This document shows, piece after piece, positions 1 to 61,812 of a stretch of DNA of 61,812 bases. This DNA is from a virus. The position numbers and the translations under genes were made by a program. Numbering within the stretch: position 1 is the stretch's first letter; every line of letters starts with the position of its first letter. The notes under the pieces were generated by a model. The model worked only from the letters and a program-made list of their open reading frames with translations, was not told the origin of the DNA and searched no databases. Location of the stretch: positions 1-61,812 of IMG/VR virus record IMGVR_UViG_3300035183_000056; one strand, written 5' to 3'.

Positions 1-99
1 GTTCGCAGGGAGTTTGCTTCGGACATAACCTTGCTTACTAAGGATGTTGGGGCTCCACCCCAGTACGCTGTTGTTACCATAACCAGTGACCAATTTTAG
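1..99 (+). CDS. C-terminal end of a plus-strand protein (5' end outside window)
   Basis: Frame 1 is open from the first base and ends with TAG at 97-99, giving 32 residues that finish in ...AVVTITSDQF. The stop is followed by a strong stem-loop at 113-145 and then by the end of a convergent minus-strand gene, which is how a gene end should look. I do not recognise the product. The evidence is only an open frame plus context, so this is a moderate call. It would mark the boundary between the large minus-strand block and a plus-strand gene to the left. Confidence 0.5.
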   Translation, partial: VRREFASDITLLTKDVGAPPQYAVVTITSDQF

Positions 100-112
100 T
101 GGAGTCAGACCA

Positions 113-145
113 TAGCAAAGGGCGTCATTTTGACGCCCTTTGCTA
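113..145. terminator. Stem-loop between convergent genes
   Basis: A perfect 15-bp stem (113-127 with 131-145) closes on a 3-base loop (TTT, 128-130). It lies between the plus-strand stop at 97-99 and the minus-strand stop at 162-164, so it could end transcription from both sides. Neither side has a long U tract, so bidirectional terminator is an inference from position and stem strength. Confidence 0.6.
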
Positions 146-161
146 CCTTAGACCTTGTTGT

Positions 162-572
162 TTAACACCCTTCGTCCACTACGACCTCGTTCTTGGAACT
201 TTGGTCCCCCTCGTCTCCCATTTCGTCATCTGGCGGTAAGCTGAACTTAATTCGTTTCATGCTTGGTACGTCTCCTGTGGGTTGGGCGTTTGCCCAAGTG
301 TATAAGTAGGACTCAAAAGTCTTAATCACTCTGGTCAAACGGTCTTGTGTCTCAGGGCTTAGTCTAGCTACCGCTAGACCAGCATCTTGACTGTCTGATT
401 CTGTTGCCTTGTTAGAGGATCTTTGTGAATAAGCTTCCAGCTGGTGTTTGAAAATTGCCACATCAACCCAAGTAACAACTAACTTTAGGCAGTCTTGTCT
501 AATAGTGTTGCTCAACCCTGTAAAGTCCGTCATGTCCGGACTATCTGTATGGTTGATGGTAGTATCTGCCAA
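162..572 (-). CDS. Hypothetical protein, 123-136 aa
   Basis: Unknown protein with an acidic C-terminus (DDEMGDEGDQ) and no clear motif or membrane segment. The longest frame begins with TTG at 572 and overlaps the upstream gene by 43 bases. An ATG at 533 overlaps that gene's TGA stop as ATGA, the usual coupling in this genome, and would give 123 residues. Neither start has a strong Shine-Dalgarno sequence; I slightly favour 533. It is the last gene of the minus-strand block before the convergent stem-loop. Confidence 0.55.
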   Translation of the reverse strand: MADTTINHTDSPDMTDFTGLSNTIRQDCLKLVVTWVDVAIFKHQLEAYSQRSSNKATESDSQDAGLAVARLSPETQDRLTRVIKTFESYLYTWANAQPTGDVPSMKRIKFSLPPDDEMGDEGDQSSKNEVVVDEGC

Positions 573-1540
573 ACACCCATCTTAATTATGGCTGGGAGCA
601 AGTTCACTCTATCTACCGGCGCTAGGCCAGTCACCACTCTAGGATAGACCTTAAATACTTGAAATAACTCATGCTCGGTGATAGGGCTGAACTCATAGAG
701 GTGACCAGGGTAGGTAAGCATTGCATTCATTCTACAGTCATTGACGTTCCCTGTAGCTAGTCCCAGCCGTTGAACTGAGCTATACAAGGAGTCAGGATTT
801 AGCCTGGTATTACGCCAATGATCGTATATCCGGGCGTAACTAAAGGGACTAGCCTCAGCTATTTGCCGCAGTAATTGATTACAGTCAACATTGTTATTGA
901 TGCGACTCGACCGCAGTACTCTTTCGGTATAGGTTATCAAGGAGAAACCGAATTCTTTGAACAGGTCTACGGTGCAAACATCGTGACCACCTGATTCAAA
1001 TATCTTTACCAAGCACTCAGGATCAAGCTGCACATCGGAATCCAAGTTCATTAAGTAGCCAAGTACCTTCCTCACCTCAGGCCTCTGACTATTTAGCGAC
1101 TTCAAATGATAGGGTTCTATCTCAAACAACCAAAGGCCAGCTAACAAAGCTGGGTAGTCATTTAAGTCCACATCAAGGTCTATAAAGGCCTTGCAGATGT
1201 CATGACTTAGAAAGCTAGATGGATCTTCTGACCAGTTCCTGTAGAATGGTTTATTAACCAAGAAAGATAGGACACCTTGAGGTCTAAAATTAGTCAGGTG
1301 ATGCAAAGTGTCAAGCATAGCCAACAAGTGCGGTGCTTTAAAATGAGCTTTGTGGGTTAATGATTCGGTGGTGAAAAACTCAATAGTGTTGACTACAAAG
1401 TCCAGTGCCTTACCGTATACTGAATAATCGGATCCAGTCTGGCGTCTTTCCTTATCCAGCTTATAAAATTGAACTTCTACAGCCAGACTAAACAGCTTAG
1501 GGTCTGGAATGGTCAATAAGCCAGAGGTAAGTCGATACAA
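530..1540 (-). CDS. Hypothetical protein, about 336 aa
   Basis: A long, ordinary-composition protein with no motif I recognise. The frame remains open upstream of the TTG at 1540 (to about 1720) without an ATG or GTG. The nearest ribosome-binding-like sequence, AAGGAGA, ends 12 bases before that TTG, which is long. The start is therefore uncertain and the protein could begin a little upstream at an unusual codon. The stop overlaps the next gene. Confidence 0.6.
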   Translation of the reverse strand: MYRLTSGLLTIPDPKLFSLAVEVQFYKLDKERRQTGSDYSVYGKALDFVVNTIEFFTTESLTHKAHFKAPHLLAMLDTLHHLTNFRPQGVLSFLVNKPFYRNWSEDPSSFLSHDICKAFIDLDVDLNDYPALLAGLWLFEIEPYHLKSLNSQRPEVRKVLGYLMNLDSDVQLDPECLVKIFESGGHDVCTVDLFKEFGFSLITYTERVLRSSRINNNVDCNQLLRQIAEASPFSYARIYDHWRNTRLNPDSLYSSVQRLGLATGNVNDCRMNAMLTYPGHLYEFSPITEHELFQVFKVYPRVVTGLAPVDRVNLLPAIIKMGVWQILPSTIQIVRT

Positions 1541-1792
1541 GGAAAACGGGTCTCTCCTTATCTGGAAAGCAGGGCTATTGAAGAATTTATAAGAGAAAAA
1601 GACAGAGCTGCCTATTAAGGCAGGGTTGGGGTAGCATAAGAGGTGGCAAGATTGAAGGCATTGGACAGTATAGCAGAGAGCATAGGGGTGACTCCTTGGT
1701 ACGCAGGTGTTTTGGTGATGACCAAAAATCTACCAGGCTTTAGTGAGCTAGTAGGTCATCACCCCTATGTTTACAGTATGGCCCTTCTACCG
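1541..1792. other. Gap with inverted repeat and a weak plus-strand frame
   Basis: This 252-bp gap holds an 11-bp perfect inverted repeat (1680-1690 with 1761-1771, arms 70 bp apart). A plus-strand frame, GTG at 1643 to TAA at 1870 (75 codons), has a GAGGTG-like sequence at its very start but overlaps the end of the next minus-strand gene. I do not call it a gene. The minus strand carries the upstream extension of the 530-1540 frame. Confidence 0.35.
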
Positions 1793-2773
1793 CTATGTCT
1801 TAAGGGCCTTATCTTTCTTTATAAGGCCCTTCCGGTACTTAACATCCAATGTTTTATGGAGCTTCACTAAGTCCTGTTTGTTTAACCACTTGGTGAAGGA
1901 CTTCATCAACCAAGCGAGCTTGACCTTATTATCCTTATCTTTCTTTTCCTCAGGAGTACTAGCTGATATGGATATCCCGCTAACACAGGAGGACAGGACC
2001 TCCATATCACCTTCTTTATCCGCCTTAGGTGCCGACCCACCTTTTGAGCTTTCCAAGAACATGTCTGCCGCAGCAGACGCAAATGGCGCTATAGGAGCGA
2101 ACAGAGAAATGACAGAAAGGGCTCCTACAACGGTAGACCCTACGTCGTGCATAATAGGCTTTAAGGTCTCTGCTTCCTCATCCGTTATAGGCTTGCCTTC
2201 TTGCATGTCTGACACAGCATTCATAGCTGGCGTGAAGTCCTTATGGTCCTTAACTTCATCAAAGGCTTTATCGACAGTAGCATCAACTTTCTGATCGACC
2301 TCAGCGTAATGTGCCTTAGCGTACTTGCTCTTAGGATGCTTGGTCAGGTAAGCTTGTTGTCGTGCTGCGGTAAGGCTTTTCCACCATTTAGATAGCTTCC
2401 CAGACTTTTCGGTCTTTGGCTTGGCCTTAGCTTTTAACTTGACCTTTATTTTCTTAGGCTTGACCTTTGCCTTAGTTTTGAGCTTGGCCTTGGGTTTCAC
2501 TTTAGCCTTAAAGGTCTTACTTTTCTTTTTCGGCTTAGCTAAGCTCTCGCTAGTATAAGAAGGGACTAGACTTATAGTTGAGTGACTGGCTCCTGACTGA
2601 GATAGGCTCAACATGTTTTTAAGGATGCCTGTGGTATAGGCATAGAATGCACCAGTCTTTTTACCTTTAAAGCGTTTCCCTGCTATTGCTTTAGCTTTCT
2701 CCCAAAATCCCTCTATCTGCTTAACTGGTACCTTCAATTCTTTGGCAATTTTCTCAACGTATGCTGAAGGCAT
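1793..2773 (-). CDS. Lysine-rich phage protein, 326 aa
   Basis: Residues 1-55 form a compact region (YVEKIAKELKVPVKQIEGFW). Residues 85-130 are a basic low-complexity stretch of Lys-Ala/Val/Pro-Lys units resembling histone H1 or AlgP tails. The central region is helical, with a hydrophobic segment near residues 215-240 (VVGALSVISLFAPIAPFASA) that could insert in a membrane. It could bind DNA or be an internal virion protein, but no catalytic motif is seen. A GGGGTGA sequence precedes the ATG. The last codons lie within a perfect hairpin at 1802-1831. Confidence 0.7.
   Translation of the reverse strand: MPSAYVEKIAKELKVPVKQIEGFWEKAKAIAGKRFKGKKTGAFYAYTTGILKNMLSLSQSGASHSTISLVPSYTSESLAKPKKKSKTFKAKVKPKAKLKTKAKVKPKKIKVKLKAKAKPKTEKSGKLSKWWKSLTAARQQAYLTKHPKSKYAKAHYAEVDQKVDATVDKAFDEVKDHKDFTPAMNAVSDMQEGKPITDEEAETLKPIMHDVGSTVVGALSVISLFAPIAPFASAAADMFLESSKGGSAPKADKEGDMEVLSSCVSGISISASTPEEKKDKDNKVKLAWLMKSFTKWLNKQDLVKLHKTLDVKYRKGLIKKDKALKT
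1802..1831. terminator. Hairpin overlapping the end of the lysine-rich gene
   Basis: Arms AAGGGCCTTAT (1802-1812) and ATAAGGCCCTT (1821-1831) are perfect reverse complements around an 8-base loop. The hairpin falls in the last codons of the minus-strand gene that stops at 1793-1795. No U tract follows on the minus strand, so termination is uncertain. Confidence 0.4.
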
Positions 2774-2783
2774 AAGTCACCCC

Positions 2784-3137
2784 TTACCCTTTGTTGACTT
2801 GAAGGTCTTTGTACTCAAGGAACATGGATACTTGGTCAGTGAGGGTTTCCCAAGGATCAGCTGGAGACTCTTGCCAATTGGTGCTTTTTAACAATTGCTT
2901 GGTGGTAGCATTAAGCCACAGCATAGGCTCATCACCAAAAACGTCAGGCACATCCTCTTCGTAGCTGATATAAACTGGCCTACGAGCAATAACTCCAGTA
3001 TTATTGCGGTCAAATACTGGATCTATGTCACGCAACACTTCGGACACAATAGGTGTACCTAAGTCTAAACCTTGCTTGACAGCGTTATCGAGCATGGTTT
3101 GGATGAACTGGGCTGAAATAGGGTAATACGTAAGCAT
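2784..3137 (-). CDS. Hypothetical protein, 117 aa
   Basis: Small soluble protein, acidic in its C-terminal half, with no recognised domain. The frame can be read from a TTG at 3146, but the ATG at 3137 follows AGAGGATTGACCATT, so I take 3137. It lies between the endolysin and the lysine-rich protein with short gaps, so it is probably co-transcribed with the lysis genes. Confidence 0.65.
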   Translation of the reverse strand: MLTYYPISAQFIQTMLDNAVKQGLDLGTPIVSEVLRDIDPVFDRNNTGVIARRPVYISYEEDVPDVFGDEPMLWLNATTKQLLKSTNWQESPADPWETLTDQVSMFLEYKDLQVNKG

Positions 3138-3151
3138 AATGGTCAATCCTC

Positions 3152-3901
3152 TTATTTATCAAACTCAGGAATGTATTTAGGGCGTCGTAGTATTAGAACA
3201 CTTCGGGGGTACGCCCTGGATATATCATAGAACGATTTACCATACCCAGGGACAACCACCTTGCTCTTTAAGGAGTACTTCTCGACATTATCGAACCACT
3301 TAGATGGGTCACAGCCTTTGGCTCGCATGTTCAAGCACAAAGCTCTGTCTCTAATTGGGCTACCGCTGTTGTAGTAGACGGCTGTGAAAGCCATCTTCTC
3401 GAATTCGTTAGCAATAGGAAACTTTAGAGCACCATAGTTGTACTTATTCTTTAAGACTATTGCTCTCACCTGGAAAACCGGATCATACCTATTAGCCCAA
3501 GTCCATCCAGATAAACTACTCTTGTACTGTGCCCTAAGTTCAGCCCAAGTGTTAAAGCGTTCCGACCCATTATGATTATACGCGATGGTGGTCTGGCCAA
3601 AACCAAAACCATATTCCCTGGACGTCTTTAACTCAGCTTTAGGGTTAAAGCACTTCGTATGTGTTAAAGTCACGCACGTTTCTTGCTCTATCTGGGCAGG
3701 TATATAGGATTTCATGGACAACTCCGGCCAAACGGAGTTTATCGCGTCCTTTATAGACTGGATATAAGGCAGCGCTTTACCTGGGATTCGGGTTTGATCG
3801 GTGGCCGGGTTTACTTTAGCCTCAGCAGGGCAAGTAGTTAACAGGCCTACTAATGCCAAACCCACGGCGGTTAATCTACTTCTGCTACTCATGCTTTTCA
3901 T
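3152..3901 (-). CDS. Secreted endolysin, lytic transglycosylase-like, 249 aa
   Basis: Likely cleaves peptidoglycan for host lysis. Residues 1-28 look like a Sec signal peptide: basic start, hydrophobic core (LTAVGLALVGLL), and an A-E-A cleavage-like site before KVNPATD. The mature protein has a lysozyme-like fold signature: IPAQIEQETC with the probable catalytic glutamate, then EYGFGFGQ, as in soluble lytic transglycosylase relatives. Four or more cysteines suggest disulphides in the periplasm. A GAGGGC sequence precedes the ATG. The membrane protein at 4027-4338 upstream is the likely holin partner. The general class is well supported; the exact bond cleaved is inferred. Confidence 0.8.
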   Translation of the reverse strand: MKSMSSRSRLTAVGLALVGLLTTCPAEAKVNPATDQTRIPGKALPYIQSIKDAINSVWPELSMKSYIPAQIEQETCVTLTHTKCFNPKAELKTSREYGFGFGQTTIAYNHNGSERFNTWAELRAQYKSSLSGWTWANRYDPVFQVRAIVLKNKYNYGALKFPIANEFEKMAFTAVYYNSGSPIRDRALCLNMRAKGCDPSKWFDNVEKYSLKSKVVVPGYGKSFYDISRAYPRSVLILRRPKYIPEFDK

Positions 3902-4026
3902 TAGAATGCCCTCAAATAAGAGGGCTCCCCTACTTAGATTTCAAGGAGCCCTACTTGGCACACGCAGGCCACGGCGCACACCCAAGTTGCAACTACGTAT
4001 TGCATTAGGACTAGCGCCGCTTAGGA

Positions 4027-4338
4027 CTACCTCCCACCAAACAAGAAGGAAGAAGCTGTCTGGAACACCACGCACAGCAGGATGATAGTGGCTGCATACA
4101 CAATGGCTTTAGCCATTTGGTTATCAGAATCTTTAATCTGCTGGGCTAGATCAGACAACGAAATACTTAGGTACATCCGGAGAACAATGTGTGATCCAAA
4201 TGCGACGGAGAAGAAGAAGGCCATCGCATACATTAGGAGGTTGAATGCTTTGGGGTCATCCCAAAACCCTACAACCAGCATTACGGCTGTAACAAAACCA
4301 ATTAAAAGTTCGCGTTTGATACGGTTAACAAAGGTCAT
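4027..4338 (-). CDS. Holin-like membrane protein, 103 aa
   Basis: Small protein with three predicted membrane segments, roughly residues 12-26, 33-53 and 78-98, and a positively charged N-terminus (NRIKR). Size, topology and position next to the endolysin fit a holin that permeabilises the inner membrane, but holins share little sequence and this is inference. The ATG follows AGGAGCTTCT. The stop TAG is followed one codon later by TAA. Confidence 0.6.
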   Translation of the reverse strand: MTFVNRIKRELLIGFVTAVMLVVGFWDDPKAFNLLMYAMAFFFSVAFGSHIVLRMYLSISLSDLAQQIKDSDNQMAKAIVYAATIILLCVVFQTASSFLFGGR

Positions 4339-4410
4339 AGAAGCTCCTTACTGTTTTGCTTAAAATTACGGACCACTTACTCATTGGACCTTAATAAGGT
4401 CAACCAAATA

Positions 4411-4860
4411 CTAGGAGGGTTGACCCATGTCTTGACCGAAGATAGATCCGAAGAAGGTAACACCTCCATTGTAGGTAAACACAGTGAAAATGTCGATGGC
4501 ATTAGCGGCGAGGGTTAGGGTAGGGGCAGTACGACCAGGCCACCACACTTTGCCTGCAGTAGGTGACGTTATATCCCAGTTAAAAGCTCCAGAACCCGAC
4601 GAATTCTGGACCACAATAAGTGTGATAGGAATCAGCCGATCTGCAGGAACATCGGTAAAAGTCAAGCTAGCTACGTTGCCAACTTCCATGTCTACTACCT
4701 GGGAATTCTTTGTCATAGGTATGACCAGGTTGCCCGACCCATCAGGAGCAATGGTCGTAGTAGTTAGCACGGTATACCCGTCTATAGTGGGTGTGACAAG
4801 CAGGGGGTTTCTTAGAGTAAGGCCAGTCAAGGTTGCGAGGGCTAAAGCTGGGGAAGCCAT
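4411..4860 (-). CDS. Probable virion surface or fibre-associated protein, 149 aa
   Basis: A beta-rich, Thr/Val/Gly-rich protein with no cysteine. The pattern (short strands, a TVFTYNGGVTFFGS ending) is common in phage fibre tips and decoration proteins, but no family is identified with certainty. It sits directly after the collagen-like fibre gene in the same transcript, supporting an adhesion or fibre role. Confidence 0.55.
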   Translation of the reverse strand: MASPALALATLTGLTLRNPLLVTPTIDGYTVLTTTTIAPDGSGNLVIPMTKNSQVVDMEVGNVASLTFTDVPADRLIPITLIVVQNSSGSGAFNWDITSPTAGKVWWPGRTAPTLTLAANAIDIFTVFTYNGGVTFFGSIFGQDMGQPS

Positions 4861-4910
4861 GTTAAATCTCCATACAAGTAGTCAAAGCTTAGGGCTACCA
4901 AGTGTCAAGG

Positions 4911-6128
4911 CTACAACCAACCGATTACTTCGTAACAATCAGTGTAAACTTCGGGAACTGACACTAAGGGCTGAGATAAAGATATAGTCGTTCCATCTGT
5001 TGCGGTGAAGTCCTGGTCAGGCATCAACTTAACACCATTCAACCATACATCCACGAAGCCGATCTTATAGGCTATGTTTATAGTGTTCTGACCATTGATT
5101 GCCCACCCATAGATTCTATTCTGGTATACAGTAGTCGTAGTCATGCTTTGGATTTGCATACCTTGGCCATCGTATACCAAATCCAGTACAGTTCCGGCTG
5201 GTATGGAGGACTGGGTCATGTCTAGACCAGGTATAGGCTTAACTTCCAGATAGGGTAAATTGTTTACCATAATGGTCAAGGGGTACCCGACGGCAGTAGC
5301 ATTATTCAGCTTAACTCTTAGACTAGCTCCCTCTACATAAGAAGTCCAAGAAGGTATGGACACTTCTATTGAACTTGGGGAGGGGCTTGTATCTAGCACG
5401 TATAGCAATCCAACACCATCTGTACCGTTATTTCCTTGGAAACCCTGAGTGCCCTGAGAACCTTGAGCCCCTTGGGTGCCTTGAAAACCTTGGTTACCTT
5501 GGAATCCCTGAAATCCTTGTGGTCCTTGAAAGCCCTGAGAACCTTGAGCCCCTTGGGTTCCTTGTGGTCCTTGAAAGCCCTGAGAACCTTGAGCCCCTTG
5601 GGTTCCTTGTGGTCCTTGAAAGCCCTGAGAACCTTGGACGCCCACGCCGTTGCTACCCTGGGAACCCTGGGACCCTTGCGGTCCTTGAGTACCTTGCGGT
5701 CCTTGAGTACCTTGCGGTCCTTGAGTACCTGAACCAGGGGGCCCTTGTAAACCTTGGGTACCCTGTGGTCCTTGAGGGCCTAGCAAGCCCGAGTCGTCAT
5801 AGGAAATAGGGTAGAGGAATATATCTTCATAAGCTGTAATTTCTTCCCACGTATGTTGATTACCGGCCAATTGAACCGGGTTTGGCGCCGTGTAAGATGT
5901 TAGACGATAGACCTTACCATACCAGGCGTGGTTAGGGTTAGATGGTATCCATATACCATTTATAGGGAAGAGAGGGTTGCCAGGCTCATAATATGATAGA
6001 ATTATGGGGTACCGCGTGTGATTGATTGGGTGGTCTATGTTAAGAACAACTGGGTTGTCAATATCCATGTTACGGATATCAGCCAGGTAGTTCATTTCTT
6101 GTAAAAACAAAGTTAGTCTAGGTTGCAT
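4911..6128 (-). CDS. Collagen-like tail fibre protein, 405 aa
   Basis: Residues 1-115 form a globular, probably particle-attached head. Residues about 118-240 are a collagen-like run of Gly-x-x triplets rich in Gln (QGPQGTQG, QGFQGPQG), which should form a trimeric rod. Residues about 245-405 are a beta-rich C-terminal domain ending YTDCYEVIGWL, probably trimerising or receptor-binding. The gene lies among fibre genes. Collagen-like rods are known in phage fibres; the Gln-rich form instead of Pro-rich is notable. Attachment site and receptor are unknown. Confidence 0.75.
   Translation of the reverse strand: MQPRLTLFLQEMNYLADIRNMDIDNPVVLNIDHPINHTRYPIILSYYEPGNPLFPINGIWIPSNPNHAWYGKVYRLTSYTAPNPVQLAGNQHTWEEITAYEDIFLYPISYDDSGLLGPQGPQGTQGLQGPPGSGTQGPQGTQGPQGTQGPQGSQGSQGSNGVGVQGSQGFQGPQGTQGAQGSQGFQGPQGTQGAQGSQGFQGPQGFQGFQGNQGFQGTQGAQGSQGTQGFQGNNGTDGVGLLYVLDTSPSPSSIEVSIPSWTSYVEGASLRVKLNNATAVGYPLTIMVNNLPYLEVKPIPGLDMTQSSIPAGTVLDLVYDGQGMQIQSMTTTTVYQNRIYGWAINGQNTINIAYKIGFVDVWLNGVKLMPDQDFTATDGTTISLSQPLVSVPEVYTDCYEVIGWL
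5428..5790. repeat. Short tandem repeats coding the collagen-like rod
   Basis: Units of 9, 18 and 45 bp with near-identical sequence (for example CTTGAGCCCCTTGGGT and CTTGTGGTCCTTGAAAGC) recur in frame. They encode Gly-x-Gln triplets and could change copy number by slippage without shifting the frame. Confidence 0.75.
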
Positions 6129-6162
6129 AGTGTCTGACCCTTAAGTTGGTGGATTGTGCTAG

Positions 6163-6615
6163 TTATGGCTTGTTAGCCAACAAGACATCTAGCTCAGCCT
6201 TTGCGGCATCGGCATTGCTAGTGTTACTAAACAGGTCCCTCACTTGTTGCCGCCATAGCCTCCATTCTTCTTTCTTGGACTCACTCAGCGGCACATCCGC
6301 TAACTGTGTCCAGTCTGAACTCGCCAAGGCTTGATTGCGCTGTTCTCTAACAGCCTCAATCTTTTGGTCTTCGGTAGTTTGGTCCACCCAGTTACCATCC
6401 ACGACAATCCAGTTTCCTGGCTGACGAGGCTTTGGCACATACATCAGGTTTCCTGTAGAGCCCATATCCTTAAAGATACCGTTGAGACAATCACTAGGTG
6501 GGTCCTGAACCTCGTGGTAAGTGCAACCCTCTTGATCCCTGTAGTACTTTGCAGTGGCCTGGGAATTGGTTAGGCAGCAAATAACTGATTGGGGGTTCAC
6601 TATTACGTACATCAT
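6163..6615 (-). CDS. Tail fibre assembly chaperone-like protein, 150 aa
   Basis: The C-terminal half carries the pattern typical of caudoviral tail-assembly chaperones of the Tfa/Phage_tail_APC type: REQRNQALASSDWTQLADVP followed by a K-x-x-W-R-x-W-R-Q-Q-V-R-D-L helix. Such proteins help fibre folding and may stay bound to the fibre. It lies between two collagen-like fibre genes. I choose the ATG at 6615 over the GTG at 6621 because AAGGGTGATT precedes it. Confidence 0.7.
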   Translation of the reverse strand: MMYVIVNPQSVICCLTNSQATAKYYRDQEGCTYHEVQDPPSDCLNGIFKDMGSTGNLMYVPKPRQPGNWIVVDGNWVDQTTEDQKIEAVREQRNQALASSDWTQLADVPLSESKKEEWRLWRQQVRDLFSNTSNADAAKAELDVLLANKP

Positions 6616-6623
6616 AATCACCC

Positions 6624-9611
6624 TTAATCGTGTATAACAATAAGTTTGGTGTCTGAGATACTCAATGTACCATCTGACAGATTGGACTTGGCTGCCAACA
6701 ATTGGTACGTGTAGCTTGCAGCATAATATATGGGCGTAGTATGAATTAGAGTAAGACCTACGTTCATGTTACCTATAATTGCATCTCCTTGACCACGTGT
6801 TATAGCAACCCGGACACCTTCGAACATAAGCTTGAAGTACCCGTCGTAGTCTACCATAGATAACCCCATAGAACAGCTAGCAATAGCTACCATAAAAGTT
6901 GTACTAGCAGAGGCTGCAACCACAGCCGTACCGATAGTATGGTTATTGATATCGGTTATGCCTGATATGTCGGCAAAGGCCCATTCGTCGGCGTATATGT
7001 TGGCTGAGGAGCCCGTTGCTCCTTGAACCCCTTGGGTCCCCTGGAACCCTTGAAAGCCCTGGAAGCCCTGGAATCCCTGGAAGCCCTGGAATCCCTGGAA
7101 CCCTTGAAAGCCCTGGAAGCCCTGGAAGCCCTGGAAGCCCTGGAAGCCCTGGAATCCCTGTGGCCCTTGTGGTCCCCTAATAATGATTAACTCGTCCCTT
7201 TTCATTAACCGGGATTTGGATAAACCACATAAGAACGTATAAAATAGGAGATCTCCAGATATGGTTATGTCCGTTTCGAGTAGATGGTCTGTTATACCAT
7301 TTGAGGTCGTAACCGTGCAATGGTCTTTGTACAAGTAGTCCGTACCAACAAACGTCAAAGTGTTGTCTACTCGGTCCTCTACATCAACAATCGCCATTTG
7401 ATAAGGCTGTACGATAGGGAAAGGGCCAGTACTAGGTAGCCACACATGAAGGTCTCCTTCTACTATCTCAACCGAATACCCGGGCTTGGAGACCGACTTG
7501 AACTGGGTAATTTCTACCCAACCGTCAGTGGGGTTATCGGCGAAACTGATGGTCCCTGACCCGAGTGTATACTGTGACCTATGAGCATACTTATTATTTA
7601 CCATCACCAATAGGTCATCCGGATGGCTAGCCATATCGCTCGGTATGGTATATGAAGTAGCCCCAGTAGCAGCAAAGGTCTGCCTAGCACACTGGATTGT
7701 GGTTCCCACATCCGCATGTTCCTGATAACAAATGATATCCACTAAGGTCCCTGTTGTAGCAGCCGCAAATAGCACTACTTGGTTAGTGGTTGGGTACCAT
7801 GTGAAAGCATTAGGGCCTAATAACTGACCATTCTTAAAGATCAAGATATAGCTCTTTCTAGGCACTTCAACTATGTTGAAGGTAGCCCCACCATCCCCTA
7901 CGAAGGTCAATACTACGGGCTGCAATCTGTTACCTTCGTAGTACCATCCTGCTGGGTCGGACCACATTGGTCCAGCGTCAAAGCCAGATACAGACGACAC
8001 AACCGGGTCAGCTTGGGAGGCCAAAACCAATATGTCCACCTTTTGGCCACTTGTTAGGCCGGTCTTGAAAGAGATTTTGTTACCGTCATAGACAGTGTAA
8101 TCGTTCTTACTCTTGTACAGACCGTTGACCAATACTACGGTGTCCCGCTTGTAGTTGATCGTTGACCCAGCTGTAAAGTCTCGTTGACCAGACGTGGCTA
8201 TATGGTAAGCCCTGCTGATAGTGGTGTTAGAATTCAATTCCTCAGCATTAGCCATTACCAAAAGGTTCACAGAACCAGTCGGGTTGGACGTAAAGGACAA
8301 TAGTGAACCAGTAATAGTGTAGGTAGAAGGCTCTTTAAGGGCGCCATTGACAAACGCTAGGACCATCGACGAACTAGATGGTATACTGGGTAATTGGAAC
8401 CCACTGGTCGTACCAGTAGCTGTGTATTCCGCTTCCCCTATCAACAAAGCCGAACCATCACTGGGGGTGGTGGTGAAGTAGACGAATGTTATCTTGGTAC
8501 CTGATGCTGGGATAGCTGAAACGTCAAAGGTAATGTCAGAAGATCCAAGCACGTACCTATTGGTTGGTTGCATCACACCAGATACAAACACCCAGAGTCG
8601 GGTGGAATGGCTAATGACATCTGACGGTATGTCCGAAATGTCATAGACTGTAGCCCCAGTCGAAGTTATTGACTTGAAGTTCGGAACCATAGTCGAACCG
8701 CCGGAAGGCGACAGCTCCCTAGAGAAACTGTTCTTACCAGCTAGTAAAGCGTATTGTGCGGGCACACCTGACCTTGACGGTAACCACTTAGTGTTGGAGC
8801 GCCATATAGCGATACGGCTATCACCAGTTAAACTAGTGAACGGCTTCTCCAGTACATTAAACGTAAGGCTGTCCTTAGCGTAAGACGCTTTTCTGGATTC
8901 GCCAAACCCAGGACCACCTACTACTTGCAGCAAAACGGTCTCGCCGTCATCCAACCATAGACCTTGGGTACCTATATCAAGGACAAACTCACTGGCGCTT
9001 ACCACAGAATCCGCGGGGCCGCAATAAACCCTAGAATGCTCTGAGAATGCCCATTCAAATCCACTGACCCCAGATTTAACGGCCATGATAGGTCTAACAG
9101 TCAAGTCTTGATTCAACTGACCATCAGAAACCATTACAACGTTTTCCAGAGCTTCTGAAGGCTTAACTAACGACCGTACACTAGAGCAGCTAGGTAAGCC
9201 GTTGCTATCCACAACGGTAACGTTGATAATCTCACCCAATCTGCCTGCCATCACCAGAACGTATAGCTTGAGGCCGAATTCAGTAGTTTTCTGGTATACC
9301 GTATTGAGATAGCCGTGTGCAAATAAAGCCCCAGACCGTGTGTACAGACCTATTTCAGATACCACCTTAGTACCACTGCTAGGCCACCCAGGAGGTATAA
9401 CTAGCGTACACTTAATAGTAGAAGGACCAACGGTTTCAATGTTCTGAATATCCGCTTCATACCATATAGTACCTTCCAAGGCAGTATCAGCTACAGATAA
9501 GGTAACGCCTGTTTGCTCTGTCACTGCAAAGGACGTGAGATCGAGTTTGAAACCACCAGCTTCAACATCGGTCATAGCGGTTAAGCCAAGGTCGGTTGTT
9601 AAGATAGGCAT
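6624..9611 (-). CDS. Large tail fibre protein with collar-type N-terminus and collagen-like rod, 995 aa
   Basis: Residues 1-135 match the phage tail-collar fibre N-terminus ([10 protein letters not shown]..., [10 protein letters not shown]), which anchors fibres to the baseplate in P2-like and many other myoviruses. Residues about 310-750 contain several repeats of a beta-rich unit with a 'V-F-V-N-G...Y...G..I.F' pattern. Residues about 815-865 are an almost pure run of Gly-Phe-Gln triplets ending in [10 protein letters not shown], followed by a beta-rich C-terminal domain of about 125 residues. The gene follows the gpI-like baseplate gene, the usual place for the main host-recognition fibre. 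Confidence 0.8.
7018..7172. repeat. Nine-base tandem repeats coding (Gly-Phe-Gln)n
   Basis: About 15 in-frame copies of a 9-bp unit (CCCTGGAAG, CCCTGGAAT or CCTTGAAAG on the plus strand) encode the GFQ rod. Near-perfect identity suggests recent expansion and a length that can change by slippage or recombination. Confidence 0.8.
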
Positions 9612-9624
9612 ATACAGATGCTCC

Positions 9625-10296
9625 TTATTCCAAAGTTATGTGAGCGAATGACGAGGTCTCATCTATTCTGGTCTCTATACCGAAAGCCTTGCCACCAACC
9701 CAGTCTACTATATCAAAGGTCACTACGAGGTATAAGGCGTTGATGACCAATGATATGGGACAGAAGTTATAAAAGATGTCCCTGACCCGTTGGTACAGAA
9801 GGTCCCCAGTACTTAGCACCACGCTAGAGTCCCTCAGCTCTATGTTAAGGTTGATGTGAGTTGTCTTAAACCAATTTCCATGACCTAATTTAAGCAGGCC
9901 GCCGCCAGGCTCCGGGTAAAAGTTCACGTAGTCCTCCGTGTATAGGTGTTCCATGCTGATCTTTGCGTTAAGGATGAGCTCCTCGAATTTAATGAAAAGG
10001 TCTGGTCCATTATAATCCGGGTAGTGTGGAAGTTGTGTTACCAACTTCAACAAGTTTGCTGACGATCTATCTAAGATGTCTTGACTAACGTCAAAACCTA
10101 TCAAGCGAGCCGTATACTTAAGGTACTCATCTTCGGTATATCTATTTATATGGCGTACCGTTTGAAGTTGGTCAATAGGACCGTCTACATTAGTTTCCAT
10201 TACTTGGATAAACGCTTGGATCATATCGGCCCAAACAGGATTATTAACCACTATTTCGGGCATCAAATCCATTAAATCAGCTTTTGGCTTCTCCAT
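9625..10296 (-). CDS. Baseplate protein, gpI-like, 223 aa
   Basis: Position directly after the baseplate J gene, size, and an N-terminal helical part (YLKYTARLIGFDVS followed by a long helix) fit the P2 gpI/tail protein I family, which links the wedge to the tail fibre. The C-terminal half is beta-rich. It precedes the collar-type fibre gene, as in P2-like gene order. Family assignment rests mainly on order and general pattern. Confidence 0.6.
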   Translation of the reverse strand: MEKPKADLMDLMPEIVVNNPVWADMIQAFIQVMETNVDGPIDQLQTVRHINRYTEDEYLKYTARLIGFDVSQDILDRSSANLLKLVTQLPHYPDYNGPDLFIKFEELILNAKISMEHLYTEDYVNFYPEPGGGLLKLGHGNWFKTTHINLNIELRDSSVVLSTGDLLYQRVRDIFYNFCPISLVINALYLVVTFDIVDWVGGKAFGIETRIDETSSFAHITLE

Positions 10297-10298
10297 AA

Positions 10299-11753
10299 TT
10301 ATGTCCTCTCTGTGTACTTGGTGCCTATTACCAAGTCACCTAAAGCAAAGTACGTATTGGAATCAGAAGGCACTTGGTCGCCAGAGGGCAAAACGTCTTC
10401 TATATAGTCAACCCCGTCGACCTTAGCTGAGTCTACTATGTCAGAGACAGCAAGCCTACGTCCAAGTGTGGTCTTGGTCTTGGTAAACAAGGATCTAATA
10501 GCAGCGTCAGCCAAAGATTTGGAGGCCTGGGGGTCAGCGGTCAGCTTCAAGACCAATGTAAAGGAAACGTTTACTGTTACCTTGGTCGGGTTAATGGTTT
10601 GGATATCCAAGGCCGTAAATTGCTTGGACTGAAACCACTCTAAAAAGTCAGACCACTGGAGGGTAGTAAACGCATCACTGGACGTCGGTAGGATACAAAT
10701 CCGTATCACATTCATAAACCTGAGGTCATACGGGGCGATATCCTTCTGACCTTGTACTTGGACACTAGCTACACCCGGATAGTCCAAGATTATAGCCTTA
10801 TGATCGGGTTTAGTCACAGCTCTAGTTCGAGCCTTGAACATTTGCGGTGCCATGGTCTGGTAGAAGGCCGCTGACTTTTGATCTGCTCCACCAGTAATAG
10901 AGCCGGATAACCCGGCTTTAGCCGCGACTGTAGAATCGGTAGGGCACACAATGCTAATGTTAGAAATGTTACCGTTGGAGCCAGAAGCACCTTGCGTAAC
11001 AGCATATCTGACTTGAATTTTATACCCAGTAGGAGGTAGGTAACCGTGGTATCCATCGCCAAATGCAAGTATAGTGTCACCATCACCCGACGTAGCATCA
11101 TAGTACACCTTATCTGTCGGCTCTGCCACCCAAATACCGTCTTGGGTTACTGACCATAGCTCAGCCACGTTGGTCGCAGGGTCTATCAACGTAACTTCCA
11201 CGTCCACAGAAGATACTACAAATCCAGGCTCGTTGAGGTATATTTCCCTAAAAGAAGTAGAATCTGCGGTGAAGGTTTGGACTTTGATTGTACCTTCATA
11301 CAGCGTAAACGGATCCGAGTCCTCAGACCCCGCAGCAAAGAATATAGGTTCTCTATTGAAATAAGGGATACTATTGATGGTGAACTGCGTAAACTTGGCT
11401 ATGGTCTTGGGTAAAGAAGTGCTGGTTGTCCTAGTTAGAATGGCGTTATCCACACTAGCTGGAATTTTTCTCTCTATTCGTACACCCAACATCCGTGTTA
11501 TGGCATAAATAGAGCTTTCCCTAACAGCCGTATCTAGGAAATTCTCTCTAGCCGCCAGCTCAATGGAAAACTGATTCAGAGCGCCTACGGCAGACATCAT
11601 TTCCATGAGGGTCTCGCCAGCGCTGCTGGCTAAGAGGTCTTTCCAAGACTGCTTATTGATTACGTAGGCTTGAAGCTGCATCAATAAAGATGCGAAATCC
11701 GGCTTAACTTTGGATAGGACCAAAGGTACTGGAGTGGTAATAGATGTGGTCAT
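10299..11753 (-). CDS. Baseplate J-like wedge protein, 484 aa
   Basis: Typical baseplate J/T4 gp6-type pattern: a helical N-terminus (ETLMEMMSAVGALNQFSIEL, then AARENFLDTAVRESS), a central beta domain containing LAFGDGYHGYLPPTGYKIQV, a GNISNISI segment, and a C-terminal part with KARTRAVTKPDHKAIILDYP. These features define the wedge ring subunit of contractile baseplates. The ATG overlaps the TGA of the gp25-like gene as ATGA, so the two are translationally coupled. Confidence 0.88.
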   Translation of the reverse strand: MTTSITTPVPLVLSKVKPDFASLLMQLQAYVINKQSWKDLLASSAGETLMEMMSAVGALNQFSIELAARENFLDTAVRESSIYAITRMLGVRIERKIPASVDNAILTRTTSTSLPKTIAKFTQFTINSIPYFNREPIFFAAGSEDSDPFTLYEGTIKVQTFTADSTSFREIYLNEPGFVVSSVDVEVTLIDPATNVAELWSVTQDGIWVAEPTDKVYYDATSGDGDTILAFGDGYHGYLPPTGYKIQVRYAVTQGASGSNGNISNISIVCPTDSTVAAKAGLSGSITGGADQKSAAFYQTMAPQMFKARTRAVTKPDHKAIILDYPGVASVQVQGQKDIAPYDLRFMNVIRICILPTSSDAFTTLQWSDFLEWFQSKQFTALDIQTINPTKVTVNVSFTLVLKLTADPQASKSLADAAIRSLFTKTKTTLGRRLAVSDIVDSAKVDGVDYIEDVLPSGDQVPSDSNTYFALGDLVIGTKYTERT

Positions 11754-12157
11754 GCACCTTTCCTCGGCAAATTGAATGTGAAAGTTACCACCTTGTTACC
11801 TAAAGTAGGAATAATGTAGGTAATTCCGACGAAATATCGTTGGTTGACGTAATCAGCTTGGACGACCACATCTTGAAGTTGGATTCGAGGTTCCCAATCC
11901 TTGATTGCCTGCACTAGATCCAACCGGATCGCAGTAATGGTGCGGTCATCCATAGGTTCCCATAGTAAATCGAGTACGTCTGACCCGAAGGCACGATTAA
12001 AAACCCTGGTTTTTCGTTTTGTTCCAACGATGGCCAAGATAGAGTTGTTTATGCTATCTTCGTTATAAATGAGTTCGTAGCGGCTATGCTGGCCAACGAA
12101 TAGATTTACGTCGGCATATAGAATTTCAGCTCTATCAACTACTATGGCCTGGCTCAT
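11750..12157 (-). CDS. Baseplate wedge protein, gp25/GPW family, 135 aa
   Basis: Contains the hallmark of the T4 gp25/P2 gpW family: N-x-x-I-x-x-S-I-L-A-I-V-G-T-K-x-x-x-R-V-F-N, then DVLDLLWEPMDD and the conserved W-E-P-R-I-x-L motif. This protein is part of the inner baseplate wedge core. The frame can be extended to 12244, but the ATG at 12157 follows AGGAGCTTGCCAC, a good ribosome-binding site, and begins at MSQAIVVDRA, which matches the family length. Confidence 0.88.
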   Translation of the reverse strand: MSQAIVVDRAEILYADVNLFVGQHSRYELIYNEDSINNSILAIVGTKRKTRVFNRAFGSDVLDLLWEPMDDRTITAIRLDLVQAIKDWEPRIQLQDVVVQADYVNQRYFVGITYIIPTLGNKVVTFTFNLPRKGA

Positions 12158-12259
12158 GTGGCAAGCTCCTATGTTTGATGACCTTAAATTATAGTCTCTT
12201 TTAAGAAAGAGAAGCCTTCCAGCCAGGCATATAGTGTCAAGCACACCAATCCAGGTAAA

Positions 12260-12667
12260 TTAAAAGGAAGTAAAAGACTTGGAATTTAGGGCTAAAGTAA
12301 ACCCACCTCTGTATAAAGGGGGTAGGTCATAGTGATCTATGTTATGGTGAGCTACTACCCCATGCCTATCCGTTAAGAATAAGCAACATCTTAAGGTTGA
12401 GCACAGCCCGTTTAACGAAGCAACTGCTCTATGTCTTCCATCTGAGTCTATTACCATTCCGTCTAGGGTCCGAACTTTCAGCCAAGGCATGTCCTTGATT
12501 TGACCTTCTGCAATTAAGTGGTTGTAGTATTCGACCGTCAAGGCTTTATCAGTTAAAGACTGACCACCGTCATCAGTGGTGAGAGACAGGAAGTTGTCCG
12601 GAGTTAAGGTCACTAAGCCTATAGACCCTCTCATCTTCGCTCTGTTTATCATCGCTCTGTTTATCAT
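12260..12667 (-). CDS. ParB/Srx-like small protein, about 135 aa
   Basis: Contains D-G-M-V-I-D-S-D-G-R-H-R-A-V-A-S-L followed by a hydrophobic C-x-x-x-x-C-C segment. This resembles the core of ParB/sulfiredoxin-fold domains (a catalytic or CTP-binding 'DGRHR' loop). The fold could hydrolyse or bind nucleotide, but the function here is unknown. It is inserted between baseplate genes and is not a known baseplate component. The first ten residues are a duplicated M-I-N-R-A, from a 15-bp tandem repeat, so the start could be 12667 or 12652. Confidence 0.55.
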   Translation of the reverse strand: MINRAMINRAKMRGSIGLVTLTPDNFLSLTTDDGGQSLTDKALTVEYYNHLIAEGQIKDMPWLKVRTLDGMVIDSDGRHRAVASLNGLCSTLRCCLFLTDRHGVVAHHNIDHYDLPPLYRGGFTLALNSKSFTSF

Positions 12668-12673
12668 CGCTCT
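12638..12673. repeat. 15-bp tandem duplication at a gene start
   Basis: CGCTCTGTTTATCAT occurs twice in a row (12638-12652, 12653-12667), followed by a partial third copy. It duplicates the start codon and first five codons of the ParB-like gene. Confidence 0.85.
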
Positions 12674-12767
12674 AGTGTAGATTAAAGAATCTAAAACACC
12701 AGAAGTGACGACAGCTTTTTACCCTTTTGACCTAAATTAAGCTTTAATTTCATACGTATCACCTTCT

Positions 12768-13607
12768 TCAAGGATTACCAGGTGTGGATCCCCTTACTCC
12801 TGTCCAGTCCGGCATAGATGGTTGGTCAGAAGACCCAGGTTCGATAGGTGGTGCGCTAGCCGCAGTCTTATTTTCGATCAAGGGTTCACCTTGGAGAACT
12901 AAAGGCCCAGCAGAACCAACGATAGCGGAGGTGGTGCCGAATATGCCTAGCAATGAACCAACAATGTTTAAGGCACCTTGAACCCCTAGGTTAAAGACCC
13001 CGGCCACTGTCTCTGTTACTGAACCTAAAACAGTACGTTCATAGTTGCCTTTAACTATTTCCTTTAGGTTGCCTTCTATGTAGCTGGTCTTATCTCCCAG
13101 TATTACCTCAGATACGTTACCATTAACATACAGGTTTACGTTACCTTGTACATATACATTCAGCTCCCCTGGTGCTCGTATGAAAGCCTGCTTGGTCTTC
13201 GTATCTAGGACCAGCAGAGTACCATCTTTGTACAGGTGAACTTTTCGTTTAGGATAGTTGACTTTGGCCTCAGGCAGCATGGTCTGGTCATCAACCAGGT
13301 ACCCACTATAAATGGGATGGAGGGGGCTACCATCTTGGAATTTAACTTTGATCTTGCTACCTTTGCTAGGTACATCAAAAGATCCTGAGTCAGGTGAAGC
13401 ACCGTCTGCGTGACTTTGGTCTGGTATAGCCCACGGTAAGTCCGAGTCTGGATAAGAGTCGAATAGTCCATCGACCCGTATTTTCACCCGACCTCGCATC
13501 TGACCGTCACCACTATGTGTGTCATCATCATCAACCACTGTACCTGGATACCACTTGTGGGGGTCAAGCCCTTGACCCTTTTTCATATCAGTGCTAGGGT
13601 TAAGCAT
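12768..13607 (-). CDS. Baseplate central spike protein, gp5/gpV/VgrG-like, 279 aa
   Basis: Residues about 15-115 form an OB-fold seen in T4 gp5 and P2 gpV (GRVKIRVDGL..., KGSKIKVKFQDGSPLHPIYSG). Residues about 115-215 show regular strands (LNVYVQGNVNLYVNGNVSEV, LKEIVKGNYERTVLGSVTET), a repeat expected of an intertwined beta-helix needle. The C-terminus is Pro/Ser-rich and could hold a tip protein. No lysozyme domain is present, unlike T4 gp5; peptidoglycan cleavage is probably done by the tape-measure protein. The start overlaps the stop of the hub gene. Confidence 0.85.
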   Translation of the reverse strand: MLNPSTDMKKGQGLDPHKWYPGTVVDDDDTHSGDGQMRGRVKIRVDGLFDSYPDSDLPWAIPDQSHADGASPDSGSFDVPSKGSKIKVKFQDGSPLHPIYSGYLVDDQTMLPEAKVNYPKRKVHLYKDGTLLVLDTKTKQAFIRAPGELNVYVQGNVNLYVNGNVSEVILGDKTSYIEGNLKEIVKGNYERTVLGSVTETVAGVFNLGVQGALNIVGSLLGIFGTTSAIVGSAGPLVLQGEPLIENKTAASAPPIEPGSSDQPSMPDWTGVRGSTPGNP

Positions 13608-15802
13608 TAGCCGTTTCTCCTGGTCTCAAGGTTTATCTCAGACTCTAATTGATCGACCTTACTAGGTAAATCCTCAGTAGGGTACTGAGCAATTTGGAGC
13701 GGCATCTCAGGTATCCATTTCAAGAACTGACTATCGTGGTTGGTCTGCATTTCGTCTGACACTATCTGAAGGTAAGCCCGATCCGGCATGGGTCTCCCTA
13801 AGTCGTCATCCACAGGACTTTCATAGAATCTGTCCAACAAGTCTAATAGGTATGTACTGTTGTTATTAGGTGTCACTAAGTCATACATAACCGGTATAGG
13901 ACTAGGAGGTTCTACGCCTCTGGTGACCCGCAACGTTTGGTTCCACATGGCTACAGTTGAGGTCGTTACCGTGTTGACGCTAGTGAGCATAGCTTGGTGG
14001 GCTGTATTGAAATCTGATACCGCAGACGCTAGAGTGGGGTGACCTGACTGCAAGGCTGTTAAGTACGTGGACGACATAGCATAGGCTGCTGTCTTGCTTA
14101 TTGAACCTACCAGCAACATACGTTTAGCCGCGCCTACTACGTCAAAGTAAGCTTGATAAATACCACCATCCCTGAATATGAAGGCACCTTTGGTAAGTTG
14201 ATTGAGATTGCTGCTGTTTAACGCTGTATTTACTTGCTGATAGGCGTTAGCTCCTTGTGCTATGGTCGTAGCTACGTAAGACACGGTTGGGTCAATGCTT
14301 GTTAGGTGCCCAGTCACGCTAGCTAAAGCGGCGGTCAACCTGCTGGCGTAAGCTGCATCTGTTTCACCTGCAGAAGGGCCTTGTAACACAGAACTTAAGG
14401 TTCTCCAATAAGCGATGCCTGGCCTTATGGTGTGATCCAGCAAAGGAAATGCAGTACGTACAGAGTTAAATATAACTTCTGCTGGATTCAACACCGTTGA
14501 TTGTAGGGCCTTAAGCACCGACAAGCTAGTGGCGGCCAGGTTTCGTGCTGCATTACTGGAATCGAGAACCACGTCCGCTATCACGGCGGCAATGCTAGAT
14601 GTGGGGTTTTGAACACTGATTGAGGTCTTCAAGGTAGATTCTCCTTCTATGGTTAAGCTCATTCTAGCCAACTCTATCCTTTCAGCGTAACTAATGCCAG
14701 CTTTTACATAGACAGACTTACCAACAACCAAATAGATGTCTGAATTCTTAGCTGGTAAGCTCATAACAGCATCTGCCTGCCTATATATTACTACGTCAAA
14801 CAGTTGAACGTCCGTTACATCATAGGTAAGGATAGACAGGGATTCACTGAATAGACCTAACTGCCTAAGATTTTGGTATAAAGCTTGGGAGTAATTAGCG
14901 TGGGTATTACCACAATCAAGTAGGCCATAATCCACCTTAGCCCTTCCAATGGTCTTGGAAACTTGATCGTTTATAGGTAAGAATCCTGCTGTGGTCAAGA
15001 CATCTACTTTTTCAAGCCGCTTGTTCACACCCGTCAATGACGGTACGATTAGAGTAGATCCGTAATTTTGCCAATTGTTCATTAAGCCTGCATTGGATCT
15101 ATCCCGTACTTGCCTCACCTGGTAGTAAATTCGGTCCTTATCAAAGGAAGATGTAGGAACATTGTGCAAAAAGCTATGCTTGATAGAGTCTATAGGAGTT
15201 TCGATTACGTCCATTACATTGCGGTAGCGTAGCTCTCCTAAGGAGGTAAGGGCCACTGCCATAGCACTGTGGTTGTCGATGAATCCATGCTTAGCCACGT
15301 CCTTAACGAAAGACGCTAGATTTTTGCTAACACTCATCCATAGTTGCCTGTCCTTCGGGGTCTTCCCATTAAATTCTTCTGGGCCAGAGTAACCTAACCG
15401 GCAATCGTTTGCTATCTGTCTTAGGACTTCGGAAGAAAGGCCTCTATAGGACTTATGTGTAGACTCTGAAATAAACTTTGGCGCATCATATATACATATA
15501 GCCTTAATACTAGGGTTATTTGCCTGGTCTTTGCTGACTGGCTTAAACAATCTGTATTGCCTGGTCACAGTTCTAACGTCTTTAGGTGACTTACCAACCG
15601 TAACTACAATACTATTGGCCTCAGTCAGGGCCTTTTCTCTGGATAAGAACCCGGAGGAGTCCCCTAAATAGAACTCTGCGGTAGGGAACAGAGTGGCAGC
15701 GTTCTCTACCAACAACAAACCACTAAAAAAATTGGCGGAGGTTGGTACGTCTCCGCCATCAATCTTTATGTCTACGAAAACACGGTTTTGTACGTTAATC
15801 AC
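13607..15802 (-). CDS. Baseplate hub protein, 731 aa
   Basis: A large protein directly upstream of the spike gene, the place of the gp27/gpD-like hub. The N-terminal 250 residues have the strand and loop pattern of hub proteins (VENAATLFPTAEFYLGDSS, KAICIYDAPKFIS). The long C-terminal part is Ala/Ser/Thr-rich and helical and has no recognised domain. The start is GTG at 15802, preceded by AGGAG nine bases upstream. Role: hold the central spike and join tube to baseplate (inferred from position). Confidence 0.7.
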   Translation of the reverse strand: MINVQNRVFVDIKIDGGDVPTSANFFSGLLLVENAATLFPTAEFYLGDSSGFLSREKALTEANSIVVTVGKSPKDVRTVTRQYRLFKPVSKDQANNPSIKAICIYDAPKFISESTHKSYRGLSSEVLRQIANDCRLGYSGPEEFNGKTPKDRQLWMSVSKNLASFVKDVAKHGFIDNHSAMAVALTSLGELRYRNVMDVIETPIDSIKHSFLHNVPTSSFDKDRIYYQVRQVRDRSNAGLMNNWQNYGSTLIVPSLTGVNKRLEKVDVLTTAGFLPINDQVSKTIGRAKVDYGLLDCGNTHANYSQALYQNLRQLGLFSESLSILTYDVTDVQLFDVVIYRQADAVMSLPAKNSDIYLVVGKSVYVKAGISYAERIELARMSLTIEGESTLKTSISVQNPTSSIAAVIADVVLDSSNAARNLAATSLSVLKALQSTVLNPAEVIFNSVRTAFPLLDHTIRPGIAYWRTLSSVLQGPSAGETDAAYASRLTAALASVTGHLTSIDPTVSYVATTIAQGANAYQQVNTALNSSNLNQLTKGAFIFRDGGIYQAYFDVVGAAKRMLLVGSISKTAAYAMSSTYLTALQSGHPTLASAVSDFNTAHQAMLTSVNTVTTSTVAMWNQTLRVTRGVEPPSPIPVMYDLVTPNNNSTYLLDLLDRFYESPVDDDLGRPMPDRAYLQIVSDEMQTNHDSQFLKWIPEMPLQIAQYPTEDLPSKVDQLESEINLETRRNG

Positions 15803-15826
15803 GGATCGTCTCTCCTAAGAGGATCT

Positions 15827-16180
15827 TTAAATGGAGATCACTCTTTGAACCGTACTAGGCTTAGGGATAGCCAAGGTGAATATTTCCATCACCGAGGCCA
15901 GTCGGGGTATCTTTAAAGTTAAACCTTCTACAACCTCCCTGTAAGACGCGATGCCGTTGTATGCTTGGATGACCCACCACAGCTCGTCGGTGCCGTACCT
16001 TTCTAAGCTAATGAGGTCTAAGGCGCCCCTTTGGGCTTGAGTCACCCTATGAACGTCATAGTCTCGGATAGTCGGCAGAACCCTTAGAGCCCTGTCCCTC
16101 AGAGGGTCTACACCATACTCATCTACGGATATAGAGTGGACGCGAAGATACCTAGAACGAGTGCCTGTATTGTCCAACAT
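15827..16180 (-). CDS. Baseplate protein with LysM/gp53-like domain, 117 aa
   Basis: Residues about 40-100 show the pattern of the T4 gp53/LysM-type baseplate proteins: DYDVHRVTQAQRGALDLIS followed by RYGTDELWWVIQAYNGIAS and a LKIP strand. These proteins sit near the hub and wedge. Small size and position between the tube-initiator-like gene and the hub gene agree. Confidence 0.72.
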   Translation of the reverse strand: MLDNTGTRSRYLRVHSISVDEYGVDPLRDRALRVLPTIRDYDVHRVTQAQRGALDLISLERYGTDELWWVIQAYNGIASYREVVEGLTLKIPRLASVMEIFTLAIPKPSTVQRVISI

Positions 16181-16185
16181 GACTG

Positions 16186-16971
16186 TTACCCTTTCTGCAA
16201 AAACATGTTATCTACATCGTCCGCCGTAAAGCAGGAGTAGAAGCTCCTAATACCTACGGAGACAACCATAGCAATAGGTAGGTCATTCTCATCCATTAGG
16301 CATGATATGTCGGATGACACATTAGTAATAATCACGTTTTCTATACGGATGAATTTACCCAATGTCAAAATTATATTCCGACCACCTAAAAGGTTTCCTA
16401 TCAAGGTTGGGCCTGGTGTGCTTAGGATTTCACCGAACAAGGTTGGAGCTATAAGCTTCATCATGGCGCGCTGTTTATCCTGAACGTCAGCCATCGTATT
16501 AGAGTGAGAATGAAAGTGCATGTCGATGGTAAACTCAAGACCACTAGATCCATCCCAAACACTTGCCGACTGGGACCTTAGTTTAGATCCGATGCCAGCT
16601 GTTTGGAGGCCAAAGTTAAGGGCTTCCTTCACTTTAGGGCTAGAGGCTGCGGCCTGAACCAAGCGACCAGCCGCTGCATATTTTCCTCCTGCCGCGCCAA
16701 CCAAGCCACCTGTTGCACCAGCTCCTTGTAAAGCGTTGTCGACCATATTGTGCCTTTCAAAAGGCTGAGACCAGTTTGAGCTTAAGCCTAGATTAAATCT
16801 CTCTGGTAAGTTGGCTATGATAGGGTAGATCCGTCGCCCCGCAGCATCCAAGGTATCATCCCCAGTTACATGTAGACTCATCTGGTAAGCGGGATCAATA
16901 GATGAGTCCGTGGCAGAATGGCTGCTATCGGGCGGTACAGCAGTACCAACGTTATCAAATATGATTGGCAT
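16186..16971 (-). CDS. Baseplate tail-tube initiator-like protein, 261 aa
   Basis: Located between the tape measure and LysM-type baseplate genes. Contains a Gly/Ala-rich helical segment near residues 80-110 (GATGGLVGAAGGKYAAAG) and a beta-rich C-terminal half with KFIRIENVIITNVSSDISC. This order and type resemble gp48/gp54 of T4-like phages, which cap the baseplate and nucleate the tube. I cannot separate gp48 from gp54 and regard the name as provisional. Confidence 0.55.
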   Translation of the reverse strand: MPIIFDNVGTAVPPDSSHSATDSSIDPAYQMSLHVTGDDTLDAAGRRIYPIIANLPERFNLGLSSNWSQPFERHNMVDNALQGAGATGGLVGAAGGKYAAAGRLVQAAASSPKVKEALNFGLQTAGIGSKLRSQSASVWDGSSGLEFTIDMHFHSHSNTMADVQDKQRAMMKLIAPTLFGEILSTPGPTLIGNLLGGRNIILTLGKFIRIENVIITNVSSDISCLMDENDLPIAMVVSVGIRSFYSCFTADDVDNMFLQKG

Positions 16972-16985
16972 AAGACCCTCAATCG

Positions 16986-19900
16986 TTATATGTGTCCTGC
17001 TAGCACCATGGATAGTAAGCTTGCGTCTGGAATAAGAACTGGAATTTCATCCAAGGTTGGCTGGCTGCTACCGGAACTTGGTACTACAGTAGGAGCAGAT
17101 GGCATAACTACTGGCGCCATATCACCTAAATTAGCTATAAATACTTGCTTGGCCTCCGGAGGTAAATTGGGGTTCACCATCGGTTCAGCGGTAGGTCTAA
17201 CACTGTCTACTTGCACTGGTGCCCGGTCTTCCCCAGTATCCGATGACCTAGGAACCGAAGACTTTAGGCTAGCAACCTGGTACGAACCGCTATTGTCAAG
17301 ACCAGTGCCCGGCACTGGTACTCCGTTGACAGACATTACAATCCCCTCCTCAGAATAACCCAGTAAATCCCTTCCTGCAGGTGTAGAATAACCTACATCT
17401 TTTTTCCTGTACATCGAACCAAAGGACATAGGCTGACGCTGAGTACCTACAGGAGGTAATGATTCTTTAAAGGGCGACTCCTCTACACTAGAATAGGCAA
17501 CAGACTCAGGCATGCCACTATTACCAGCATTAGGGTTAGAAAAGTCCTCTGTTGTATGATACAAAGCACGTATCGGACTAGCATTACTTGGAACCCTCGT
17601 ACCCGTGGTTAGGTCCACACCACTTTGGTTCCCCATGTAAGAAGGTAGGTCCGTGGCAGTTGACCGGCTAGAGTCATCTAGTACGTCCAAGTTTAGTGGA
17701 TAGCTTAGAGGCTGTACTCCTAAAGTTCCTAAAGGGAACGGCCCATTTGGTAGCTTAACCCCAGTCTCAGCAGCAGAAGCAACATCCAAAGGTTTTATAT
17801 CAGGTGCTTTAAGGTCTAAGTTTGGTGACTCAAGACCTAAGTTTGGTTCTCTTGGCCGTGTAGCTGATACTTGGACCTCAGGATTACCTAGTGTCAGATT
17901 GGTAATTGGACTTTGAGTTGTTTGGCTACCCCCTGCAGAAGTGGCAGCCGTTCTTGACCCTGGGTAACCCGTATTGGTGTTTTCAACCCCAGGTGTTTTT
18001 TCTTCTTGGCTGGCCACTGGTGCTTTGAGTGCATCAATATTGGTCACTACGACCGGTACGGGTCCTGTCACAACGCCAGAAGTAAGACCGTTTAACTGTG
18101 GGGGTTGTTGGGTAGTCTCCAAAGGACTCTCTAAGCCCTTACTACCTTCTTCAAGACCGGGCGCAGTAGTCCCTAATAGGATTCTATTGGTCTCCACTGA
18201 ACCAAGATCACCTGGCTTAGTGTCTCCTACTGCTCCTTCTTGTTGTTGCTGCTGTTGTCCTCTAGTAGCCGCATACGGATCTACAGCGTATAAAGGCTTC
18301 CCTCGTTTCTGAAATCCAGATAAGTATTGTTCTAGCGGAGTAGTAGCTACACCTCCTTTGGAGGACGAAGACTCACTAACCATCATTTGACCAGTGACCG
18401 GGTCTTGGACTACCTGAGCAATATGGTCTATGCCTTTGTATCTATCAGCCGCCTGCTCCTCGTGTGCATTCACACCTAGCAACATCCCTGGCTTAAGGTT
18501 TGCTGCGGTAACAGCATCACCCTCCAATGTACCAGATAGCTGGCCAACGTTCTGAATAATACCAGCCGCGGTTTGTCCTTTCTTTATGGCGTCCATGCTG
18601 CCTCTAAGAACATCCGGATTACCCATCTGCTCCGCTATGTTCTTGTTTATCTCGGTAACCCACCCAGAACAGTCAATCTGACCACTATCGCTATCACGGG
18701 CGCCCATTTTATACTTAACACCCTTATCAATAGCTGACTGGGTTGCAGCCATTAACTGACCGTTTATGTCCGCTACTGGCCCATCTATAGCTTGCTGTAG
18801 TTGTCCTTCAACCGCTTTATCCGGTACTGTAGTAGGTAACCCCATAGGCTTAACGCCCTGGACTTCGTGTTGGTCACCGCCAGTACCTAGTCCATTAGAG
18901 TAGGCATCTAACGCCGCCTTAGCATACCTAGACCGGCTTGCCATGTTGACGTAACGTGGATCAGCTCCCTCATACTTCTTTTCAAAGACAGACACTGCTT
19001 CGTCCACAGTGGATGTCCGTTTAACGGCATCTACTGCTCCCTTATGCGTAGTATCTAGCTCATGTTGCAGGAATTGCCAGTTGGCTTCATCCGACTTCAT
19101 GTCCAGACCCCGTGCAGCGGCAAAGTCTTCAAAAGCTTTCCTGCGGGTGCCGGTCCACTGAGCCCAGCCATACCCACCTTTGCTTCCCTTTACCAATGGG
19201 TTCTTCTCATTTATGTCTGGCTGCAAACCACCCGATTCATACCCTAGGTTCCCAACCATACCAGCAGCTTGCTCCTTCGTTAGACCATACCTAGTCATCA
19301 AATTCGTAATCAGTACGGCTGATTTACTCGCATAGTTATTATTGGCGGCTTTAAATCCATCAGAAACACCTTGACCAATAGTAGTTGCAGCTCCAGGTAT
19401 AGCACCTACCGCTCCGGATAAGCCGCCTGTCTCATACCCATGTTTTATTTGACCTAGAGCTTGGCTACCTGCCTCCGATACGAAAGATCCGAAGCTTTTC
19501 AAGCTGTCCCATATAGAAGCCCCACCTTCCACCATAGCCTGAGAGAGGTCGTCCATGTTCTCTTTAAGATCGGCAACTGGCTTGAAGGTCTTCTCCATTT
19601 TAGGTAGTATGTCCTTCTCCCAATCTTCTTTTACTGCCTCTCTAGCTTCGTCACTAAATGGGGTCATAGCCACCGCAGCAGCACGACCGAGGGCTAAACC
19701 TACGTCTTCGTCTTTAACAACGTTGGTCACTAGGTCTATTGCTTCTTCAACCAAGGCCTCGCCACCTATGTATCCTAGGGTTCCCCCTATGACACCGCCA
19801 GCTGCGGTCCCTATACCTGGGGCGACCAACGTACCTAGGGCTGCTCCTGCTTCGGCCCCAGCCAAAGACCCAGCGGTAGATCCAGCTATCTTCGCTACAC

Positions 19901-20723
19901 CTTTCCCTTTATCGGTACCTGACGTACTAGATTCCATTAGAGTGCTGGCTAGGTCATTAGCGGCCATAGCCATGGTAACAGGTACCGCAAGCTCTCCATC
20001 TAGACCTACTAACTTAGATCCTGTGCCAACAACTGCTTTTTTCAATCCCTCCGGATTGACTGTAGCCTTAACACTCTCTTTTAACAAGCTCGTGGCTTCG
20101 GTAGGAAGCTCGGCCCTTAGCATATCCAGCGTTTTCCCTAACTTAGACCTAGGGGTTTTTGTTGTGCTGCCTGAGGGCTTGTTGCCGCCGCCCTTGCTGG
20201 TCTTGTTCTCCAGATAGTCCAATATAGTGGAAGACCAACCACTTCCCTCATCACTATCGGAACCTACTGATTGACCTGCAGCGGCTGAATTCGCCGCTAT
20301 AACACTAAGGATCTTGTTCTGGTCTCGGAATAGAGTATCCAGCTTGCGCAGTAGTGCTTTATTAGCTTTGACCTGTAGGTCTTGCCAAGTTTCTAGGGTA
20401 GCCACCTCGTTAGTCAACTCTGCCTGCAGGTCCTCCACATAAGGTACTGAGACAGATATAGGCTGGACTTTATCCACTTCTGGATTGTATCCCACAGACG
20501 GATCTAACGGACGGTCATCTAAACCTGGGACCCCATAAGGCGAGGAGGCTACCTCCTGGGTAGCCTCTAACCCGAGCATTCGTTCCATCTTGCTCACAGA
20601 TTGCGAAATATCTCTTAGATAGTCCTCGATACTCTTTTGAATATCCAGCTCCGCCAGAGCTTGCTTCCTGGCAAAATAAAATTCTAAAAAGGACGGATTA
20701 GGCGTATAGCCAGGGTTTTCCAT
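16986..20723 (-). CDS. Tape measure protein with tail lysozyme and NlpC/P60-like domains, 1245 aa
   Basis: The longest gene, just after the frameshifted chaperone, where the tape measure lies in contractile phages. Residues about 270-320 form a glycine-zipper membrane-active segment. Residues about 460-610 match the phage tail lysozyme type: LMTRYGLTKEQAAGMVGNLG, a probable catalytic E in YESGG, then GGYGWAQWTG. Residues about 655-800 look like an NlpC/P60 or CHAP endopeptidase, with Cys in IDCSGW and His in IDHIAQVV. Both should open the cell wall during injection. The C-terminal third is Pro/Ser/Thr-rich. The ATG at 20723 (GGTGATTACC before it) is preferred over GTG at 20735. Confidence 0.85.
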   Translation of the reverse strand: MENPGYTPNPSFLEFYFARKQALAELDIQKSIEDYLRDISQSVSKMERMLGLEATQEVASSPYGVPGLDDRPLDPSVGYNPEVDKVQPISVSVPYVEDLQAELTNEVATLETWQDLQVKANKALLRKLDTLFRDQNKILSVIAANSAAAGQSVGSDSDEGSGWSSTILDYLENKTSKGGGNKPSGSTTKTPRSKLGKTLDMLRAELPTEATSLLKESVKATVNPEGLKKAVVGTGSKLVGLDGELAVPVTMAMAANDLASTLMESSTSGTDKGKGVAKIAGSTAGSLAGAEAGAALGTLVAPGIGTAAGGVIGGTLGYIGGEALVEEAIDLVTNVVKDEDVGLALGRAAAVAMTPFSDEAREAVKEDWEKDILPKMEKTFKPVADLKENMDDLSQAMVEGGASIWDSLKSFGSFVSEAGSQALGQIKHGYETGGLSGAVGAIPGAATTIGQGVSDGFKAANNNYASKSAVLITNLMTRYGLTKEQAAGMVGNLGYESGGLQPDINEKNPLVKGSKGGYGWAQWTGTRRKAFEDFAAARGLDMKSDEANWQFLQHELDTTHKGAVDAVKRTSTVDEAVSVFEKKYEGADPRYVNMASRSRYAKAALDAYSNGLGTGGDQHEVQGVKPMGLPTTVPDKAVEGQLQQAIDGPVADINGQLMAATQSAIDKGVKYKMGARDSDSGQIDCSGWVTEINKNIAEQMGNPDVLRGSMDAIKKGQTAAGIIQNVGQLSGTLEGDAVTAANLKPGMLLGVNAHEEQAADRYKGIDHIAQVVQDPVTGQMMVSESSSSKGGVATTPLEQYLSGFQKRGKPLYAVDPYAATRGQQQQQQEGAVGDTKPGDLGSVETNRILLGTTAPGLEEGSKGLESPLETTQQPPQLNGLTSGVVTGPVPVVVTNIDALKAPVASQEEKTPGVENTNTGYPGSRTAATSAGGSQTTQSPITNLTLGNPEVQVSATRPREPNLGLESPNLDLKAPDIKPLDVASAAETGVKLPNGPFPLGTLGVQPLSYPLNLDVLDDSSRSTATDLPSYMGNQSGVDLTTGTRVPSNASPIRALYHTTEDFSNPNAGNSGMPESVAYSSVEESPFKESLPPVGTQRQPMSFGSMYRKKDVGYSTPAGRDLLGYSEEGIVMSVNGVPVPGTGLDNSGSYQVASLKSSVPRSSDTGEDRAPVQVDSVRPTAEPMVNPNLPPEAKQVFIANLGDMAPVVMPSAPTVVPSSGSSQPTLDEIPVLIPDASLLSMVLAGHI

Positions 20724-20745
20724 GGTAATCACCACTATTTACTGA

Positions 20746-20915
20746 TTATCGCGTTTGGCTGGGAACAGACACCTTCGCTTTTTCACGTTCCTTCCTATAC
20801 TTGGAGTATAGATACAGCAGCTTCATGGATGGCTCAGAATCACTAAGAAGGATCCCACGATTCTGAGCCAGCTCATACTGCATGTCCAGTATAGTCTGTT
20901 CAGGAACTACCGAAA
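20746..20915 (-). CDS. -1 frame extension of the tail assembly chaperone
   Basis: After a TTTTTTT heptamer at the end of the upstream gene, the -1 frame stays open for 55 codons to TAA at 20746-20748. It reads SVVPEQTILDMQYELAQNRG and continues with a charged helix (LYLYSKYRKEREKAK). The segment has no start codon of its own at its head and fills the otherwise empty gap before the tape measure. This is the G/GT arrangement known in many tailed phages. Expected fused product: about 328 residues. Confidence 0.75.
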
Positions 20916-21731
20916 AAAATCTAGAGGCTGGATATTAAGTTTGTGAGGGTATTTAGCACGACAGAGCCGGCAATTGAGCGTAGTAGACTCATTCACGCCA
21001 TGCTTCACCGAATTTTCAATCAACCTGGCCTCCTCAAACAAGCTGAGATCCGTAGTAGCTTCCAAGGCCTTAAATCGCTCGTCTAGGGTATCATTAGCCG
21101 GGTTCTGTGGCTTTAGCCACTGCGCAATGGGGGCCAAAAACCGAAGCTCAGGGTTTTTCAGAGCTTCGATCAAACTGACCATGTGCTTAACACGCGGGAA
21201 ATCGAATCGGGTGGGATCGAAAGGGCATGTCCAATCATCATCAAAAGATATGATGTCCATGTTGACCATATGTAGGATTTCGGTATTGTAGGTATCGCAA
21301 GGGACGACCTCATAAGCCGACAAATCGTCAGGCCGCCTAAAGGTATGGTCATTAAATATGATGCTGTGACTTTCTTTGTGACGCAAGTAGGACGCCTTAC
21401 AATGCCAGTTCGCAACCATCGGCGTCTTAGGCATGGAATGAATACGTAACCACGCCATCACATAGTAGAAATCACCGATGGTGAGATCATAGATGTTTTC
21501 AGTCGTAACCAAGTCCACAGCACGAATAAGGTGAGTACTGTCCTCTAAGGCCACCGCTTTTGATAAAAGCTTGAGCTCCGTGATAGCAAAGGGACGCACG
21601 TAGAGCCGTGAAAAAGACCCCTGATTCAAGAAGGGAGGCTGGTAGGGAAAGAACTGAGAAGGAAGTGCTCCGATGTCAGAGAATCTCGGGTCAGCCAGCA
21701 CTTCTTGGCGTTGGTTGGGTGTTAACAACAT
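20907..21731 (-). CDS. Tail assembly chaperone / gp26-like protein, 274 aa
   Basis: The N-terminal half has a pattern seen in T4-type baseplate-hub/tail-assembly proteins: R-L-Y-V-R-P-F-A-I-T-E-L-K-L-L-S-K, then DLTIGDFYYVMAWLRIHSMP followed by W-H-C-K-A. A C-x-x-C pair near the C-terminus (LNCRLCRAKYPH) may bind zinc. The zero-frame product ends in DFFR-TAG directly at a slippery heptamer. Position between tube proteins and tape measure supports a chaperone that coats the tape measure during tail assembly. The exact family is not certain. Confidence 0.7.
   Translation of the reverse strand: MLLTPNQRQEVLADPRFSDIGALPSQFFPYQPPFLNQGSFSRLYVRPFAITELKLLSKAVALEDSTHLIRAVDLVTTENIYDLTIGDFYYVMAWLRIHSMPKTPMVANWHCKASYLRHKESHSIIFNDHTFRRPDDLSAYEVVPCDTYNTEILHMVNMDIISFDDDWTCPFDPTRFDFPRVKHMVSLIEALKNPELRFLAPIAQWLKPQNPANDTLDERFKALEATTDLSLFEEARLIENSVKHGVNESTTLNCRLCRAKYPHKLNIQPLDFFR
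20913..20919 (-). promoter_or_regulatory. Slippery heptamer for programmed -1 frameshift
   Basis: On the minus strand the zero frame reads GAT-TTT-TTT-CGG-TAG, so the heptamer T-TTT-TTT fits the X-XXY-YYZ rule exactly. It lies two codons before the stop, and the -1 frame then runs 55 codons. Location and phase match tail chaperone frameshift sites. Confidence 0.75.
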
Positions 21732-21762
21732 TGGATTTCTCCTTTTACTTAGTGGTGAGAAA

Positions 21763-22296
21763 CTACGGGATATTTACTAGCCTAACGGTCTTATGCCATT
21801 CTGCAATAGACCCATCTACGCTAAATGTTTGAGTCAAGGTCAACCTCTCATTGGATTGCCCTAATGGCCAGCTACTCGTTTCTGCGGGCCAAATCCCCTG
21901 CAGAGTTGTGGTCAGGACTAGCTCATTATTGGTGTCCAATAGGGTAACTTTAAGGTCTTTCTTATATTTGCTTGGGAGGCCGTACTTTCCTGTATTTGGA
22001 TTACGGACTTTAGATTTCCAGGTCTCTACCCACCCTAAAGCGGTTGCCCTATCGTCTTCATAGAGGACGATGTTAAAGGATGAGATATTGATTGTCGATG
22101 GGAAGTAGGTAAAAGTAGCAGCCCTATACCACCCATCTCCTATGGAGAGGTTGTTGAACGGCAGGTCCAACGATTCAACATAGGTTGACGGTAACCCAAA
22201 TGGAAGATACGGAGCGACTACCACCCACTTAAAAGCCAACAGGGGGTCTGGTCTATTCTTAATCTTAGCTATGTCTGTGAGTTGACTTGAAGCCAT
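21763..22296 (-). CDS. Second tail-tube-like protein, 177 aa
   Basis: A beta-rich protein of the same size class as the tail tube protein upstream. Segments such as FTYFPSTINISSFNIVLYED and the final LTLTQTFSVDGS resemble gp19-type tube or tube-terminator folds. It may be a tube paralogue, a tail terminator or an inner baseplate tube protein. Order (sheath, tube, this gene, chaperone) supports a tail-tube role; sequence similarity to the first tube protein is weak by eye. Confidence 0.55.
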   Translation of the reverse strand: MASSQLTDIAKIKNRPDPLLAFKWVVVAPYLPFGLPSTYVESLDLPFNNLSIGDGWYRAATFTYFPSTINISSFNIVLYEDDRATALGWVETWKSKVRNPNTGKYGLPSKYKKDLKVTLLDTNNELVLTTTLQGIWPAETSSWPLGQSNERLTLTQTFSVDGSIAEWHKTVRLVNIP

Positions 22297-22354
22297 AAAC
22301 CAGCCCCTGTTGATCTTTGGTTGCGGTTACAGTTTAAGCAAGGACAAGGTCTGG

Positions 22355-22885
22355 TTAAACAGACCGTTCCGTGTAGTAGTCGTACTTCCAACCCACGCTT
22401 AGCGTAATATTGGACACGGACGAACCACTGAAGGACAAGTCCGGTACACTGGATGGCCAACAGTTGTGAACCACGTACTCCTTGACGATAGCACCGGCTT
22501 GGTCAAAGATGGTGAGGTAGCCGTCCCGAGCGTAGCCGTTATCGGAGCCAGTGTTCTTGTATGAACCGTGCTGCCCCGTGGTGCTACGGCACAGTTCACC
22601 CCATTTTTCCAAAATATTGGTGATCTGAGCCATGCGATTCTCGACCAACTCAGTGGTCAAATCGTGACCGAAGGTCTTCTGGCCTGCGTACTCCAGGGTA
22701 TGGCCGAAGATCACGACTTCAATGTTGTTGATGGTGAAGCCTGGTTTGTTAACTGCGGTGCACTGGAGAAGCAGTGGGACGGTGCTGTCACCAGTCGGAG
22801 CGTTGGGGATGTTGAACTGGAAATTATCCGACAACATCGGATCGACGATAGATGCGGCCACTTGGCCTAACGTAGGTTTCGGCAT
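22355..22885 (-). CDS. Tail tube protein, gp19-like, 176 aa
   Basis: Follows the sheath gene, as tail tube genes do. Contains KPGFTINNIEVVIFGHTLEY and a later VSNITLSVGWKYDYYTERS, typical of the T4 gp19/Hcp-like tube fold, in which stacked hexamers form the inner tube. Codon use is richer in C/G third positions than in neighbouring minor proteins, as expected for an abundant product. I choose the ATG at 22885, preceded by AGGTGACAATC, over the GTG at 22894. Confidence 0.82.
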   Translation of the reverse strand: MPKPTLGQVAASIVDPMLSDNFQFNIPNAPTGDSTVPLLLQCTAVNKPGFTINNIEVVIFGHTLEYAGQKTFGHDLTTELVENRMAQITNILEKWGELCRSTTGQHGSYKNTGSDNGYARDGYLTIFDQAGAIVKEYVVHNCWPSSVPDLSFSGSSVSNITLSVGWKYDYYTERSV

Positions 22886-22945
22886 GATTGTCACCTAATT
22901 GAAGCAAAACGAGTTATTGGTCAAAGCCTAGTCGACCTAATCTTA

Positions 22946-24517
22946 TTAGGCCTGAGAGAACTTTAGACCGCCAGTTTGGGTAATAGTACCGTTGAGGATA
23001 ATCTGCTTAGCCGGTAACACCGGATCCAAGTACACGTCCAGGTTAAGGATGCCTTGGGAAACCACCGATGGAGGGTTGTTCTTATCAGAGCATTCTACAC
23101 GGAAGTCATAAAGGGCCCGACCGTCATTCTTCAAGGGCTTGAGGAACCGCTCGGTGATCTCCGTCAACTGCGCTCTCAACAGGGGGTCATTGGGGTCAAA
23201 TACCGAGTACAAGACCGCTACGGACACCGCCGATTCAATGAACATCATCAACCGGCGTACCGATACGTTACTCAGAGCCGATGCGCGGATCTGCAACGTA
23301 TCAGAGCCCCAGACTTTAATGCCTTGACCGGCAAAAATCTTAATGGGGTTAATCTGAGACGGCACAAGGATCTCCCGGGCTGACAAGTCATAGGAATGCC
23401 GTAATCCCAAAGCCTTGATGTCACCTCTAGTCATACCAGCCGGAGCGTACCAAGTAGCAGCGTCTCTATCGGTCTTAGCATAGACCGCAGCCACTGGGCC
23501 AGACGGCGGGATGAACAGCCTGCGATCATTGATCGAATCCAGGATGAGGATGTCCGGGCTGTAGAGAGCCGCATACGAGGAGTCGATGTTAAGGCTATTC
23601 CGGCGCCAATCAATGGCATCCGCTAAAGCCTGTTGATCGGACGGTACGTCCAAGATGGCCATGCAGTCCATGCGATCCTTGCAAATTTGGACCATCTTGG
23701 CCTGAATATCCGTGTTGGTAAGTCCGCCGTTAATCAGCAGGTTTACGATCACTTCTTCCTTGTCTTCGTACAGGGACCATGCGTCAATGTAGTCCGAGGT
23801 ACTCGGGGGATTACCGTCAGAGCCACCAGTAAGGTTTACAGTCCGGATGGTGTTGATAAACCTAAGATCTGGGTGGGCAGCATACACGGAGTTCGCATAG
23901 TTTTGCCGAACCCGAATATACTTGGACCTGGTGTTGATGTGATCCTGGATATTCAACTGAACCCCGAAACCGTCCCTTATGAAGTTCATGTGGACTTGAA
24001 ACCTTTCTACAGGCTCCGAAGACCCATTCAAGCGAACTTCTACGAAGAAGGTGTTATCCATCAACACCGTTTCAGGGATTATGGTTACATTGATCCCGGA
24101 GTTCCAATCACCGGGATCAATAGCATAAACCCAGAATAAGTCATTACTGCCGAATGAGCCTACCGTCGGGTCTGCCATGCCTGAACCAAATCCTGACATT
24201 AAGTTGGCCCCACCAGGCTTGGACACTACAGCCCCACCATATAGTGCCTCGGGTGCTACCCGAGTGACGTACAAGGCATTACCTTCGGATAAGAAGGCTA
24301 AAGCCGCATAGTGTAGGTATCCATCTACCGGGTTAGGGTCACCAAACATAGCCCGGAATTCAGGCACGCCTGTGATCAAGGTACGTTGATTAACGGGCCC
24401 TCGTCTGGAAAAGCCAAGCACAGCCGCTACGGAAGAGCTTACAGCATCAATCCTGGCTGACAGATCGACTTCTTGGACGTAAACACCCGCAGATGAGTTA
24501 GCACTGCTTACGGACAT
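22946..24517 (-). CDS. Tail sheath protein, 523 aa
   Basis: Clear contractile sheath protein: N-terminus SSAGVYVQEVDLSARI, then SVAAVLGFSRRGPVNQRTLI and FRAMFGDPNP, and a C-terminus with a sheath-type fold (LLRAQLTEITERFLKPLKND, then SQGILNLDVYLDPVLPAKQI). These features are shared by T4 gp18 and phage/pyocin sheaths. It forms the outer contractile layer. Size is within the usual 400-660 range. Confidence 0.95.
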   Translation of the reverse strand: MSVSSANSSAGVYVQEVDLSARIDAVSSSVAAVLGFSRRGPVNQRTLITGVPEFRAMFGDPNPVDGYLHYAALAFLSEGNALYVTRVAPEALYGGAVVSKPGGANLMSGFGSGMADPTVGSFGSNDLFWVYAIDPGDWNSGINVTIIPETVLMDNTFFVEVRLNGSSEPVERFQVHMNFIRDGFGVQLNIQDHINTRSKYIRVRQNYANSVYAAHPDLRFINTIRTVNLTGGSDGNPPSTSDYIDAWSLYEDKEEVIVNLLINGGLTNTDIQAKMVQICKDRMDCMAILDVPSDQQALADAIDWRRNSLNIDSSYAALYSPDILILDSINDRRLFIPPSGPVAAVYAKTDRDAATWYAPAGMTRGDIKALGLRHSYDLSAREILVPSQINPIKIFAGQGIKVWGSDTLQIRASALSNVSVRRLMMFIESAVSVAVLYSVFDPNDPLLRAQLTEITERFLKPLKNDGRALYDFRVECSDKNNPPSVVSQGILNLDVYLDPVLPAKQIILNGTITQTGGLKFSQA

Positions 24518-24573
24518 AAAGTTTCCTCTTTTTTGTTTACCTGATTAAATTATCACCGCCTAACGTAGTCCGT

Positions 24574-24948
24574 TTACCCATAGGCGTACGAGACAGCTAC
24601 TGGGCTACTACTGTCGGACTTTATCACCACAGAGTCTAAGGACCCGAAAAGGACGAACACGCCTTTGCAGGGAACATCCGTCAACACATCGGCTGGCCCA
24701 CTTGTAGCTGTATAAGACAAGTCCAGTAAGAGCGGACTGGCTGAGTAGATACAAATGAAGGTATCTACAGCACCCACGGTTATAGACCTGGTGGAACTAA
24801 CGCAGCCTTTGAGGGCACCACTTGTGGCCAATGGGCTGATCTCCCGGCCAATAGATGCAGTCATAACGGGCTTCCGTGTTATCGAATCAGCCATGTGGAG
24901 TGCGAATTCCAATATAGCTGTCCTAGAGGTGGTTAAATCACCGCTCAT
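24574..24948 (-). CDS. Hypothetical virion protein, 124 aa
   Basis: A small beta-rich protein between a neck-like gene and the sheath. No motif is recognised. Its start overlaps the stop of the upstream gene, suggesting translational coupling, and its place suggests a neck or tail-terminator component, but this is inference from position only. Confidence 0.6.
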   Translation of the reverse strand: MSGDLTTSRTAILEFALHMADSITRKPVMTASIGREISPLATSGALKGCVSSTRSITVGAVDTFICIYSASPLLLDLSYTATSGPADVLTDVPCKGVFVLFGSLDSVVIKSDSSSPVAVSYAYG

Positions 24949-25613
24949 GGTAAAACCTCACTGAAAATATCACCTTCGACTGAAAAGGTCGCTATAGGTT
25001 TGCTGTCTGTGACCGCAAACACATCCTTAAACACACCTGACCAAGTGTGCAGTATTAAATTAGTGGAGAGCTTTATTTCACCTGGCTCATCCGAAGCGTT
25101 CGTGTTCGCTTGGGGAAAGCTAATGGTATCAGGAAACTCTAGCCGTATATTTAGGTCAATACCCATTACCTTCAACGTGAAATTAAGGCCACCTAGGTGG
25201 TTTAACAAAGCTAAAGCTTCGGATAGGTAAACACATTCATTAGGGTCACCATCTAAGATACTTAGGGCTAAAGTACAAGTTATAGGGAACAAGTACCCTT
25301 TCTTGACCGTATGCCTAGTAGTCCCTACCGTGCCGGTCCTTAAACCCACCCTAGCTGTAGTCTTGGAATTACCTTGTGTGTCTTTAACGGCGGTTATTTC
25401 AGATAAGGAAAAGTAGGCGTAGGGATATCGTATTGCCTCGCCTTCTGATCTTTTTCTCCGTATTACCTTGTTGACGGTCTCGTCTGTATTTATGGTGATA
25501 TTATCTAAGCCCAAGGATCGCTCTAGTGAAGACCTAACCCCATATAAAGAGAAAAGGAGGATACTAGAGCTGGCTTTTAAAGCCGCTACCAAGTTAGGGT
25601 CGTCTTTTATCAT
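24945..25613 (-). CDS. Probable neck / tail completion protein, 222 aa
   Basis: Lies between capsid genes and sheath, where T4 has neck genes 13-15. Contains a mixed alpha/beta sequence with KKGYLFPITCTLALSILDGD and a helical SEALALLNHLGG. Size fits tail-completion proteins (gp15/gp3 type), but no residue motif proves it. The following gene overlaps its stop. Confidence 0.5.
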   Translation of the reverse strand: MIKDDPNLVAALKASSSILLFSLYGVRSSLERSLGLDNITINTDETVNKVIRRKRSEGEAIRYPYAYFSLSEITAVKDTQGNSKTTARVGLRTGTVGTTRHTVKKGYLFPITCTLALSILDGDPNECVYLSEALALLNHLGGLNFTLKVMGIDLNIRLEFPDTISFPQANTNASDEPGEIKLSTNLILHTWSGVFKDVFAVTDSKPIATFSVEGDIFSEVLP

Positions 25614-25666
25614 AAATTCTCCACTATGGACTATGTTTGGCTAGTCTAGGCGACTAGATATGGAAA

Positions 25667-25696
25667 AACCCTGACCAATCTGCACTGGTCAGGGTT
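25667..25696 (-). terminator. Rho-independent terminator after the acidic head gene
   Basis: Arms AACCCTGACCA (25667-25677) and TGGTCAGGGTT (25686-25696) pair perfectly around an 8-base loop. On the minus strand the stem is followed by a run of T (25668 down to 25664). It separates the head genes (from 25712 up) from the neck and tail genes. Confidence 0.85.
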
Positions 25697-25711
25697 CCCT
25701 CAGCCGAATTG

Positions 25712-26332
25712 TTAGGTCAGACCAACAACAGACTTACCTTTGCGTCTCAGCAGCGGAGTCGATCCTTTCAGAACAGCTACAGAGGAAACGCTTGCGATAA
25801 CTCGCGGTATCAACGAAATCTCTTCCTTGGGCTTTTTAACTTCCTTATGGGTGGTAGTCGCTGGCTTCTTACCCTCGTCGGCCTCAGTCTCAGAGTCGTC
25901 ATCAGACTCACTAGATTCATCATCCTCAGAGTCAGAGTCAGAGTCATCGGAATCTTCCTCGTCTTCCTCTTCCTCCGCCGCTGCTGAATCATCAGCCTCA
26001 GAGTCCTCGTCCTCCTCGTCGTCTTCGTCTTCGCTGTCTTCGTCTTCGGCAGCTATAGCTGCCGAAATCGAGTCAATGATCGAGGACAGGATCACCTTCT
26101 TTTGCTTTCGCCTTTTAACGCCGGAGCCAGAGCCATCAGTCGATGTAGACGAATCTCCAGTGTCTACAGAACCATCGGGATCATCTTCCGAAGCTAAGCT
26201 TTGCAGGTGTTGCAGGAGCTGGTCCGAATCGTTCGCTGCCATTGCATGATAGAACAAAGCGCCTGCTTGCTCATGCTTTCGTTCCTTCATGGCTAAGGCT
26301 GCCAGCAAAAGGAGGTCGCGTGAAACATTCAT
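25712..26332 (-). CDS. Acidic head protein, 206 aa
   Basis: Residues 1-45 are helical (RDLLLLAALAMKERKHEQAG). Residues about 95-155 are an almost pure Asp/Glu/Ser run, and the C-terminal 40 residues are basic. Charge segregation like this is common in scaffold-core or DNA-mimic-like virion proteins. It is directly downstream of the major capsid protein. Proposed role: prohead core or internal capsid component (inference). Low-complexity sequence hides any homology. Confidence 0.6.
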   Translation of the reverse strand: MNVSRDLLLLAALAMKERKHEQAGALFYHAMAANDSDQLLQHLQSLASEDDPDGSVDTGDSSTSTDGSGSGVKRRKQKKVILSSIIDSISAAIAAEDEDSEDEDDEEDEDSEADDSAAAEEEEDEEDSDDSDSDSEDDESSESDDDSETEADEGKKPATTTHKEVKKPKEEISLIPRVIASVSSVAVLKGSTPLLRRKGKSVVGLT

Positions 26333-26354
26333 ATGGATCCCCTTTTTATGAAGC

Positions 26355-26386
26355 TAGGGCACAAGACCTTTTAGTATTGTGCCCTA
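26355..26386 (-). terminator. Stem-loop between major capsid gene and acidic gene
   Basis: Arms TAGGGCACAA (26355-26364) and TTGTGCCCTA (26377-26386), loop 12 bases, right after the capsid gene's stop. No U tract directly follows, so it may act as an attenuator or mRNA 3'-end stabiliser rather than a full terminator. Confidence 0.55.
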
Positions 26387-26392
26387 ACAGCC

Positions 26393-27505
26393 TTAGACGC
26401 GCTGGCCTTTGCTGACCGAACGTGCGTTGGCCAGGGTGAAGGAGAAGATTTCGCTTAGCAGCCAGCCGCGCGAGGTGTTGCCTTGGTCAGCACCGCTAGT
26501 CGGGGTACTGGTCAGACCACCACGATCGGTGTATGCAGCGTGGTTTTCCGGCGAAGCGATCACGTAGATTTCACCGCGGTTCAGGACCTTCTGGTTCTGC
26601 TGACGGTAAGCGTCCGTGATCAGGGTCATGCCTATCAGCGTACCCAAGTAGCCATTGAGGGCCAAGTCGTACTTGGTGACCGGATCCAAGAAGGACGTGA
26701 AGTCGGCGTTACCGATGATGTCCTTCCAGAAGTCGTTGGCGATGATCGCAGTGGTAGCCGGCAGATGCCAGTCGGTCACACCTTGTTGAATGGTGGCCAG
26801 CATCTTGGGCGTCAGTTCACCGGAAATGTACTGCAGGGGATTCTGGAGGCCCACAGTTAGGTCTGCGGAGGTCTTCCAGATACGGTCTTCTTTGACCATC
26901 ATCGCGTCCAAACCCTGGTTGTAAGCGTCGTCCAGGATTTCGCCGCTGATGGTTTCGATTTCCATTCGCTCAACGCGAATGTTGGACGTGATCTCGTACT
27001 CAGACGGATAGTAGACCTTGTTGCGGACGATCTGATACTGGATGTCCGACAGCGAAGTCGTAACGACCGCACCAACCGGCCACATCGGGACGGTAATACG
27101 AGCGATGTCACCGGTCTTGAGATTGGAGCCAACAGAGACACGACGCAGGAAACCGGCACGATTGCGTTGTTCCTGAATCTGAGTTGCGATGGTGGCACCC
27201 AAGGACCGCCAGCTGTCACCGGATTCGTCGGCCAGGGCCAGGGCTACCAGCTCAGCCTTTTCAGCCTGGATCCGGCTGTATTCCTCGGAGGAGGACAGGG
27301 CGCTGCGTTCCGGAGTAGTGACCTGACCGGACGAAACGGCTTCCATGAGCTGACCAAGGATCTGCACTAGTTCCTTCTTGGACCCTGCATTGAATTCACC
27401 AGTCGAGGTAGACAGTGCCGGCATGGTGCTCTTGCCAAGACGCAAGTTTTCCAGCGGATCACCGTTTCTGAGTACGAGGTGGGCTCCAGAAAAATCGGGT
27501 TTCAT
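26393..27505 (-). CDS. Major capsid protein, 370 aa
   Basis: Located after the scaffold and a second capsid gene and before neck and sheath genes. The sequence has an N-terminal helical, probably cleaved arm (residues 1-90), a NLKTGDIARITVPMWPVGAV strand region, then RVERMEIETISGEI and LATIQQGVTDW, and a C-terminal beta part (GEIYVIASPENHAAYTDRGG). Length, order and pattern fit an HK97-fold capsid protein. Codon use is strongly biased to C/G-ending codons, typical of the most expressed gene. The ATG at 27505 (GGAGAATCTT before it) is chosen over the TTG at 27517. Confidence 0.82.
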   Translation of the reverse strand: MKPDFSGAHLVLRNGDPLENLRLGKSTMPALSTSTGEFNAGSKKELVQILGQLMEAVSSGQVTTPERSALSSSEEYSRIQAEKAELVALALADESGDSWRSLGATIATQIQEQRNRAGFLRRVSVGSNLKTGDIARITVPMWPVGAVVTTSLSDIQYQIVRNKVYYPSEYEITSNIRVERMEIETISGEILDDAYNQGLDAMMVKEDRIWKTSADLTVGLQNPLQYISGELTPKMLATIQQGVTDWHLPATTAIIANDFWKDIIGNADFTSFLDPVTKYDLALNGYLGTLIGMTLITDAYRQQNQKVLNRGEIYVIASPENHAAYTDRGGLTSTPTSGADQGNTSRGWLLSEIFSFTLANARSVSKGQRV

Positions 27506-27606
27506 AAGATTCTCCAATAGAAATTTGTTCTGCTGCGCTGCTTTACGCTGTTACACGCTTCTGCCGCCGCCGCAACTTAGAGACGAACCGTAGACGCTAT
27601 GTGATA

Positions 27607-28299
27607 TTACGGCAGATTAACGCTCAGGATTAGGAACGGACTGGCCGCATTGGGGCTGTTCTTGACCAGAAGACCGGGAATACGTTCGTTGGCCGTCGCA
27701 ACAGTCAACACACCATTACCGGGTTTAACGTAGAGCGCAGAAGACCAATCCGCGGACGCGTCGAAAGCATTGGTGCCAATCAAGCCGCGCTTGATGACTC
27801 CGATTTGACCCATGTTAGAGCTAGCCAGGCCGCCAATCGGGGCTTGGCCAACGATGAGACGCGCTTCTTCCACGGTCGGATTGTACCGGAGTTGAACGGT
27901 TACCGCCTTACCAGCTTCACCAGAATAGAAAGTCAGGCGACGACCTGCCAGCTTGACCTCGGTGGCATCAGCTGGAGAGCCAGTGACAACATCGACAGCC
28001 ACACCGTCTACCTTGACCAGAATCTGACCGGAGATAGGAGTGCGATCCAGGTCGATGTACAGGCCAGTCGGGATAGTGGTAGTCAGGTACGCCGGATAGG
28101 TAGCCGGGGCCGAGTTGCGGCTGTAGCTAAAGCCAGCGAAAATGCTGACAGCATCCGCAGAGTCACACAGACGAACTTTGGTCAGGCCATCGGTGTCCTT
28201 CTCGTAAGAGAGGGGGAAGCCTTCTTCGTCGATGGTGATGCTGGGAAGAACCGCTTCCGTCAGAGTACGGTCCAGACGGGTTTCGAGCAATTGCAACAT
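27607..28299 (-). CDS. Capsid-associated structural protein, 230 aa
   Basis: A beta-rich protein (KLAGRRLTFYSGEAGKAVTV; GQILVKVDGVAVDVVTG) in the head operon between scaffold and major capsid protein, with the same C/G-ending codon bias. This suggests an abundant virion protein such as a decoration or vertex protein. No specific family recognised. Confidence 0.62.
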   Translation of the reverse strand: MLQLLETRLDRTLTEAVLPSITIDEEGFPLSYEKDTDGLTKVRLCDSADAVSIFAGFSYSRNSAPATYPAYLTTTIPTGLYIDLDRTPISGQILVKVDGVAVDVVTGSPADATEVKLAGRRLTFYSGEAGKAVTVQLRYNPTVEEARLIVGQAPIGGLASSNMGQIGVIKRGLIGTNAFDASADWSSALYVKPGNGVLTVATANERIPGLLVKNSPNAASPFLILSVNLP

Positions 28300-28369
28300 A
28301 GGAGTTTCCTCAGTTTGCTGATTTAGATTAAAGGGCGAACACTTGAAACTTTATAACACCAACAGCGCG

Positions 28370-30241
28370 TTAGTGAGCGTTACGGCCCAAGTGCTTGGCG
28401 ATCCCAGCTACCCGAGCTTGGAAGTCGGTAGACCCGTTGGCGCTTTCGGACTTAAAGCCGGTCTGCTTATGCTGCTGACCCTTGCCCGATGCATCCCCAG
28501 GGGATGTAGTAGTGACGACCGTATTCGTACCCAAGCTACTCAGACGGTCACTAACTGACGACGACATCGAAACGTCGGTGGTCACTTCGCCATTCTTGGT
28601 TGGCTGGTACCGCATACCGAGAACAGCCTTAGCCAAGCTTTCCTGCACATGGTCCGGTTCTTTCATGATTTCCAAGGCCTTACTAAAGAGTACCTTGTGA
28701 TACGGGTCAGCAGCCGAAGCGAACGCTTGGTCCAGGAATACCTCCGGTTGACGCATACCTGCGTCCTTGAGGGCAGTGCATAAGACTGCCTTCAACGGGT
28801 TTTCCTGATCGACGAAGAACCCTCGGGTTAGGCCGATGGACGCCGTGGCCAGCGAAGCCATCAAGCGTTCCTGGAACTCCTCATGTTGATGTTCCATCTG
28901 AGACTTGGCGGTCGCAACTTGACGAGCAACGGTCTTATTGACATGGGAGGGTAAGTCCACATGACAGGTGATAGGCTTAAAGCCTAGGCCTTCGAGAACT
29001 TCCATTACAGGACCGTGCTTAGCGGCGGCCATCGCGCCCCGACCAAAGTCGGAGGTCTCGAAGATGTCCGCATTTTTACCAGCATCATCCTTGGTGCACA
29101 AAGCGACTGGGCAACCCTTAAGGTAAGCCGTCCAAGTCGGCTTATTCTGGATGCTGCTGCTGAAGGATAGATCGAGGTCTGCGGCCGTTACCTTACTGAA
29201 ATCCGGGTTGGCCTCGTGCAGGTATACGGAGATGGAGTTGTCACCAGACGACTCGGGCATATCGTCCTCATCATCGTCCAGCTCCAGGTCGTCATCCTCG
29301 TCTTCCTCATCGCCCAGGACATCCATAGACCCAGTACCGTCATTGTCCTCTTCATCCTCTTCATCATCACCCGACTCAGATGCCTGATTGAGGTCCGGCT
29401 CTTGCAGCGCCGAATGACAAGTAGGGCACTCAGTAATGTCTTCTTCGGACAAGATGTGGGCGCCGCATTCAGCCGAAGAGCATACGAGGTACTCAACCGG
29501 AAGTTCATCACCAGAAGACAGAGCTTGGAAACGCTGTTCAGTGAACAGGCTGCGGGCCTCTTCCAAGGTAGCAGCTACTACGATCAGCGGCTCATCTTCG
29601 TCGTCATCGCTGCCCGACGTGGACTCATCGTCCTCATCGTCATCGGGTTCTTCCTCATCGAGGTCATCCTCCTCGTCCTCTTCTTCCTCGTCCTCTTCTT
29701 CCTCGTCGTCATCGCTGCCCGACGTGGACTCATCGTCCTCTTCTTCCTCTTCTTCCTCTTCTTCCTCGTCGAGGTCGTCCTCGTCACCATCCGGCTCGTC
29801 ATGGTCATCCATTTCATCCTCTTCCTCGTCATCGCTGCCCGACGTGGGTTCGTCACCCTCATCGTCATCGTCATCGGTCAGAATAGGGGTCGAACAGACC
29901 ACGCAATGCTTCACCAGATCAGCGGATTCGAATACCAGATGCGATTTGCAGCCGTCCGTACACTGATGGTAGTTGACTTCCACGTCACCAGAGGTGGACG
30001 CGAAACTAAGGCTTTGCAGGATGGAGGGTGCAGCCGCCAAATCCATGTTACCGGTCTTGGGGTTGAACAACTCCGTCAAGTTGCTGGAAGAATTGGTGAC
30101 AAAAGCGAATTCTTGGTCTTTGTCCATATAGGCTACCGTGGAGTTACCGGCAGCCAATGCTCTAAAGGCCTTGATCGCTTCATCCTTAGTTCTGCCCACG
30201 GCAACTAGTCCTTGGAACTGGACAGTCTTTTGCTTCGGCAT
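28370..30241 (-). CDS. Acidic scaffold-like head protein with two zinc-ribbon modules, 623 aa
   Basis: Lies between protease and capsid genes, the place of the T4 gp22 scaffold. Residues about 90-120 (C-x3-C-x-S-H ... C-V-V-C) and about 255-285 (C-x4-C-x-A-H ... C-P-T-C) look like two related zinc ribbons. Each is followed by long Asp/Glu/Ser runs with a repeated STSGSDD unit. The C-terminal 270 residues are helical and mixed, ending in a Ser/Thr-rich tail. The acidic core fits a scaffold that packs inside the prohead and is then degraded. Zinc ribbons are unusual for that role. Confidence 0.62.
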   Translation of the reverse strand: MPKQKTVQFQGLVAVGRTKDEAIKAFRALAAGNSTVAYMDKDQEFAFVTNSSSNLTELFNPKTGNMDLAAAPSILQSLSFASTSGDVEVNYHQCTDGCKSHLVFESADLVKHCVVCSTPILTDDDDDEGDEPTSGSDDEEEDEMDDHDEPDGDEDDLDEEEEEEEEEEDDESTSGSDDDEEEEDEEEEDEEDDLDEEEPDDDEDDESTSGSDDDEDEPLIVVAATLEEARSLFTEQRFQALSSGDELPVEYLVCSSAECGAHILSEEDITECPTCHSALQEPDLNQASESGDDEEDEEDNDGTGSMDVLGDEEDEDDDLELDDDEDDMPESSGDNSISVYLHEANPDFSKVTAADLDLSFSSSIQNKPTWTAYLKGCPVALCTKDDAGKNADIFETSDFGRGAMAAAKHGPVMEVLEGLGFKPITCHVDLPSHVNKTVARQVATAKSQMEHQHEEFQERLMASLATASIGLTRGFFVDQENPLKAVLCTALKDAGMRQPEVFLDQAFASAADPYHKVLFSKALEIMKEPDHVQESLAKAVLGMRYQPTKNGEVTTDVSMSSSVSDRLSSLGTNTVVTTTSPGDASGKGQQHKQTGFKSESANGSTDFQARVAGIAKHLGRNAH

Positions 30242-30346
30242 ATATTGGGCTCCTAAACAATTGGAGGTCGCTTACGCGAGTCATAAACTCGCAGATTTCT
30301 TAGAAATCTAGCATAAATTAGAGTCTGCAAAATTCGTAGCATACCT

Positions 30347-30862
30347 TTAGTTAAGATTGTCTATGGACAGAGATCCTAAGGTTACTACCAAGTCTTGTTG
30401 TGCTAAAGAATCACCAAACTCCGTTACCCAAGTCTTAAACCCCTTAGGGTGCTGAAAGCCCTTTACTACAGTCATATGGGGGTTATACTTAGAATACGAC
30501 GGGATAGCACCAGCAGCTTTAAATTTCTCGTGTAAGGCTTGTAACTCCGGACTACGGACTTTAACGACAAGGTAACCCCGTTTATCATGACCACCCCAAT
30601 AATCAAGACCTTCGACTTCGCCCTTGTAAACTTTAGACTTCTCTTGCACCAAGATACGATGGATTAGCCCGACCTTAACAGGGGTTTGGGAGTACATTAC
30701 AGTGACATGAGGGTCTGTCTCAAGTTCATCCATCCCGCCAGGGTTACCAGGAGAACCGTCCCTACGTAAAGCCTGCTTTAACAACCTAAATCCGTAGTTG
30801 GAGGTTATGACAGGTTTTACACAAGCGTATAAGCCATCGAGGCCAGTGTAGCTGTTCATCAT
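30347..30862 (-). CDS. 2H phosphoesterase-like protein, 171 aa
   Basis: Two H-x-T motifs, PHVTVMYS around residue 52 and PHMTVVKG around residue 129, about 77 residues apart, define the 2H phosphoesterase superfamily (LigT, CPDase, AKAP7-like). These enzymes cleave 2',3'-cyclic or 2'-5' phosphodiester bonds in RNA or cyclic nucleotides. The frame can be read from 31042 but would lie within the upstream gene; the ATG at 30862 begins just after that gene's TAA with GAAGGA before it. Substrate unknown; an anti-defence role (2'-5' oligoadenylate or cyclic nucleotide cleavage) is possible. Confidence 0.75.
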   Translation of the reverse strand: MMNSYTGLDGLYACVKPVITSNYGFRLLKQALRRDGSPGNPGGMDELETDPHVTVMYSQTPVKVGLIHRILVQEKSKVYKGEVEGLDYWGGHDKRGYLVVKVRSPELQALHEKFKAAGAIPSYSKYNPHMTVVKGFQHPKGFKTWVTEFGDSLAQQDLVVTLGSLSIDNLN

Positions 30863-30863
30863 A

Positions 30864-31691
30864 TTAGGTAGTCCTTCCAGACATAAAGTCAAAAGTGTTA
30901 ATGACATGCGGTCCAACTGCGATGCTAAAGGCCGGGTTATGGACTTGGCTGCACTCAAACCCGGTAATATCAATACACTGGCGATAGACCAAACGCCCCG
31001 AACCGTCTCTGTAAGTAGGACGTCTTGGCTTAGTGTGGTCACAGAAGTAGTCTACGCCTCCCTTACCAACGTGTAGGCCGCAAATAGAGCATTTGTAGGC
31101 CTTGAAATAGAAGCCGACTGAATAGGCATTCTTTTCACCCGTCAGGATGCTATTGACCAACAGCGGGTCTTTAGATCGGTCATAGCCTAACAACAACACC
31201 AATTTGTAGTATTTGCCCCCACCAAACCGTCGTAACGGTCGTAAAAATACATCCAAGATAACACCACGTGCTTTCGTTATGTCTTGGTTATCATGCTCCA
31301 CATACGTTGGCTTGCCCCGGAAGGTCTTGAATGCTTGCATGCCCAACGTTGGTTTAAACTCCAAGAACTCTCCCATAGTAACGCTGTCACCATTAGTATT
31401 CGGTATTTCCGAAAACATTGACGGAACGGGCACCAGTACATAATCCTGGAGGTTAGGGCTCAACCTGTAGTGCTTAGAAGCAAAGGGTAACCACAAGTTG
31501 GCTTCTAGGTCTCGGGCCCCACCTAAAGAGGCAGATACTTCACCTGGGTCCTTCTTGTAAAGTTCGATAGGCGCTAGACTGGAGCCAAAGCTTTGACTAG
31601 AGTACCCAAGATCAAGGTCGAGGTCCACATCACCGTCAGACTCTGAGGTGGATGAAAGAGAGGTGAGACTGGGGAGAGAATTACGGCGCAT
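30864..31691 (-). CDS. Prohead maturation protease, 275 aa
   Basis: Resembles the phage prohead core proteases (T4 gp21-like, herpes-assemblin fold). A His in YVEHDN (residue 133) and a Ser in AYSVGFYF (residue 191) are the candidate catalytic pair, and between them is ARGVILDVFLRPL followed by KLVLLLGYDRS. A C-x-x-C ... C-x-H cluster after the Ser (residues 201-219) may bind zinc, as seen in some large phages. It should cut scaffold and capsid precursors. It stands at the head of the scaffold-capsid group, as in T4 21-22-23. Confidence 0.75.
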   Translation of the reverse strand: MRRNSLPSLTSLSSTSESDGDVDLDLDLGYSSQSFGSSLAPIELYKKDPGEVSASLGGARDLEANLWLPFASKHYRLSPNLQDYVLVPVPSMFSEIPNTNGDSVTMGEFLEFKPTLGMQAFKTFRGKPTYVEHDNQDITKARGVILDVFLRPLRRFGGGKYYKLVLLLGYDRSKDPLLVNSILTGEKNAYSVGFYFKAYKCSICGLHVGKGGVDYFCDHTKPRRPTYRDGSGRLVYRQCIDITGFECSQVHNPAFSIAVGPHVINTFDFMSGRTT

Positions 31692-31769
31692 GTTGGCTAT
31701 CTCCTATGTGATTGGTCATACACTAGACCAAAATTAGAAAACATCAGGCAAGCCTAAACTGTTAAACAG

Positions 31770-32807
31770 GTGTATAAGCCCGCAGTTTCAAGCGATTTAT
31801 ATTCCCTAACTCATATAGTTGTAAGGACTCCAAATGAAGAAGACCACTCGTATCCAGACCATCTCTCTCTGTCCCTGGCCGAACTTTCGATTATGAAGGT
31901 CTTGCTACAGCAGATGATGGGTCAAAACGGCCTCCTACCTCAGGCATTGGAATCCCGGTTTGCTAAGTTTATCCTACAGATAAACGGCCCGTTGGATGCT
32001 TTTGAATCGAAAAGAAGAAGCTTAGTCAAACAATATGGTAAAGTAGTTGGTGGGGAGATCAAAGTAGAACCCCAACATCATGACCACGTGGTGAATGTAT
32101 TGACTACTGGTCTTAGCCAGGAGGTCAGAGTAACGTTCATACCTACACACGTAAATGAAGTCCCTCAGAGAGTCCGGGTATCTGCTTTGGACTGGACGGT
32201 CCTAAAACCGCTGTTCATTGGCCCTGCACCTATGTTTAGTCCAGCCCAAGTATCGTTGAACCGGCTGTACAGAACACAAAGTCTCATCCTCGGACTGGCT
32301 AAGGTCAAGTTGCCTGCTGAACACGCAGCTATCTTGGAGCCAACTATAGACTCCATATCCAAGGTATTGACCACAGCACGGGACTTGGTGAGATCCAATG
32401 TAACGGAAATAGCTGAACAGCACGGTCAGGTTCCTCCTGATGAGGGAACTCTAGTAAGTGAAGACGATGACGCGGCTGCTGATCCTGCAGAAGATACGCG
32501 GCCCCTTAAGAAGGTCATAGTATTGAACATTGACCAAGTATCTAAGGAGCTCTATGCGCGCCTAGCTGCCGCTGGTGTCCCAGTGGTGCTGCAAGAGCCA
32601 CATACGGCTGAGAGAGCTGAGGACTCGGAGCCCAACAACCCAGAAGTGTTGGCCATGGTCACGGAAACGGTAGATAAAGTGTATGGGGCTGACGTGACCA
32701 TTGCAACTTGCCCAAGCTTGTTGGGCTTACTTACCGAGTGCAACGTGTCTCTGACTGACCAGCAAAAGCAGGACCTTTCTTACCTCTTTGACCTAACCAA
32801 CCAGTAA
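31770..32807 (+). CDS. Hypothetical plus-strand protein, 345 aa
   Basis: The only complete gene on the plus strand that I accept. The start is a GTG at 31770; a TAA 15 bases upstream prevents extension, and no good ribosome-binding site is visible. The N-terminal half is mixed alpha/beta, an acidic linker (VSEDDDAAADPAEDTRP) lies near residues 230-247, and a C-terminal alpha/beta domain contains VIVLNIDQVSKELYARLAAA. Not recognised. It transcribes against the late genes, so it may be expressed at a different time. Confidence 0.7.
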   Translation: MYKPAVSSDLYSLTHIVVRTPNEEDHSYPDHLSLSLAELSIMKVLLQQMMGQNGLLPQALESRFAKFILQINGPLDAFESKRRSLVKQYGKVVGGEIKVEPQHHDHVVNVLTTGLSQEVRVTFIPTHVNEVPQRVRVSALDWTVLKPLFIGPAPMFSPAQVSLNRLYRTQSLILGLAKVKLPAEHAAILEPTIDSISKVLTTARDLVRSNVTEIAEQHGQVPPDEGTLVSEDDDAAADPAEDTRPLKKVIVLNIDQVSKELYARLAAAGVPVVLQEPHTAERAEDSEPNNPEVLAMVTETVDKVYGADVTIATCPSLLGLLTECNVSLTDQQKQDLSYLFDLTNQ

Positions 32808-32834
32808 GGACAGCGGGCGGGCCAACCCAAAGGC

Positions 32835-32861
32835 AAAAAGGGGCGCTTTTTACAGCGCCCC
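32835..32861 (-). terminator. Rho-independent terminator after topoisomerase IB gene
   Basis: Arms GGGGCGCT (32840-32847) and AGCGCCCC (32854-32861) pair around a 6-base loop. On the minus strand the stem is followed by TTTTT (32839-32835). It ends transcription from the topoisomerase side before it runs into the convergent plus-strand gene. Confidence 0.88.
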
Positions 32862-32891
32862 AAGTCCCGTTCTCTCACATCAAACTCAGTT

Positions 32892-34529
32892 TTATTTAGC
32901 ACCTGGGCTTTTCAAGAAGTTAGGCTTCCGCAAGCCCAGGTCATCAAAGTACTTGATTAGCACGCCAGGGTCTATATAGCTCTTGAGAGCGGTAGACGAG
33001 GTGACTTTATCCCCTGTTCTATGACTCAGAAGCTCACCAATCTTCTCAAACTCCTTCTTCACCCAAGACTCCACGGCGCTCTGCTTCGGCTTTTCCGATT
33101 TCTTAAAGGGCGCTTTCTTCAACAAGTCCATCGCCATGCGCGTAGCAGCAATGTTGCGGAACTTGTGGGGAGACAGGGGGATGTTCTTCTCTAACAAGTA
33201 AGCACGGACAGCAGCAGCCTTAACTGGCTTGCCTTTGTACGTAAATACCATGTCGTCTTTGTTCTTACCTTTCAACAAGGTTGATAGGATGCGGCGAACT
33301 TTCTTAGCCACTGGTGTATTGGTCTTATAAACAGCCGTATTTAGGCCTTTCTTCTTACCCAGATAAGAGATTTCGATTGCAGATGGTGTCAGCTTGATAT
33401 GGCCTACCAACATGGTCGTAACACCGTAGGTGGTCTCACCGGCTGTCGCATTGCCTTCACCACCAATGCGAAGCGACGTAGAATACAGAAGCTCAACGAT
33501 AGCGGCCAACACACCGTTTTTGTCGTCTTTGTCCAAGTCCGTCAGCCAGAGCTTACGGTAACCGTCTTCATTATTGATGAAGTCATGTACCATGCCAAAC
33601 CGTTTGGTCTGATTAGAGCCCAGGAAGTCAACGGTCCGATAGTAGTGACGGAAATCCAGTCCGAGCATTACGTAGGTATTGTCCGTAGCAGGGTCGTACT
33701 TGGGGTTCATCTTCACAGCACCGATAGGTGCTCTATCTAGCAGCTTCCCTTCTTTAGTCCAACCCTGCCCTTTTTCATCCATCTGGCCACCGATGAATCC
33801 TACTGGGAGATTGTTGGTCAACCCAATCTTCTGGAAATGAGATCGTAAGTCCTCAATGGACACTAGGTCTTTACCGGAAGCACGAACGTAACGTTGCACT
33901 TCCTTCTTGGTGGCCGTGTTCAGAACCTTTACCAACTTAGCATACTGGCTATACGTATCCGGATCTTCCTCACGAAGCCTTTGGCTTTCCTTCATGGTCA
34001 AGAAGCAACTGTTGGCCCGTCCAGTAAACTTCTTAACCAAAGGCCCAAGAGCTTTAGCCGCTTTCTTAGCATCAACACCGTCAATAGCCACGGACTCTGG
34101 TTCTTCATCCGTAAACAGCGAGATCAAGCGAGGCATCTTAAGCGCTGCTACTTCCTTGTGAATGTTCTGCCAAGACCTGTCGGAAGCAGTCCGCAGGTTG
34201 GTAATGATGTTCTTGATGAGCTTGAGCTGAGCAAAGGAAATAGATTTGTCACCGTCGAATTCCTTGACTTTGTCCTTCAATAAGGCTGCCAACTCCTGGG
34301 CATGCTCTTCCGTAAATCCTTTCCTTAATAAGAATATATTGAGGTACTTGGTATACTGCTTACGCATACCAAATTCTGTTAAGAACTCCTTCGAGTCTTC
34401 TGCCCAACGTTTGAAGTCCATGATAACTGGCTGGACATCATTGGAGTTCATGTCCAGCAAGATTGCCAACAAAGTAGCAATGAACGCATCGGAACTGGAC
34501 GAATTAACGCTTATTGATATGAGTTTCAT
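32892..34529 (-). CDS. Type IB DNA topoisomerase, 545 aa
   Basis: The C-terminal 250 residues match poxvirus/bacterial topoisomerase IB: S-L-R-I-G-G-E-G-N followed by TTYGVTTMLVGHIKLT and YLGKKKG, then PLSPHKFRNIAATRMAM, and a final LKSYIDP with the probable catalytic Tyr near residue 520. The enzyme relaxes DNA through a 3'-phosphotyrosine link. At 545 residues it is longer than poxvirus enzymes (about 314); residues 1-200 are an extension. The N-terminus MKLISISVNSSSSD belongs to the shared leader family. The ATG follows AGAGGTCGTTACCT and overlaps the previous gene. Confidence 0.88.
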   Translation of the reverse strand: MKLISISVNSSSSDAFIATLLAILLDMNSNDVQPVIMDFKRWAEDSKEFLTEFGMRKQYTKYLNIFLLRKGFTEEHAQELAALLKDKVKEFDGDKSISFAQLKLIKNIITNLRTASDRSWQNIHKEVAALKMPRLISLFTDEEPESVAIDGVDAKKAAKALGPLVKKFTGRANSCFLTMKESQRLREEDPDTYSQYAKLVKVLNTATKKEVQRYVRASGKDLVSIEDLRSHFQKIGLTNNLPVGFIGGQMDEKGQGWTKEGKLLDRAPIGAVKMNPKYDPATDNTYVMLGLDFRHYYRTVDFLGSNQTKRFGMVHDFINNEDGYRKLWLTDLDKDDKNGVLAAIVELLYSTSLRIGGEGNATAGETTYGVTTMLVGHIKLTPSAIEISYLGKKKGLNTAVYKTNTPVAKKVRRILSTLLKGKNKDDMVFTYKGKPVKAAAVRAYLLEKNIPLSPHKFRNIAATRMAMDLLKKAPFKKSEKPKQSAVESWVKKEFEKIGELLSHRTGDKVTSSTALKSYIDPGVLIKYFDDLGLRKPNFLKSPGAK

Positions 34530-35304
34530 AGGTAACGACCTCTAAAGCTTGGGCTGGAATGTCTCCGGTGTATAAGTACACCGCGTAGTTGGTTGCTTTG
34601 TGATGGTGAGAGATATGGATTTTGAAATGGTCCGGATCTAGGTCCATCTTATTCGTGTCTACCGAAAGCATGGTGTAGTCAGACAGAGCCGCGTGAACAT
34701 ACTTAATCGGCTCTCTACGTTCCAGCCTTAGCTTCACCAAAGACCCTTTTGCTCCCTCTGGGCTCAGTGCTAATCTATATGGTTCATCATAGGGTGCGTT
34801 GGGAAGGCCAGACCGTAGGGCATCCAGCACTTCGTCATTAGGCAACTCCATGTAGAAATGTTCCGGTATGAATTCATCAATTATGAAGAAGGTGGACGGA
34901 TCCCTAGGCATAGGGATAAGCTGGGTGTCATGCCCTTCATCACTAAACCTAGTAGTACCTGGGTGAACATAAGGGGGTAAGGGCGCCCGACACTTGTATA
35001 TGTCCCCCTCATCAATCTTGAATGGGGTGAATAAAGGCATCGTACCTAGATCGTCTTTAAGATCAACGGGTACGGGAATCCACACCCGTTTATCCGCCCA
35101 CCGATAAGCAAAGAACTGATCCGTCAGGTCTGTGCAGGCTATGCCAAGTAAAGGCAAGTGGTCACAGTAGTTGGAAAAGGCTCGCCCTACAGTATGGCCT
35201 TGGAGTTTCAGACGATCAATAAAGAAGAATAGGGCTTCGACCTTGGATGTCGGGAGGGATGAAAACTTCTTACACGTGGTAGCCAAAGCTTTTTGAAGCG
35301 ACAT
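34504..35304 (-). CDS. Hypothetical protein, 266 aa
   Basis: Unknown soluble protein rich in Pro and aromatic residues, with an RYGG-like beta pattern absent and no catalytic motif seen. The frame could start at 35325, but the ATG at 35304 (MSLQKALATT) is preceded by GAGGGTCACCAA, whose GAGG overlaps the upstream gene's stop. It therefore looks translationally coupled. It overlaps the topoisomerase start by 26 bases. Confidence 0.65.
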   Translation of the reverse strand: MSLQKALATTCKKFSSLPTSKVEALFFFIDRLKLQGHTVGRAFSNYCDHLPLLGIACTDLTDQFFAYRWADKRVWIPVPVDLKDDLGTMPLFTPFKIDEGDIYKCRAPLPPYVHPGTTRFSDEGHDTQLIPMPRDPSTFFIIDEFIPEHFYMELPNDEVLDALRSGLPNAPYDEPYRLALSPEGAKGSLVKLRLERREPIKYVHAALSDYTMLSVDTNKMDLDPDHFKIHISHHHKATNYAVYLYTGDIPAQALEVVTYETHINKR

Positions 35305-35314
35305 TTGGTGACCC

Positions 35315-35908
35315 TCAATCAGCAACAGCCGGGATGGATGGGTAGACTAACTTCGACTTGAAGTCCCCGTTCCACACGTAGAACCGGTTACTATCACCAC
35401 ATACCTCAATGGCCGCCCCATAACTCGAACAGGCCTCAATGCCTTTGACTAAGTCCTTGCTCATCTTGGGAAGACCTTTCAACTCGATGCGGTCATTACC
35501 GTCCCCGTCCCAGGAGATGCCGAAAACACCGGAGTGACCAACAGCACCATTATACTGGATCATTTGCAACAAGTTGGTCACCCTAGACACGCAATCCGGG
35601 CTACCTGTGATAGTAACGTCTAGGGAAACACTGGACTTCCCAGCCTTCGCAATAAAGGTCGGGCTAGTAGCAGAAGTAGACTCGGCTTTGTGATTTTCCA
35701 TATTCTCAGCTAAGTTGGCTGCCAGCCGGGTCATAGCCTTCTTGAATTTATCAACATTCCCATTAACAAAAGCTTCCGCTATGGTCTGCCCTATGTCACC
35801 AGATAACTGACGCATTAAGGCTGATAGAAACGTGCTCCTAGGGCCCTTCTTGGCCTTACTTTTCGATTTATGCCCGTTACCTTTGGACAGGGATACTTGA
35901 ATCTTCAT
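35315..35908 (-). CDS. Leader-family protein with a domain shared with 36865-37095, 197 aa
   Basis: Starts MKIQVSLSKG, a member of the shared N-terminal leader set, followed by a basic KSKSKAKKG stretch. The C-terminal 110 residues contain VSLDVTITGSPDCVSRVTNL and DGDGNDRIELKG, which resemble VTIKGACADRFLDFLTMLE and DGGGVDRVILGD of the 76-residue protein downstream. Function unknown. The ATG at 35908 follows GGAGGTTGGTA and overlaps the lipase stop (TAATG), so I prefer it to 35914. Confidence 0.65.
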   Translation of the reverse strand: MKIQVSLSKGNGHKSKSKAKKGPRSTFLSALMRQLSGDIGQTIAEAFVNGNVDKFKKAMTRLAANLAENMENHKAESTSATSPTFIAKAGKSSVSLDVTITGSPDCVSRVTNLLQMIQYNGAVGHSGVFGISWDGDGNDRIELKGLPKMSKDLVKGIEACSSYGAAIEVCGDSNRFYVWNGDFKSKLVYPSIPAVAD

Positions 35909-36753
35909 TACCAACCTCCGTCGCCTAACGCATCTTGAATATTTCGGATATACAGGTCTATACTGTGATCTTTCAAGTCCAAATTACTTACGTTTAGCAT
36001 GATGGATGACAGGTGTAGTTTTTCTGCGTAAGCGCAGGGAAACCAGGCGTATTGGTTGGCGTCAGCCATAAACATAAACTCGGAACACATTTGGCAATAC
36101 ATACCACGAATTAGTGATAGAAAACTCACAGGTGGTAGTTGAGGAACTGGATCCCTCTCATTTACCACACGGATCAAGGGTAAGCACCTAAATGCTTTAG
36201 CGCCATCCCTGTCCGTTAACTTAGGCTGACCAAAAGTGTAAGACACATCTAGTGGATAGCCTTCCATATACAAGTACATAGCCACCAAGCTACTAACCGC
36301 TGCCCCGAGACTATGTCCAGTCACAGTAAGCCCGTAACCATCAAGGAGATTAGGTCTGATTAGGTCCATAGCTTCTTTAGCGGAGGTTAAAAACCCGGCA
36401 TGAACGTCAATACCAAGTCGCCTTGACCGTTTCTTAACGTACTTAATATTGGTCCCCATATTGTTAGAATTGGCAGTCCCTCTACCTATTAAGAACTGCT
36501 CCTTAGTCTCATGGTCTGTTTCCAAAATTAGTCGTACAGAATCCGAGGTGTAAAATATCTGTACAGCCTTAGCTGGTAGTCCAGCACAAGTTTCACTTGG
36601 GTTGGCAGCACCTAAGTGAGTCCGGATAACTTCCTCGTCCTCATAAGCTAGTTGTGACCTACGCGCTTGCTCCAGCATATCCAAAAGGTCGACTTCGCCA
36701 TTTAGAACCTTGCATCCCCTTGTTTTTATGTGAGAAAGAAGTGTCCTGGACAT
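35908..36753 (-). CDS. Class 3 lipase-like alpha/beta hydrolase, 281 aa
   Basis: Contains VTGHSLGAAVSSLVAMYLY (nucleophile Ser148 in G-H-S-L-G), IDVHAGFL before it, and YTFGQPKLTDRDGAKAF and RVVNERDPVPQLPP after it (probable acid Asp201). This arrangement is diagnostic of the fungal/plant lipase class 3 fold. The catalytic His should lie in the last 60 residues. No signal peptide is visible. Substrate is unknown (lipid, lipopolysaccharide acyl chain or other ester). Unusual in a phage; it lies in the leader-protein block but lacks the leader itself. AGGAG lies nine bases before the ATG. Confidence 0.85.
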   Translation of the reverse strand: MSRTLLSHIKTRGCKVLNGEVDLLDMLEQARRSQLAYEDEEVIRTHLGAANPSETCAGLPAKAVQIFYTSDSVRLILETDHETKEQFLIGRGTANSNNMGTNIKYVKKRSRRLGIDVHAGFLTSAKEAMDLIRPNLLDGYGLTVTGHSLGAAVSSLVAMYLYMEGYPLDVSYTFGQPKLTDRDGAKAFRCLPLIRVVNERDPVPQLPPVSFLSLIRGMYCQMCSEFMFMADANQYAWFPCAYAEKLHLSSIMLNVSNLDLKDHSIDLYIRNIQDALGDGGW

Positions 36754-36809
36754 GGTGTTACTGCTCCTTAAACCATAGTACCTGGAAATTAGAAATATCC
36801 GACAAAATT

Positions 36810-36834
36810 AAAGGGCTGCAATTTGCAGCCCTTT
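36810..36834 (-). terminator. Rho-independent terminator after the 76-aa gene
   Basis: Arms AAAGGGCTGCA (36810-36820) and TGCAGCCCTTT (36824-36834) with a 3-base loop; on the minus strand the stem runs into TTTAATTTT. It lies between the gene stopping at 36865 and the lipase start at 36753, so the lipase may need its own promoter or read-through. Confidence 0.8.
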
Positions 36835-36864
36835 GGTAGTTACAAGTCTTACTGTTGGAGTGGC

Positions 36865-37095
36865 CTAGGTGTCACCGAGGATTACTCTGTCTACCCCACC
36901 TCCGTCAATGTAAAGCTTAAAGGTAGGCCCTCCGCCTACGGTGGCATCAATGCTTATACTTTTTCTGGAATGGGATTCACGCTCTAACATGGTTAGAAAG
37001 TCCAGGAATCTGTCAGCGCAAGCCCCTTTAATCGTAACCTTGGTGGATTTACGCTGATTGGAGTAGTAGTCACTGAGGCTAATTTTGATCTTCAT
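36865..37095 (-). CDS. Leader-family small protein, 76 aa
   Basis: Begins MKIKISLSDYYSNQ, one of the clearest copies of the shared leader. The rest resembles the C-terminal domain of the 197-residue protein at 35315-35908 (V-T-I-K-G ... D-G-G-G-V-D-R-V-I-L). Its short length makes it close to the minimal leader plus one domain. GGAGC precedes the ATG. Function unknown. Confidence 0.65.
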   Translation of the reverse strand: MKIKISLSDYYSNQRKSTKVTIKGACADRFLDFLTMLERESHSRKSISIDATVGGGPTFKLYIDGGGVDRVILGDT

Positions 37096-37127
37096 AGCAT
37101 AGAGCTCCGTAAGTTAATGGACGGTAA

Positions 37128-38285
37128 TTACCAGACAAGGCTAAGGTCGACGTTACGTAAGTAGGCCACCACTTCCTTAACTATCACGCCAGCTAGTCCG
37201 TCTTTAAACTTGTACAAGACTGCATCTCCTACTTGTACCTGGTTATCTACTAAAGTTTGAACCCCTTGCTTAACCCTCTCTGCTTTCTTCGCCTGTATTT
37301 CATTGGTTTTCTCGTAAAAGTCACCACGGTACTTCTTGTAATCATCATCGGACAGCTTACCAACTACCTCCACCAGACCACGACGCACTGTAATCCACCC
37401 AGTTTTGTTGGTAGTCCTAGCGATTACGTGAATCCTCCAATATTTAGTCCCTTTATGAGAGCCGATAATTACATACTGAAAACCTTTAAAATTGAGGAGC
37501 TCTCCTGGTAGCACCATCATTGGAATCTTTTGTTGAGGGTAAACCTCTGTAGGTGCTTCTTGTGGTATGGTGACTTTGGTAGTTTTGCTGCGTCGAGCAG
37601 CCGGACTGGCCGGCGTTTCATTATCTGAATCCACCGTAATTGGCGGCCTTACACTTAGCTTCTTGGATTGCGGGACTGAAATCTGGATAGTCTCCTTTTC
37701 ATTCTCTAGTGTGAATTGCCTATCTAAGCTAGGCAGCATCTTGGTTTTAGTCACCAAGTAGGTCTTACCTTTTTGAACCACTAAGAACCCAGGCTTGACG
37801 ACCCTAGCTACTTCTTTGGTAGGCGGACCGAACTTAGCTAGGTCGATTTCTGGCCCTTCTGGAGGAGTGGTCGCCGCCTTTTTGCCCTTAGATTTCTCAC
37901 CCGCTGCTGACTTTGCTTTCTCCTTTTCTGCCTTCTCCTTCTCCTTTTCTTTGTCTTTGACGGCCTTTTCTTTCTCCTTTGCCTTGTCTTCCTTAGCTTT
38001 ATCTAAAGCTTTAGTGTACAAAGTCTTAGCTTCAACGTCGTCGTACTCTGATTTCTTACCCTTGACCAAAATAGGCTTGACCCATTTAAGGCCCGCACCT
38101 TTAACGACTGCATCAGACCCATCGTTAAATTCTATAGTTAAGGCACCAGTTCTGGCCTTTTTGACCACTTGTCCAGCCTACCACTCGTTTTTGGCAATGC
38201 GGACTATAACTTTAGAGCCTTTATCCAGTAGATCCGCAGGACTAGCACTTAAAGACATGCCACTTAAAGAAACTTGGACTTTCAT
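37128..38285 (-). pseudogene. Leader-family protein with in-frame TAG at codon 36, about 385 aa
   Basis: From ATG at 38285 the frame reads MKVQVSLSGMSLSASPADLL and on to IAKNEW, then TAG (38180-38178), then AGQVVKKARTG and 347 more codons to TAA. The region around the TAG lines up with KDEWYSGTV of the neighbouring protein at 38782-39306, so TAG stands where that protein has Tyr. The rest has an SH3/KOW-like N-terminal part, a Lys/Glu-rich coiled segment (residues about 90-135) and a second SH3-like region near the C-terminus. It may be a nonsense mutant, an amber read-through gene, or re-started at GTG 38168. Confidence 0.65.
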
Positions 38286-38303
38286 AAAGTATCCTCGATT
38301 AGG

Positions 38304-38774
38304 TTATTCGACAACTTCCCTTAGGAAATAACGATAGCCCTTTACTGGTCTACTTACCTTAAAGTCAGCAGCGTATATCAGCCTCGGGCTAGTTAAAAAC
38401 TTAGGGTTAGAATACAATTTAATTCTCTTAGGTTCTGATTCAGGAGCTGCAAACAGGAAACCATGAATGGCTCGACCTTGGGACATCTGGAAGTCCGTGT
38501 AATCCTCCATAATTTTGACTATAGTCCTGAATATTTCGATAGACTTTCCCATATTAAGGATGTTGGAGGCCATACGACCTGTGGTTCGGTCATACCTAGT
38601 AAACGAGATTTCAACTACTTGAAAATCATCATAGCCAGGTAAGGTTATGTTAAGGTGGCCTACGCCGTTTATTAGGACCTCTATAGGGTCACCCGGCCCA
38701 ACTTCCACCCAATACGTTTGGTCGAGACCTAGGCCACCATGTCTGGAATATGGTAAAGAAATATAAACTCTCAT
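38304..38774 (-). CDS. Leader-family protein, 156 aa
   Basis: Starts MRVYISLPYSRHGG, a variant of the leader. A beta-rich middle (GHLNITLPGYDDFQVVEISF) is followed by HGFLFAAPESEPKRIKLYSN, a pattern I have seen only as unannotated in large-phage proteins. No catalytic residues recognised. GAGGT precedes the ATG, overlapping the upstream TGA. Confidence 0.62.
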   Translation of the reverse strand: MRVYISLPYSRHGGLGLDQTYWVEVGPGDPIEVLINGVGHLNITLPGYDDFQVVEISFTRYDRTTGRMASNILNMGKSIEIFRTIVKIMEDYTDFQMSQGRAIHGFLFAAPESEPKRIKLYSNPKFLTSPRLIYAADFKVSRPVKGYRYFLREVVE

Positions 38775-38781
38775 ATAAACC

Positions 38782-39306
38782 TCAGGTCCCTAAGTCTATT
38801 ATTTGACTGTATTTGACCCAAACCAAGTTACCTCGGCCCCGCCAGACTCCGATTTCATTATTCTTATGGTCAGTCATACCGACAACGGTTGGTCCAATCA
38901 AGTCCCCGAAGTCTACAACCACTTTATCACCTCGTGAAATGCCCTTCAAGCGATCTTCGCTAATCCTTTGACCTTTCTTTTTGAGTTTAGAGACCTTAAT
39001 AGGCTGAGTCTCCTGCTTTTCAGCAGTCTTAGCTTTAACCTTATCTTCGGCTACCAAAGCTTTGACCTCAGCATCCCCATATGGAGCCTTAGACTTTTTG
39101 AGTTTAGCTTTTAAAGGCTTCACAAACCTGGCTGTCTCTTTGATAGAAAAGTCAACATCTGACCCGTCGTCGAGATCGGCGTAAACTTTGGTTTTGGTTA
39201 TCCTAGTAACAGTACCAGAATACCACTCATCTTTGGCGGCCTTAACTAGCACTCTTTGACCTACAGTATACTTCCTGTATACTGATAGAGATATAAATAG
39301 CTTCAT
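38782..39306 (-). CDS. Leader-family SH3/KOW-like protein, 174 aa
   Basis: Begins MKLFISLSVYRKY after a good AGAGG site; the longer frame to 39348 lacks one. Residues about 15-60 form an SH3/Tudor-like unit (VGQRVLVKAAKDEWYSGTVT ... DLDDGSD), closely similar to the N-terminal unit of the TAG-interrupted neighbour. A Lys-rich linker follows, then a second small beta unit (GDKVVVDFGDLIGPTVVGMT) ending in a W-V-K-Y-S-Q-I. The paralogy with 37128-38285 is visible by eye. Function unknown. Confidence 0.68.
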   Translation of the reverse strand: MKLFISLSVYRKYTVGQRVLVKAAKDEWYSGTVTRITKTKVYADLDDGSDVDFSIKETARFVKPLKAKLKKSKAPYGDAEVKALVAEDKVKAKTAEKQETQPIKVSKLKKKGQRISEDRLKGISRGDKVVVDFGDLIGPTVVGMTDHKNNEIGVWRGRGNLVWVKYSQIIDLGT

Positions 39307-39376
39307 GTTAACCTCTACAAGGCGAGACCTTTTATTAAGGTCTCGCATAAAGTTTCAATACCATTCCAGACCTTTA

Positions 39377-40008
39377 TTAGTCCCAGTCATAGTCTTGCTC
39401 ATGGAATTTCTCTCTAAGGTGCTTTGGTATGACGCTAAGGGTTTTGGCGCCGTATATCTCACCTCCGACTTTTAGGTCTTCCGGTAACTCAGTGATATTA
39501 GTGTACGTCTCATGGTCAGGCTATGTGCTACGGTCAACTTCTTCGGTAATCTGATTATTTTGGTACCGCTAATGTCTAAGGAGATAACTTTAAGGTTATC
39601 TGGAAGGGAAGCTACAGGCGTGTTGGCTAGAATAACAGATTGTGGGTCATTGGACTCCATAATACGCCATACGTTACCAGACACATTTAGGTACCTTTCC
39701 GAATAGGAAACAAATTCTTTTATAACAGCCTTTGATTTGGTAAATGACTCAGCCTTCCTACCTTTAATAGGTTTCCCCTTATACAACTTATCAAGGGCTG
39801 ACCATGTTAGTTTGACATCTCTATACGCAAGGTCAATATAGGTACGGAAACTAGGTGGTATATGCTGAATCTCCTTTAGCAACTTCTTTGATACGGACGT
39901 ATCAAAGGATCCGTGGTTCTGCCATTCAGCCACAGCCTGAATACACGCCTAAGTATACTTAGGCGTGTAGTTAGTCTTAACACCGCTTTGAGATATAAGG
40001 ATTTTCAT
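39377..40008 (-). pseudogene. Broken leader-family leucine-rich-repeat gene
   Basis: The ATG at 40008 gives MKILISQSGVKTNYTPKYT and then TAG (39951-39949) inside a 28-bp palindrome. The same frame continues with a helical region and LRR-like units (NLKVISLDISGTKIIRLPKK). Around 39508-39513 one base appears to be missing: the adjoining frame continues the repeat as YTNITELPEDLKVGGEIYG and ends FHEQDYDWD at TAA 39379-39377. So the gene carries a nonsense codon and a frameshift. Intact, it would be about 210 residues. LRR proteins in phages usually mediate binding; the partner is unknown. Confidence 0.7.
39942..39969. repeat. 28-bp perfect palindrome
   Basis: TACACGCCTAAGTA followed by TACTTAGGCGTGTA is its own reverse complement, without a spacer. 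It lies just after the ligase gene and includes the TAG of the LRR gene. It could be a cruciform, a dimeric-protein site or a tight mRNA hairpin over the start of the LRR message. Confidence 0.9.
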
Positions 40009-40019
40009 TGTGTTACCTT

Positions 40020-42080
40020 TTAAATGGACAATTTGTATCTACGACGAAATAACTGCTCGGTCAAGACAGGGATGCCACGATCTCGGGCAACCTTTAACTT
40101 TGAGCTAGATCCGTTCGGATCCTTGGCCAAAAGTATGGTCGCTGTCTTCGCGGAACTAGCAATCGTTCCCCCGTTCTTGATGACTAAGGCTTCCAGCTCT
40201 GCGGACCTAAAGCCAGTCATTAGCACTGCTTGACCTTTCAAAGCAGACCCTGTCACCTTAGGTTTCTTAGCTTTGACCTCGGCTTTGAGCTTAGATTCCT
40301 TGTACCAAGCTTTGAACTTGGGGAATCCCTGGGCAAACTTCTCAGCCGAGGTGTCACTGAATCCGTCTATTTGCAAAGCCATGCTCACCAGCTTTTGCTT
40401 AGAGAATTTTATGGATGGGTCCATTAACTTGGGGTACGCTTCAACCAAAGGCTTGAGCTTTTTCTCACCAATTCCTCTGCCAAATAGGCCAGTAGCACCC
40501 ATCAACTTAGCTAGTGGAATATTGTCTAGCTTAGAGTGAATGCTTTGATGGAGCTTGGCCGCGGACTTGGTCTGGAACCCAGGTACAGCCAGGAAGTTCG
40601 AAGCAGACGCCCTAATGATCTTGATTTCTGAGTCCAGCCCAATGGATATCAGCTTAGTGACCGTAGACTCAGCCAAGTTCTCAACTCCTAGAGACTTGAA
40701 GAAAAAGGTGATTCGTTTAGCTTTAGCAGTGGACGTACCAGCTTTCATGTAGATGTCCACCTTATTGGCCGTCCAAGTAAAGTCTCCTTTGGGGAGCGCC
40801 GGTTTCTTTGCTCCTTTTTCCACGCTAACGACATAGGGGATTACTTCACCGGACCTAGTAACAAGGATCTCTGCCCCAGGCCCTATATGTCGAACTGGCA
40901 AACCCTTGTTACGATCTTTATATGAAAAGCCATTGACAATGAAGAAAGCATTGTGTCCAGTGGCGTACTCAACAGTTACCCCGGCCAGCCTAGTTGGTGG
41001 AATAATAATACGGGGTTTTAAGTAACTGTGCTTGGACTCACGCCACTCCACCTCTTTAACCTTCACTTTTACGAAGTTGTCTTCTGAATTGACTTTGAAG
41101 GCAACAGCGTAATCTGGGTGATGTGTCCCTGGAGGAGGTCTTACTGTCTTTTTATCTTGTTCAATCACTAGCCCGTCTATGCCGAACTTGGACTTGAGCT
41201 TACGGCTGGCTAACAGCTTGGTCAAAATAGCTGGGCTTAAGGTCTTGTAAACCTTATTTGCTGGTGTTTTGAATCCCCAGGCCTTGAGCTTCGCATAAGC
41301 TTCGGAGGGTTTAGACCTAGGGTGAATTACCTCATGCGCCAGTACCTGGAGGTACTTAAGGGCTGGGGACTTGGAATTTAACCGGTTTACTACTCCGACA
41401 GACAAGTTTCTAGCATTCTCATAGACCTTGTCAGCTTCACCACTCTTAAGGAAGGACTTAAAATCGGCTTCCGTTATAATACCTTCTGCCCTAATGACCA
41501 CGTCCTTCTTTTCAGACAAGGTCATGGGGACTTTGATGTGACCAATAAGGTGGGAAACGTCTTGGCCAACCGTGCCGTTACCTCGGGTATAGATAGCAGT
41601 AAGCTTACCCTTAGTATATACCAGTTCCAAAGACAAGCCATCTAGCTTGTCGGACAATAGATACGGACCAGGATGGTCATCCAACCATTCTTCTACGTCT
41701 TCCGGTTTGTCACCCTTTATCTTGTCTAAAGAGTACATAGGGTGGGGCAAATGCACTTTTTTACGCCCGCCTTTGACTTCCGGAACGCTAGGAGCTGCAC
41801 CAACTTCCTTTAGAACAGAAGCATTAGGTTTTCTAGCTCTGAGGACGTCCTTCAACTCATCGTAGTCTTGGTCTGATACAGGGCTCTTACCTTTGTCATG
41901 GTAAGCTGCATTTAAATACCTAATAATTGCCATTAGGTCGTTAACTTTAAGACTCTCTGCAAAACCAACGGCATCTTTGGCTATTTGCCTTAACTGAGCT
42001 GCTGTTGGTTTTAATATACGGGCCGCTGCTGCGGCCGTGGCTGTTTGACCATCGCCAAATAACGATATTACCATTTCCAT
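40020..42080 (-). CDS. ligA: NAD-dependent DNA ligase without zinc-finger cysteines, 686 aa
   Basis: Seals DNA nicks using NAD. Residues 40-80 hold the Ia-like NMN-binding region (VSDQDYDELKDVLRA). The adenylation motif K-L-D-G is near residue 143, followed by IYTRGNGTVGQDVS and VIRAEGIIT. An OB fold follows, then helix-hairpin-helix repeats (about 475-600) and a C-terminal BRCT domain (about 615-686, GQAVLMTGFRSAELEALVIK). Where cellular LigA has a Cys4 zinc finger (near residues 425-445 here) the sequence is ALPKGDFTWTANKVDIYM, without cysteines. The N-terminus MEMVISLFGDGQ resembles the shared leader. Confidence 0.92.
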   Translation of the reverse strand: MEMVISLFGDGQTATAAAAARILKPTAAQLRQIAKDAVGFAESLKVNDLMAIIRYLNAAYHDKGKSPVSDQDYDELKDVLRARKPNASVLKEVGAAPSVPEVKGGRKKVHLPHPMYSLDKIKGDKPEDVEEWLDDHPGPYLLSDKLDGLSLELVYTKGKLTAIYTRGNGTVGQDVSHLIGHIKVPMTLSEKKDVVIRAEGIITEADFKSFLKSGEADKVYENARNLSVGVVNRLNSKSPALKYLQVLAHEVIHPRSKPSEAYAKLKAWGFKTPANKVYKTLSPAILTKLLASRKLKSKFGIDGLVIEQDKKTVRPPPGTHHPDYAVAFKVNSEDNFVKVKVKEVEWRESKHSYLKPRIIIPPTRLAGVTVEYATGHNAFFIVNGFSYKDRNKGLPVRHIGPGAEILVTRSGEVIPYVVSVEKGAKKPALPKGDFTWTANKVDIYMKAGTSTAKAKRITFFFKSLGVENLAESTVTKLISIGLDSEIKIIRASASNFLAVPGFQTKSAAKLHQSIHSKLDNIPLAKLMGATGLFGRGIGEKKLKPLVEAYPKLMDPSIKFSKQKLVSMALQIDGFSDTSAEKFAQGFPKFKAWYKESKLKAEVKAKKPKVTGSALKGQAVLMTGFRSAELEALVIKNGGTIASSAKTATILLAKDPNGSSSKLKVARDRGIPVLTEQLFRRRYKLSI

Positions 42081-42125
42081 ATAACACTCTTATGGTAGGT
42101 AGGAATTAAGGGTTTCTATAAAGCT

Positions 42126-43143
42126 CTAATAAGGATGTAATGATACTAGACCTATTATGGCATCACTAGGTGTTGTAGCTTCCGACCAAGTGTCTATCAA
42201 GCTGTGGCCTCTACTGAATATATGCCCATTTCCACCGATGGTTAAGTATCCAGATTGAGTTATGACTATACTTTGTTGATAAGGTAGCCAATTGACCCAC
42301 ATGTTGTTCGGAAGAGTATCCAAAGTCCAGGTAACACCATCATCAGTTATGCTCAAGGGGATAAGGGTATCGTGCCCTGGGTCTTGGGACCAACCTAAAA
42401 AAGTTTGCCAGACTGGATGGCTAATCCCAAACCCCAGTGGCTCGTTCACCCCTGGTAAATGAGAAGACCAGTTTAGTCCGTCTGTAGTTGTTGCTACCTG
42501 GAATGGGCCAATATCCACTGTATCGTTTATAACAACCCTTAACCCGAAGGGTGTGTCATTAAACCAACAAAGGTCTAAGCCCGATGACTGATAAGCCCCG
42601 CCTGGCGGAAAGCCCAGGTCGTTAGGGCTAATCAAAGGACTATACGCACTCAAATAATTCGTTTGGTAAATAAAGGGGACAGTTGGGTCACTAGACCTAC
42701 AGGTCATGGCTAACCAAGTGTTACCCCACAACCAGCTAGATTCGTTGGTAGGTCCAGTGAATTTAATAACGTCAATTAAAGCTCCTCCATTTATAGAAGA
42801 CGTAATGGATGCCCAATTATCAGCCCTAAGCCTAGGTAAGCTTGAGTATTTACACCGTCTAAGTCAAAAACTAACAGCCAATAACCATCACCTATGTACC
42901 TAAAAGACGGCACCCCTATCGAAGAAACGTCAGTCCAAGATAAGTCTGGTGTAGAGTTAATGGACCAAGTAGCCCCATAGTCTACAGAGCTAATGACCTT
43001 AAAGGCTGACCCTAACAAGCCCAGTGCTATAATAGTACCGTTCCCATCTGAAACTCCATACTGTATGGTGTCAATACCTGGTGGATAAGCTACCGGTGTA
43101 TAGGTTTGGCCCGGACTGGGCTTGGGTGTTTGTGAAAAATCAT
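42126..43143 (-). pseudogene. Frameshifted sialidase/BNR-like beta-propeller gene
   Basis: An ATG at 43143 overlaps the upstream TGA. After the T5 run at 43135-43139 the coding frame shifts to one reading QTPKPSPGQTYTPVAYPPGI. It then runs through DYGATWSINS and DLSWTDVSS to GVNTQAYLGL, where one base seems missing in the GGG at 42824-42826. The next frame goes on as ADNWASITSSINGGALIDV through TTTDGLNWSSH and ITDDGVTWT to TAG at 42126. Repeated DG-x-x-W motifs are typical of BNR/sialidase-like propellers. Restoring two bases gives about 339 residues. It may be decayed, or hold assembly errors in homopolymers. Confidence 0.65.
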
Positions 43144-43439
43144 AGTCTACCTCTTACTTGACCTTTGGTACGTGGAGTAGTACGTTTTCGTCTGAGGACG
43201 AGGTTGTCACATAGAGCTTCAACCGGAAGAATGGTTCCGCTAACACAAGATCGGCCTACTTTACCTTTGAAGACTAGGCCTTCCATGGCCAAAAGTTCCA
43301 CTAGCTCTAGTTGGATATCTAAAGCTTCCTCTTTAGAAGAACATGGCCTGTTATAGCCAGCTTTATCAGGATGGTCTGGAAACCAGACTACGTAAGGTTG
43401 TACCTCACCTAATCTATTTAACTGGTCCTGGATATCCAT
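43140..43439 (-). CDS. Hypothetical protein, 99 aa
   Basis: Small protein with a helical, acidic middle (KEEALDIQLELVELLAMEG) and a basic C-terminus (RRKRTTPRTKGQVRG). The longest frame starts at TTG 43460, but the ATG at 43439 has GGTGA before it. No family recognised. Its TGA overlaps the ATG of the broken BNR-like gene. Confidence 0.6.
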   Translation of the reverse strand: MDIQDQLNRLGEVQPYVVWFPDHPDKAGYNRPCSSKEEALDIQLELVELLAMEGLVFKGKVGRSCVSGTILPVEALCDNLVLRRKRTTPRTKGQVRGRL

Positions 43440-43450
43440 AGGGTCACCGT

Positions 43451-44377
43451 TTAAGTCCAATCGTCGTGGTCCACCAAACCGCTGTAGTCATCTAGGTCAT
43501 GACCAATATCCGTATCCAACTCATAGTCCTCGTCATCGCCTAGGTTAATAGTGAGCTTTGAGGGTCTGAGTTTGCCACTATCCCTCAGTTTATCCACAGT
43601 CTGCTTAATCAGGTCATACCTGTCCTCTTTGGACAAAGGAGCTACGACTGACGGCTTAGAAGGTGGCGTAACCACCTCAGGCTGCTTAGCTTGTGGTTGA
43701 GCCTTGATAGGATGTTTCCGTGTCTGTTTAGCCTTAGTGGCTACAGCAGGTACATCGGCTTGCGGACTGGGCTTCGGAGCCTCAGGTTTCAACTCCCCGA
43801 GTGTTTTACCTTGTTTCACAGTAACACTGGAAGTCTTTGGCTGTTTTGGCTTCTGGTCTTGCTGCTTATTCAGTACAGGTTGCTTCTTACTGAAAACCAG
43901 TAAAGGATTTAAAGTCTTAGTATCCACGACTATGACGTAATCTGATCTGTCCTTCAGAGCTAGCTTATGCTTGTCCTTAGAAGGACTATAGACACCAAAA
44001 ACTACGCCGGGGGATAAGGTAATCTCCTTGGTCTTATAGACCAACCGTTTCTTCTTACCTAGATACTTGTACCATACGTAGGCAGACCCAACACTCAAGT
44101 CATCGACTGAAACAGTTAACGGGTTCTTACCTTTATACTCCGAGCTTGCGTCCATCAGCTTGTCAGACTTAGGTATAGGAGTAACAAAGACCGTCGCTGG
44201 GTCTTTCACTACAACCACGAAGTCATTCTTAGAATTATACTCTTGGACGCCATACAAGTCACCAGGCTTGACGGTCGCGGTGTTACCTTTCCCGTCATAA
44301 AGCTTGATGCCTTTAGCACCCTTGAACTTGAACCAGGTGAACTTGGACCAATCTCTCTGATCTGCTTTAGTTGCCAT
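43451..44377 (-). CDS. Protein with duplicated SH3-like domain, 308 aa
   Basis: Residues about 10-70 (FTWFKFKGAKGIKLYDGKG ... LYGVQEYNSKNDFVVVVKDP) and about 100-165 (VWYKYLGKKKRLVYKTKE ... FGVYSPSKDKHKLALKDR) are related, indicating an internal duplication. A Lys/Pro/Gln-rich disordered linker follows, then an acidic C-terminus (DDEDYELDTDIGHDLDDY). It may be a structural adapter. AAGGTG precedes the ATG and overlaps the upstream stop. Confidence 0.62.
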   Translation of the reverse strand: MATKADQRDWSKFTWFKFKGAKGIKLYDGKGNTATVKPGDLYGVQEYNSKNDFVVVVKDPATVFVTPIPKSDKLMDASSEYKGKNPLTVSVDDLSVGSAYVWYKYLGKKKRLVYKTKEITLSPGVVFGVYSPSKDKHKLALKDRSDYVIVVDTKTLNPLLVFSKKQPVLNKQQDQKPKQPKTSSVTVKQGKTLGELKPEAPKPSPQADVPAVATKAKQTRKHPIKAQPQAKQPEVVTPPSKPSVVAPLSKEDRYDLIKQTVDKLRDSGKLRPSKLTINLGDDEDYELDTDIGHDLDDYSGLVDHDDWT

Positions 44378-44379
44378 GC

Positions 44380-44802
44380 TTACACCTTCTTGGCTTTAAG
44401 TGGATTATGCCCCCATATTAGAAGGCTGGTGTGTTTACGGGTCCTTTTACCTTTGTCGTCATACAACGGTCCTTTACCACCTTTCATTCTGGAAATGAAG
44501 GAAATCTGTCGCTTAGCCCATTCCCACATGGCCGGTGTCCACTTGGAGGGCTTGGAGGCCTTCATTTTCAATATCCAACGGGCAGACTCTCGTCCACTCT
44601 TGATTCCCTGTGAATCAGCCTGAGCTTTAGTAAGCCCAGCAGCTTTGCCTTCTTCGGAATCCATGAAAGCCCGCAATTGCTTGGCCGTCATATTGACCAG
44701 AGTTTTCCACTTGGCATAAGTGGCTTTTTGGTCAGCATCCAAACCTTTACCATCATCCGTAGCAGCAGTAATAGCAGCAGATAGCGATACTCGAATCTTC
44801 AT
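44380..44802 (-). CDS. Leader-family protein with a common phage domain, 140 aa
   Basis: Starts MKIRVSLSAAITAATDDG, a clear copy of the leader, and is the first gene after the portal. The body has MTAKQLRAFMDSEEGKAAGL and W-T-P-A-M-W-E-W-A-K-R-Q-I-S-F-I-x-R-M, a pattern I recognise from unnamed proteins in many phage genomes, with no known activity. Portal's TAG lies 9 bases before this ATG in the same frame, so read-through would fuse the two. Confidence 0.68.
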   Translation of the reverse strand: MKIRVSLSAAITAATDDGKGLDADQKATYAKWKTLVNMTAKQLRAFMDSEEGKAAGLTKAQADSQGIKSGRESARWILKMKASKPSKWTPAMWEWAKRQISFISRMKGGKGPLYDDKGKRTRKHTSLLIWGHNPLKAKKV

Positions 44803-44811
44803 GGGGTCGAC

Positions 44812-46767
44812 CTATATGACGGTTGTTTCAGTCTTACCTTTCTTCGGCGTAGTCGAACTAGCGTAAGCCCCATTATTTTTAGCCGCTTTCATGGCTTTGA
44901 GGATTCGCTTGTTTATGACTTCGTTAGCCTTCCGTTGATTGATTATATGCTTGGGTTTGCCAGTCTTGGTCTTGTCCGAAGCATAACCTAGCTCACCGAA
45001 GTCTCTATTCAATAGGGGTACTCTGCCTTTCGAAGCCAATACAGCCGAGCCATGACGACCCGACGGATCCGAGGACAGCAAAGGTAACATCTTGGAATCG
45101 TAGCCAGAGGATGCAAGAGCCGCCGCGGCGGCAGCTGCCACTGAGGATTCAGACACTTCCTCCCCTTCGCCGCCTTCTGGTTTGGGTGTCAAGGCTGCAA
45201 TCTGCTTGGCATATTCTGCCAGCTTCTTACGTAAGACTAAGTCTTCTTCCTTCTGGTTTAGAAGCTCATCCAAGTTGAGGCCGCCGGCTGCTGCTAGTAT
45301 CCGCAGGGGTACCGGAACACCCTTTTCACTCATGGAATTCAGCATGTCCATGTAAGAGGAGTCCCCCTCCGGCTTAAGATTCTTAGACCAAGTAACTGTC
45401 GGGATAAACAGCTTAGATCCGTCGTTTAGAGCGAATAGGGCCTCCTCAGGAGAAACAAAGTCAGCTAACCCGTCCCTAATCGTGAGCTTCTTATTAGACA
45501 TAACAAACCCATTCACCAATGAAATCATCGGGAACAGTTTGTTATATAGGACCTTGCGCGTAATCATGTCACGGTATGACCGTATCATGTCGATGAATAC
45601 CGTCAATCCTTGTTCTGTGGTGTTCCAATTAGAGTCGCCAGATAAGAAAGACTCACTAATCCCCAAAGCTCTAAGCTTGTGGGCTAATACGCTGTCCTGG
45701 TAGTCGGAGACCTTCCAGAACTCACCCCCTTGACGTATTTCCTCAGTAATTACACCGTTTCTAGTTGCAATAATCGCACCGAGCGGGTCGCTATCAGCAT
45801 TGGCGAACAGGTCAGTCATGAACTCCATGTCAGCCAAGGTTGGATCCCAGTTTTCACCGTCCCCTAGGGTTAGGTGCAGAATTCCCCGTTGACGACGCGC
45901 AGACTCAACCAAGGTCCCTCGAAAGAGGTTTTTCTCAATCAAGTAATAAGGGAGGATGCGCTTGAAATAGGAGGTCCCCATACCAGGGGAGCTAAAGGTC
46001 TTACGAGGAATAAATAAGGTGCTGAGTGGGTCAAGCTCAATGTGGCCCTTAATTATCTTATCGACGGTTTCCCTACCTATCATATCAACAATCCGTTTTA
46101 TCCTAGGACTATCCTTCTTAGCTAAGATAGCCTTGACTTCATCAGGGAAGTCAACGGTGATGATAGGGTCGATACTATAAAAGGGCAAGAACTCAATCTT
46201 GGCCTTCTCGATGGAATGCGGCATTACATCCGTGAATACTCGTTTTTCCTTGTTGAAAAGCAAAGAACTCAAATGGGTACCTAACACGAGGTAATCCACG
46301 CTAAGCTCTGGCAAGAACGTCCTCATATTGAGGCGTTCAAGGTTCTCATTATAGACTTGGCTGACCTTGGTGGATAGCTTATTGTTGTTGTCTAACCCAC
46401 CTAAGGTAAACTCACTGAAAGGCAAGAACGAGATGAGGTCTACCGCTGAGCCAGCTACTGAGTCGAAATAGTACATATCTCGAAACAGTCTATAAATGAT
46501 CCCTGACTTCTCAGTCTCCGATATAATACCCAACAGCATCGGATCAGTGTCGATGGTGATGGGGTTGTTGGAAACCTGGACGTTCGGACCCATGCCTGGT
46601 AAGCTAGACATGGTTGAATGACTAACGTAGTCTTCACCGCTTGAGCCAGGTTTCTTCTTTTTCTTTATGCCAGACAGATCACACCCTAAGGTAGCATTCT
46701 TTGCCTTCCCTTGGTCAATAGGCCTGGGTGCTATGGACGGATTACCGCTTTTCTTTATATTGAGCAT
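44812..46767 (-). CDS. Portal protein, 651 aa
   Basis: Directly downstream of the terminase, as in T4 17-20. The sequence has the portal pattern: an N-terminal region (GIIYRLFRDMYYFDSVAGSA), a clip/stem region (SPGMGTSYFKRILPYYLIEK), WKVSDYQDSVLAHKLRALGI with ESFLSGDSNWN and a long helix SYRDMITRKVLYNKLFPMIS. This resembles portals of large T4-type phages. A Gly/Ala-rich C-terminal tail follows. It would form the dodecameric DNA entry ring. Confidence 0.82.
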   Translation of the reverse strand: MLNIKKSGNPSIAPRPIDQGKAKNATLGCDLSGIKKKKKPGSSGEDYVSHSTMSSLPGMGPNVQVSNNPITIDTDPMLLGIISETEKSGIIYRLFRDMYYFDSVAGSAVDLISFLPFSEFTLGGLDNNNKLSTKVSQVYNENLERLNMRTFLPELSVDYLVLGTHLSSLLFNKEKRVFTDVMPHSIEKAKIEFLPFYSIDPIITVDFPDEVKAILAKKDSPRIKRIVDMIGRETVDKIIKGHIELDPLSTLFIPRKTFSSPGMGTSYFKRILPYYLIEKNLFRGTLVESARRQRGILHLTLGDGENWDPTLADMEFMTDLFANADSDPLGAIIATRNGVITEEIRQGGEFWKVSDYQDSVLAHKLRALGISESFLSGDSNWNTTEQGLTVFIDMIRSYRDMITRKVLYNKLFPMISLVNGFVMSNKKLTIRDGLADFVSPEEALFALNDGSKLFIPTVTWSKNLKPEGDSSYMDMLNSMSEKGVPVPLRILAAAGGLNLDELLNQKEEDLVLRKKLAEYAKQIAALTPKPEGGEGEEVSESSVAAAAAAALASSGYDSKMLPLLSSDPSGRHGSAVLASKGRVPLLNRDFGELGYASDKTKTGKPKHIINQRKANEVINKRILKAMKAAKNNGAYASSTTPKKGKTETTVI

Positions 46768-46782
46768 ATAAGCCTACCTGTG

Positions 46783-47109
46783 TTAGTCAGGCATCGGGTG
46801 AGAGACACGGCACTTGTCACAGTAATAGACTGAATCTCCATTCGCTATCATAGCCGAACCCATAGCTGTGTTACACTTAGGACAAACCCCGACTTTATCA
46901 TTCACGAAGGCTGACTCAGACAGCAACGGTCCGAGGTCGGAGGTGCTTACCGAGGTAGGGACCAAAGCTAGGGGATTAAAAATATTACCCTTGGTTTTCT
47001 TAAGCTGGCCTTTCCTTGGATTCTTATGCTTATTAGGCGCTGCCACAGCATGAGAAGCAGCAGAAGTGCTTTGGGATACCGTGTCCAAGGGGTTGAAAAT
47101 CTTTTTCAT
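46783..47109 (-). CDS. Small zinc-ribbon protein, 108 aa
   Basis: The C-terminal 40 residues have a zinc-ribbon: C-P-K-C-N-T-A-M ... Y-Y-C-D-K-C-R-V-S-H. The N-terminal part is basic and repeats the short I-F-N-P-L phrase twice (residues 4-8 and about 45-49). The ATG at 47109 follows AAGGTGACAAGT and is preferred to the GTG at 47118. It lies between terminase and portal; a terminase-portal accessory role is possible but unproven. Confidence 0.62.
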   Translation of the reverse strand: MKKIFNPLDTVSQSTSAASHAVAAPNKHKNPRKGQLKKTKGNIFNPLALVPTSVSTSDLGPLLSESAFVNDKVGVCPKCNTAMGSAMIANGDSVYYCDKCRVSHPMPD

Positions 47110-47151
47110 ACTTGTCACCTTACAGCCTGAATAATTGAATTGTGCCTTAAA

Positions 47152-48720
47152 TTACTTTAACCCTTTGATAAAGCCCAGGGATGATATACTGGTGTTGGAG
47201 GCTGTAGGCATAGATGCTGAGCCACCGCTATTGGATAAGCCCTTCACATACGCACACTTGGTTATGTCTACTCGCACCAGTTTCTCTTTCTCTGGTGTTT
47301 TCCACAGCGCCGCATTCTCAGGATCTAGCAGTAAGCTAGTTGCTAAAGCTGAGGCTCGGAATAAGTCGTCTGTGAGGTTGTCCCCCTTTAAGACTTGACT
47401 GCCTGTATCTTGGACGGTCAAGCATTGAAGGACAAAGTGGTCAACCGGTCTGGTCTTAAAGCAGTTAGGGTAACTATTATGGTCATACTTAAGGACTTCC
47501 TCAACGGAATCAGACTCTAATTGCGGAAGCACGACCTGCTCATCCTCCATGTACGACTTAAATTGCTGGAGGTCTGCGTACTTTACGCTGTAGGTCTTGG
47601 TTTGTATAGCAGCATCTTCCTCGGCATCAGATAGGATCTTGATAGATTGCCAACGGTCTGCACCCAACAACTGGACATTACGGTCGTCAATAATGGGCAG
47701 TATAATCTCCTCATAAATCCTCGAATAGTTAAGTCGCATCCCAGGTAGAGGCTGTATTTCGACCAAAAGGTCTATGATAACTACCTTCTTTTCCTCAGCG
47801 TCTGGATCTTGAAGCCTAGCCACACAACAAGCAAAGCTATTATTAACGTGGCCTGCATCTAAAGCCAACACACAAGGCTTACCAGACTTTTTCAACTTAT
47901 TTATATAAGCATACCTGGTAATTGTCTTATCTTTAGCCTTCTTGGTCGCATAGGTAATGCTGATGGGGTTGCGTTTCCCTACAATGCAATTGGAAACTAC
48001 ATCGGAAGAGCCAATAAAGGGATTGGATGTGAGTGGGGGTTGTGCACCAAAGTCACGCATAGCATTTACGGGGTTCTTCTTAAAGTAGCCCTGAATAACC
48101 TTGGACTTAAATGGGAGCTTAGGGTTCATTTCCCAAGTGGCTTTGTTTAAGCCAAAGATAACGTCACTTCCTTGGGCATGCTTAACCAATTCAGTGATCT
48201 TGTCTCTAACACTAGATGGACTACTGATATTGAAAAAGTATCCGGTTGGCACATCGTTAAACCCACGTTTTAACAAGGCCTCAGCCTCACCTCTAACAGT
48301 AGCCAAACTGTTCTCAATAGCCGTATAGACTTCTTCCGCGGAGGTCTTGATCTTCTTAGAGTTGGCCTCGTTGTCAAACCACCCTAATTCATCAATGGAT
48401 CCGAATACACGGGTTCGACCACGGAGAATTCGTTTGTCTGGTCCTGCAGGGTATATGAATAAGCGCCTATGCTTATACAGTAGAAAGGTATCTTTGAATT
48501 TAAAGAGGTCTTCTCCAGTGCGGGCAGCTTGTTCAGTCAACATAGCATGGTAATCGCAGTTGTGGACATTCACGCCATTAGCATAGTAGTTGTGGTGATT
48601 AGCAACTTCCAAGTCGTACACATGCTTGACGCCCACGCTCTTAACGGAGGCTACCTTAGACAGTGTAACTGGTTTACCATCTACCATAATGGTTTTAGTA
48701 GTCATAGCATCTTTCACCAT
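47152..48720 (-). CDS. Large terminase subunit, C-terminal half with C-terminal split intein (IntC)
   Basis: Residues 1-54 are an intein C-terminal fragment: VKHVYDLEVANHHNYYANGV followed by NVHN and then Cys55, the +1 residue of the C-extein. The extein continues with Walker B near residues 105-111 (VFGSIDELGWF), then a nuclease domain with Asp in VLALDAGHVN and in LLGADRWQS. Alone it lacks Walker A, so trans-splicing with the product of 49655-50797 is needed for a working motor. ATG at 48720 or 48705 is possible. The stop is followed by the zinc-ribbon gene. Confidence 0.88.
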   Translation of the reverse strand: MVKDAMTTKTIMVDGKPVTLSKVASVKSVGVKHVYDLEVANHHNYYANGVNVHNCDYHAMLTEQAARTGEDLFKFKDTFLLYKHRRLFIYPAGPDKRILRGRTRVFGSIDELGWFDNEANSKKIKTSAEEVYTAIENSLATVRGEAEALLKRGFNDVPTGYFFNISSPSSVRDKITELVKHAQGSDVIFGLNKATWEMNPKLPFKSKVIQGYFKKNPVNAMRDFGAQPPLTSNPFIGSSDVVSNCIVGKRNPISITYATKKAKDKTITRYAYINKLKKSGKPCVLALDAGHVNNSFACCVARLQDPDAEEKKVVIIDLLVEIQPLPGMRLNYSRIYEEIILPIIDDRNVQLLGADRWQSIKILSDAEEDAAIQTKTYSVKYADLQQFKSYMEDEQVVLPQLESDSVEEVLKYDHNSYPNCFKTRPVDHFVLQCLTVQDTGSQVLKGDNLTDDLFRASALATSLLLDPENAALWKTPEKEKLVRVDITKCAYVKGLSNSGGSASMPTASNTSISSLGFIKGLK

Positions 48721-49602
48721 TACCTTTCATTACCAAATACCTGAATGTAAAACCCTGCCTTCGACAAGCTTGACGCTTGGCTTCATTCGAGGCAAAACCT
48801 GCCTTATAGGTGTAGGCGCTCTTCACCTCTATTATGAGGTTTAGGTGGGGTATGAAAATGTCCGGATAATAAACTCGGTTGCAGCCTTTGTACGAATAGC
48901 TGATTCGTGGTATATCTGCACCGCGTCCACATTCTATCTGAGACGGCTTGAACCTCCCATACTTTTGCAGGTAATCTAAAGCCTGTGGCTCGAAGCCTTG
49001 CACCATCACCGTGCGACCCCCCAACTTATAAGGCTTAAGGACTTCCATACTTGCTCGGCTCTTGTCGAACAGTTCCTTATTCTGGAGAGCATGATTTACT
49101 CCATACTTTTTCTCATGGTCTTGCGTATCTTTTGCTTAACCGTAGGTAGTTGGGTTGTCCATTCTACACCGTATTCCTTCAAATGCTTCTCCTTCCTCCT
49201 TTCCGTAGCGCAACCTGGACATCCTACACCCTTGGTAAGGTTGTTAGGGTAAGGTTCCCACTTATGGCCGCACCGCAAGCATTCTGCCCTTATAGGAGTG
49301 TTCATGCTCTTAAAAGGTTCGAGCAACTCAATTTGTCGGCTCTTCAGCCTCGCTCGTCTAATGAAGGCTTCGGTGCTTTGCCTGGTAGAGGCGGCGATTT
49401 TAGATGCCCTGGTGCACATACACCCATAACTGGATCGGATCCACGCCAGGTTTCGGAGTTCAGAGTTTCCGCAATCCAAAACACTTGACCAGGAAGACTT
49501 TTGGTTTCCAGCCAGTTTTCTCCGAAAAAACTTTCAGTATTTTGAAGGAGGGTCGGCTTTTCATCCCCCCATCGCTAGATGTTTCATTTTACCAATGTCC
49601 AT
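48695..49602 (-). pseudogene. Decayed Vsr-like homing endonuclease gene between the terminase halves
   Basis: The pieces encode a free-standing homing endonuclease of the Vsr/EDxHD-like type found in fractured genes. They include zinc-binding C-x-x-C parts (AECLRCGHKW, GVGCPGCATER), an E-Y-G-V-E-W-T-T-Q repeat, and the nuclease core (VYYPDIFIPHLNLIIEVKSA). At least two single-base frameshifts break it: in the A5 run at 49107-49111 (an extra A restores RKKYGVNHALQ) and the T4 run at 49478-49481 (one T fewer restores KCLDCGNSEL). A G6 run at 49565-49570 may hold a third. A GAGGTGA site precedes ATG 49602. Confidence 0.75.
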
Positions 49603-49654
49603 AAATCACCTCAGAAGTGCAGACATCAACAAATTACTATTGTCCTGCGTCCTG

Positions 49655-50797
49655 TTATAAGGTAACTACGTAGTCCTCCTCAGTGAGGTCTTTGATTCGT
49701 TTCCATACGATAGACTCACCATCAGGCCCCAGGCAATGAACAAGGTGATCATCAGTACCTGTTATGGAAGAGCCATTAGACAGAGTAGCCTCTTTGCACT
49801 CTTTGAAGCCATTATCGTAGACCTCAAGAACTTTCTCTTGTCCTTCAATCGTCTTTACCTCGTCCCCAACTTGAATTCCCTGAATGACCTTTGTGGATCC
49901 GTCAGCCAAAGCGATAAGAGTGTCCTCGGCTATGCAAAACCAAGGGCTATCTGCTATGTTACCGTAGAATGGATCCCATAAATTGTCTTTTGCTTGCTGA
50001 AAAGTCAGGGCTACAAAAGTACCATGCAACATAGTCGAAGCTTTGAGGTCATAAACCTTGTTAGGGTTTTGAAGCATCAACACTCTATGGGTTAGATAGG
50101 ACGCCTGGTCAGCCACTAAAGCGGATTTCCCACTACGTTGACCAGCGGAAATAGCTTCTTCCTGGTAAGGTTTCAATAAGCCTTTAGCTACAAGCTTGGA
50201 CTTAGTCGCTTTGCAGTGAGGACAAACACCATTCTCCAATAAAGCTACTTTACGCTCCAACTTGGCTAGAGAGTCGTCTACTTTATGGTCGTGAATAACC
50301 CATTGAACATCTGAGCAACGCGGGCACCACTCTGCAAATACCTGAATACCTATTAGAGCCTGCATCAAGTAAGGCTTGGTATTGAGGAATTTGTCAGAAA
50401 TACAGAACTGGTAGAAGTTGGGTGCTTTAGGGAAGTCTCGATCATTGACCGTTAAGTCGGGAGCTACGACGCCAGAGGCTTTAATAGCCGACTTAACATC
50501 CTTGTAGATGTTAAAGTCAGCTTCGTTAACGGGTACATAGATGTCCCCCTTCTTTTCAAAAGACCCTTTCAGAAAGTTGAAAGCTTCTAGGTCGCTCTTA
50601 GTTGGACGATCTTGAATAGCTTTTCCTGACTTCGGCACTTTCTTCTTTTTAAGATCTGCTTGGACCTCATCTTGGTGAGACCTGTAACCCTTACAGACGT
50701 AAAGACTCGACTTTTTGGTATCATCGCAAGACCAATACCTGGTACAGGACATGCAGTTCTTCAACGAAGATCGGCTACTGCCTAGTATATCAAACAT
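49655..50797 (-). CDS. Large terminase subunit, N-terminal half with N-terminal split intein (IntN)
   Basis: The first 287 residues are the N-extein: an unusual Cys-rich start (NCMSCTRYWSC), a C-x-x-C pair, then Walker A (ISAGQRSGKSALVADQ) near residue 217 and a FVALTFQQAKDNLWDPF segment. The last 93 residues are IntN: C-I-A-E-D-T-L-I-A-L (block A), VIQGIQVGDEVKT and the block B T-G-T-D-D-H-L-V-H. The frame ends at TAA just after YVVTL, so the intein is truly split. The break between Walker A and B leaves each half inactive alone. Confidence 0.9.
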   Translation of the reverse strand: MFDILGSSRSSLKNCMSCTRYWSCDDTKKSSLYVCKGYRSHQDEVQADLKKKKVPKSGKAIQDRPTKSDLEAFNFLKGSFEKKGDIYVPVNEADFNIYKDVKSAIKASGVVAPDLTVNDRDFPKAPNFYQFCISDKFLNTKPYLMQALIGIQVFAEWCPRCSDVQWVIHDHKVDDSLAKLERKVALLENGVCPHCKATKSKLVAKGLLKPYQEEAISAGQRSGKSALVADQASYLTHRVLMLQNPNKVYDLKASTMLHGTFVALTFQQAKDNLWDPFYGNIADSPWFCIAEDTLIALADGSTKVIQGIQVGDEVKTIEGQEKVLEVYDNGFKECKEATLSNGSSITGTDDHLVHCLGPDGESIVWKRIKDLTEEDYVVTL

Positions 50798-50808
50798 GGT
50801 GTAAACCT

Positions 50809-51771
50809 CTATTCATGTCTGGATCGTTTTACTCCTGGCCCGACAGATGGCTTCTTAGGTCCACCTTTTGGCTTACCGTCTGATCCTTTTTGAGCCTCTT
50901 GTCTTTGCTGGTAACTTGAAGCCCCGTGCTCTTTAGCTCTATCAGACCTACGGACTACGTAAGCCTCAATTTCCTTGATGTACTTCCTGTGGGCATCCGT
51001 CTTGTCGGACTTCTCCAAGGCCCTGATAGAATAGTCAGCCATTTTGTCAATCATTGCCTTCATGTACAAAGCTTTGTACTGTTTAGGCAACTTAAGTCTG
51101 CGTAAGAAGAAGTACATGACGTCCAACCGCGTCATCTCCTTCACCACGTCAAGCACCCCCTTGTCCATTTCTACGTCCATTTTTAGGCCATCTGCCATGG
51201 CAGCCTGGACATAAGAACTAGCAGCTTCGTAGGACATGATAGAGGGGGCTAACCCCCTAAGGATTAAATTGCTTAGCTTGCGTGTAGTATCATCCGTTTG
51301 GTCTATCACAGCCTTTAAGAGCGTATCTGGAACTGTGACGGCATTAGCTACCGGCACCTTAGCCACTTCTGCTGGTGGCTCCTCATAGTTTATGCTGAAA
51401 TCCGGCAAGACACGGGACCTAAGTTTAGACTTGGACACCCTAGCTTTCTTGGCCTTGACCTTAGATTGTTGCGGTCTAGCCCTAGAGTCTTTGGAGTATA
51501 CAGCGTGGTCTTTCTGGTCCTTGTGTCCTTTATTGGACTTAGACTTGGATGGTTTCTCAGACCGATCTTTAGCTTTGTCTTTTGAGGTCTTAGAACCCTT
51601 CTTACGGTGTGTCCCTTTGGCAGCGGCGGCGGCAATAGCCGTACTAATATCATCCGCCTCAGACATACCCTTTATCATGTCGTCATAGTCCGCATCGGTT
51701 AGGCCGAGAATCCCCTCCGGGACTTCTTCTGAATAACCGGGCGGGTATTTCTTTTTAGGCTTCTTAATCAT
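50809..51771 (-). CDS. Basic protein upstream of terminase, 320 aa
   Basis: Residues 50-125 are Lys/Ser/Arg-rich and probably disordered. Residues about 140-270 are helical (MTRLDVMYFFLRRLKLPKQY), and the C-terminus is again basic (KPKGGPKKPSVGPGVKR). Position directly before the large terminase and basic nature suggest a small terminase subunit or DNA-binding packaging factor, but there is no clear helix-turn-helix. Function unproven. Confidence 0.55.
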   Translation of the reverse strand: MIKKPKKKYPPGYSEEVPEGILGLTDADYDDMIKGMSEADDISTAIAAAAAKGTHRKKGSKTSKDKAKDRSEKPSKSKSNKGHKDQKDHAVYSKDSRARPQQSKVKAKKARVSKSKLRSRVLPDFSINYEEPPAEVAKVPVANAVTVPDTLLKAVIDQTDDTTRKLSNLILRGLAPSIMSYEAASSYVQAAMADGLKMDVEMDKGVLDVVKEMTRLDVMYFFLRRLKLPKQYKALYMKAMIDKMADYSIRALEKSDKTDAHRKYIKEIEAYVVRRSDRAKEHGASSYQQRQEAQKGSDGKPKGGPKKPSVGPGVKRSRHE

Positions 51772-52345
51772 CTAAGTATCTCCTAACTCTGCGTGTATTG
51801 CGGTCATATATGCCAGCCCTACAGGCCATCCTAACGACCAAGTCTTTTTTGACTACCCCTTTCATAGGTCTCCACTTAGCCTTTAAGGCTACGTACAAGT
51901 AACCAGTCTTAGGGCTTAATACCATAACTCCTATCCCTGTTCCAGCCAAGTCTGATTGTAACGTAGGCCGTAGTTTTTCCCAGGTAGGGTGGCTCACTAC
52001 AAAGTACATTCTATTGCAGTAGTCCACATAGGAATTCCATTTCTTATCTGCAAGATAATCTGCTGGACTGCTCTTTATTTCCAATAGTACAATCTCGGAC
52101 CGCAGATTTAAGGCTAAAGCGTCAGCCCTTAACCTACCCCAGGCTATCAACCCCAGTTCCAGGTGTACAGAGTACCGTTTGTGTCGCCAGAAGGAAATGA
52201 CGGCTTCTTTTAGGGTTTGCGTTACGTCCTTGCGATTTTGTTTTTGAGTATCCTTCTGCTGTTGCTGTTGCTCAGCCTGTCCAAGCTGTTTAGCCTTCCC
52301 TGGCTTATTTCGCTTGCGCTTTGACTTAGTTACCGTATTGGTCAT
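51764..52345 (-). CDS. MmcB-like PD-(D/E)xK-fold protein, 193 aa
   Basis: After a basic, Gln-rich N-terminus, residues about 65-115 contain GRLRADALALNLRSEIVLLE followed by I-K-S-S-P-A-D-Y and WNSYVDYCNRMYFVV. This matches the MmcB family of bacterial DNA-repair-associated proteins with a restriction-enzyme-like core (Asp ... E-x-K). It may cut or bind damaged DNA. The ATG at 52345 has GGAG eight bases upstream; a GTG at 52348 is an alternative. It overlaps the GT2 stop. Confidence 0.75.
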   Translation of the reverse strand: MTNTVTKSKRKRNKPGKAKQLGQAEQQQQQKDTQKQNRKDVTQTLKEAVISFWRHKRYSVHLELGLIAWGRLRADALALNLRSEIVLLEIKSSPADYLADKKWNSYVDYCNRMYFVVSHPTWEKLRPTLQSDLAGTGIGVMVLSPKTGYLYVALKAKWRPMKGVVKKDLVVRMACRAGIYDRNTRRVRRYLDD

Positions 52346-53589
52346 CACAAATTCTCCAATGGGGTATGATACCCAGGTATAAGGGGTTTATACGTTCTAT
52401 GGGCATAGATATTGGTCTGGTCTTCTGGGTTTTCCACAAACAAGTCTGAAAAACCCCGGTCATCCCACACCCAGTCGTTCAAACCAAGGTCCATAAATCG
52501 TGCATGAATTTTGGCATCATAGGCCCATCGTAAGTAACGAACGTGCCGCTGAATGTCTTGGTTTCTAAGGCGCTGGGTGTTCTGACCGTCATGGTACTGG
52601 ACATAACCAAAATGATCTACGTGCACCATGGTTGTAGCTAAGAAGGATCTTACCATTAGATCAAAGTCATCTGCCACGTGTAACTGTCTGTTATGGCCGC
52701 CTATGGCGAAATAATGATCCCGAGACCAAGCCCTCGCATGATTAGGGGCTGCAACTAAATGCCGAATAGTCTTGGCGTTTATACCAGGTGCGTTGACTAC
52801 TTGATAAAGTTGACCTTTGTGTGACTCCAGTCTATAGCTACCAAACCCGAAGCCCCACCCCTCACCGTACATCAATGGATTAAGGCACGTGTCTACTTCG
52901 GAGAAGTCAGTATAAAAGAAACCGCAGTCCTTGTTAGCACTATAGGCCAACACTAGAGCTTCCAAACAATGGTCGGTAAGAGCATCATCGTGGTCAAGCT
53001 CAACCAGTAGTTCACCGTTCGTCAAGGCAAATCCCCTGTACTTCACGTCGCCTATCACGCCAGAGTGAGGAGCACTGTAGACCTTAATCCTGTGGTCCCT
53101 ACATGCAAGGGCTTCCAAATCTCGTAGAGTTAGCCCACCGTTGTCACTGTCATCAATTAGTATCCATTCCCAGTTACTGTAGCTCTGGTTCATCAAAGAA
53201 TTGAATGCTCTATTGATGCGTGGACCAGTTCTATAGGTGGGTGTTACCACAGACACAAGCGGCACTTCAAACCTGGTACGTCGTGTCAATGCCATAATGT
53301 AGCAGTTGAAAGCTGTGGCACCCACTTCATCCCAAGATGTGTCGTTGGAAAAATGAATCCACTTCCTACGCACTTCAAAGGGAGCACCATTCAATCGGGT
53401 AAAGTCCGCTAGGTTTCCCACCGAAACTATGATGTCTGGACAGTCTCGTTGTAGGATTACGTTAAGGTCTACATCATTGGAATAACATTTGGTTACCATC
53501 ACCGCTGTTTCTTCACTTGGCGGGTTTGGTTGAGACTTTAAGTCCACTTGATCGGATACACCGAATAAACAAACCACTGGCTTTTCCAT
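52345..53589 (-). CDS. GT2-family glycosyltransferase, 414 aa
   Basis: Residues about 108-330 form a GT-A fold: PLVSVVTPTYRTGPRINRAF, WILIDDSDNGG, a DxD-like L-V-E-L-D-H-D-D-A-L-T near residue 198 and AWSRDHYFAIGGHN. It transfers a sugar from a nucleotide-sugar to an unknown acceptor (virion protein, DNA base or host glycan). The first 100 residues are a separate N-terminal domain (PVVCLFGVSDQVDL). Next to it are a zinc-ribbon protein and a methyltransferase, which may act together. The end of this gene overlaps the MmcB-like gene. Confidence 0.85.
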   Translation of the reverse strand: MEKPVVCLFGVSDQVDLKSQPNPPSEETAVMVTKCYSNDVDLNVILQRDCPDIIVSVGNLADFTRLNGAPFEVRRKWIHFSNDTSWDEVGATAFNCYIMALTRRTRFEVPLVSVVTPTYRTGPRINRAFNSLMNQSYSNWEWILIDDSDNGGLTLRDLEALACRDHRIKVYSAPHSGVIGDVKYRGFALTNGELLVELDHDDALTDHCLEALVLAYSANKDCGFFYTDFSEVDTCLNPLMYGEGWGFGFGSYRLESHKGQLYQVVNAPGINAKTIRHLVAAPNHARAWSRDHYFAIGGHNRQLHVADDFDLMVRSFLATTMVHVDHFGYVQYHDGQNTQRLRNQDIQRHVRYLRWAYDAKIHARFMDLGLNDWVWDDRGFSDLFVENPEDQTNIYAHRTYKPLIPGYHTPLENL

Positions 53590-53623
53590 TTTATTTCTCC
53601 TAGATTTATACCGAGGCTAAAGG

Positions 53624-54052
53624 TTAGGCATCCAAGGTGACGATACGGTCATTCTTCCCACAATTGGGACAGAACTTAGTCGTTACAGAGCTAGTAGACC
53701 CTATAATAGGGACTCCATAGAAATTACCAAACGTCCCACAGTGACCATAGTGACTAATACCTGACATACCAGCACTGCGGGTCAGCTTGACCACTGGTTT
53801 GTCGTCAAAGTAGGTTTCTATGGCAAATAATCGCTCCCCGTTAACCACGAAGCGTGTCCAAAAGGGATTGATGTAGGGCATCGCTGGCCAAGGAGCCACT
53901 TGGTACCAAGTACCACCAGTGTGCTTACGATACCACTCTTTATCAGCAAGGAAGTAGTTGGCTTCTTGTACACACATAGCTTTAATACTAGTCCACACTA
54001 AAATAGCCTGTGACTTAAGCCAGGTCGCCGCTTTGTATTTCAGACTGTTCAT
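53624..54052 (-). CDS. Zinc-ribbon protein, 142 aa
   Basis: Aromatic-rich middle (GTWYQVAPWPAMPYINPFW) and a C-terminal F-C-P-N-C-G-K-N zinc half-ribbon, with another Cys/His pair in HYGHCGTFG. Not recognised. It precedes the GT2 gene. An upstream TATAAT (54148-54143, minus strand) without a matched -35 box may be its promoter. Confidence 0.6.
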   Translation of the reverse strand: MNSLKYKAATWLKSQAILVWTSIKAMCVQEANYFLADKEWYRKHTGGTWYQVAPWPAMPYINPFWTRFVVNGERLFAIETYFDDKPVVKLTRSAGMSGISHYGHCGTFGNFYGVPIIGSTSSVTTKFCPNCGKNDRIVTLDA

Positions 54053-54179
54053 ACAATCCTCGTTTAGAAGTTACGGTTAGGTGACGTTGGCGCAGATCAA
54101 ATACACGTGGAGTTAGATCATGCGCTGAACAGATATATTTACATTATAGGAGGTGTGAGTCCTGGGAGCCGCCCACGGA

Positions 54180-54203
54180 AAACCCCGCTAAAGCGCGGGG
54201 TTT
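54180..54203. terminator. Terminator after the 110-aa gene
   Basis: Arms AAACCCCGC (54180-54188) and GCGGGGTTT (54195-54203) pair perfectly around a 6-base loop; on the minus strand the stem continues to TTTT. It ends the helicase-methyltransferase group and separates it from the zinc-ribbon/GT2 group. Confidence 0.85.
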
Positions 54204-54223
54204 GGAATATTAGCTAATTATCC

Positions 54224-54556
54224 TTAGTGGGATTTTAGCCCTTGATGTGTGGAACTGGTTACCTGGTGTGCTGTTAAACTTGGGTTAGTCAAGCCTCGGG
54301 CAACCAGTTCTTGGCTAAAGATAACTACTGCGGCAAAACAAGACTGATGCCATTCAGAGTTGGGATCTTCCAGTGCAGCTTGTTCCAAGTCGTGGTAAGC
54401 AACCGTGTGAAGCTTAATAAGCTCGTCATTGGTCATAGAGTGAACATAAGCCATTACTTGGTCTGGCTGAAGGGCTTCACAGTCAATCTGATCTGGCATC
54501 GCCGTTGCATCATCGGGCGACAATTGTGAATCCAACGAGTTTTTAGGTAAAGTCAT
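54224..54556 (-). CDS. Hypothetical protein, 110 aa
   Basis: Small acidic, helical protein (SMTNDELIKLHTVAYHDLE; FAAVVIFSQELVARGL) with no motif. Its ATG overlaps the TGA of the methyltransferase as ATGA, so the two are co-translated. It is the last gene before the terminator at 54180-54203. Confidence 0.62.
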   Translation of the reverse strand: MTLPKNSLDSQLSPDDATAMPDQIDCEALQPDQVMAYVHSMTNDELIKLHTVAYHDLEQAALEDPNSEWHQSCFAAVVIFSQELVARGLTNPSLTAHQVTSSTHQGLKSH

Positions 54557-55212
54557 ACTCTTGCTCCAATGTAACGGTCTATAAAGTCCTTGGGGGATAT
54601 AAGGCCCAACCAGTGATTACGGTTTATGTCAAAGGTCTCGTAAGTCACTTGGTCTGGCAACTGCAAGGAGCTTTCCCATGGCCTAGGGGTTATGTCTTGA
54701 TCTTTAGCCTTTTCGATTAGGCCACACCCCCAGTCTGTATCAACCACTTGCATGGCCAAAAATGGTCGGCTAGACCTTAAATTTACAAAAGATCTCCATA
54801 CTTCCCCATTCCACAACCTAAAGTTAGATCCTTTAGCCTCTTCGTAAGGCCGCTGATGCCATTTGGTCGGCGGATTACAGTCGTGAACCACTACAATACC
54901 ATTATCCGATAGATGATTCACGGCATTAACCATATCTTTTCCAGACTGATCTTCGGTATGCAAACCATCTACGAATATAATGTCGTATTTGTAATCTGGA
55001 TCGAGCATGTGGAAAAACTCGTCCGATGATATCTTGAATGTAGCCACCGGGCTATTGGGGTCCACTCCATGCTTCGTCTGACACTGAACGGCATTCCAGT
55101 TCTCACCAGCTTCTACACCTATTTCCAAGTACCTGGTGTAGCCCCGCCTTACTATCAGGAGATTTATGATGTCCGTCCGTGTCAAGTTGTTGATGTTTAT
55201 TGAAGTAACCAT
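54553..55212 (-). CDS. SAM-dependent methyltransferase-like protein, 219 aa
   Basis: Residues about 27-36 (YLEIGVEAGE) fit the SAM-binding motif I, and residues about 75-110 contain YDIIFVDGLHTEDQSGKDMV and a later GIVVVHDCNPP, the post-motifs of class I methyltransferases of the sugar-associated (Methyltransf_24-like) kind. Such enzymes often methylate sugars and sit beside glycosyltransferases; a GT2 gene lies just downstream. Target unknown. Confidence 0.78.
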   Translation of the reverse strand: MVTSININNLTRTDIINLLIVRRGYTRYLEIGVEAGENWNAVQCQTKHGVDPNSPVATFKISSDEFFHMLDPDYKYDIIFVDGLHTEDQSGKDMVNAVNHLSDNGIVVVHDCNPPTKWHQRPYEEAKGSNFRLWNGEVWRSFVNLRSSRPFLAMQVVDTDWGCGLIEKAKDQDITPRPWESSLQLPDQVTYETFDINRNHWLGLISPKDFIDRYIGARV

Positions 55213-55236
55213 GCAAACCCTCTTGCTTGAGAGAAG

Positions 55237-56685
55237 TTAAGAAACTTTAGTATCGGTGAAGTCATCCTCAGTTAGGACTGCATCTTCATCTAGCGGCGAT
55301 GATTTTCCTTTCTTAGAAAGCTTACCAGCATTGTGGTCACCTTTCTTTTTCTTAGAAGAGGTGTTAGCCTCTTGATCTGCATCCTCGTCGTCAGCAGCAG
55401 GGCAACCGGCATTATCAGGGTTACCGAACCGCATGAACTCGAACTCGTCTAGGAGCTCGATGTCATATTGCTTGCTATTACGGACCTTCATCTGCCGCAC
55501 ATTGATTATGCCAGCTTCTCTATCCTTAGGATCCGAGTAATTCCATTTCCAAGCAACGTCAGCATTTTCGATCATGCCCTTGGCATACCGCACGTCATCC
55601 GTTTTAGCATCCAACTGAGCTAGCAGCACAATCAAGGATTTAGTGTTGCGACTGTAGACCTTTGCAGTCCTAGATAGGTCTCGGAGGACTTTCCACTCAT
55701 CCTTAGAAGCTGTATCCTTCAACAAGGATACATAGTCCACGAACACAACCTTGTAGCCGTAAGGTCGGATGGACATGAATATATCATCCATAGACATTTC
55801 CCTAGTAGGGGAAGTAGTACCATGCCTACAGCCGTTCTTGTCACCGAATTCATAGAATTCTCTCATCACTTGTTTGACTTTTTTACGGTCCTCTTTCGAT
55901 AAGCAGCCTCTATGGAATTTCCAGTAGGGAATGCCAGTCAAGGATGACTCCAACCGGTGAACTTCTTGGATCTTATCCATTTCAAAGGAGAAGCTCACCA
56001 CGTCAATCTTGTTGAGCTTGTACATGTTAGCAGATAAGGTGTTACGCATAATAGACTTACCACCACCAGTCGTGGCGATTAGCATTACAACACCTTCTGT
56101 TGGGAAACCGCCAGTCTTTTCGTCGAACTCCTTGATGCCGGTAAGGTAAAGCCTTTGACCCTGGACGTTGAGGGATTCGTCCACCAGGTCCATAGCATTA
56201 CCCCCTTTACCAAAGACGTAAATCTTATCCTCCTCAATCTCACCAACTCGGGCTTCCGTGAGTTTGTCCGAAGACTTGTCCAACAGGTCGTCTATATCGA
56301 CTTTGTCCTTCTTCAAGGTGTCGATGACGTCCTTAGCCATCGAGTACAAGGATCTTGCCCGTCGGCACTCGTTGAGTCTGTTCAAGAGTGACAGGCAGTC
56401 TTCCTTATTGTCAATAGGCTTTTTTTTCTTATAGTTCGATAAGATGTCCCTAAATTCTTCTTCCAAAGCCAGGTCTTCTACTAACTCGGAATAGTTCATT
56501 ACAACGCCACGTTTCGCAGCAAGAGCCACTATGCGCTTGTAAGCAGCCTTGCAGGGCGCATAGTGAAAGTAAGACTCGTCCAATTTTGCCAGCAGGTAAG
56601 ATGAAACCTTAACCGCTCTTTTTGTGCCCCGCTGAGCTATGGACTTAATAGCTAGCAACTCAGAAGGAATTGAATAGAGTTTCAT
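55237..56685 (-). CDS. DnaB-like replicative helicase, 482 aa
   Basis: RecA-fold hexameric helicase. Residues about 183-195 (GIKEFDEKTGGF), Walker A ATTGGGKS at 204-211, SFEMDK near 235, Walker B V-V-F-V-D-Y near 318 and SLIVLLAQLDAK near 355 (motif H3-like) give the DnaB/T4 gp41 pattern. Residues 1-100 would be the primase-interacting N-terminal domain. The C-terminal 60 residues are acidic/Lys-rich. The ATG overlaps the upstream gene's TGA. Confidence 0.88.
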   Translation of the reverse strand: MKLYSIPSELLAIKSIAQRGTKRAVKVSSYLLAKLDESYFHYAPCKAAYKRIVALAAKRGVVMNYSELVEDLALEEEFRDILSNYKKKKPIDNKEDCLSLLNRLNECRRARSLYSMAKDVIDTLKKDKVDIDDLLDKSSDKLTEARVGEIEEDKIYVFGKGGNAMDLVDESLNVQGQRLYLTGIKEFDEKTGGFPTEGVVMLIATTGGGKSIMRNTLSANMYKLNKIDVVSFSFEMDKIQEVHRLESSLTGIPYWKFHRGCLSKEDRKKVKQVMREFYEFGDKNGCRHGTTSPTREMSMDDIFMSIRPYGYKVVFVDYVSLLKDTASKDEWKVLRDLSRTAKVYSRNTKSLIVLLAQLDAKTDDVRYAKGMIENADVAWKWNYSDPKDREAGIINVRQMKVRNSKQYDIELLDEFEFMRFGNPDNAGCPAADDEDADQEANTSSKKKKGDHNAGKLSKKGKSSPLDEDAVLTEDDFTDTKVS

Positions 56686-57170
56686 GGCTCTCGTTTTACC
56701 ACAGGTGGTTCAAAAATACTCAGCTCAGGATGAGCTTCAACCAAGGAATTAAGCCAGCTTTCAAAGACTGGCGGTACAGTCCGTTTTACATTTAGGTAGG
56801 TCGTCGTCCCTCGCTCAAACTTAGAAAGGGGTGCAGCCAGCCAAGTGGCCAGCAAAGACGCAACAGCACCATTCACTTCGGTCGTAGTGAGAAGGAACTT
56901 CTTCCCTAATAAGAAATGAATCTGGTCAAGGGTTATTCGTTCATTCCTAGCTACGGTCGTATACACCATATACAAGATGGTTCTTTGTCGAGACTTGGAC
57001 TCCCCTATTAAGGACAAACTTAGGGCCTCCCTAAGGTCTGTATTAAGCTGCGCGTTTAGGCTGTTGCACTGCTGCTGGTTGTCGCCGGGGCTGCTTTGGC
57101 AATCCTGAGGCGTCTGCTGTTCCATTAGTGTGCAACACTGGCACTGTGCTTGGTTTTGCTTTCTTTCCAT
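56682..57170 (-). CDS. Helix-turn-helix-like protein, 112-162 aa
   Basis: The frame from 57170 overlaps the upstream gene by 128 bases, and its first 45 residues are Gln/Cys-rich and lie opposite the disordered end of that gene. A TTG at 57017, preceded by AGGGAGG at ideal spacing, gives 112 residues and is the more likely start. The remainder is helical (RTILYMVYTTVARNERITLD; TTTEVNGAVASLLATWLAAP), as in winged-helix DNA-binding domains. It is coupled to the helicase by ATGA overlap. Confidence 0.6.
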   Translation of the reverse strand: MERKQNQAQCQCCTLMEQQTPQDCQSSPGDNQQQCNSLNAQLNTDLREALSLSLIGESKSRQRTILYMVYTTVARNERITLDQIHFLLGKKFLLTTTEVNGAVASLLATWLAAPLSKFERGTTTYLNVKRTVPPVFESWLNSLVEAHPELSIFEPPVVKREP

Positions 57171-58380
57171 GTGTTTTAACCGCTTTAGTTTTAGTTGGGA
57201 TCTTCACGACCTTGGCTTCTACAGGCTGATCTTGATGAGCGTTGGTCAACCCAGCGTTCGACTGATCTTTCGACTTAGCCATGCTGACCTTCCCATCAAT
57301 AGCTAACTTCTTACCAACCCGTGTCAGGAACAAGATGACTTTGCGTTCAGGTACCTTTAAGAATGTGCCTAGCAGCCTATTGAAGTCCTCAGGAGTAGTC
57401 CTTAATTGAAGGTCAACGTTGTCTTCCTTTTTCTTACAGAGTTTCCGTTCTTGCAACCACTCGGTGAATTCCGCATCCGGATTACCCATAAGAATAAGCA
57501 GGAATCGCACCTTCTTTTTCTCCACACAAGAACCTAGCACTTGTCTTACTGACAAGGCTAGGTCTCGTGCATCCGTCGAATCATCGAAGGCTGCAATTTC
57601 GTCATAAGAAAACTCGTCGTTGTTAGCCGTTAGGTGATTTTCAGACAAAATACCGAGCGTATGCGAGTCGATGAACCTACCACGCTTCTGGCAAGTCTCG
57701 GCATCAATCATGTTCAAGACATGGTTACGCGCTGTTTTCCGCAGACTGGACTTGAGGTGCTCAACGTTTTTGAGCGTAGGCATCGCTTTGTAGAATGTGA
57801 TTAGCAGTTTGACCATCACATCATTATAGGTGTCTGTAACATCCACATTGTGGTACTTGTGGATGAAGTACATCTTTTTCCCTACAAAGGACTTTACAAA
57901 GGGGAAAACGTCCTTGTAAATAGAATCGAAAAGGGACTGTATTCGAGGGACTGACAGAATCGACCTATCAGGTATCTGGTCAACCAAGTTACGTAAACGC
58001 TTACGGATCGGAGATTGCCGTTTATCCTTCCACAAGGATAAAATCCTCCTAGCATCTACTACGTAAACATTGAGTTCCTCAGCCAAGTCCTTGGCAAAAT
58101 CCTTGTTTACCGATCTAGCTGCTGCAAACCTCAACAGGTACAGCTTGAGATTCAACACGTTATAGCTCTTGCCTATAAGGCTTAGCCGAAACCGTTGTGC
58201 ACCTTGCTTGAGCTTAGCTCGTTTAACCACGGGTTTAAGGATCTCCTGAAATTGAAAGGCAGTGACACCACCAGTTAAGTAACTGAGGCTGTAATCAAAA
58301 GCTATGAAAAAGTCCTCGCTATCTAAGTCAACCTTAAAAAAGTCACATACTTGAGAGGCTAAGCTGGTACGAGGTATCAT
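57043..58380 (-). CDS. Possible sigma-like protein, 445 aa
   Basis: Residues about 175-235 (HNVDVTDTYNDVMVKLLITF then LKSSLRKTARNHVLNMIDAE) resemble the region 2 helices of sigma factors, with a long basic start and a basic, Pro/Gln-rich tail at about 365-445. T4-like phages use a late sigma protein (gp55) beside replication genes. The similarity is by pattern only, and a DNA-replication accessory protein is the alternative. GAGGA precedes the ATG. Confidence 0.5.
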   Translation of the reverse strand: MIPRTSLASQVCDFFKVDLDSEDFFIAFDYSLSYLTGGVTAFQFQEILKPVVKRAKLKQGAQRFRLSLIGKSYNVLNLKLYLLRFAAARSVNKDFAKDLAEELNVYVVDARRILSLWKDKRQSPIRKRLRNLVDQIPDRSILSVPRIQSLFDSIYKDVFPFVKSFVGKKMYFIHKYHNVDVTDTYNDVMVKLLITFYKAMPTLKNVEHLKSSLRKTARNHVLNMIDAETCQKRGRFIDSHTLGILSENHLTANNDEFSYDEIAAFDDSTDARDLALSVRQVLGSCVEKKKVRFLLILMGNPDAEFTEWLQERKLCKKKEDNVDLQLRTTPEDFNRLLGTFLKVPERKVILFLTRVGKKLAIDGKVSMAKSKDQSNAGLTNAHQDQPVEAKVVKIPTKTKAVKTHGKKAKPSTVPVLHTNGTADASGLPKQPRRQPAAVQQPKRAA

Positions 58381-58389
58381 GGCTAGTCC

Positions 58390-59211
58390 TCACTTACCTT
58401 TACCAGATGCCCAATTTATAACGATCGGAGATACATCATCTCCGGAGGATGCACTGCCTCCACCAACAGCGGCAGACTTACCTTTTCTACGGGCCGTCTT
58501 GTGGTCAAGCTGCCTAGGGCCTGTGTCCCCAGGTCTTAAGATGTGACCTTGCATCATCCTAGCCACGATGCTAACAAGGCTGTCTTTCCGACTTACGAGG
58601 GTTTCCGAATCTACAAGATTCTCTTTAACTGCTAGATCCAGTGTGGCTATTTCACCACTAAATACTGACGAGGGTTTTTTGATGTCCTTGTTGGGGTCTA
58701 CTAACCGTCCTTCTTTCACTAGATTTCGCTTTATTTCCTTGAACTCAACAGCGGTGAACACAGACTTAGCCCACCCAGTGTAGGGGGCTATAACGGACAC
58801 TACCACACCTGTGGTGAACCCCATTAGCCGTACTGATTCCTTGCTAGCGTCTAGGACACGTCCTGATACGAAGTGGCTAAGATAACTGCCGTCACCGAAC
58901 ATACGGTAATAGACTTTTTGATAGAACTTGAATCCGTGACGCCTAGTATTTTTCTCATTAAGAAGGAGAGCACCTAGGATTTGGAGCTCCTCTAATGTCA
59001 AAGACTGCATGGCTTGCGCCATGAGTTCGAGGGGTTTTACATCGGCTTTGGTGGTACCAGGTGGTGTAAATCCAAAGACATGAGAAGTATGGTGTTGACA
59101 AGGTTTTGATGTCCTTATCTTACCTAATTCTGCACAAGGTTTATCGAACACTCTGTCCCTTTCCAGAAAGGTGCAAGAACCACAGTTTAGAAGACGATTC
59201 GGCTTTGCCAT
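58390..59211 (-). CDS. Zinc-binding protein of unknown function, 273 aa
   Basis: The N-terminal 40 residues have a C-x2-C ... C ... C-x-H-H cluster (NCGSCTFLERDRVF; KPCQHH) that probably binds zinc or a metal cluster. The middle has helical and beta segments; residues about 230-260 are Gly/Ser-rich. The start overlaps the HNH gene by 71 bases, and GGGAG precedes the ATG. Unknown function; neighbours suggest nucleic-acid metabolism. Confidence 0.6.
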   Translation of the reverse strand: MAKPNRLLNCGSCTFLERDRVFDKPCAELGKIRTSKPCQHHTSHVFGFTPPGTTKADVKPLELMAQAMQSLTLEELQILGALLLNEKNTRRHGFKFYQKVYYRMFGDGSYLSHFVSGRVLDASKESVRLMGFTTGVVVSVIAPYTGWAKSVFTAVEFKEIKRNLVKEGRLVDPNKDIKKPSSVFSGEIATLDLAVKENLVDSETLVSRKDSLVSIVARMMQGHILRPGDTGPRQLDHKTARRKGKSAAVGGGSASSGDDVSPIVINWASGKGK

Positions 59212-59650
59212 TTTTATTTACTCCCAGAATGTTGGATGTTGTATGTTCTATGCAGAAGGCTAACGTTTTCTCCATAGAGGAGAACCCCATGTCTAGTTGA
59301 AGGAGCTTCAACCGTTCAAAAACGCTAGTCTTGACCAAAGTTGATAAGAGGTGGTCCCTTTCCAACAAAGGTCTTTCAAGTAAGGCTCTGACCAAAATTT
59401 CCAAGTATGGTATCGCCCTACTCTCATCCTGAGGAGCAAAATACGTCTTCCTGATTTTCCTTGTATTGCTCTTTATCGAAGCCACGATCGCCAACGCATA
59501 AGCATGTAAGGCATTATGACAATCGGGGCACAAAGGTATCTGTAAGCTGTCTTCACCTCCCCTAGACCGAGGGACAGTATGGTGGCTGTGAATTACAGCC
59601 ACCACCGAATTTAAGCAAATGGTGCATGGCCCGTTCTTAGCAGGCTTCAT
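59141..59650 (-). CDS. HNH nuclease-domain protein, 169 aa
   Basis: C-x2-C (PCTICLN), then H-S-H-H-T-V-P-R-S-R-G-G, and later L-C-P-D-C-H-N-A-L-H-A form a standard HNH (zinc-supported, beta-beta-alpha metal) nuclease domain in the first 55 residues. The remaining 110 residues are helical. Such proteins are often homing or packaging-associated nucleases. It is not inside an intron, as far as visible, and overlaps the downstream gene. Confidence 0.82.
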   Translation of the reverse strand: MKPAKNGPCTICLNSVVAVIHSHHTVPRSRGGEDSLQIPLCPDCHNALHAYALAIVASIKSNTRKIRKTYFAPQDESRAIPYLEILVRALLERPLLERDHLLSTLVKTSVFERLKLLQLDMGFSSMEKTLAFCIEHTTSNILGVNKNGKAESSSKLWFLHLSGKGQSVR

Positions 59651-59665
59651 ACCTCAGGCCCTCCA

Positions 59666-60580
59666 TCAAAGGTTGGCCCAAGGGTATCCCCACTTCTCCA
59701 CCTTAAAAGAACCGGACTGTCGGATTATAGTATTGAGCTTTCGACTAGGCATAACCCAGAACATCAAGATGTTTGAATTCCTGGGACTAGGGAGGAAGAA
59801 TTCGGAAACCAAGGTAAAGTCATCGTTGGACCGTTCGTTAATGATTTCCAAGATAGATTGGACCAGAACCTCTGGCTTTATTTTGTGATCGTCAGCCAAT
59901 TTACGAGAAACGGCCAAGAGTGTTTGGTGTTCCAGGACGGGGAACCCCAGGATGTTTAAGGTTTTTATACCCGCTGAATCAAAATTTATTCGGAATAGTG
60001 AAGCTGGGTCAATCATTGGGACTATAGGAACAGTCACGAAGTCGTATTCGCCTACAAGTCTATCCGGTAGACGCTTCGCAAACTTCCTAAGGTAATCCAC
60101 CTTGTCTTTTAGTTCATCGTCAGATTGACGACCTGCTTTAGAATCCTTTAATTGTTGCCGCATCTGTTCAGGCGTCATCATATCCTTGATAACCTGAAAA
60201 ACCTTAAGCAGGTCTTCGCTCATAGCCGGGGCGTTGCTCTCCGTCTGGTCTTCTTTTAGCTCAGTGGCCGTCGCTTTCTCTAGCTGAGGTAGGAACTTTT
60301 GCTCAACGTTTTTAATGGTACGCCTAAAGTCTGCTATACTTAGGTCTTTGCTCTCCAAGCCTTGGTTCATACCAGAGTACACATTGAAAAGGGCGAGCAA
60401 TGCTTTTCGCGTATTAGGAATACGTTTGTTTTGAGGCAACCTTTTGAGGGTATCGCCGATAACCCCTGCAACAGACCCAACGGTAGACTTCACCTTTACC
60501 AGGGACTTTTCTTCCCGTAAGGTGTCGATAGAATTTTGGATGCGGTCCTGCGTAGAAGTCAGGATGTCAATTAGGTTCAT
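59666..60580 (-). CDS. Hypothetical protein, 304 aa
   Basis: Helical protein, with a charged coil at residues about 95-175 (KNVEQKFLPQLEKATATELK) and a more beta-rich C-terminal half (FVTVPIVPMIDPASLFRINF). No motif recognised. AGAGGC precedes the ATG at a good distance. Placed among replication genes. Confidence 0.62.
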   Translation of the reverse strand: MNLIDILTSTQDRIQNSIDTLREEKSLVKVKSTVGSVAGVIGDTLKRLPQNKRIPNTRKALLALFNVYSGMNQGLESKDLSIADFRRTIKNVEQKFLPQLEKATATELKEDQTESNAPAMSEDLLKVFQVIKDMMTPEQMRQQLKDSKAGRQSDDELKDKVDYLRKFAKRLPDRLVGEYDFVTVPIVPMIDPASLFRINFDSAGIKTLNILGFPVLEHQTLLAVSRKLADDHKIKPEVLVQSILEIINERSNDDFTLVSEFFLPSPRNSNILMFWVMPSRKLNTIIRQSGSFKVEKWGYPWANL

Positions 60581-60638
60581 AACAAGCCTCTGATATGTGG
60601 TGCGGCCTAAGCCACACAGTGGTACATAAAATGTACAG

Positions 60639-60680
60639 AAAAATTACGAACCAGGCTGCGTAATCCGCGTTCTGGTTCGT
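60639..60680 (-). terminator. Rho-independent terminator
   Basis: Arms ACGAACCAG (60646-60654) and CTGGTTCGT (60672-60680) with an inner CGC/GCG pairing in the loop; the minus strand then reads AATTTTT. It lies right after the gene that stops at 60686. Confidence 0.82.
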
Positions 60681-60685
60681 CAGAC

Positions 60686-61168
60686 CTAAAGCTTCCCTAC
60701 CCCTTGGTGGTCAATGCTGGATACCCAAGCACCGTTTGTTCTTGAGTATATCAGCCATCCGGACCAGTCATTAGTTGAGTCCAAGACTTCTCGGTTGGTT
60801 AACATAGAGGATGTCAAGGTCACGACCAGAAGACGATCTTTATGGACGAGAATGTTTTGATGCAACTCTGGGGACGTGACAGCCTCATATAAGGCTATCT
60901 TGAAGGCCGCCAATTGTCTAGCATAGGCACGCACTGAGCCTAATGGGTAGAAACCCCAAAATACGAAGCCATGACTCCCTAGCTTGATGTTGAGTCCAGG
61001 CTTGGTTCGATGGACGTGACGACCACCAACCCAAGTTGGTCTAGAAATGCAAAACCCCTTAGTTGCGGATTTAACGTAGGCTATATCTGGTACAAGAAGC
61101 TTGTCGTCCAAGAAGGCTTGGACTCGTTGGCTTAGCGTAAGCCTTATTAGAAAACTTTGCTCCCGCAT
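60686..61168 (-). CDS. Hypothetical protein overlapping the GyrB-like fragment, 160 aa
   Basis: Mixed alpha/beta protein with no motif (GSVRAYARQLAAFKIALYEA is the clearest helix). The only ATG, at 61168, has no ribosome-binding site and lies 98 bases inside the GyrB-like gene in another frame. The first 30 residues may therefore not be real. It ends with TAG then TGA before the terminator at 60639-60680. Confidence 0.5.
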   Translation of the reverse strand: MREQSFLIRLTLSQRVQAFLDDKLLVPDIAYVKSATKGFCISRPTWVGGRHVHRTKPGLNIKLGSHGFVFWGFYPLGSVRAYARQLAAFKIALYEAVTSPELHQNILVHKDRLLVVTLTSSMLTNREVLDSTNDWSGWLIYSRTNGAWVSSIDHQGVGKL

Positions 61169-61481
61169 GGAGCTTGGTCATAACCAGTTCTAAGGTTGAT
61201 ACTTTTTGCTTTTTGTGAAGACCAACCGGGATACCGACGCCGCGGTCAGCTACTATATAGCTATTAACTTTAGTGTCCGCTACGACCTCGATGTAGTCAT
61301 TCCTGCCTGCTAAATGTTCGTCGTTGCAGTTCCCTACTGCTTCGGCCAGCATTTGCCAAACCATGTGCTGTCCTTTTTCACCCATATACATACCAGGCCT
61401 ACGTCGGACACCATCGAGGCCCTCCAATACCTCAACATCATCCTCGCTGTATCCGTTCTTGTTACTCTTAGCCTTAACCAT
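61071..61481 (-). pseudogene. Truncated type II topoisomerase subunit B ATPase (GyrB/ParE N-terminus), 136 aa
   Basis: Residues 18-115 match the start of GyrB/ParE/T4 gp39: EGLDGVRRRPGMYMG, EAVGNCNDEHLAG with the Mg-binding Asn, VADRGVGIPVGLHKK with the D-x-G-x-G motif, and STLELVMTKLHAGAKFSNKAY. Normal proteins then continue with a GGLHGVG ATP-lid motif. Here the frame goes out of register (KPTSPSLLGRQASC) and stops. It cannot form a full ATPase or topoisomerase. It may be a remnant, or have an acquired role. AGGGGACTTCA precedes the ATG, so it is still probably translated. Confidence 0.8.
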
Positions 61482-61519
61482 TGAAGTCCCCTAGTTGAAC
61501 TTTGAGCCGCTTACACAAG

Positions 61520-61548
61520 GTGCCGCCTAGGGTTATCTTAGGCGGCAC
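61520..61548. terminator. Stem-loop between two minus-strand genes
   Basis: Arms GTGCCGCCTA (61520-61529) and TAGGCGGCAC (61539-61548) pair perfectly around a 9-base loop, between the stop at 61603 and the GyrB-like start at 61481. No U tract on the minus strand, so terminator is a moderate call. Confidence 0.6.
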
Positions 61549-61602
61549 ATTTTCGTAAGAATCGTCTTCGACGAACCTTAATTGGTAATCAGGGGCGAAG
61601 AA

Positions 61603-61812
61603 TTACTTCTTCTTTTTCTTCCCCTTAGCAGCGGGCTTTTCTTCCTTCTTGTTGCCCTTGCCGTTCTTGGCTTTCGCATCATCCTTTTTGCCCTTCTTGG
61701 CCGCCGGTTTGGCGTCGCCGTCGCCGTCCTCGTCGTCTTCGGGAGCATCATCCTTCTTGCTGGCCTTGCCACCTTTGCCGCCCTTGCCGTTCTTGGCTTT
61801 CGCATCATCCTT
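61603..61812 (-). CDS. C-terminal Lys/Asp-rich tail of a protein (5' end outside window)
   Basis: The minus-strand frame entering at the right edge encodes 69 residues to TAA at 61605-61603. It contains KKDDAKAKNGKG twice, an acidic APEDDEDGDGDAKP segment and a KKKKK end. Such tails are disordered. The DNA repeat (61658-61686 and 61786-61812) is nearly exact. Product unknown; the body lies outside the window. Confidence 0.75.
   Translation of the reverse strand, partial: KDDAKAKNGKGGKGGKASKKDDAPEDDEDGDGDAKPAAKKGKKDDAKAKNGKGNKKEEKPAAKGKKKKK

What the first reader, a model, noticed from the sequence alone, without database searches (positions are those of the whole stretch)
32892..44802. A shared N-terminal leader (M-K-hydrophobic-x-I/V-S-L-S) on at least nine unrelated proteins between portal and prohead protease
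Seen: MKLISISVNS (topoisomerase IB), MKIQVSLSKG, MKIKISLSDY, MKVQVSLSGM, MRVYISLPYS, MKLFISLSVY, MKILISQSGV, MEMVISLFGD (ligase) and MKIRVSLSAA. The proteins behind the leader differ in fold and length, and several leader starts are set by good ribosome-binding sites. I saw no such start among the other genes in the window. Established: in T4, prohead-core genes 67 and 68 lie between portal and protease, and internal proteins share a short N-terminal capsid-targeting sequence starting MK. Inference: this is a sorting tag, perhaps for packing enzymes (ligase, topoisomerase IB) in the capsid for ejection with the DNA, or for another compartment. An alternative is a shared first beta-strand or gene-family spread.
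Basis: partly seen in the sequence, partly recalled or inferred. Interest (0 to 1): 0.88.

Follow-up and report, generated by a model that had tools for sequence, protein, structure and literature searches.

The report
Jumbo-phage N-terminal protein address tag
A group of very large bacterial viruses puts the same short start sequence (M-x-I-x-I-S-L-S) on many otherwise unrelated, mostly DNA-handling proteins; it behaves like an address label, most likely for loading them into the virus head so that they enter the next cell with the DNA, but that destination is inferred and not yet shown.

Summary
All nine leader starts lie where stated, between portal and prohead protease, and nowhere else in the window. 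Two sit on ORFs broken by an in-frame TAG.

The leader is not private to this phage. A profile made only from the window's nine leaders, run on seven PaBG/Lu11/Y3-type jumbo phages, hits 35 of 2,075 protein starts against 1 of 11,213 internal methionines (Fisher 1e-27), and 0 of 859 starts in T4, phiKZ and RHEph12. Consensus: M-[KEQ]-I-x-[IV]-S-L-S-(A).

Orthologues show leader, variable linker, conserved body (ligase, Nudix, GNAT, SH3-like); others start directly at the body, so it is a removable extension. Ser-6 codons split TCN 21 : AGY 20, so selection is on the peptide.

Bodies are basic (median pI 9.2 vs 5.9) and include DarA_C and ART-PolyVal, families tied to head-packaged proteins. 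PaBG gp83, with a borderline leader, is a published virion protein.

Best reading: an N-terminal capsid-targeting tag, analogous to T4's and P1's but unrelated in sequence. No T4-like xxE cleavage signal was found. The portal-protease placement holds only in the window and its nearest relative. Capsid loading is inferred, not demonstrated.

The parts
44779..44802 (-). leader MKIRVSLS of gene 44380-44802 (140 aa, pI 10.4)
   Evidence: body matches Pfam DUF3140 at 1e-8
44380..44802 (-). leader gene: small basic protein of unknown function
42057..42080 (-). leader MEMVISLF of the NAD+ DNA ligase
   Evidence: about 25-residue extension absent from PaBG and Lu11 ligases; G004 orthologue starts MSKIQVSLS, G001 orthologue MLTLNLSLS
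40020..42080 (-). leader gene: NAD+-dependent DNA ligase (686 aa, pI 9.8)
   Evidence: phrog_3869 7e-138; Pfam ligase adenylation, OB and BRCT domains
39985..40008 (-). leader MKILISQS; ORF continues to 39472 through an in-frame TAG at 39951-39949
   Evidence: the TAG lies in a perfect 28-bp palindrome 39942-39969
39283..39306 (-). leader MKLFISLS of gene 38782-39306
   Evidence: G004 paralogues MKISISLS and MKLFISLS
38782..39306 (-). leader gene: small SH3/Tudor-like basic protein (174 aa, pI 9.8)
38751..38774 (-). leader MRVYISLP of gene 38304-38774 (156 aa, pI 8.8)
38262..38285 (-). leader MKVQVSLS; ORF 38285-37128 interrupted by in-frame TAG 38180-38178; SH3-like, paralogue of 38782-39306
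   Evidence: the TAG column is Y in the paralogue and L or Q in G004 homologues
37072..37095 (-). leader MKIKISLS of gene 36865-37095 (76 aa, pI 9.2)
35885..35908 (-). leader MKIQVSLS of gene 35315-35908 (197 aa, pI 9.3)
   Evidence: the G004 orthologue keeps the body but not the leader
34509..34529 (-). leader MKLISIS of topoisomerase IB
   Evidence: orthologues G001 MLRGFVSLSAV, PaBG MHTSLSAV, NCTB MLITLSRV, Lu11 MNVHIAVA
32892..34529 (-). leader gene: type IB topoisomerase (545 aa, pI 9.6)
   Evidence: PF01028 4e-18
44812..46767 (-). portal protein, upstream border of the leader block
   Evidence: phrog_16240 8e-199
30864..31691 (-). prohead (head maturation) protease, downstream border
   Evidence: phrog_18299 1e-82
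28370..30241 (-). large acidic protein in the position of the T4 gp22 scaffold; candidate docking partner (inference from position and composition)
   Evidence: phrog_20988 1e-60; sequence
35908..36753 (-). leaderless lipase inside the block (pI 6.2), internal contrast
   Evidence: PF01764 6e-20
34504..35304 (-). leaderless protein inside the block (pI 5.9), internal contrast
   Evidence: its G004 orthologue is leaderless too

Best explanation
The leader is a modular N-terminal targeting peptide of PaBG/Lu11/Y3-type jumbo phages. It is about 8 residues (M-[KEQ]-I-x-[IV]-S-L-S), alternates hydrophobic and small residues, and is followed by a flexible, hydrophobic-poor linker. It is carried by a set of mostly basic accessory proteins (topoisomerase IB, NAD+ ligase, Nudix, GNAT, ART, DarA-like, SH3-like and others). 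Most likely it docks these proteins on the prohead core or scaffold so that they are enclosed in the capsid and ejected with the DNA into the next cell. Shown here by sequence: the leader is real, lineage-wide, modular, selected as a peptide, on mostly basic proteins, and outside the folds. Inferred: binding to the core, packaging, and ejection. Whether it is cut off is open.
For: Cross-phage profile built from the window alone: 35/2075 N-termini at score 8 or more vs 1/11213 internal Met, Fisher 1.4e-27; controls T4, phiKZ and RHEph12 0/859. Consensus from 46 leaders in 8 phages: Ser-6 in 41/46 with TCN:AGY codons 21:20. Leader-linker-body in ligase (window, G004, G001 vs leaderless PaBG and Lu11), Nudix, GNAT and SH3-like proteins. 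Leader residues have the lowest AF2 confidence and body helices or strands start after them (weak models). Basic bodies, median pI 9.2 vs 5.9, MWU 6e-4; in the window block the leader proteins have pI 8.8-10.4 while the leaderless lipase and 34504-35304 have 6.2 and 5.9. Residues 9-25 poor in hydrophobics, P 4e-9. NCTB leader protein = DarA_C 4e-11, JA29 leader protein = ART-PolyVal 2e-27; P1 DarA and T4 Alt are head-packaged and Alt is injected (PMC5512222). PaBG gp83 (MLIKINLLEAVA) is a Coomassie-visible virion protein; its computed monoisotopic mass equals the published 35127.30 (PMC7412058). N-terminal capsid targeting has precedent in T4 and P1 DarB.
Against: gp83 is a borderline leader (profile score 1.2; 1.5% of internal Met reach that). 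No strong leader protein is in the 14-band PaBG list, though that list holds only Coomassie-abundant proteins. There is no excess of xxE motifs after the leader (39% vs 40%). Some leader genes lie far from head genes (Y3 165-174 kb vs MCP 104 kb; Yen9-02 scattered). Some close orthologues lack the leader.
Confidence: 0.6

Rival explanations
1. The leader is an address tag for a site other than the capsid, such as a replication or assembly focus, the membrane or a phage-made compartment in the infected cell.
For: Tagged proteins include general DNA enzymes (ligase, topoisomerase) useful in a replication focus, plus Nudix and GNAT; genes are scattered in Yen9-02 and Y3; no protease motif.
Against: DarA_C and ART-PolyVal bodies and the portal-protease placement in the window and G004 point to the head. 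Core replication proteins (DNA polymerase, RecA, SSB) were not seen among the leader hits; the DnaB start is an ordinary N-terminus conserved with the DnaB body.
Confidence: 0.2
2. The leader is a docking peptide that brings the proteins together as one complex (for example a DNA-end or packaging complex at the portal) without being an encapsidation signal.
For: Ligase, topoisomerase IB and SH3-like proteins sit next to portal and terminase in the window and G004.
Against: Bodies such as Nudix, GNAT, ART and acidic low-complexity proteins have no evident place in one complex.
Confidence: 0.1
3. The leader is the shared first beta-strand of related folds, or a relic of duplication of a 5' gene end.
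For: Alternating hydrophobic pattern; a few true paralogue pairs exist (window SH3-like pair, NCTB 179534/180728, JA29 154885/156669).
Against: Ligase and Nudix folds start after the leader and exist without it; linkers vary in length; serine codons are mixed TCN and AGY and third positions are diverged; bodies share no similarity.
Confidence: 0.05
4. The conserved signal acts in translation or at the mRNA level (a start-region element) and the peptide is incidental.
For: It sits exactly at the start codon.
Against: Nucleotide identity is low: third positions of codons 3-8 are 38% identical between window leaders, and serine codon families are mixed.
Confidence: 0.02

Closest known systems
T4 capsid-targeting sequence (CTS) of the internal proteins
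   Same: Short N-terminal peptide shared by otherwise different proteins, basic cargo, and in the window the genes lie between portal and protease as T4 core genes do
   Different: No sequence similarity (MKTYQEFIAEA vs M-x-I-x-I-S-L-S; T4 internal proteins do not score); no excess of xxE protease sites; carried by enzymes such as ligase and topoisomerase; many more protein types
P1 Dar system N-terminal packaging signal (DarB N-terminal 30 residues)
   Same: N-terminal signal for head loading of anti-restriction proteins; a DarA_C-domain protein carries the leader in phage NCTB
   Different: The P1 authors found no consensus among Dar N-termini (PMC9024508); here the consensus is clear and on many proteins
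phiKZ/SPN3US inner-head protein propeptides
   Same: Jumbo phages with many ejected head proteins and a prohead protease
   Different: Several of their propeptides exceed 100 residues and are cut at xxE-type sites (PMC5694885); phiKZ starts do not match the leader
Polyvalent proteins (Iyer et al. 2017)
   Same: Overlapping effector domains (ART-PolyVal, DarA)
   Different: Here the domains are separate small proteins, each with its own leader, instead of being fused in one giant polypeptide

Membership tests
T4-type CTS | short N-terminal peptide shared by unrelated proteins of one phage | tested here: met
T4-type CTS | sequence related to T4 MKTYQEFIAEA | tested here: not met
   T4 internal proteins (MKTYQEF starts at 65718 and 66415) do not reach score 5
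T4-type CTS | removed by prohead protease after an xxE-type motif just behind the peptide | tested here: inconclusive
   no enrichment: 39% of leader proteins vs 40% of others have [ASGLIVP]xE in residues 9-26; the cleavage specificity of this protease is unknown
T4-type CTS | tagged proteins are inside the mature head | tested here: inconclusive
   only PaBG gp83, a borderline leader, is in published virion MS; no deep proteome found for this group
T4-type CTS | peptide sufficient to load a foreign protein into the head | not testable with these tools
   needs a fusion experiment
P1 Dar-type anti-restriction proteins | Dar-family domain encoded among head genes | tested here: met
   NCTB 181201(-) DarA_C 4e-11, among NCTB head genes; not present in the window itself
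phiKZ/SPN3US long-propeptide head proteins | long (often over 100 residues) cleaved N-terminal propeptide | tested here: not met
   leader about 8 residues, bodies start roughly 10-30 residues in
PaBG/Lu11/Y3 ('Lupandier') jumbo phages, for the window | portal, protease, MCP and topoisomerase IB of this group | tested here: met
   portal 49% to PaBG, MCP 49-54% to Y3, NCTB and G001, protease 51% to PaBG, topoisomerase IB in PaBG, NCTB and Lu11

The most novel reading that the evidence does not exclude
A previously undescribed class of short, modular capsid address tag, not homologous to the T4 CTS and perhaps not cleaved, that defines a large swappable set of head-packaged, injected proteins (including DNA ligase, topoisomerase IB, ADP-ribosyltransferases, Nudix and GNAT enzymes) across a whole group of jumbo phages.
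Probability: 0.5. Interest if true: 0.85.

Novelty: new variant of a known kind. Interest (0 to 1): 0.72.

Why it matters
If the tag means 'inside the head', it lets one read the injected proteome of a major jumbo-phage group directly from sequence, and it nominates about 6-10 unstudied early effectors or anti-defence proteins per phage. It would show ligase and topoisomerase IB delivered with the genome, perhaps to seal and relax incoming DNA at once. It also gives a compact handle for loading foreign proteins into large heads in laboratory phages. No description of it was found in the papers read on this group, on jumbo phages generally, or on capsid targeting.

Tried and rejected
Close-relative scans of viral contigs with topoisomerase and ligase found nothing; the portal scan and a leader DNA pattern did. 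Of the five contigs with the leader pattern only one (G004) proved to be a relative; the others look like chance matches. The 44380-44802 protein has no tblastn match in phage records.

Test for a T4-like xxE cleavage site after the leader: no enrichment. A second leader-like class in Y3 and Yen9-02 ('MSLIKL...ESxSAV') looked like a cleavage site but is restricted to a few partly homologous proteins; not claimed.

Reassigned TAG: rejected as a general code, because 9 of 58 genes end in TAG and no tRNA is in the window.

AF2 models are too weak for more than a hint; an alignment containing phage-collection sequences was not accepted.

Matching all PaBG virion bands to genes by monoisotopic mass gave exact matches for gp76, gp80, gp81, gp83 and gp240 only. 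No deep virion proteome for Y3, JA29 or Yen9-02 was found.
Full report
Setting. The window is a 61,812-bp virus record. Portal, terminase, protease and major capsid protein (MCP) place it with the PaBG/Lu11/Y3/NCTB group of jumbo myoviruses: portal 49% identical to Pseudomonas phage PaBG, MCP 49-54% to Y3, NCTB and the 220-kb contig G001 (IMGVR_UViG_3300011934_000017). Its closest held relative is G004 (IMGVR_UViG_3300012044_000002, 47 kb; portal 55%, MCP 64%), which has the same gene order portal - leader block - protease - MCP.

The observation. All nine leader starts exist on the minus strand between 34,529 and 44,802. Among 58 gene calls, only the ordinary DnaB N-terminus at 56685 comes near the profile elsewhere. 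Nine of nine inside a block of about 16 of about 60 genes has P about 8e-7. Two need a caveat: the ORFs behind MKVQVSLSGM and MKILISQSGV carry an in-frame TAG (38180-38178; 39951-39949). The first TAG aligns with Tyr in the paralogue and Leu or Gln in G004 homologues; the second lies in a perfect 28-bp palindrome. TAG is a normal stop for 9 of 58 genes, so this is not a general recoding.

Is it more than chance? A profile was made from the nine window leaders only and run on gene calls of seven related phages. The control was every internal methionine of the same proteins. At score 8 or more: 35 of 2,075 N-termini against 1 of 11,213 internal Met (Fisher 1.4e-27). Per phage at score 6 or more: Y3 9 (expected 0.18), Yen9-02 9 (0.17), JA29 8 (0.20), NCTB 6 (0.20), G001 6 (0.34), Lu11 4 (0.56), PaBG 2 (0). 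T4, phiKZ and RHEph12 together give 3 of 859 at 6 and 0 at 8. Orthologues across phages are not independent, but the counts within each phage are different genes, except two paralogue pairs (JA29 154885/156669, NCTB 179534/180728). At score 6 some false positives remain: the DnaB start of G004 scores 7.2.

What it looks like. From 46 leaders in eight phages: M, then K/E/Q, I, any, I/V, S (41 of 46), L (35), S (34), often A. Lu11 has its own variant, MKIQLA(V/L/T)A, on several proteins of its portal-topoisomerase block. Ser-6 codons split 21 TCN to 20 AGY, and leucine uses all six codons. Within the window, third positions of codons 3-8 are only 38% identical. The peptide is conserved, not the DNA, which argues against recent copying and against an RNA element.

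Not a first strand. The ligase leader of the window (MEMVISLFGDGQTA...), G004 (MSKIQVSLSTSG...) and G001 (MLTLNLSLSSNR...) is an extension that PaBG and Lu11 ligases lack. Nudix proteins of Y3, Yen9-02 and G001 show leader, a linker that varies in length, then the conserved SGV(I/V)PYR start; PaBG Nudix starts at the body. GNAT proteins of G001 and Yen9-02 and the SH3-like proteins of window and G004 follow the same plan. Residues 9-25 are poor in hydrophobic residues (4.1 vs 5.8, P 4e-9). AF2 gave the leader and linker the lowest confidence in the G001 Nudix (residues 1-30, pLDDT about 31-43) and the window ligase (1-20, 22-29), but these models are poor and count as a hint only.

What carries it. 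In the window: topoisomerase IB, NAD+ ligase, SH3-like proteins and small basic unknowns. In relatives: Nudix, GNAT, ART-PolyVal (JA29 165039, 2e-27), DarA_C (NCTB 181201, 4e-11), KMPT-N proteins (NCTB MLISLSAA), a coiled-coil-like protein shared by Y3, JA29 and Yen9-02, and a very acidic protein found in Y3, JA29, Yen9-02, NCTB, Lu11 and PaBG. The KMPT-N and DarA_C starts match by eye and by pattern but score low in the window profile because they are one residue short. Leader proteins are basic: median pI 9.2 against 5.9 (MWU 6e-4). In the window the leader proteins have pI 8.8-10.4, while the leaderless lipase and 34504-35304 have 6.2 and 5.9. A leaderless KMPT-N protein in the block (43451-44377) is basic too, so the split is not perfect.

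Function. T4 internal proteins and Alt are sent into the prohead by a short N-terminal CTS (PMC5694885), and P1 DarB by its first 30 residues (PMC9024508). DarA and Alt-type ARTs are textbook head-packaged proteins, and Alt is injected (PMC5512222). A shared tag on basic DNA enzymes, a DarA-type protein and an ART, with genes between portal and protease in the window and G004, is best read as the same kind of signal. The one direct link to particles is PaBG gp83 (MLIKINLLEAVAAKA...), band 9 of the published virion gel; its monoisotopic mass matches the published value. Its leader is borderline (score 1.2; reached by 1.5% of internal Met), so this is weak support.

What does not fit. No xxE motif excess follows the leader (39% vs 40%), so either it is not cut in the T4 manner or this protease has another rule. 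Leader genes are clustered overall (P 0.002) but not in Yen9-02, and in Y3 the cluster is 60 kb from the MCP. The portal-protease placement is therefore local to the window and G004. Individual proteins gain or lose the tag: the G004 orthologue of 35315-35908 lacks it. This fits a modular tag but also means it is not needed for folding or activity.

Steps shown and inferred. Shown by computation: existence, statistical excess, lineage distribution, modularity, peptide-level selection, basic cargo. Inferred: recognition by the prohead core (the acidic protein 28370-30241 in the scaffold position is a candidate by position only), packaging, ejection. Confidence in capsid loading 0.6; in some kind of protein address tag about 0.9.

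Novelty. Searches for capsid targeting, jumbo-phage internal proteins and this phage group found no description of the motif; subscription papers are not covered. It is filed as a new variant of a known kind: it works like a CTS, but it is not a member of the T4 CTS family by sequence.

Noticed in passing
window 38180-38178 and 39951-39949 (minus strand): In-frame TAG codons interrupt two leader genes while TAG is a normal stop elsewhere; could be nonsense mutations, assembly errors or readthrough.
   Followed up: partly
window 39942-39969: Perfect 28-bp palindrome TACACGCCTAAGTATACTTAGGCGTGTA inside the MKILISQS gene, containing its in-frame TAG.
   Followed up: partly
window 43142-42126 (minus strand): A beta-propeller-like gene seems split by two frameshifts (a 5-T run near 43139 and near 42810); sequencing error or decay.
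   Followed up: no
window 31770-32807 (plus strand): A lone plus-strand gene of 297-345 aa between topoisomerase IB and protease in an otherwise minus-strand region; no confident family match.
   Followed up: no
L003 9935-13267 (contig IMGVR_UViG_3300011934_000017): The portal gene carries a roughly 477-aa insertion with intein-like ends (CLTGDSLIP...VVHN-T) between portal residues 381 and 382.
   Followed up: no
Y3 162263, 166879, 167822, 205256, 145684; Yen9-02 63186, 85819 (starts): A second shared N-terminus, roughly MSLIKL-x(5-10)-ESxSAVxK, with a possible cleavage site SE/S; some homologues carry the main leader instead.
   Followed up: partly
Lu11 156980, 158064, 160208 and JA29_140/141: Homologous proteins with FHGTS or LYHFT motifs (ART-like by eye, no Pfam hit); Lu11 copies carry its leader variant MKIQLA, JA29 copies start at the domain.
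   Followed up: partly
NCTB 9071+, Y3 192311+, JA29 183030+, Yen9-02 110195+, Lu11 107150+, PaBG 109778-: A very acidic low-complexity protein that keeps the leader while much of the body diverges; candidate prohead core protein.
   Followed up: partly

What the first reader, a model, noticed from the sequence alone, without database searches (positions are those of the whole stretch)
47152..50797. Large terminase gene fractured by a split intein, with the break between Walker A and Walker B
Seen: the N-half ends with an intein N-terminal fragment (C-I-A-E-D-T-L-I; T-G-T-D-D-H-L-V-H) and a stop. The C-half begins with an intein C-terminal fragment ending N-V-H-N before Cys. A nuclease gene lies between. 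Established: fractured genes with split inteins and Vsr-like endonucleases have been described in phage metagenomes. Here the DNA-packaging motor would require protein trans-splicing.
Basis: partly seen in the sequence, partly recalled or inferred. Interest (0 to 1): 0.78.

Follow-up and report, generated by a model that had tools for sequence, protein, structure and literature searches.

The report
Phage packaging motor in two halves
A large phage carries the gene for its DNA-packaging motor in two pieces that must be joined as proteins by a split intein, and related phages carry the same intein uncut, with other nucleases, or not at all, which gives a natural series for studying how such parasites split, spread and decay.

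Summary
On the minus strand the large terminase (TerL) is broken between Walker A and Walker B: 287 N-extein residues plus a 93-residue IntN and a stop; then nuclease remnants; then an IntC of 49 residues (54 from the first ATG) and 468 C-extein residues. Joining the exteins gives 755 residues, collinear with intact TerLs across the junction. All splicing residues are present. The best reading is protein trans-splicing by a canonical split intein.

Relatives go further. Of 126 loci surveyed, 7 (5 distinct viruses) carry an insert at exactly this site. Four viruses are fractured. In two the nuclease belongs to the DUF7487 type (intact in L026, broken by two frame breaks in the window); in two it is an unrelated HNH-type nuclease (L118, L120). 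One virus, L033, has an uninterrupted 133-residue mini-intein. 118 loci are empty and one is incomplete. The five inteins form one clade, but at least five gains or losses are needed on the TerL tree. So the fracture is not an assembly error.

Split inteins in TerL are already known (AceL-TerL, GOS-TerL), so this is a new variant of a known kind. Splicing itself is inferred, not shown.

The parts
49937..50797 (-). TerL N-extein, 287 aa, with Walker A GQRSGKS at about 50123-50143
   Evidence: phrog_17415 E 5.9e-75; collinear with intact TerLs PaBG and NCTB
49655..49936 (-). Intein N-fragment (IntN), 93 aa from Cys1 to the stop; TxxH motif TDDH
   Evidence: TIGR01445 and PF14890, below cut-off; 43-58% identical by tblastn to the same-site inteins of L026, L118, L120 and L033
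48695..49564 (-). Remnant of a homing-type nuclease gene: possible start about 49564, treble-clef part 49096-49479, DUF7487/PD-(D/E)XK-like part 48695 to about 49113, in three stretches with frame breaks near 49,480 and near 49,105-49,113
   Evidence: PF24308 DUF7487 E 5.3e-19, PF14311; phrog_559/681/15137; frame-aware alignment to the intact L026 homologue, 122 of 256 aligned residues identical
48559..48705 (-). Intein C-fragment (IntC), 49 aa from the start inferred by comparison with L118; the first in-frame ATG, 48720, would give 54 aa. It ends HN and is followed by Cys+1. The longer form overlaps the nuclease remnant
   Evidence: TIGR01443 above cut-off, PF14890 columns 117-155; alignment A5; start contexts
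47152..48558 (-). TerL C-extein, 468 aa plus stop, starting CDYHAM; Walker B at about 48388-48408; rest of the ATPase and the nuclease domain
   Evidence: phrog_17415 E 1.2e-155; alignment with intact TerLs

Best explanation
A canonical class-1 split intein of 93 + 49 residues sits in TerL between Walker A and Walker B. The halves are translated separately from one operon. IntN and IntC would associate into a HINT fold, and Cys1, the TxxH histidine, the C-terminal Asn and Cys+1 would carry out trans-splicing, giving a 755-residue TerL and removing the intein. Neither half alone has a complete ATPase site, so packaging would depend on the reaction. The DNA between the halves held a homing endonuclease that spread the element to empty TerL alleles at this conserved site; in the window that gene is now broken, so this copy would be splicing-competent but no longer self-mobile. 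Shown here: the anatomy, conserved catalytic residues, precise empty alleles, recurrence in other viruses, nuclease decay. Inferred: splicing, dependence of packaging on it, past homing.
For: (1) The joined exteins align with intact TerLs without a gap at the junction (SPWF|C.YH against SPWF|Q/K/S.YH). (2) Cys1, TxxH, HN and Cys+1 are present in 5 of 5 same-site inteins; +1 is Cys in 7 of 7 occupied loci and in 1 of 114 loci scored empty by the script. (3) Three further viruses are fractured at the identical site: L026, L118, L120. (4) L033 has the uninterrupted form; its AlphaFold model has mean pLDDT 94, matches gp41-1 first (Foldseek E 4.9e-10, TM 0.84/0.87), and the split point maps to the loop between strands 89-92 and 99-118. 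(5) L120 against its empty relative L121: DNA matches run to the last base before the insert and resume around the +1 codon, which is TGT against ACT. (6) L118-L120 IntN: dN/dS about 0.09, rough because dS is near saturation. (7) No Rfam intron.
Against: No splicing, protein or RNA data. No structure of the window's own IntN-IntC pair was predicted; the model is of the uninterrupted homologue. Pfam hits to the intein halves stay below gathering scores. The host genome is a 61.8-kb fragment, so a second intact TerL elsewhere in it is not excluded; the window itself holds one match to the C-half. L001 may come from the same source as the window, so it is weak as an independent assembly.
Confidence: 0.9

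Rival explanations
1. Two-chain terminase without splicing: the halves assemble non-covalently and the intein pieces are leftovers (compare the nucleotide reductase split by a homing endonuclease into two working peptides, mentioned in the introduction of PMC10448857, passage seen).
For: The two ORFs are separate and each is intact. No splicing has been shown.
Against: All four catalytic positions are kept in 5 of 5 viruses, the intein is more conserved than the exteins between the most distant viruses, and L118-L120 IntN looks constrained. Leftovers should decay, as the nuclease has.
Confidence: 0.06
2. Assembly or sequencing error in an uninterrupted intein or TerL gene.
For: Relatives with an uninterrupted intein at this site exist: L033, L034, L046.
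Against: Three other viruses (L026, L118, L120) have the same three-ORF plan; L001 matches over 6,713 bases with no difference. The stretch between the halves holds nuclease-coding DNA, not a simple gap.
Confidence: 0.01
3. RNA-level removal: an intron between the intein halves is spliced from the transcript and one uninterrupted intein is made.
For: Phage introns carrying homing nucleases are common (established knowledge).
Against: No Rfam match at E up to 1 in 46,800-51,000 other than a chance microRNA-family hit below its threshold, and none at gathering score in the window. Plausible starts stand before IntC in four of four fractured loci, one of them GTG (L120), overlapping the nuclease end in most. 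IntN's own stop is at the canonical split point.
Confidence: 0.02

Closest known systems
Fractured genes with split inteins and an inserted endonuclease ORF (Dassa et al. 2009; paper not held, content recalled)
   Same: Two gene halves carrying IntN and IntC with a homing-type nuclease ORF between them, in phage DNA; intein fold nearest to gp41-1, which I recall as one of that set.
   Different: Here the host protein is the TerL of PaBG-like jumbo phages; the nuclease in the window is broken; the same site holds two unrelated nuclease families and also an uninterrupted intein in other viruses.
AceL-TerL and GOS-TerL split inteins (passages of PMC11766414)
   Same: Naturally split inteins in a phage large terminase; AceL-TerL has Cys1 and Cys+1.
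   Different: Those are atypically split, with IntN of 25 and 37 aa and IntC of 104 and 115 aa; this one is split at the canonical position, 93 + 49. Whether the insertion site is the same was not tested.
Split PolB intein of Pseudomonas phage MIJ3 with an HNH nuclease between the halves (passages of PMC6892783)
   Same: Jumbo phage, split intein, HNH-type nuclease between the halves, as in L118 and L120.
   Different: The gene is DNA polymerase B, not TerL.
Uninterrupted inteins inside Walker A of TerL in JA13, HRDY3, Yen9-02, Afa-NA1, SNUABM_5 and Lu11
   Same: Same TerL family, inteins with HN ends.
   Different: Inserted between GQR and SGKS, not after SPWF; they form a separate clade from the five inteins at the window's site (support 100/100).

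Membership tests
Split intein (class 1, canonical split) | Block A nucleophile Cys1, block B TxxH, C-terminal HN, Cys/Ser/Thr at +1 | tested here: met
   C, TDDH, VHN, then C; 5 of 5 same-site inteins
Split intein (class 1, canonical split) | Two separate ORFs, broken at the usual endonuclease insertion point of inteins | tested here: met
   ORFs, stop at 49655; alignment to the uninterrupted L033 intein; loop between strands 89-92 and 99-118
Split intein (class 1, canonical split) | HINT fold of the associated pair | tested here: inconclusive
   Met for the uninterrupted homologue L033; the window's own pair was not folded
Split intein (class 1, canonical split) | Trans-splicing activity | not testable with these tools
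   Needs expression
Fractured gene with homing endonuclease (Dassa type) | Endonuclease ORF between the IntN and IntC genes | tested here: met
   a nuclease gene lies there, but in pieces; intact in L026
Fractured gene with homing endonuclease (Dassa type) | Endonuclease of the Vsr-like family | tested here: inconclusive
   DUF7487 plus treble clef; Foldseek 0 hits at E 0.001 or below on a low-confidence model
Fractured gene with homing endonuclease (Dassa type) | Nuclease able to cut the empty allele | not testable with these tools
   In the window the gene has two frame breaks
AceL/GOS-TerL atypically split inteins | Short IntN of about 25-37 aa | tested here: not met
   IntN is 93 aa
Group I or group II intron | Covariance-model match around the interruption | tested here: not met

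The most novel reading that the evidence does not exclude
The split intein at this site acts as a lasting platform whose nuclease is exchangeable: the same intein lineage has entered or left TerL at least five times, has taken on two unrelated homing nucleases (DUF7487-type and HNH-type) in its break, and exists split and unsplit, so that splitting and nuclease turnover run on separate clocks from the splicing domain.
Probability: 0.55. Interest if true: 0.65.

Novelty: new variant of a known kind. Interest (0 to 1): 0.52.

Why it matters
TerL is essential for packaging in tailed phages, so if this reading holds every infectious particle of this virus depends on protein trans-splicing. More generally, one insertion site now offers all states side by side: empty, unsplit, split with nuclease type 1 intact, split with type 1 decayed, and split with nuclease type 2. 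That makes the question of how split inteins arise, and how they persist after their nuclease dies, testable by comparison of natural alleles, and it supplies four natural split-intein pairs, 50-73% identical, for tests of cross-reactivity.

Tried and rejected
Intron: rejected. Assembly error: rejected. Intein at the window's site in isolated phages: none among the 16 named-phage loci in the survey; the inteins of JA13-like phages that first looked similar sit in Walker A. Cellular genomes: the one genome scan with the IntC-junction alignment gave 11 loci; none shows the TerL exteins beside the intein. Of 6 further viral loci from the same kind of search (L165-L170) none is at this site; L165 has a Walker A-site intein in a distant TerL. 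Four loci that the survey script scored as 'insert' (L019, L145, L160, L161) are artefacts of a partial query match: the sequence goes on in frame as TerL; I count them as empty. L110 was incomplete. Order of branching inside the intein clade is unresolved: holding window, L026 and L033 together was not rejected, p-AU 0.308, so the discordance rests on identity levels and occupancy, not on that topology. Nuclease fold: low-confidence model, no significant hit. Literature on same-site split and unsplit inteins: searches listed no paper that I recognised as on this site, but the library lacks Dassa 2009 and Carvajal-Vallejos 2012.

Full report
WHAT IS THERE. The window is a 61,812-base virus record from a contractile-tailed phage: tail sheath, baseplate wedge, DnaB-like helicase, NAD-dependent ligase and a portal next to the terminase. 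The gene order helicase - small gene(s) - TerL - small gene - portal recurs in jumbo phages of the PaBG kind, e.g. PaBG, JA13, Yen9-02 and SNUABM_5. On the minus strand TerL is in two ORFs. The first (50797..49655) is 287 residues of TerL up to SPWF followed by 93 residues of intein and a stop. The second (48720..47152) is an intein C-fragment ending NVHN followed by 468 residues of TerL starting CDYHAM. Walker A lies in the first half, Walker B and the nuclease domain in the second.

PRECISION OF THE BREAK. The joined exteins (755 residues) were aligned with 14 TerLs of named phages. The junction falls between conserved residues: window SPWF|CDYH, NCTB SPWF|KKYH, JA13 SPWF|QKYH, GR7B SYWF|REYH. 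Nothing is missing or duplicated there.

THE INTEIN. Cys1, TDDH and VHN are present and the next residue is Cys. The same lineage occurs uninterrupted in L033, from a 190,918-base record, as a 133-residue mini-intein; its model has mean pLDDT 94 and its best solved matches are gp41-1 and the Mtu RecA splicing domain. Aligned to it, IntN ends and IntC begins at the usual endonuclease insertion point, in a loop between strands 89-92 and 99-118.

THE NUCLEASE. Between the halves lie a treble-clef part and a DUF7487 part with the motif PD-...-EVK, in different frames. L026 has the homologue intact in one frame of 327 residues stop to stop. A frame-aware alignment (122 of 256 aligned residues identical) places frame breaks in the window near 49,480 and near 49,105-49,113. 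The TerL halves and the portal beside it are open throughout. The nuclease is therefore probably dead; two programmed frameshifts are possible but unlikely.

THE SITE IN OTHER VIRUSES. Loci came from pattern-based scans of the viral collection and from the phage collection; near duplicates are included. Of 126 loci examined, the script scored 114 empty, 11 insert and 1 incomplete. Four of the 11 are artefacts, read as empty (118 in all), leaving 7 loci from 5 viruses. These are: the window's virus (L001); L026, fractured with an intact DUF7487-type nuclease; L118 and L120, fractured with a different nuclease of 224-227 residues, matching HNH family phrog_2081 (E 9.2e-10 and 7.7e-12), in which IntN's stop overlaps the nuclease start as ATGA; and L033/L034/L046, uninterrupted and 99.97-100% identical to each other. 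Residue +1 is Cys in 7 of 7 occupied loci and in 1 of the 114 loci scored empty, where it is mostly Gln or Lys.

MOBILITY. Intein against TerL identity: window-L118 56.3 against 37.1%; window-L120 56.3 against 36.6%; L026-L118 50.0 against 38.6%; L026-L120 52.2 against 34.4%; L118-L033 51.9 against 36.3%; L120-L033 50.4 against 33.2%; L118-L120 73.2 against 49.7%; window-L026 50.0 against 46.4%; but window-L033 48.9 against 50.1% and L026-L033 44.3 against 45.5%, which show no such excess (all ten pairs). On a TerL tree of 116 rows the nearest kin of each carrier include empty loci (L120 with L121, 85% identical; L033 with L044; L026 with L054/L056/L089; window with L091, 63%), and at least 5 changes between empty and occupied are needed. 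The five inteins are one clade, 100/100, apart from the Walker A-site inteins. L120 against L121 shows an exact insertion plus a changed +1 codon. This fits repeated horizontal gain, or precise loss, at one conserved site. The order inside the intein clade is not resolved, so direction (split from unsplit, or the reverse) stays open.

HOW IT MOST LIKELY WORKS. Three cistrons are translated in order from one transcript (inferred from order and overlaps); IntN and IntC find each other and splice; TerL of 755 residues is made; packaging proceeds. The nuclease, where intact, would cut empty alleles in mixed infections and be copied in with the intein. In the window only the splicing part is kept by need.

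WHAT IS KNOWN. TerL split inteins AceL-TerL and GOS-TerL are in print, with short IntN (passages of PMC11766414). The TaPaz paper calls terminases a common target of inteins and cites Dassa 2009 among its sources (passages, PMC8228797). MIJ3 has a split PolB intein with an HNH nuclease (passages, PMC6892783). I could not read Dassa 2009, so what it says on terminases or on same-site split and unsplit pairs is not checked. The kind is known; the canonical split in this TerL family, the decayed nuclease, and two unrelated nucleases at one split site are what I did not find in the searches named under Tried and rejected.

Noticed in passing
L033 5968-11598 (IMGVR_UViG_3300025288_000012): One TerL reading frame of 1,877 residues holds three uninterrupted inteins, one mini and two large, with LAGLIDADG_3 matches in the protein; the neighbouring DnaB-like helicase gene also seems to hold an intein.
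   Followed up: partly
L005, L006, L007, L009, L010, L012 (TerL genes): Six named phages carry uninterrupted inteins inside Walker A of TerL, between GQR and SGKS, a second intein site in the same motor; annotated only as terminase or hypothetical protein.
   Followed up: partly
L036 3867-5096 (IMGVR_UViG_3300001592_000270): A free-standing nuclease of the same treble-clef plus DUF7487 type sits about 1 kb upstream of an intein-free TerL: a candidate for a nuclease that targets the neighbouring gene.
   Followed up: no
L020 2923-3426 (PaBG) and L022 2578-3423 (GR7B): Stand-alone relatives of the window's nuclease, 42-44% identical over its C-terminal part, elsewhere in two jumbo phages with empty TerL sites.
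   Followed up: no
window 4911-6128 and 6624-9611: Collagen-like repeats in one protein (Pfam Collagen) and matches to tail-fibre and collagen-like tail families in the C-terminal part of another.
   Followed up: no
window 52345-53589: A family-2 glycosyltransferase lies between the helicase and the terminase genes.
   Followed up: no
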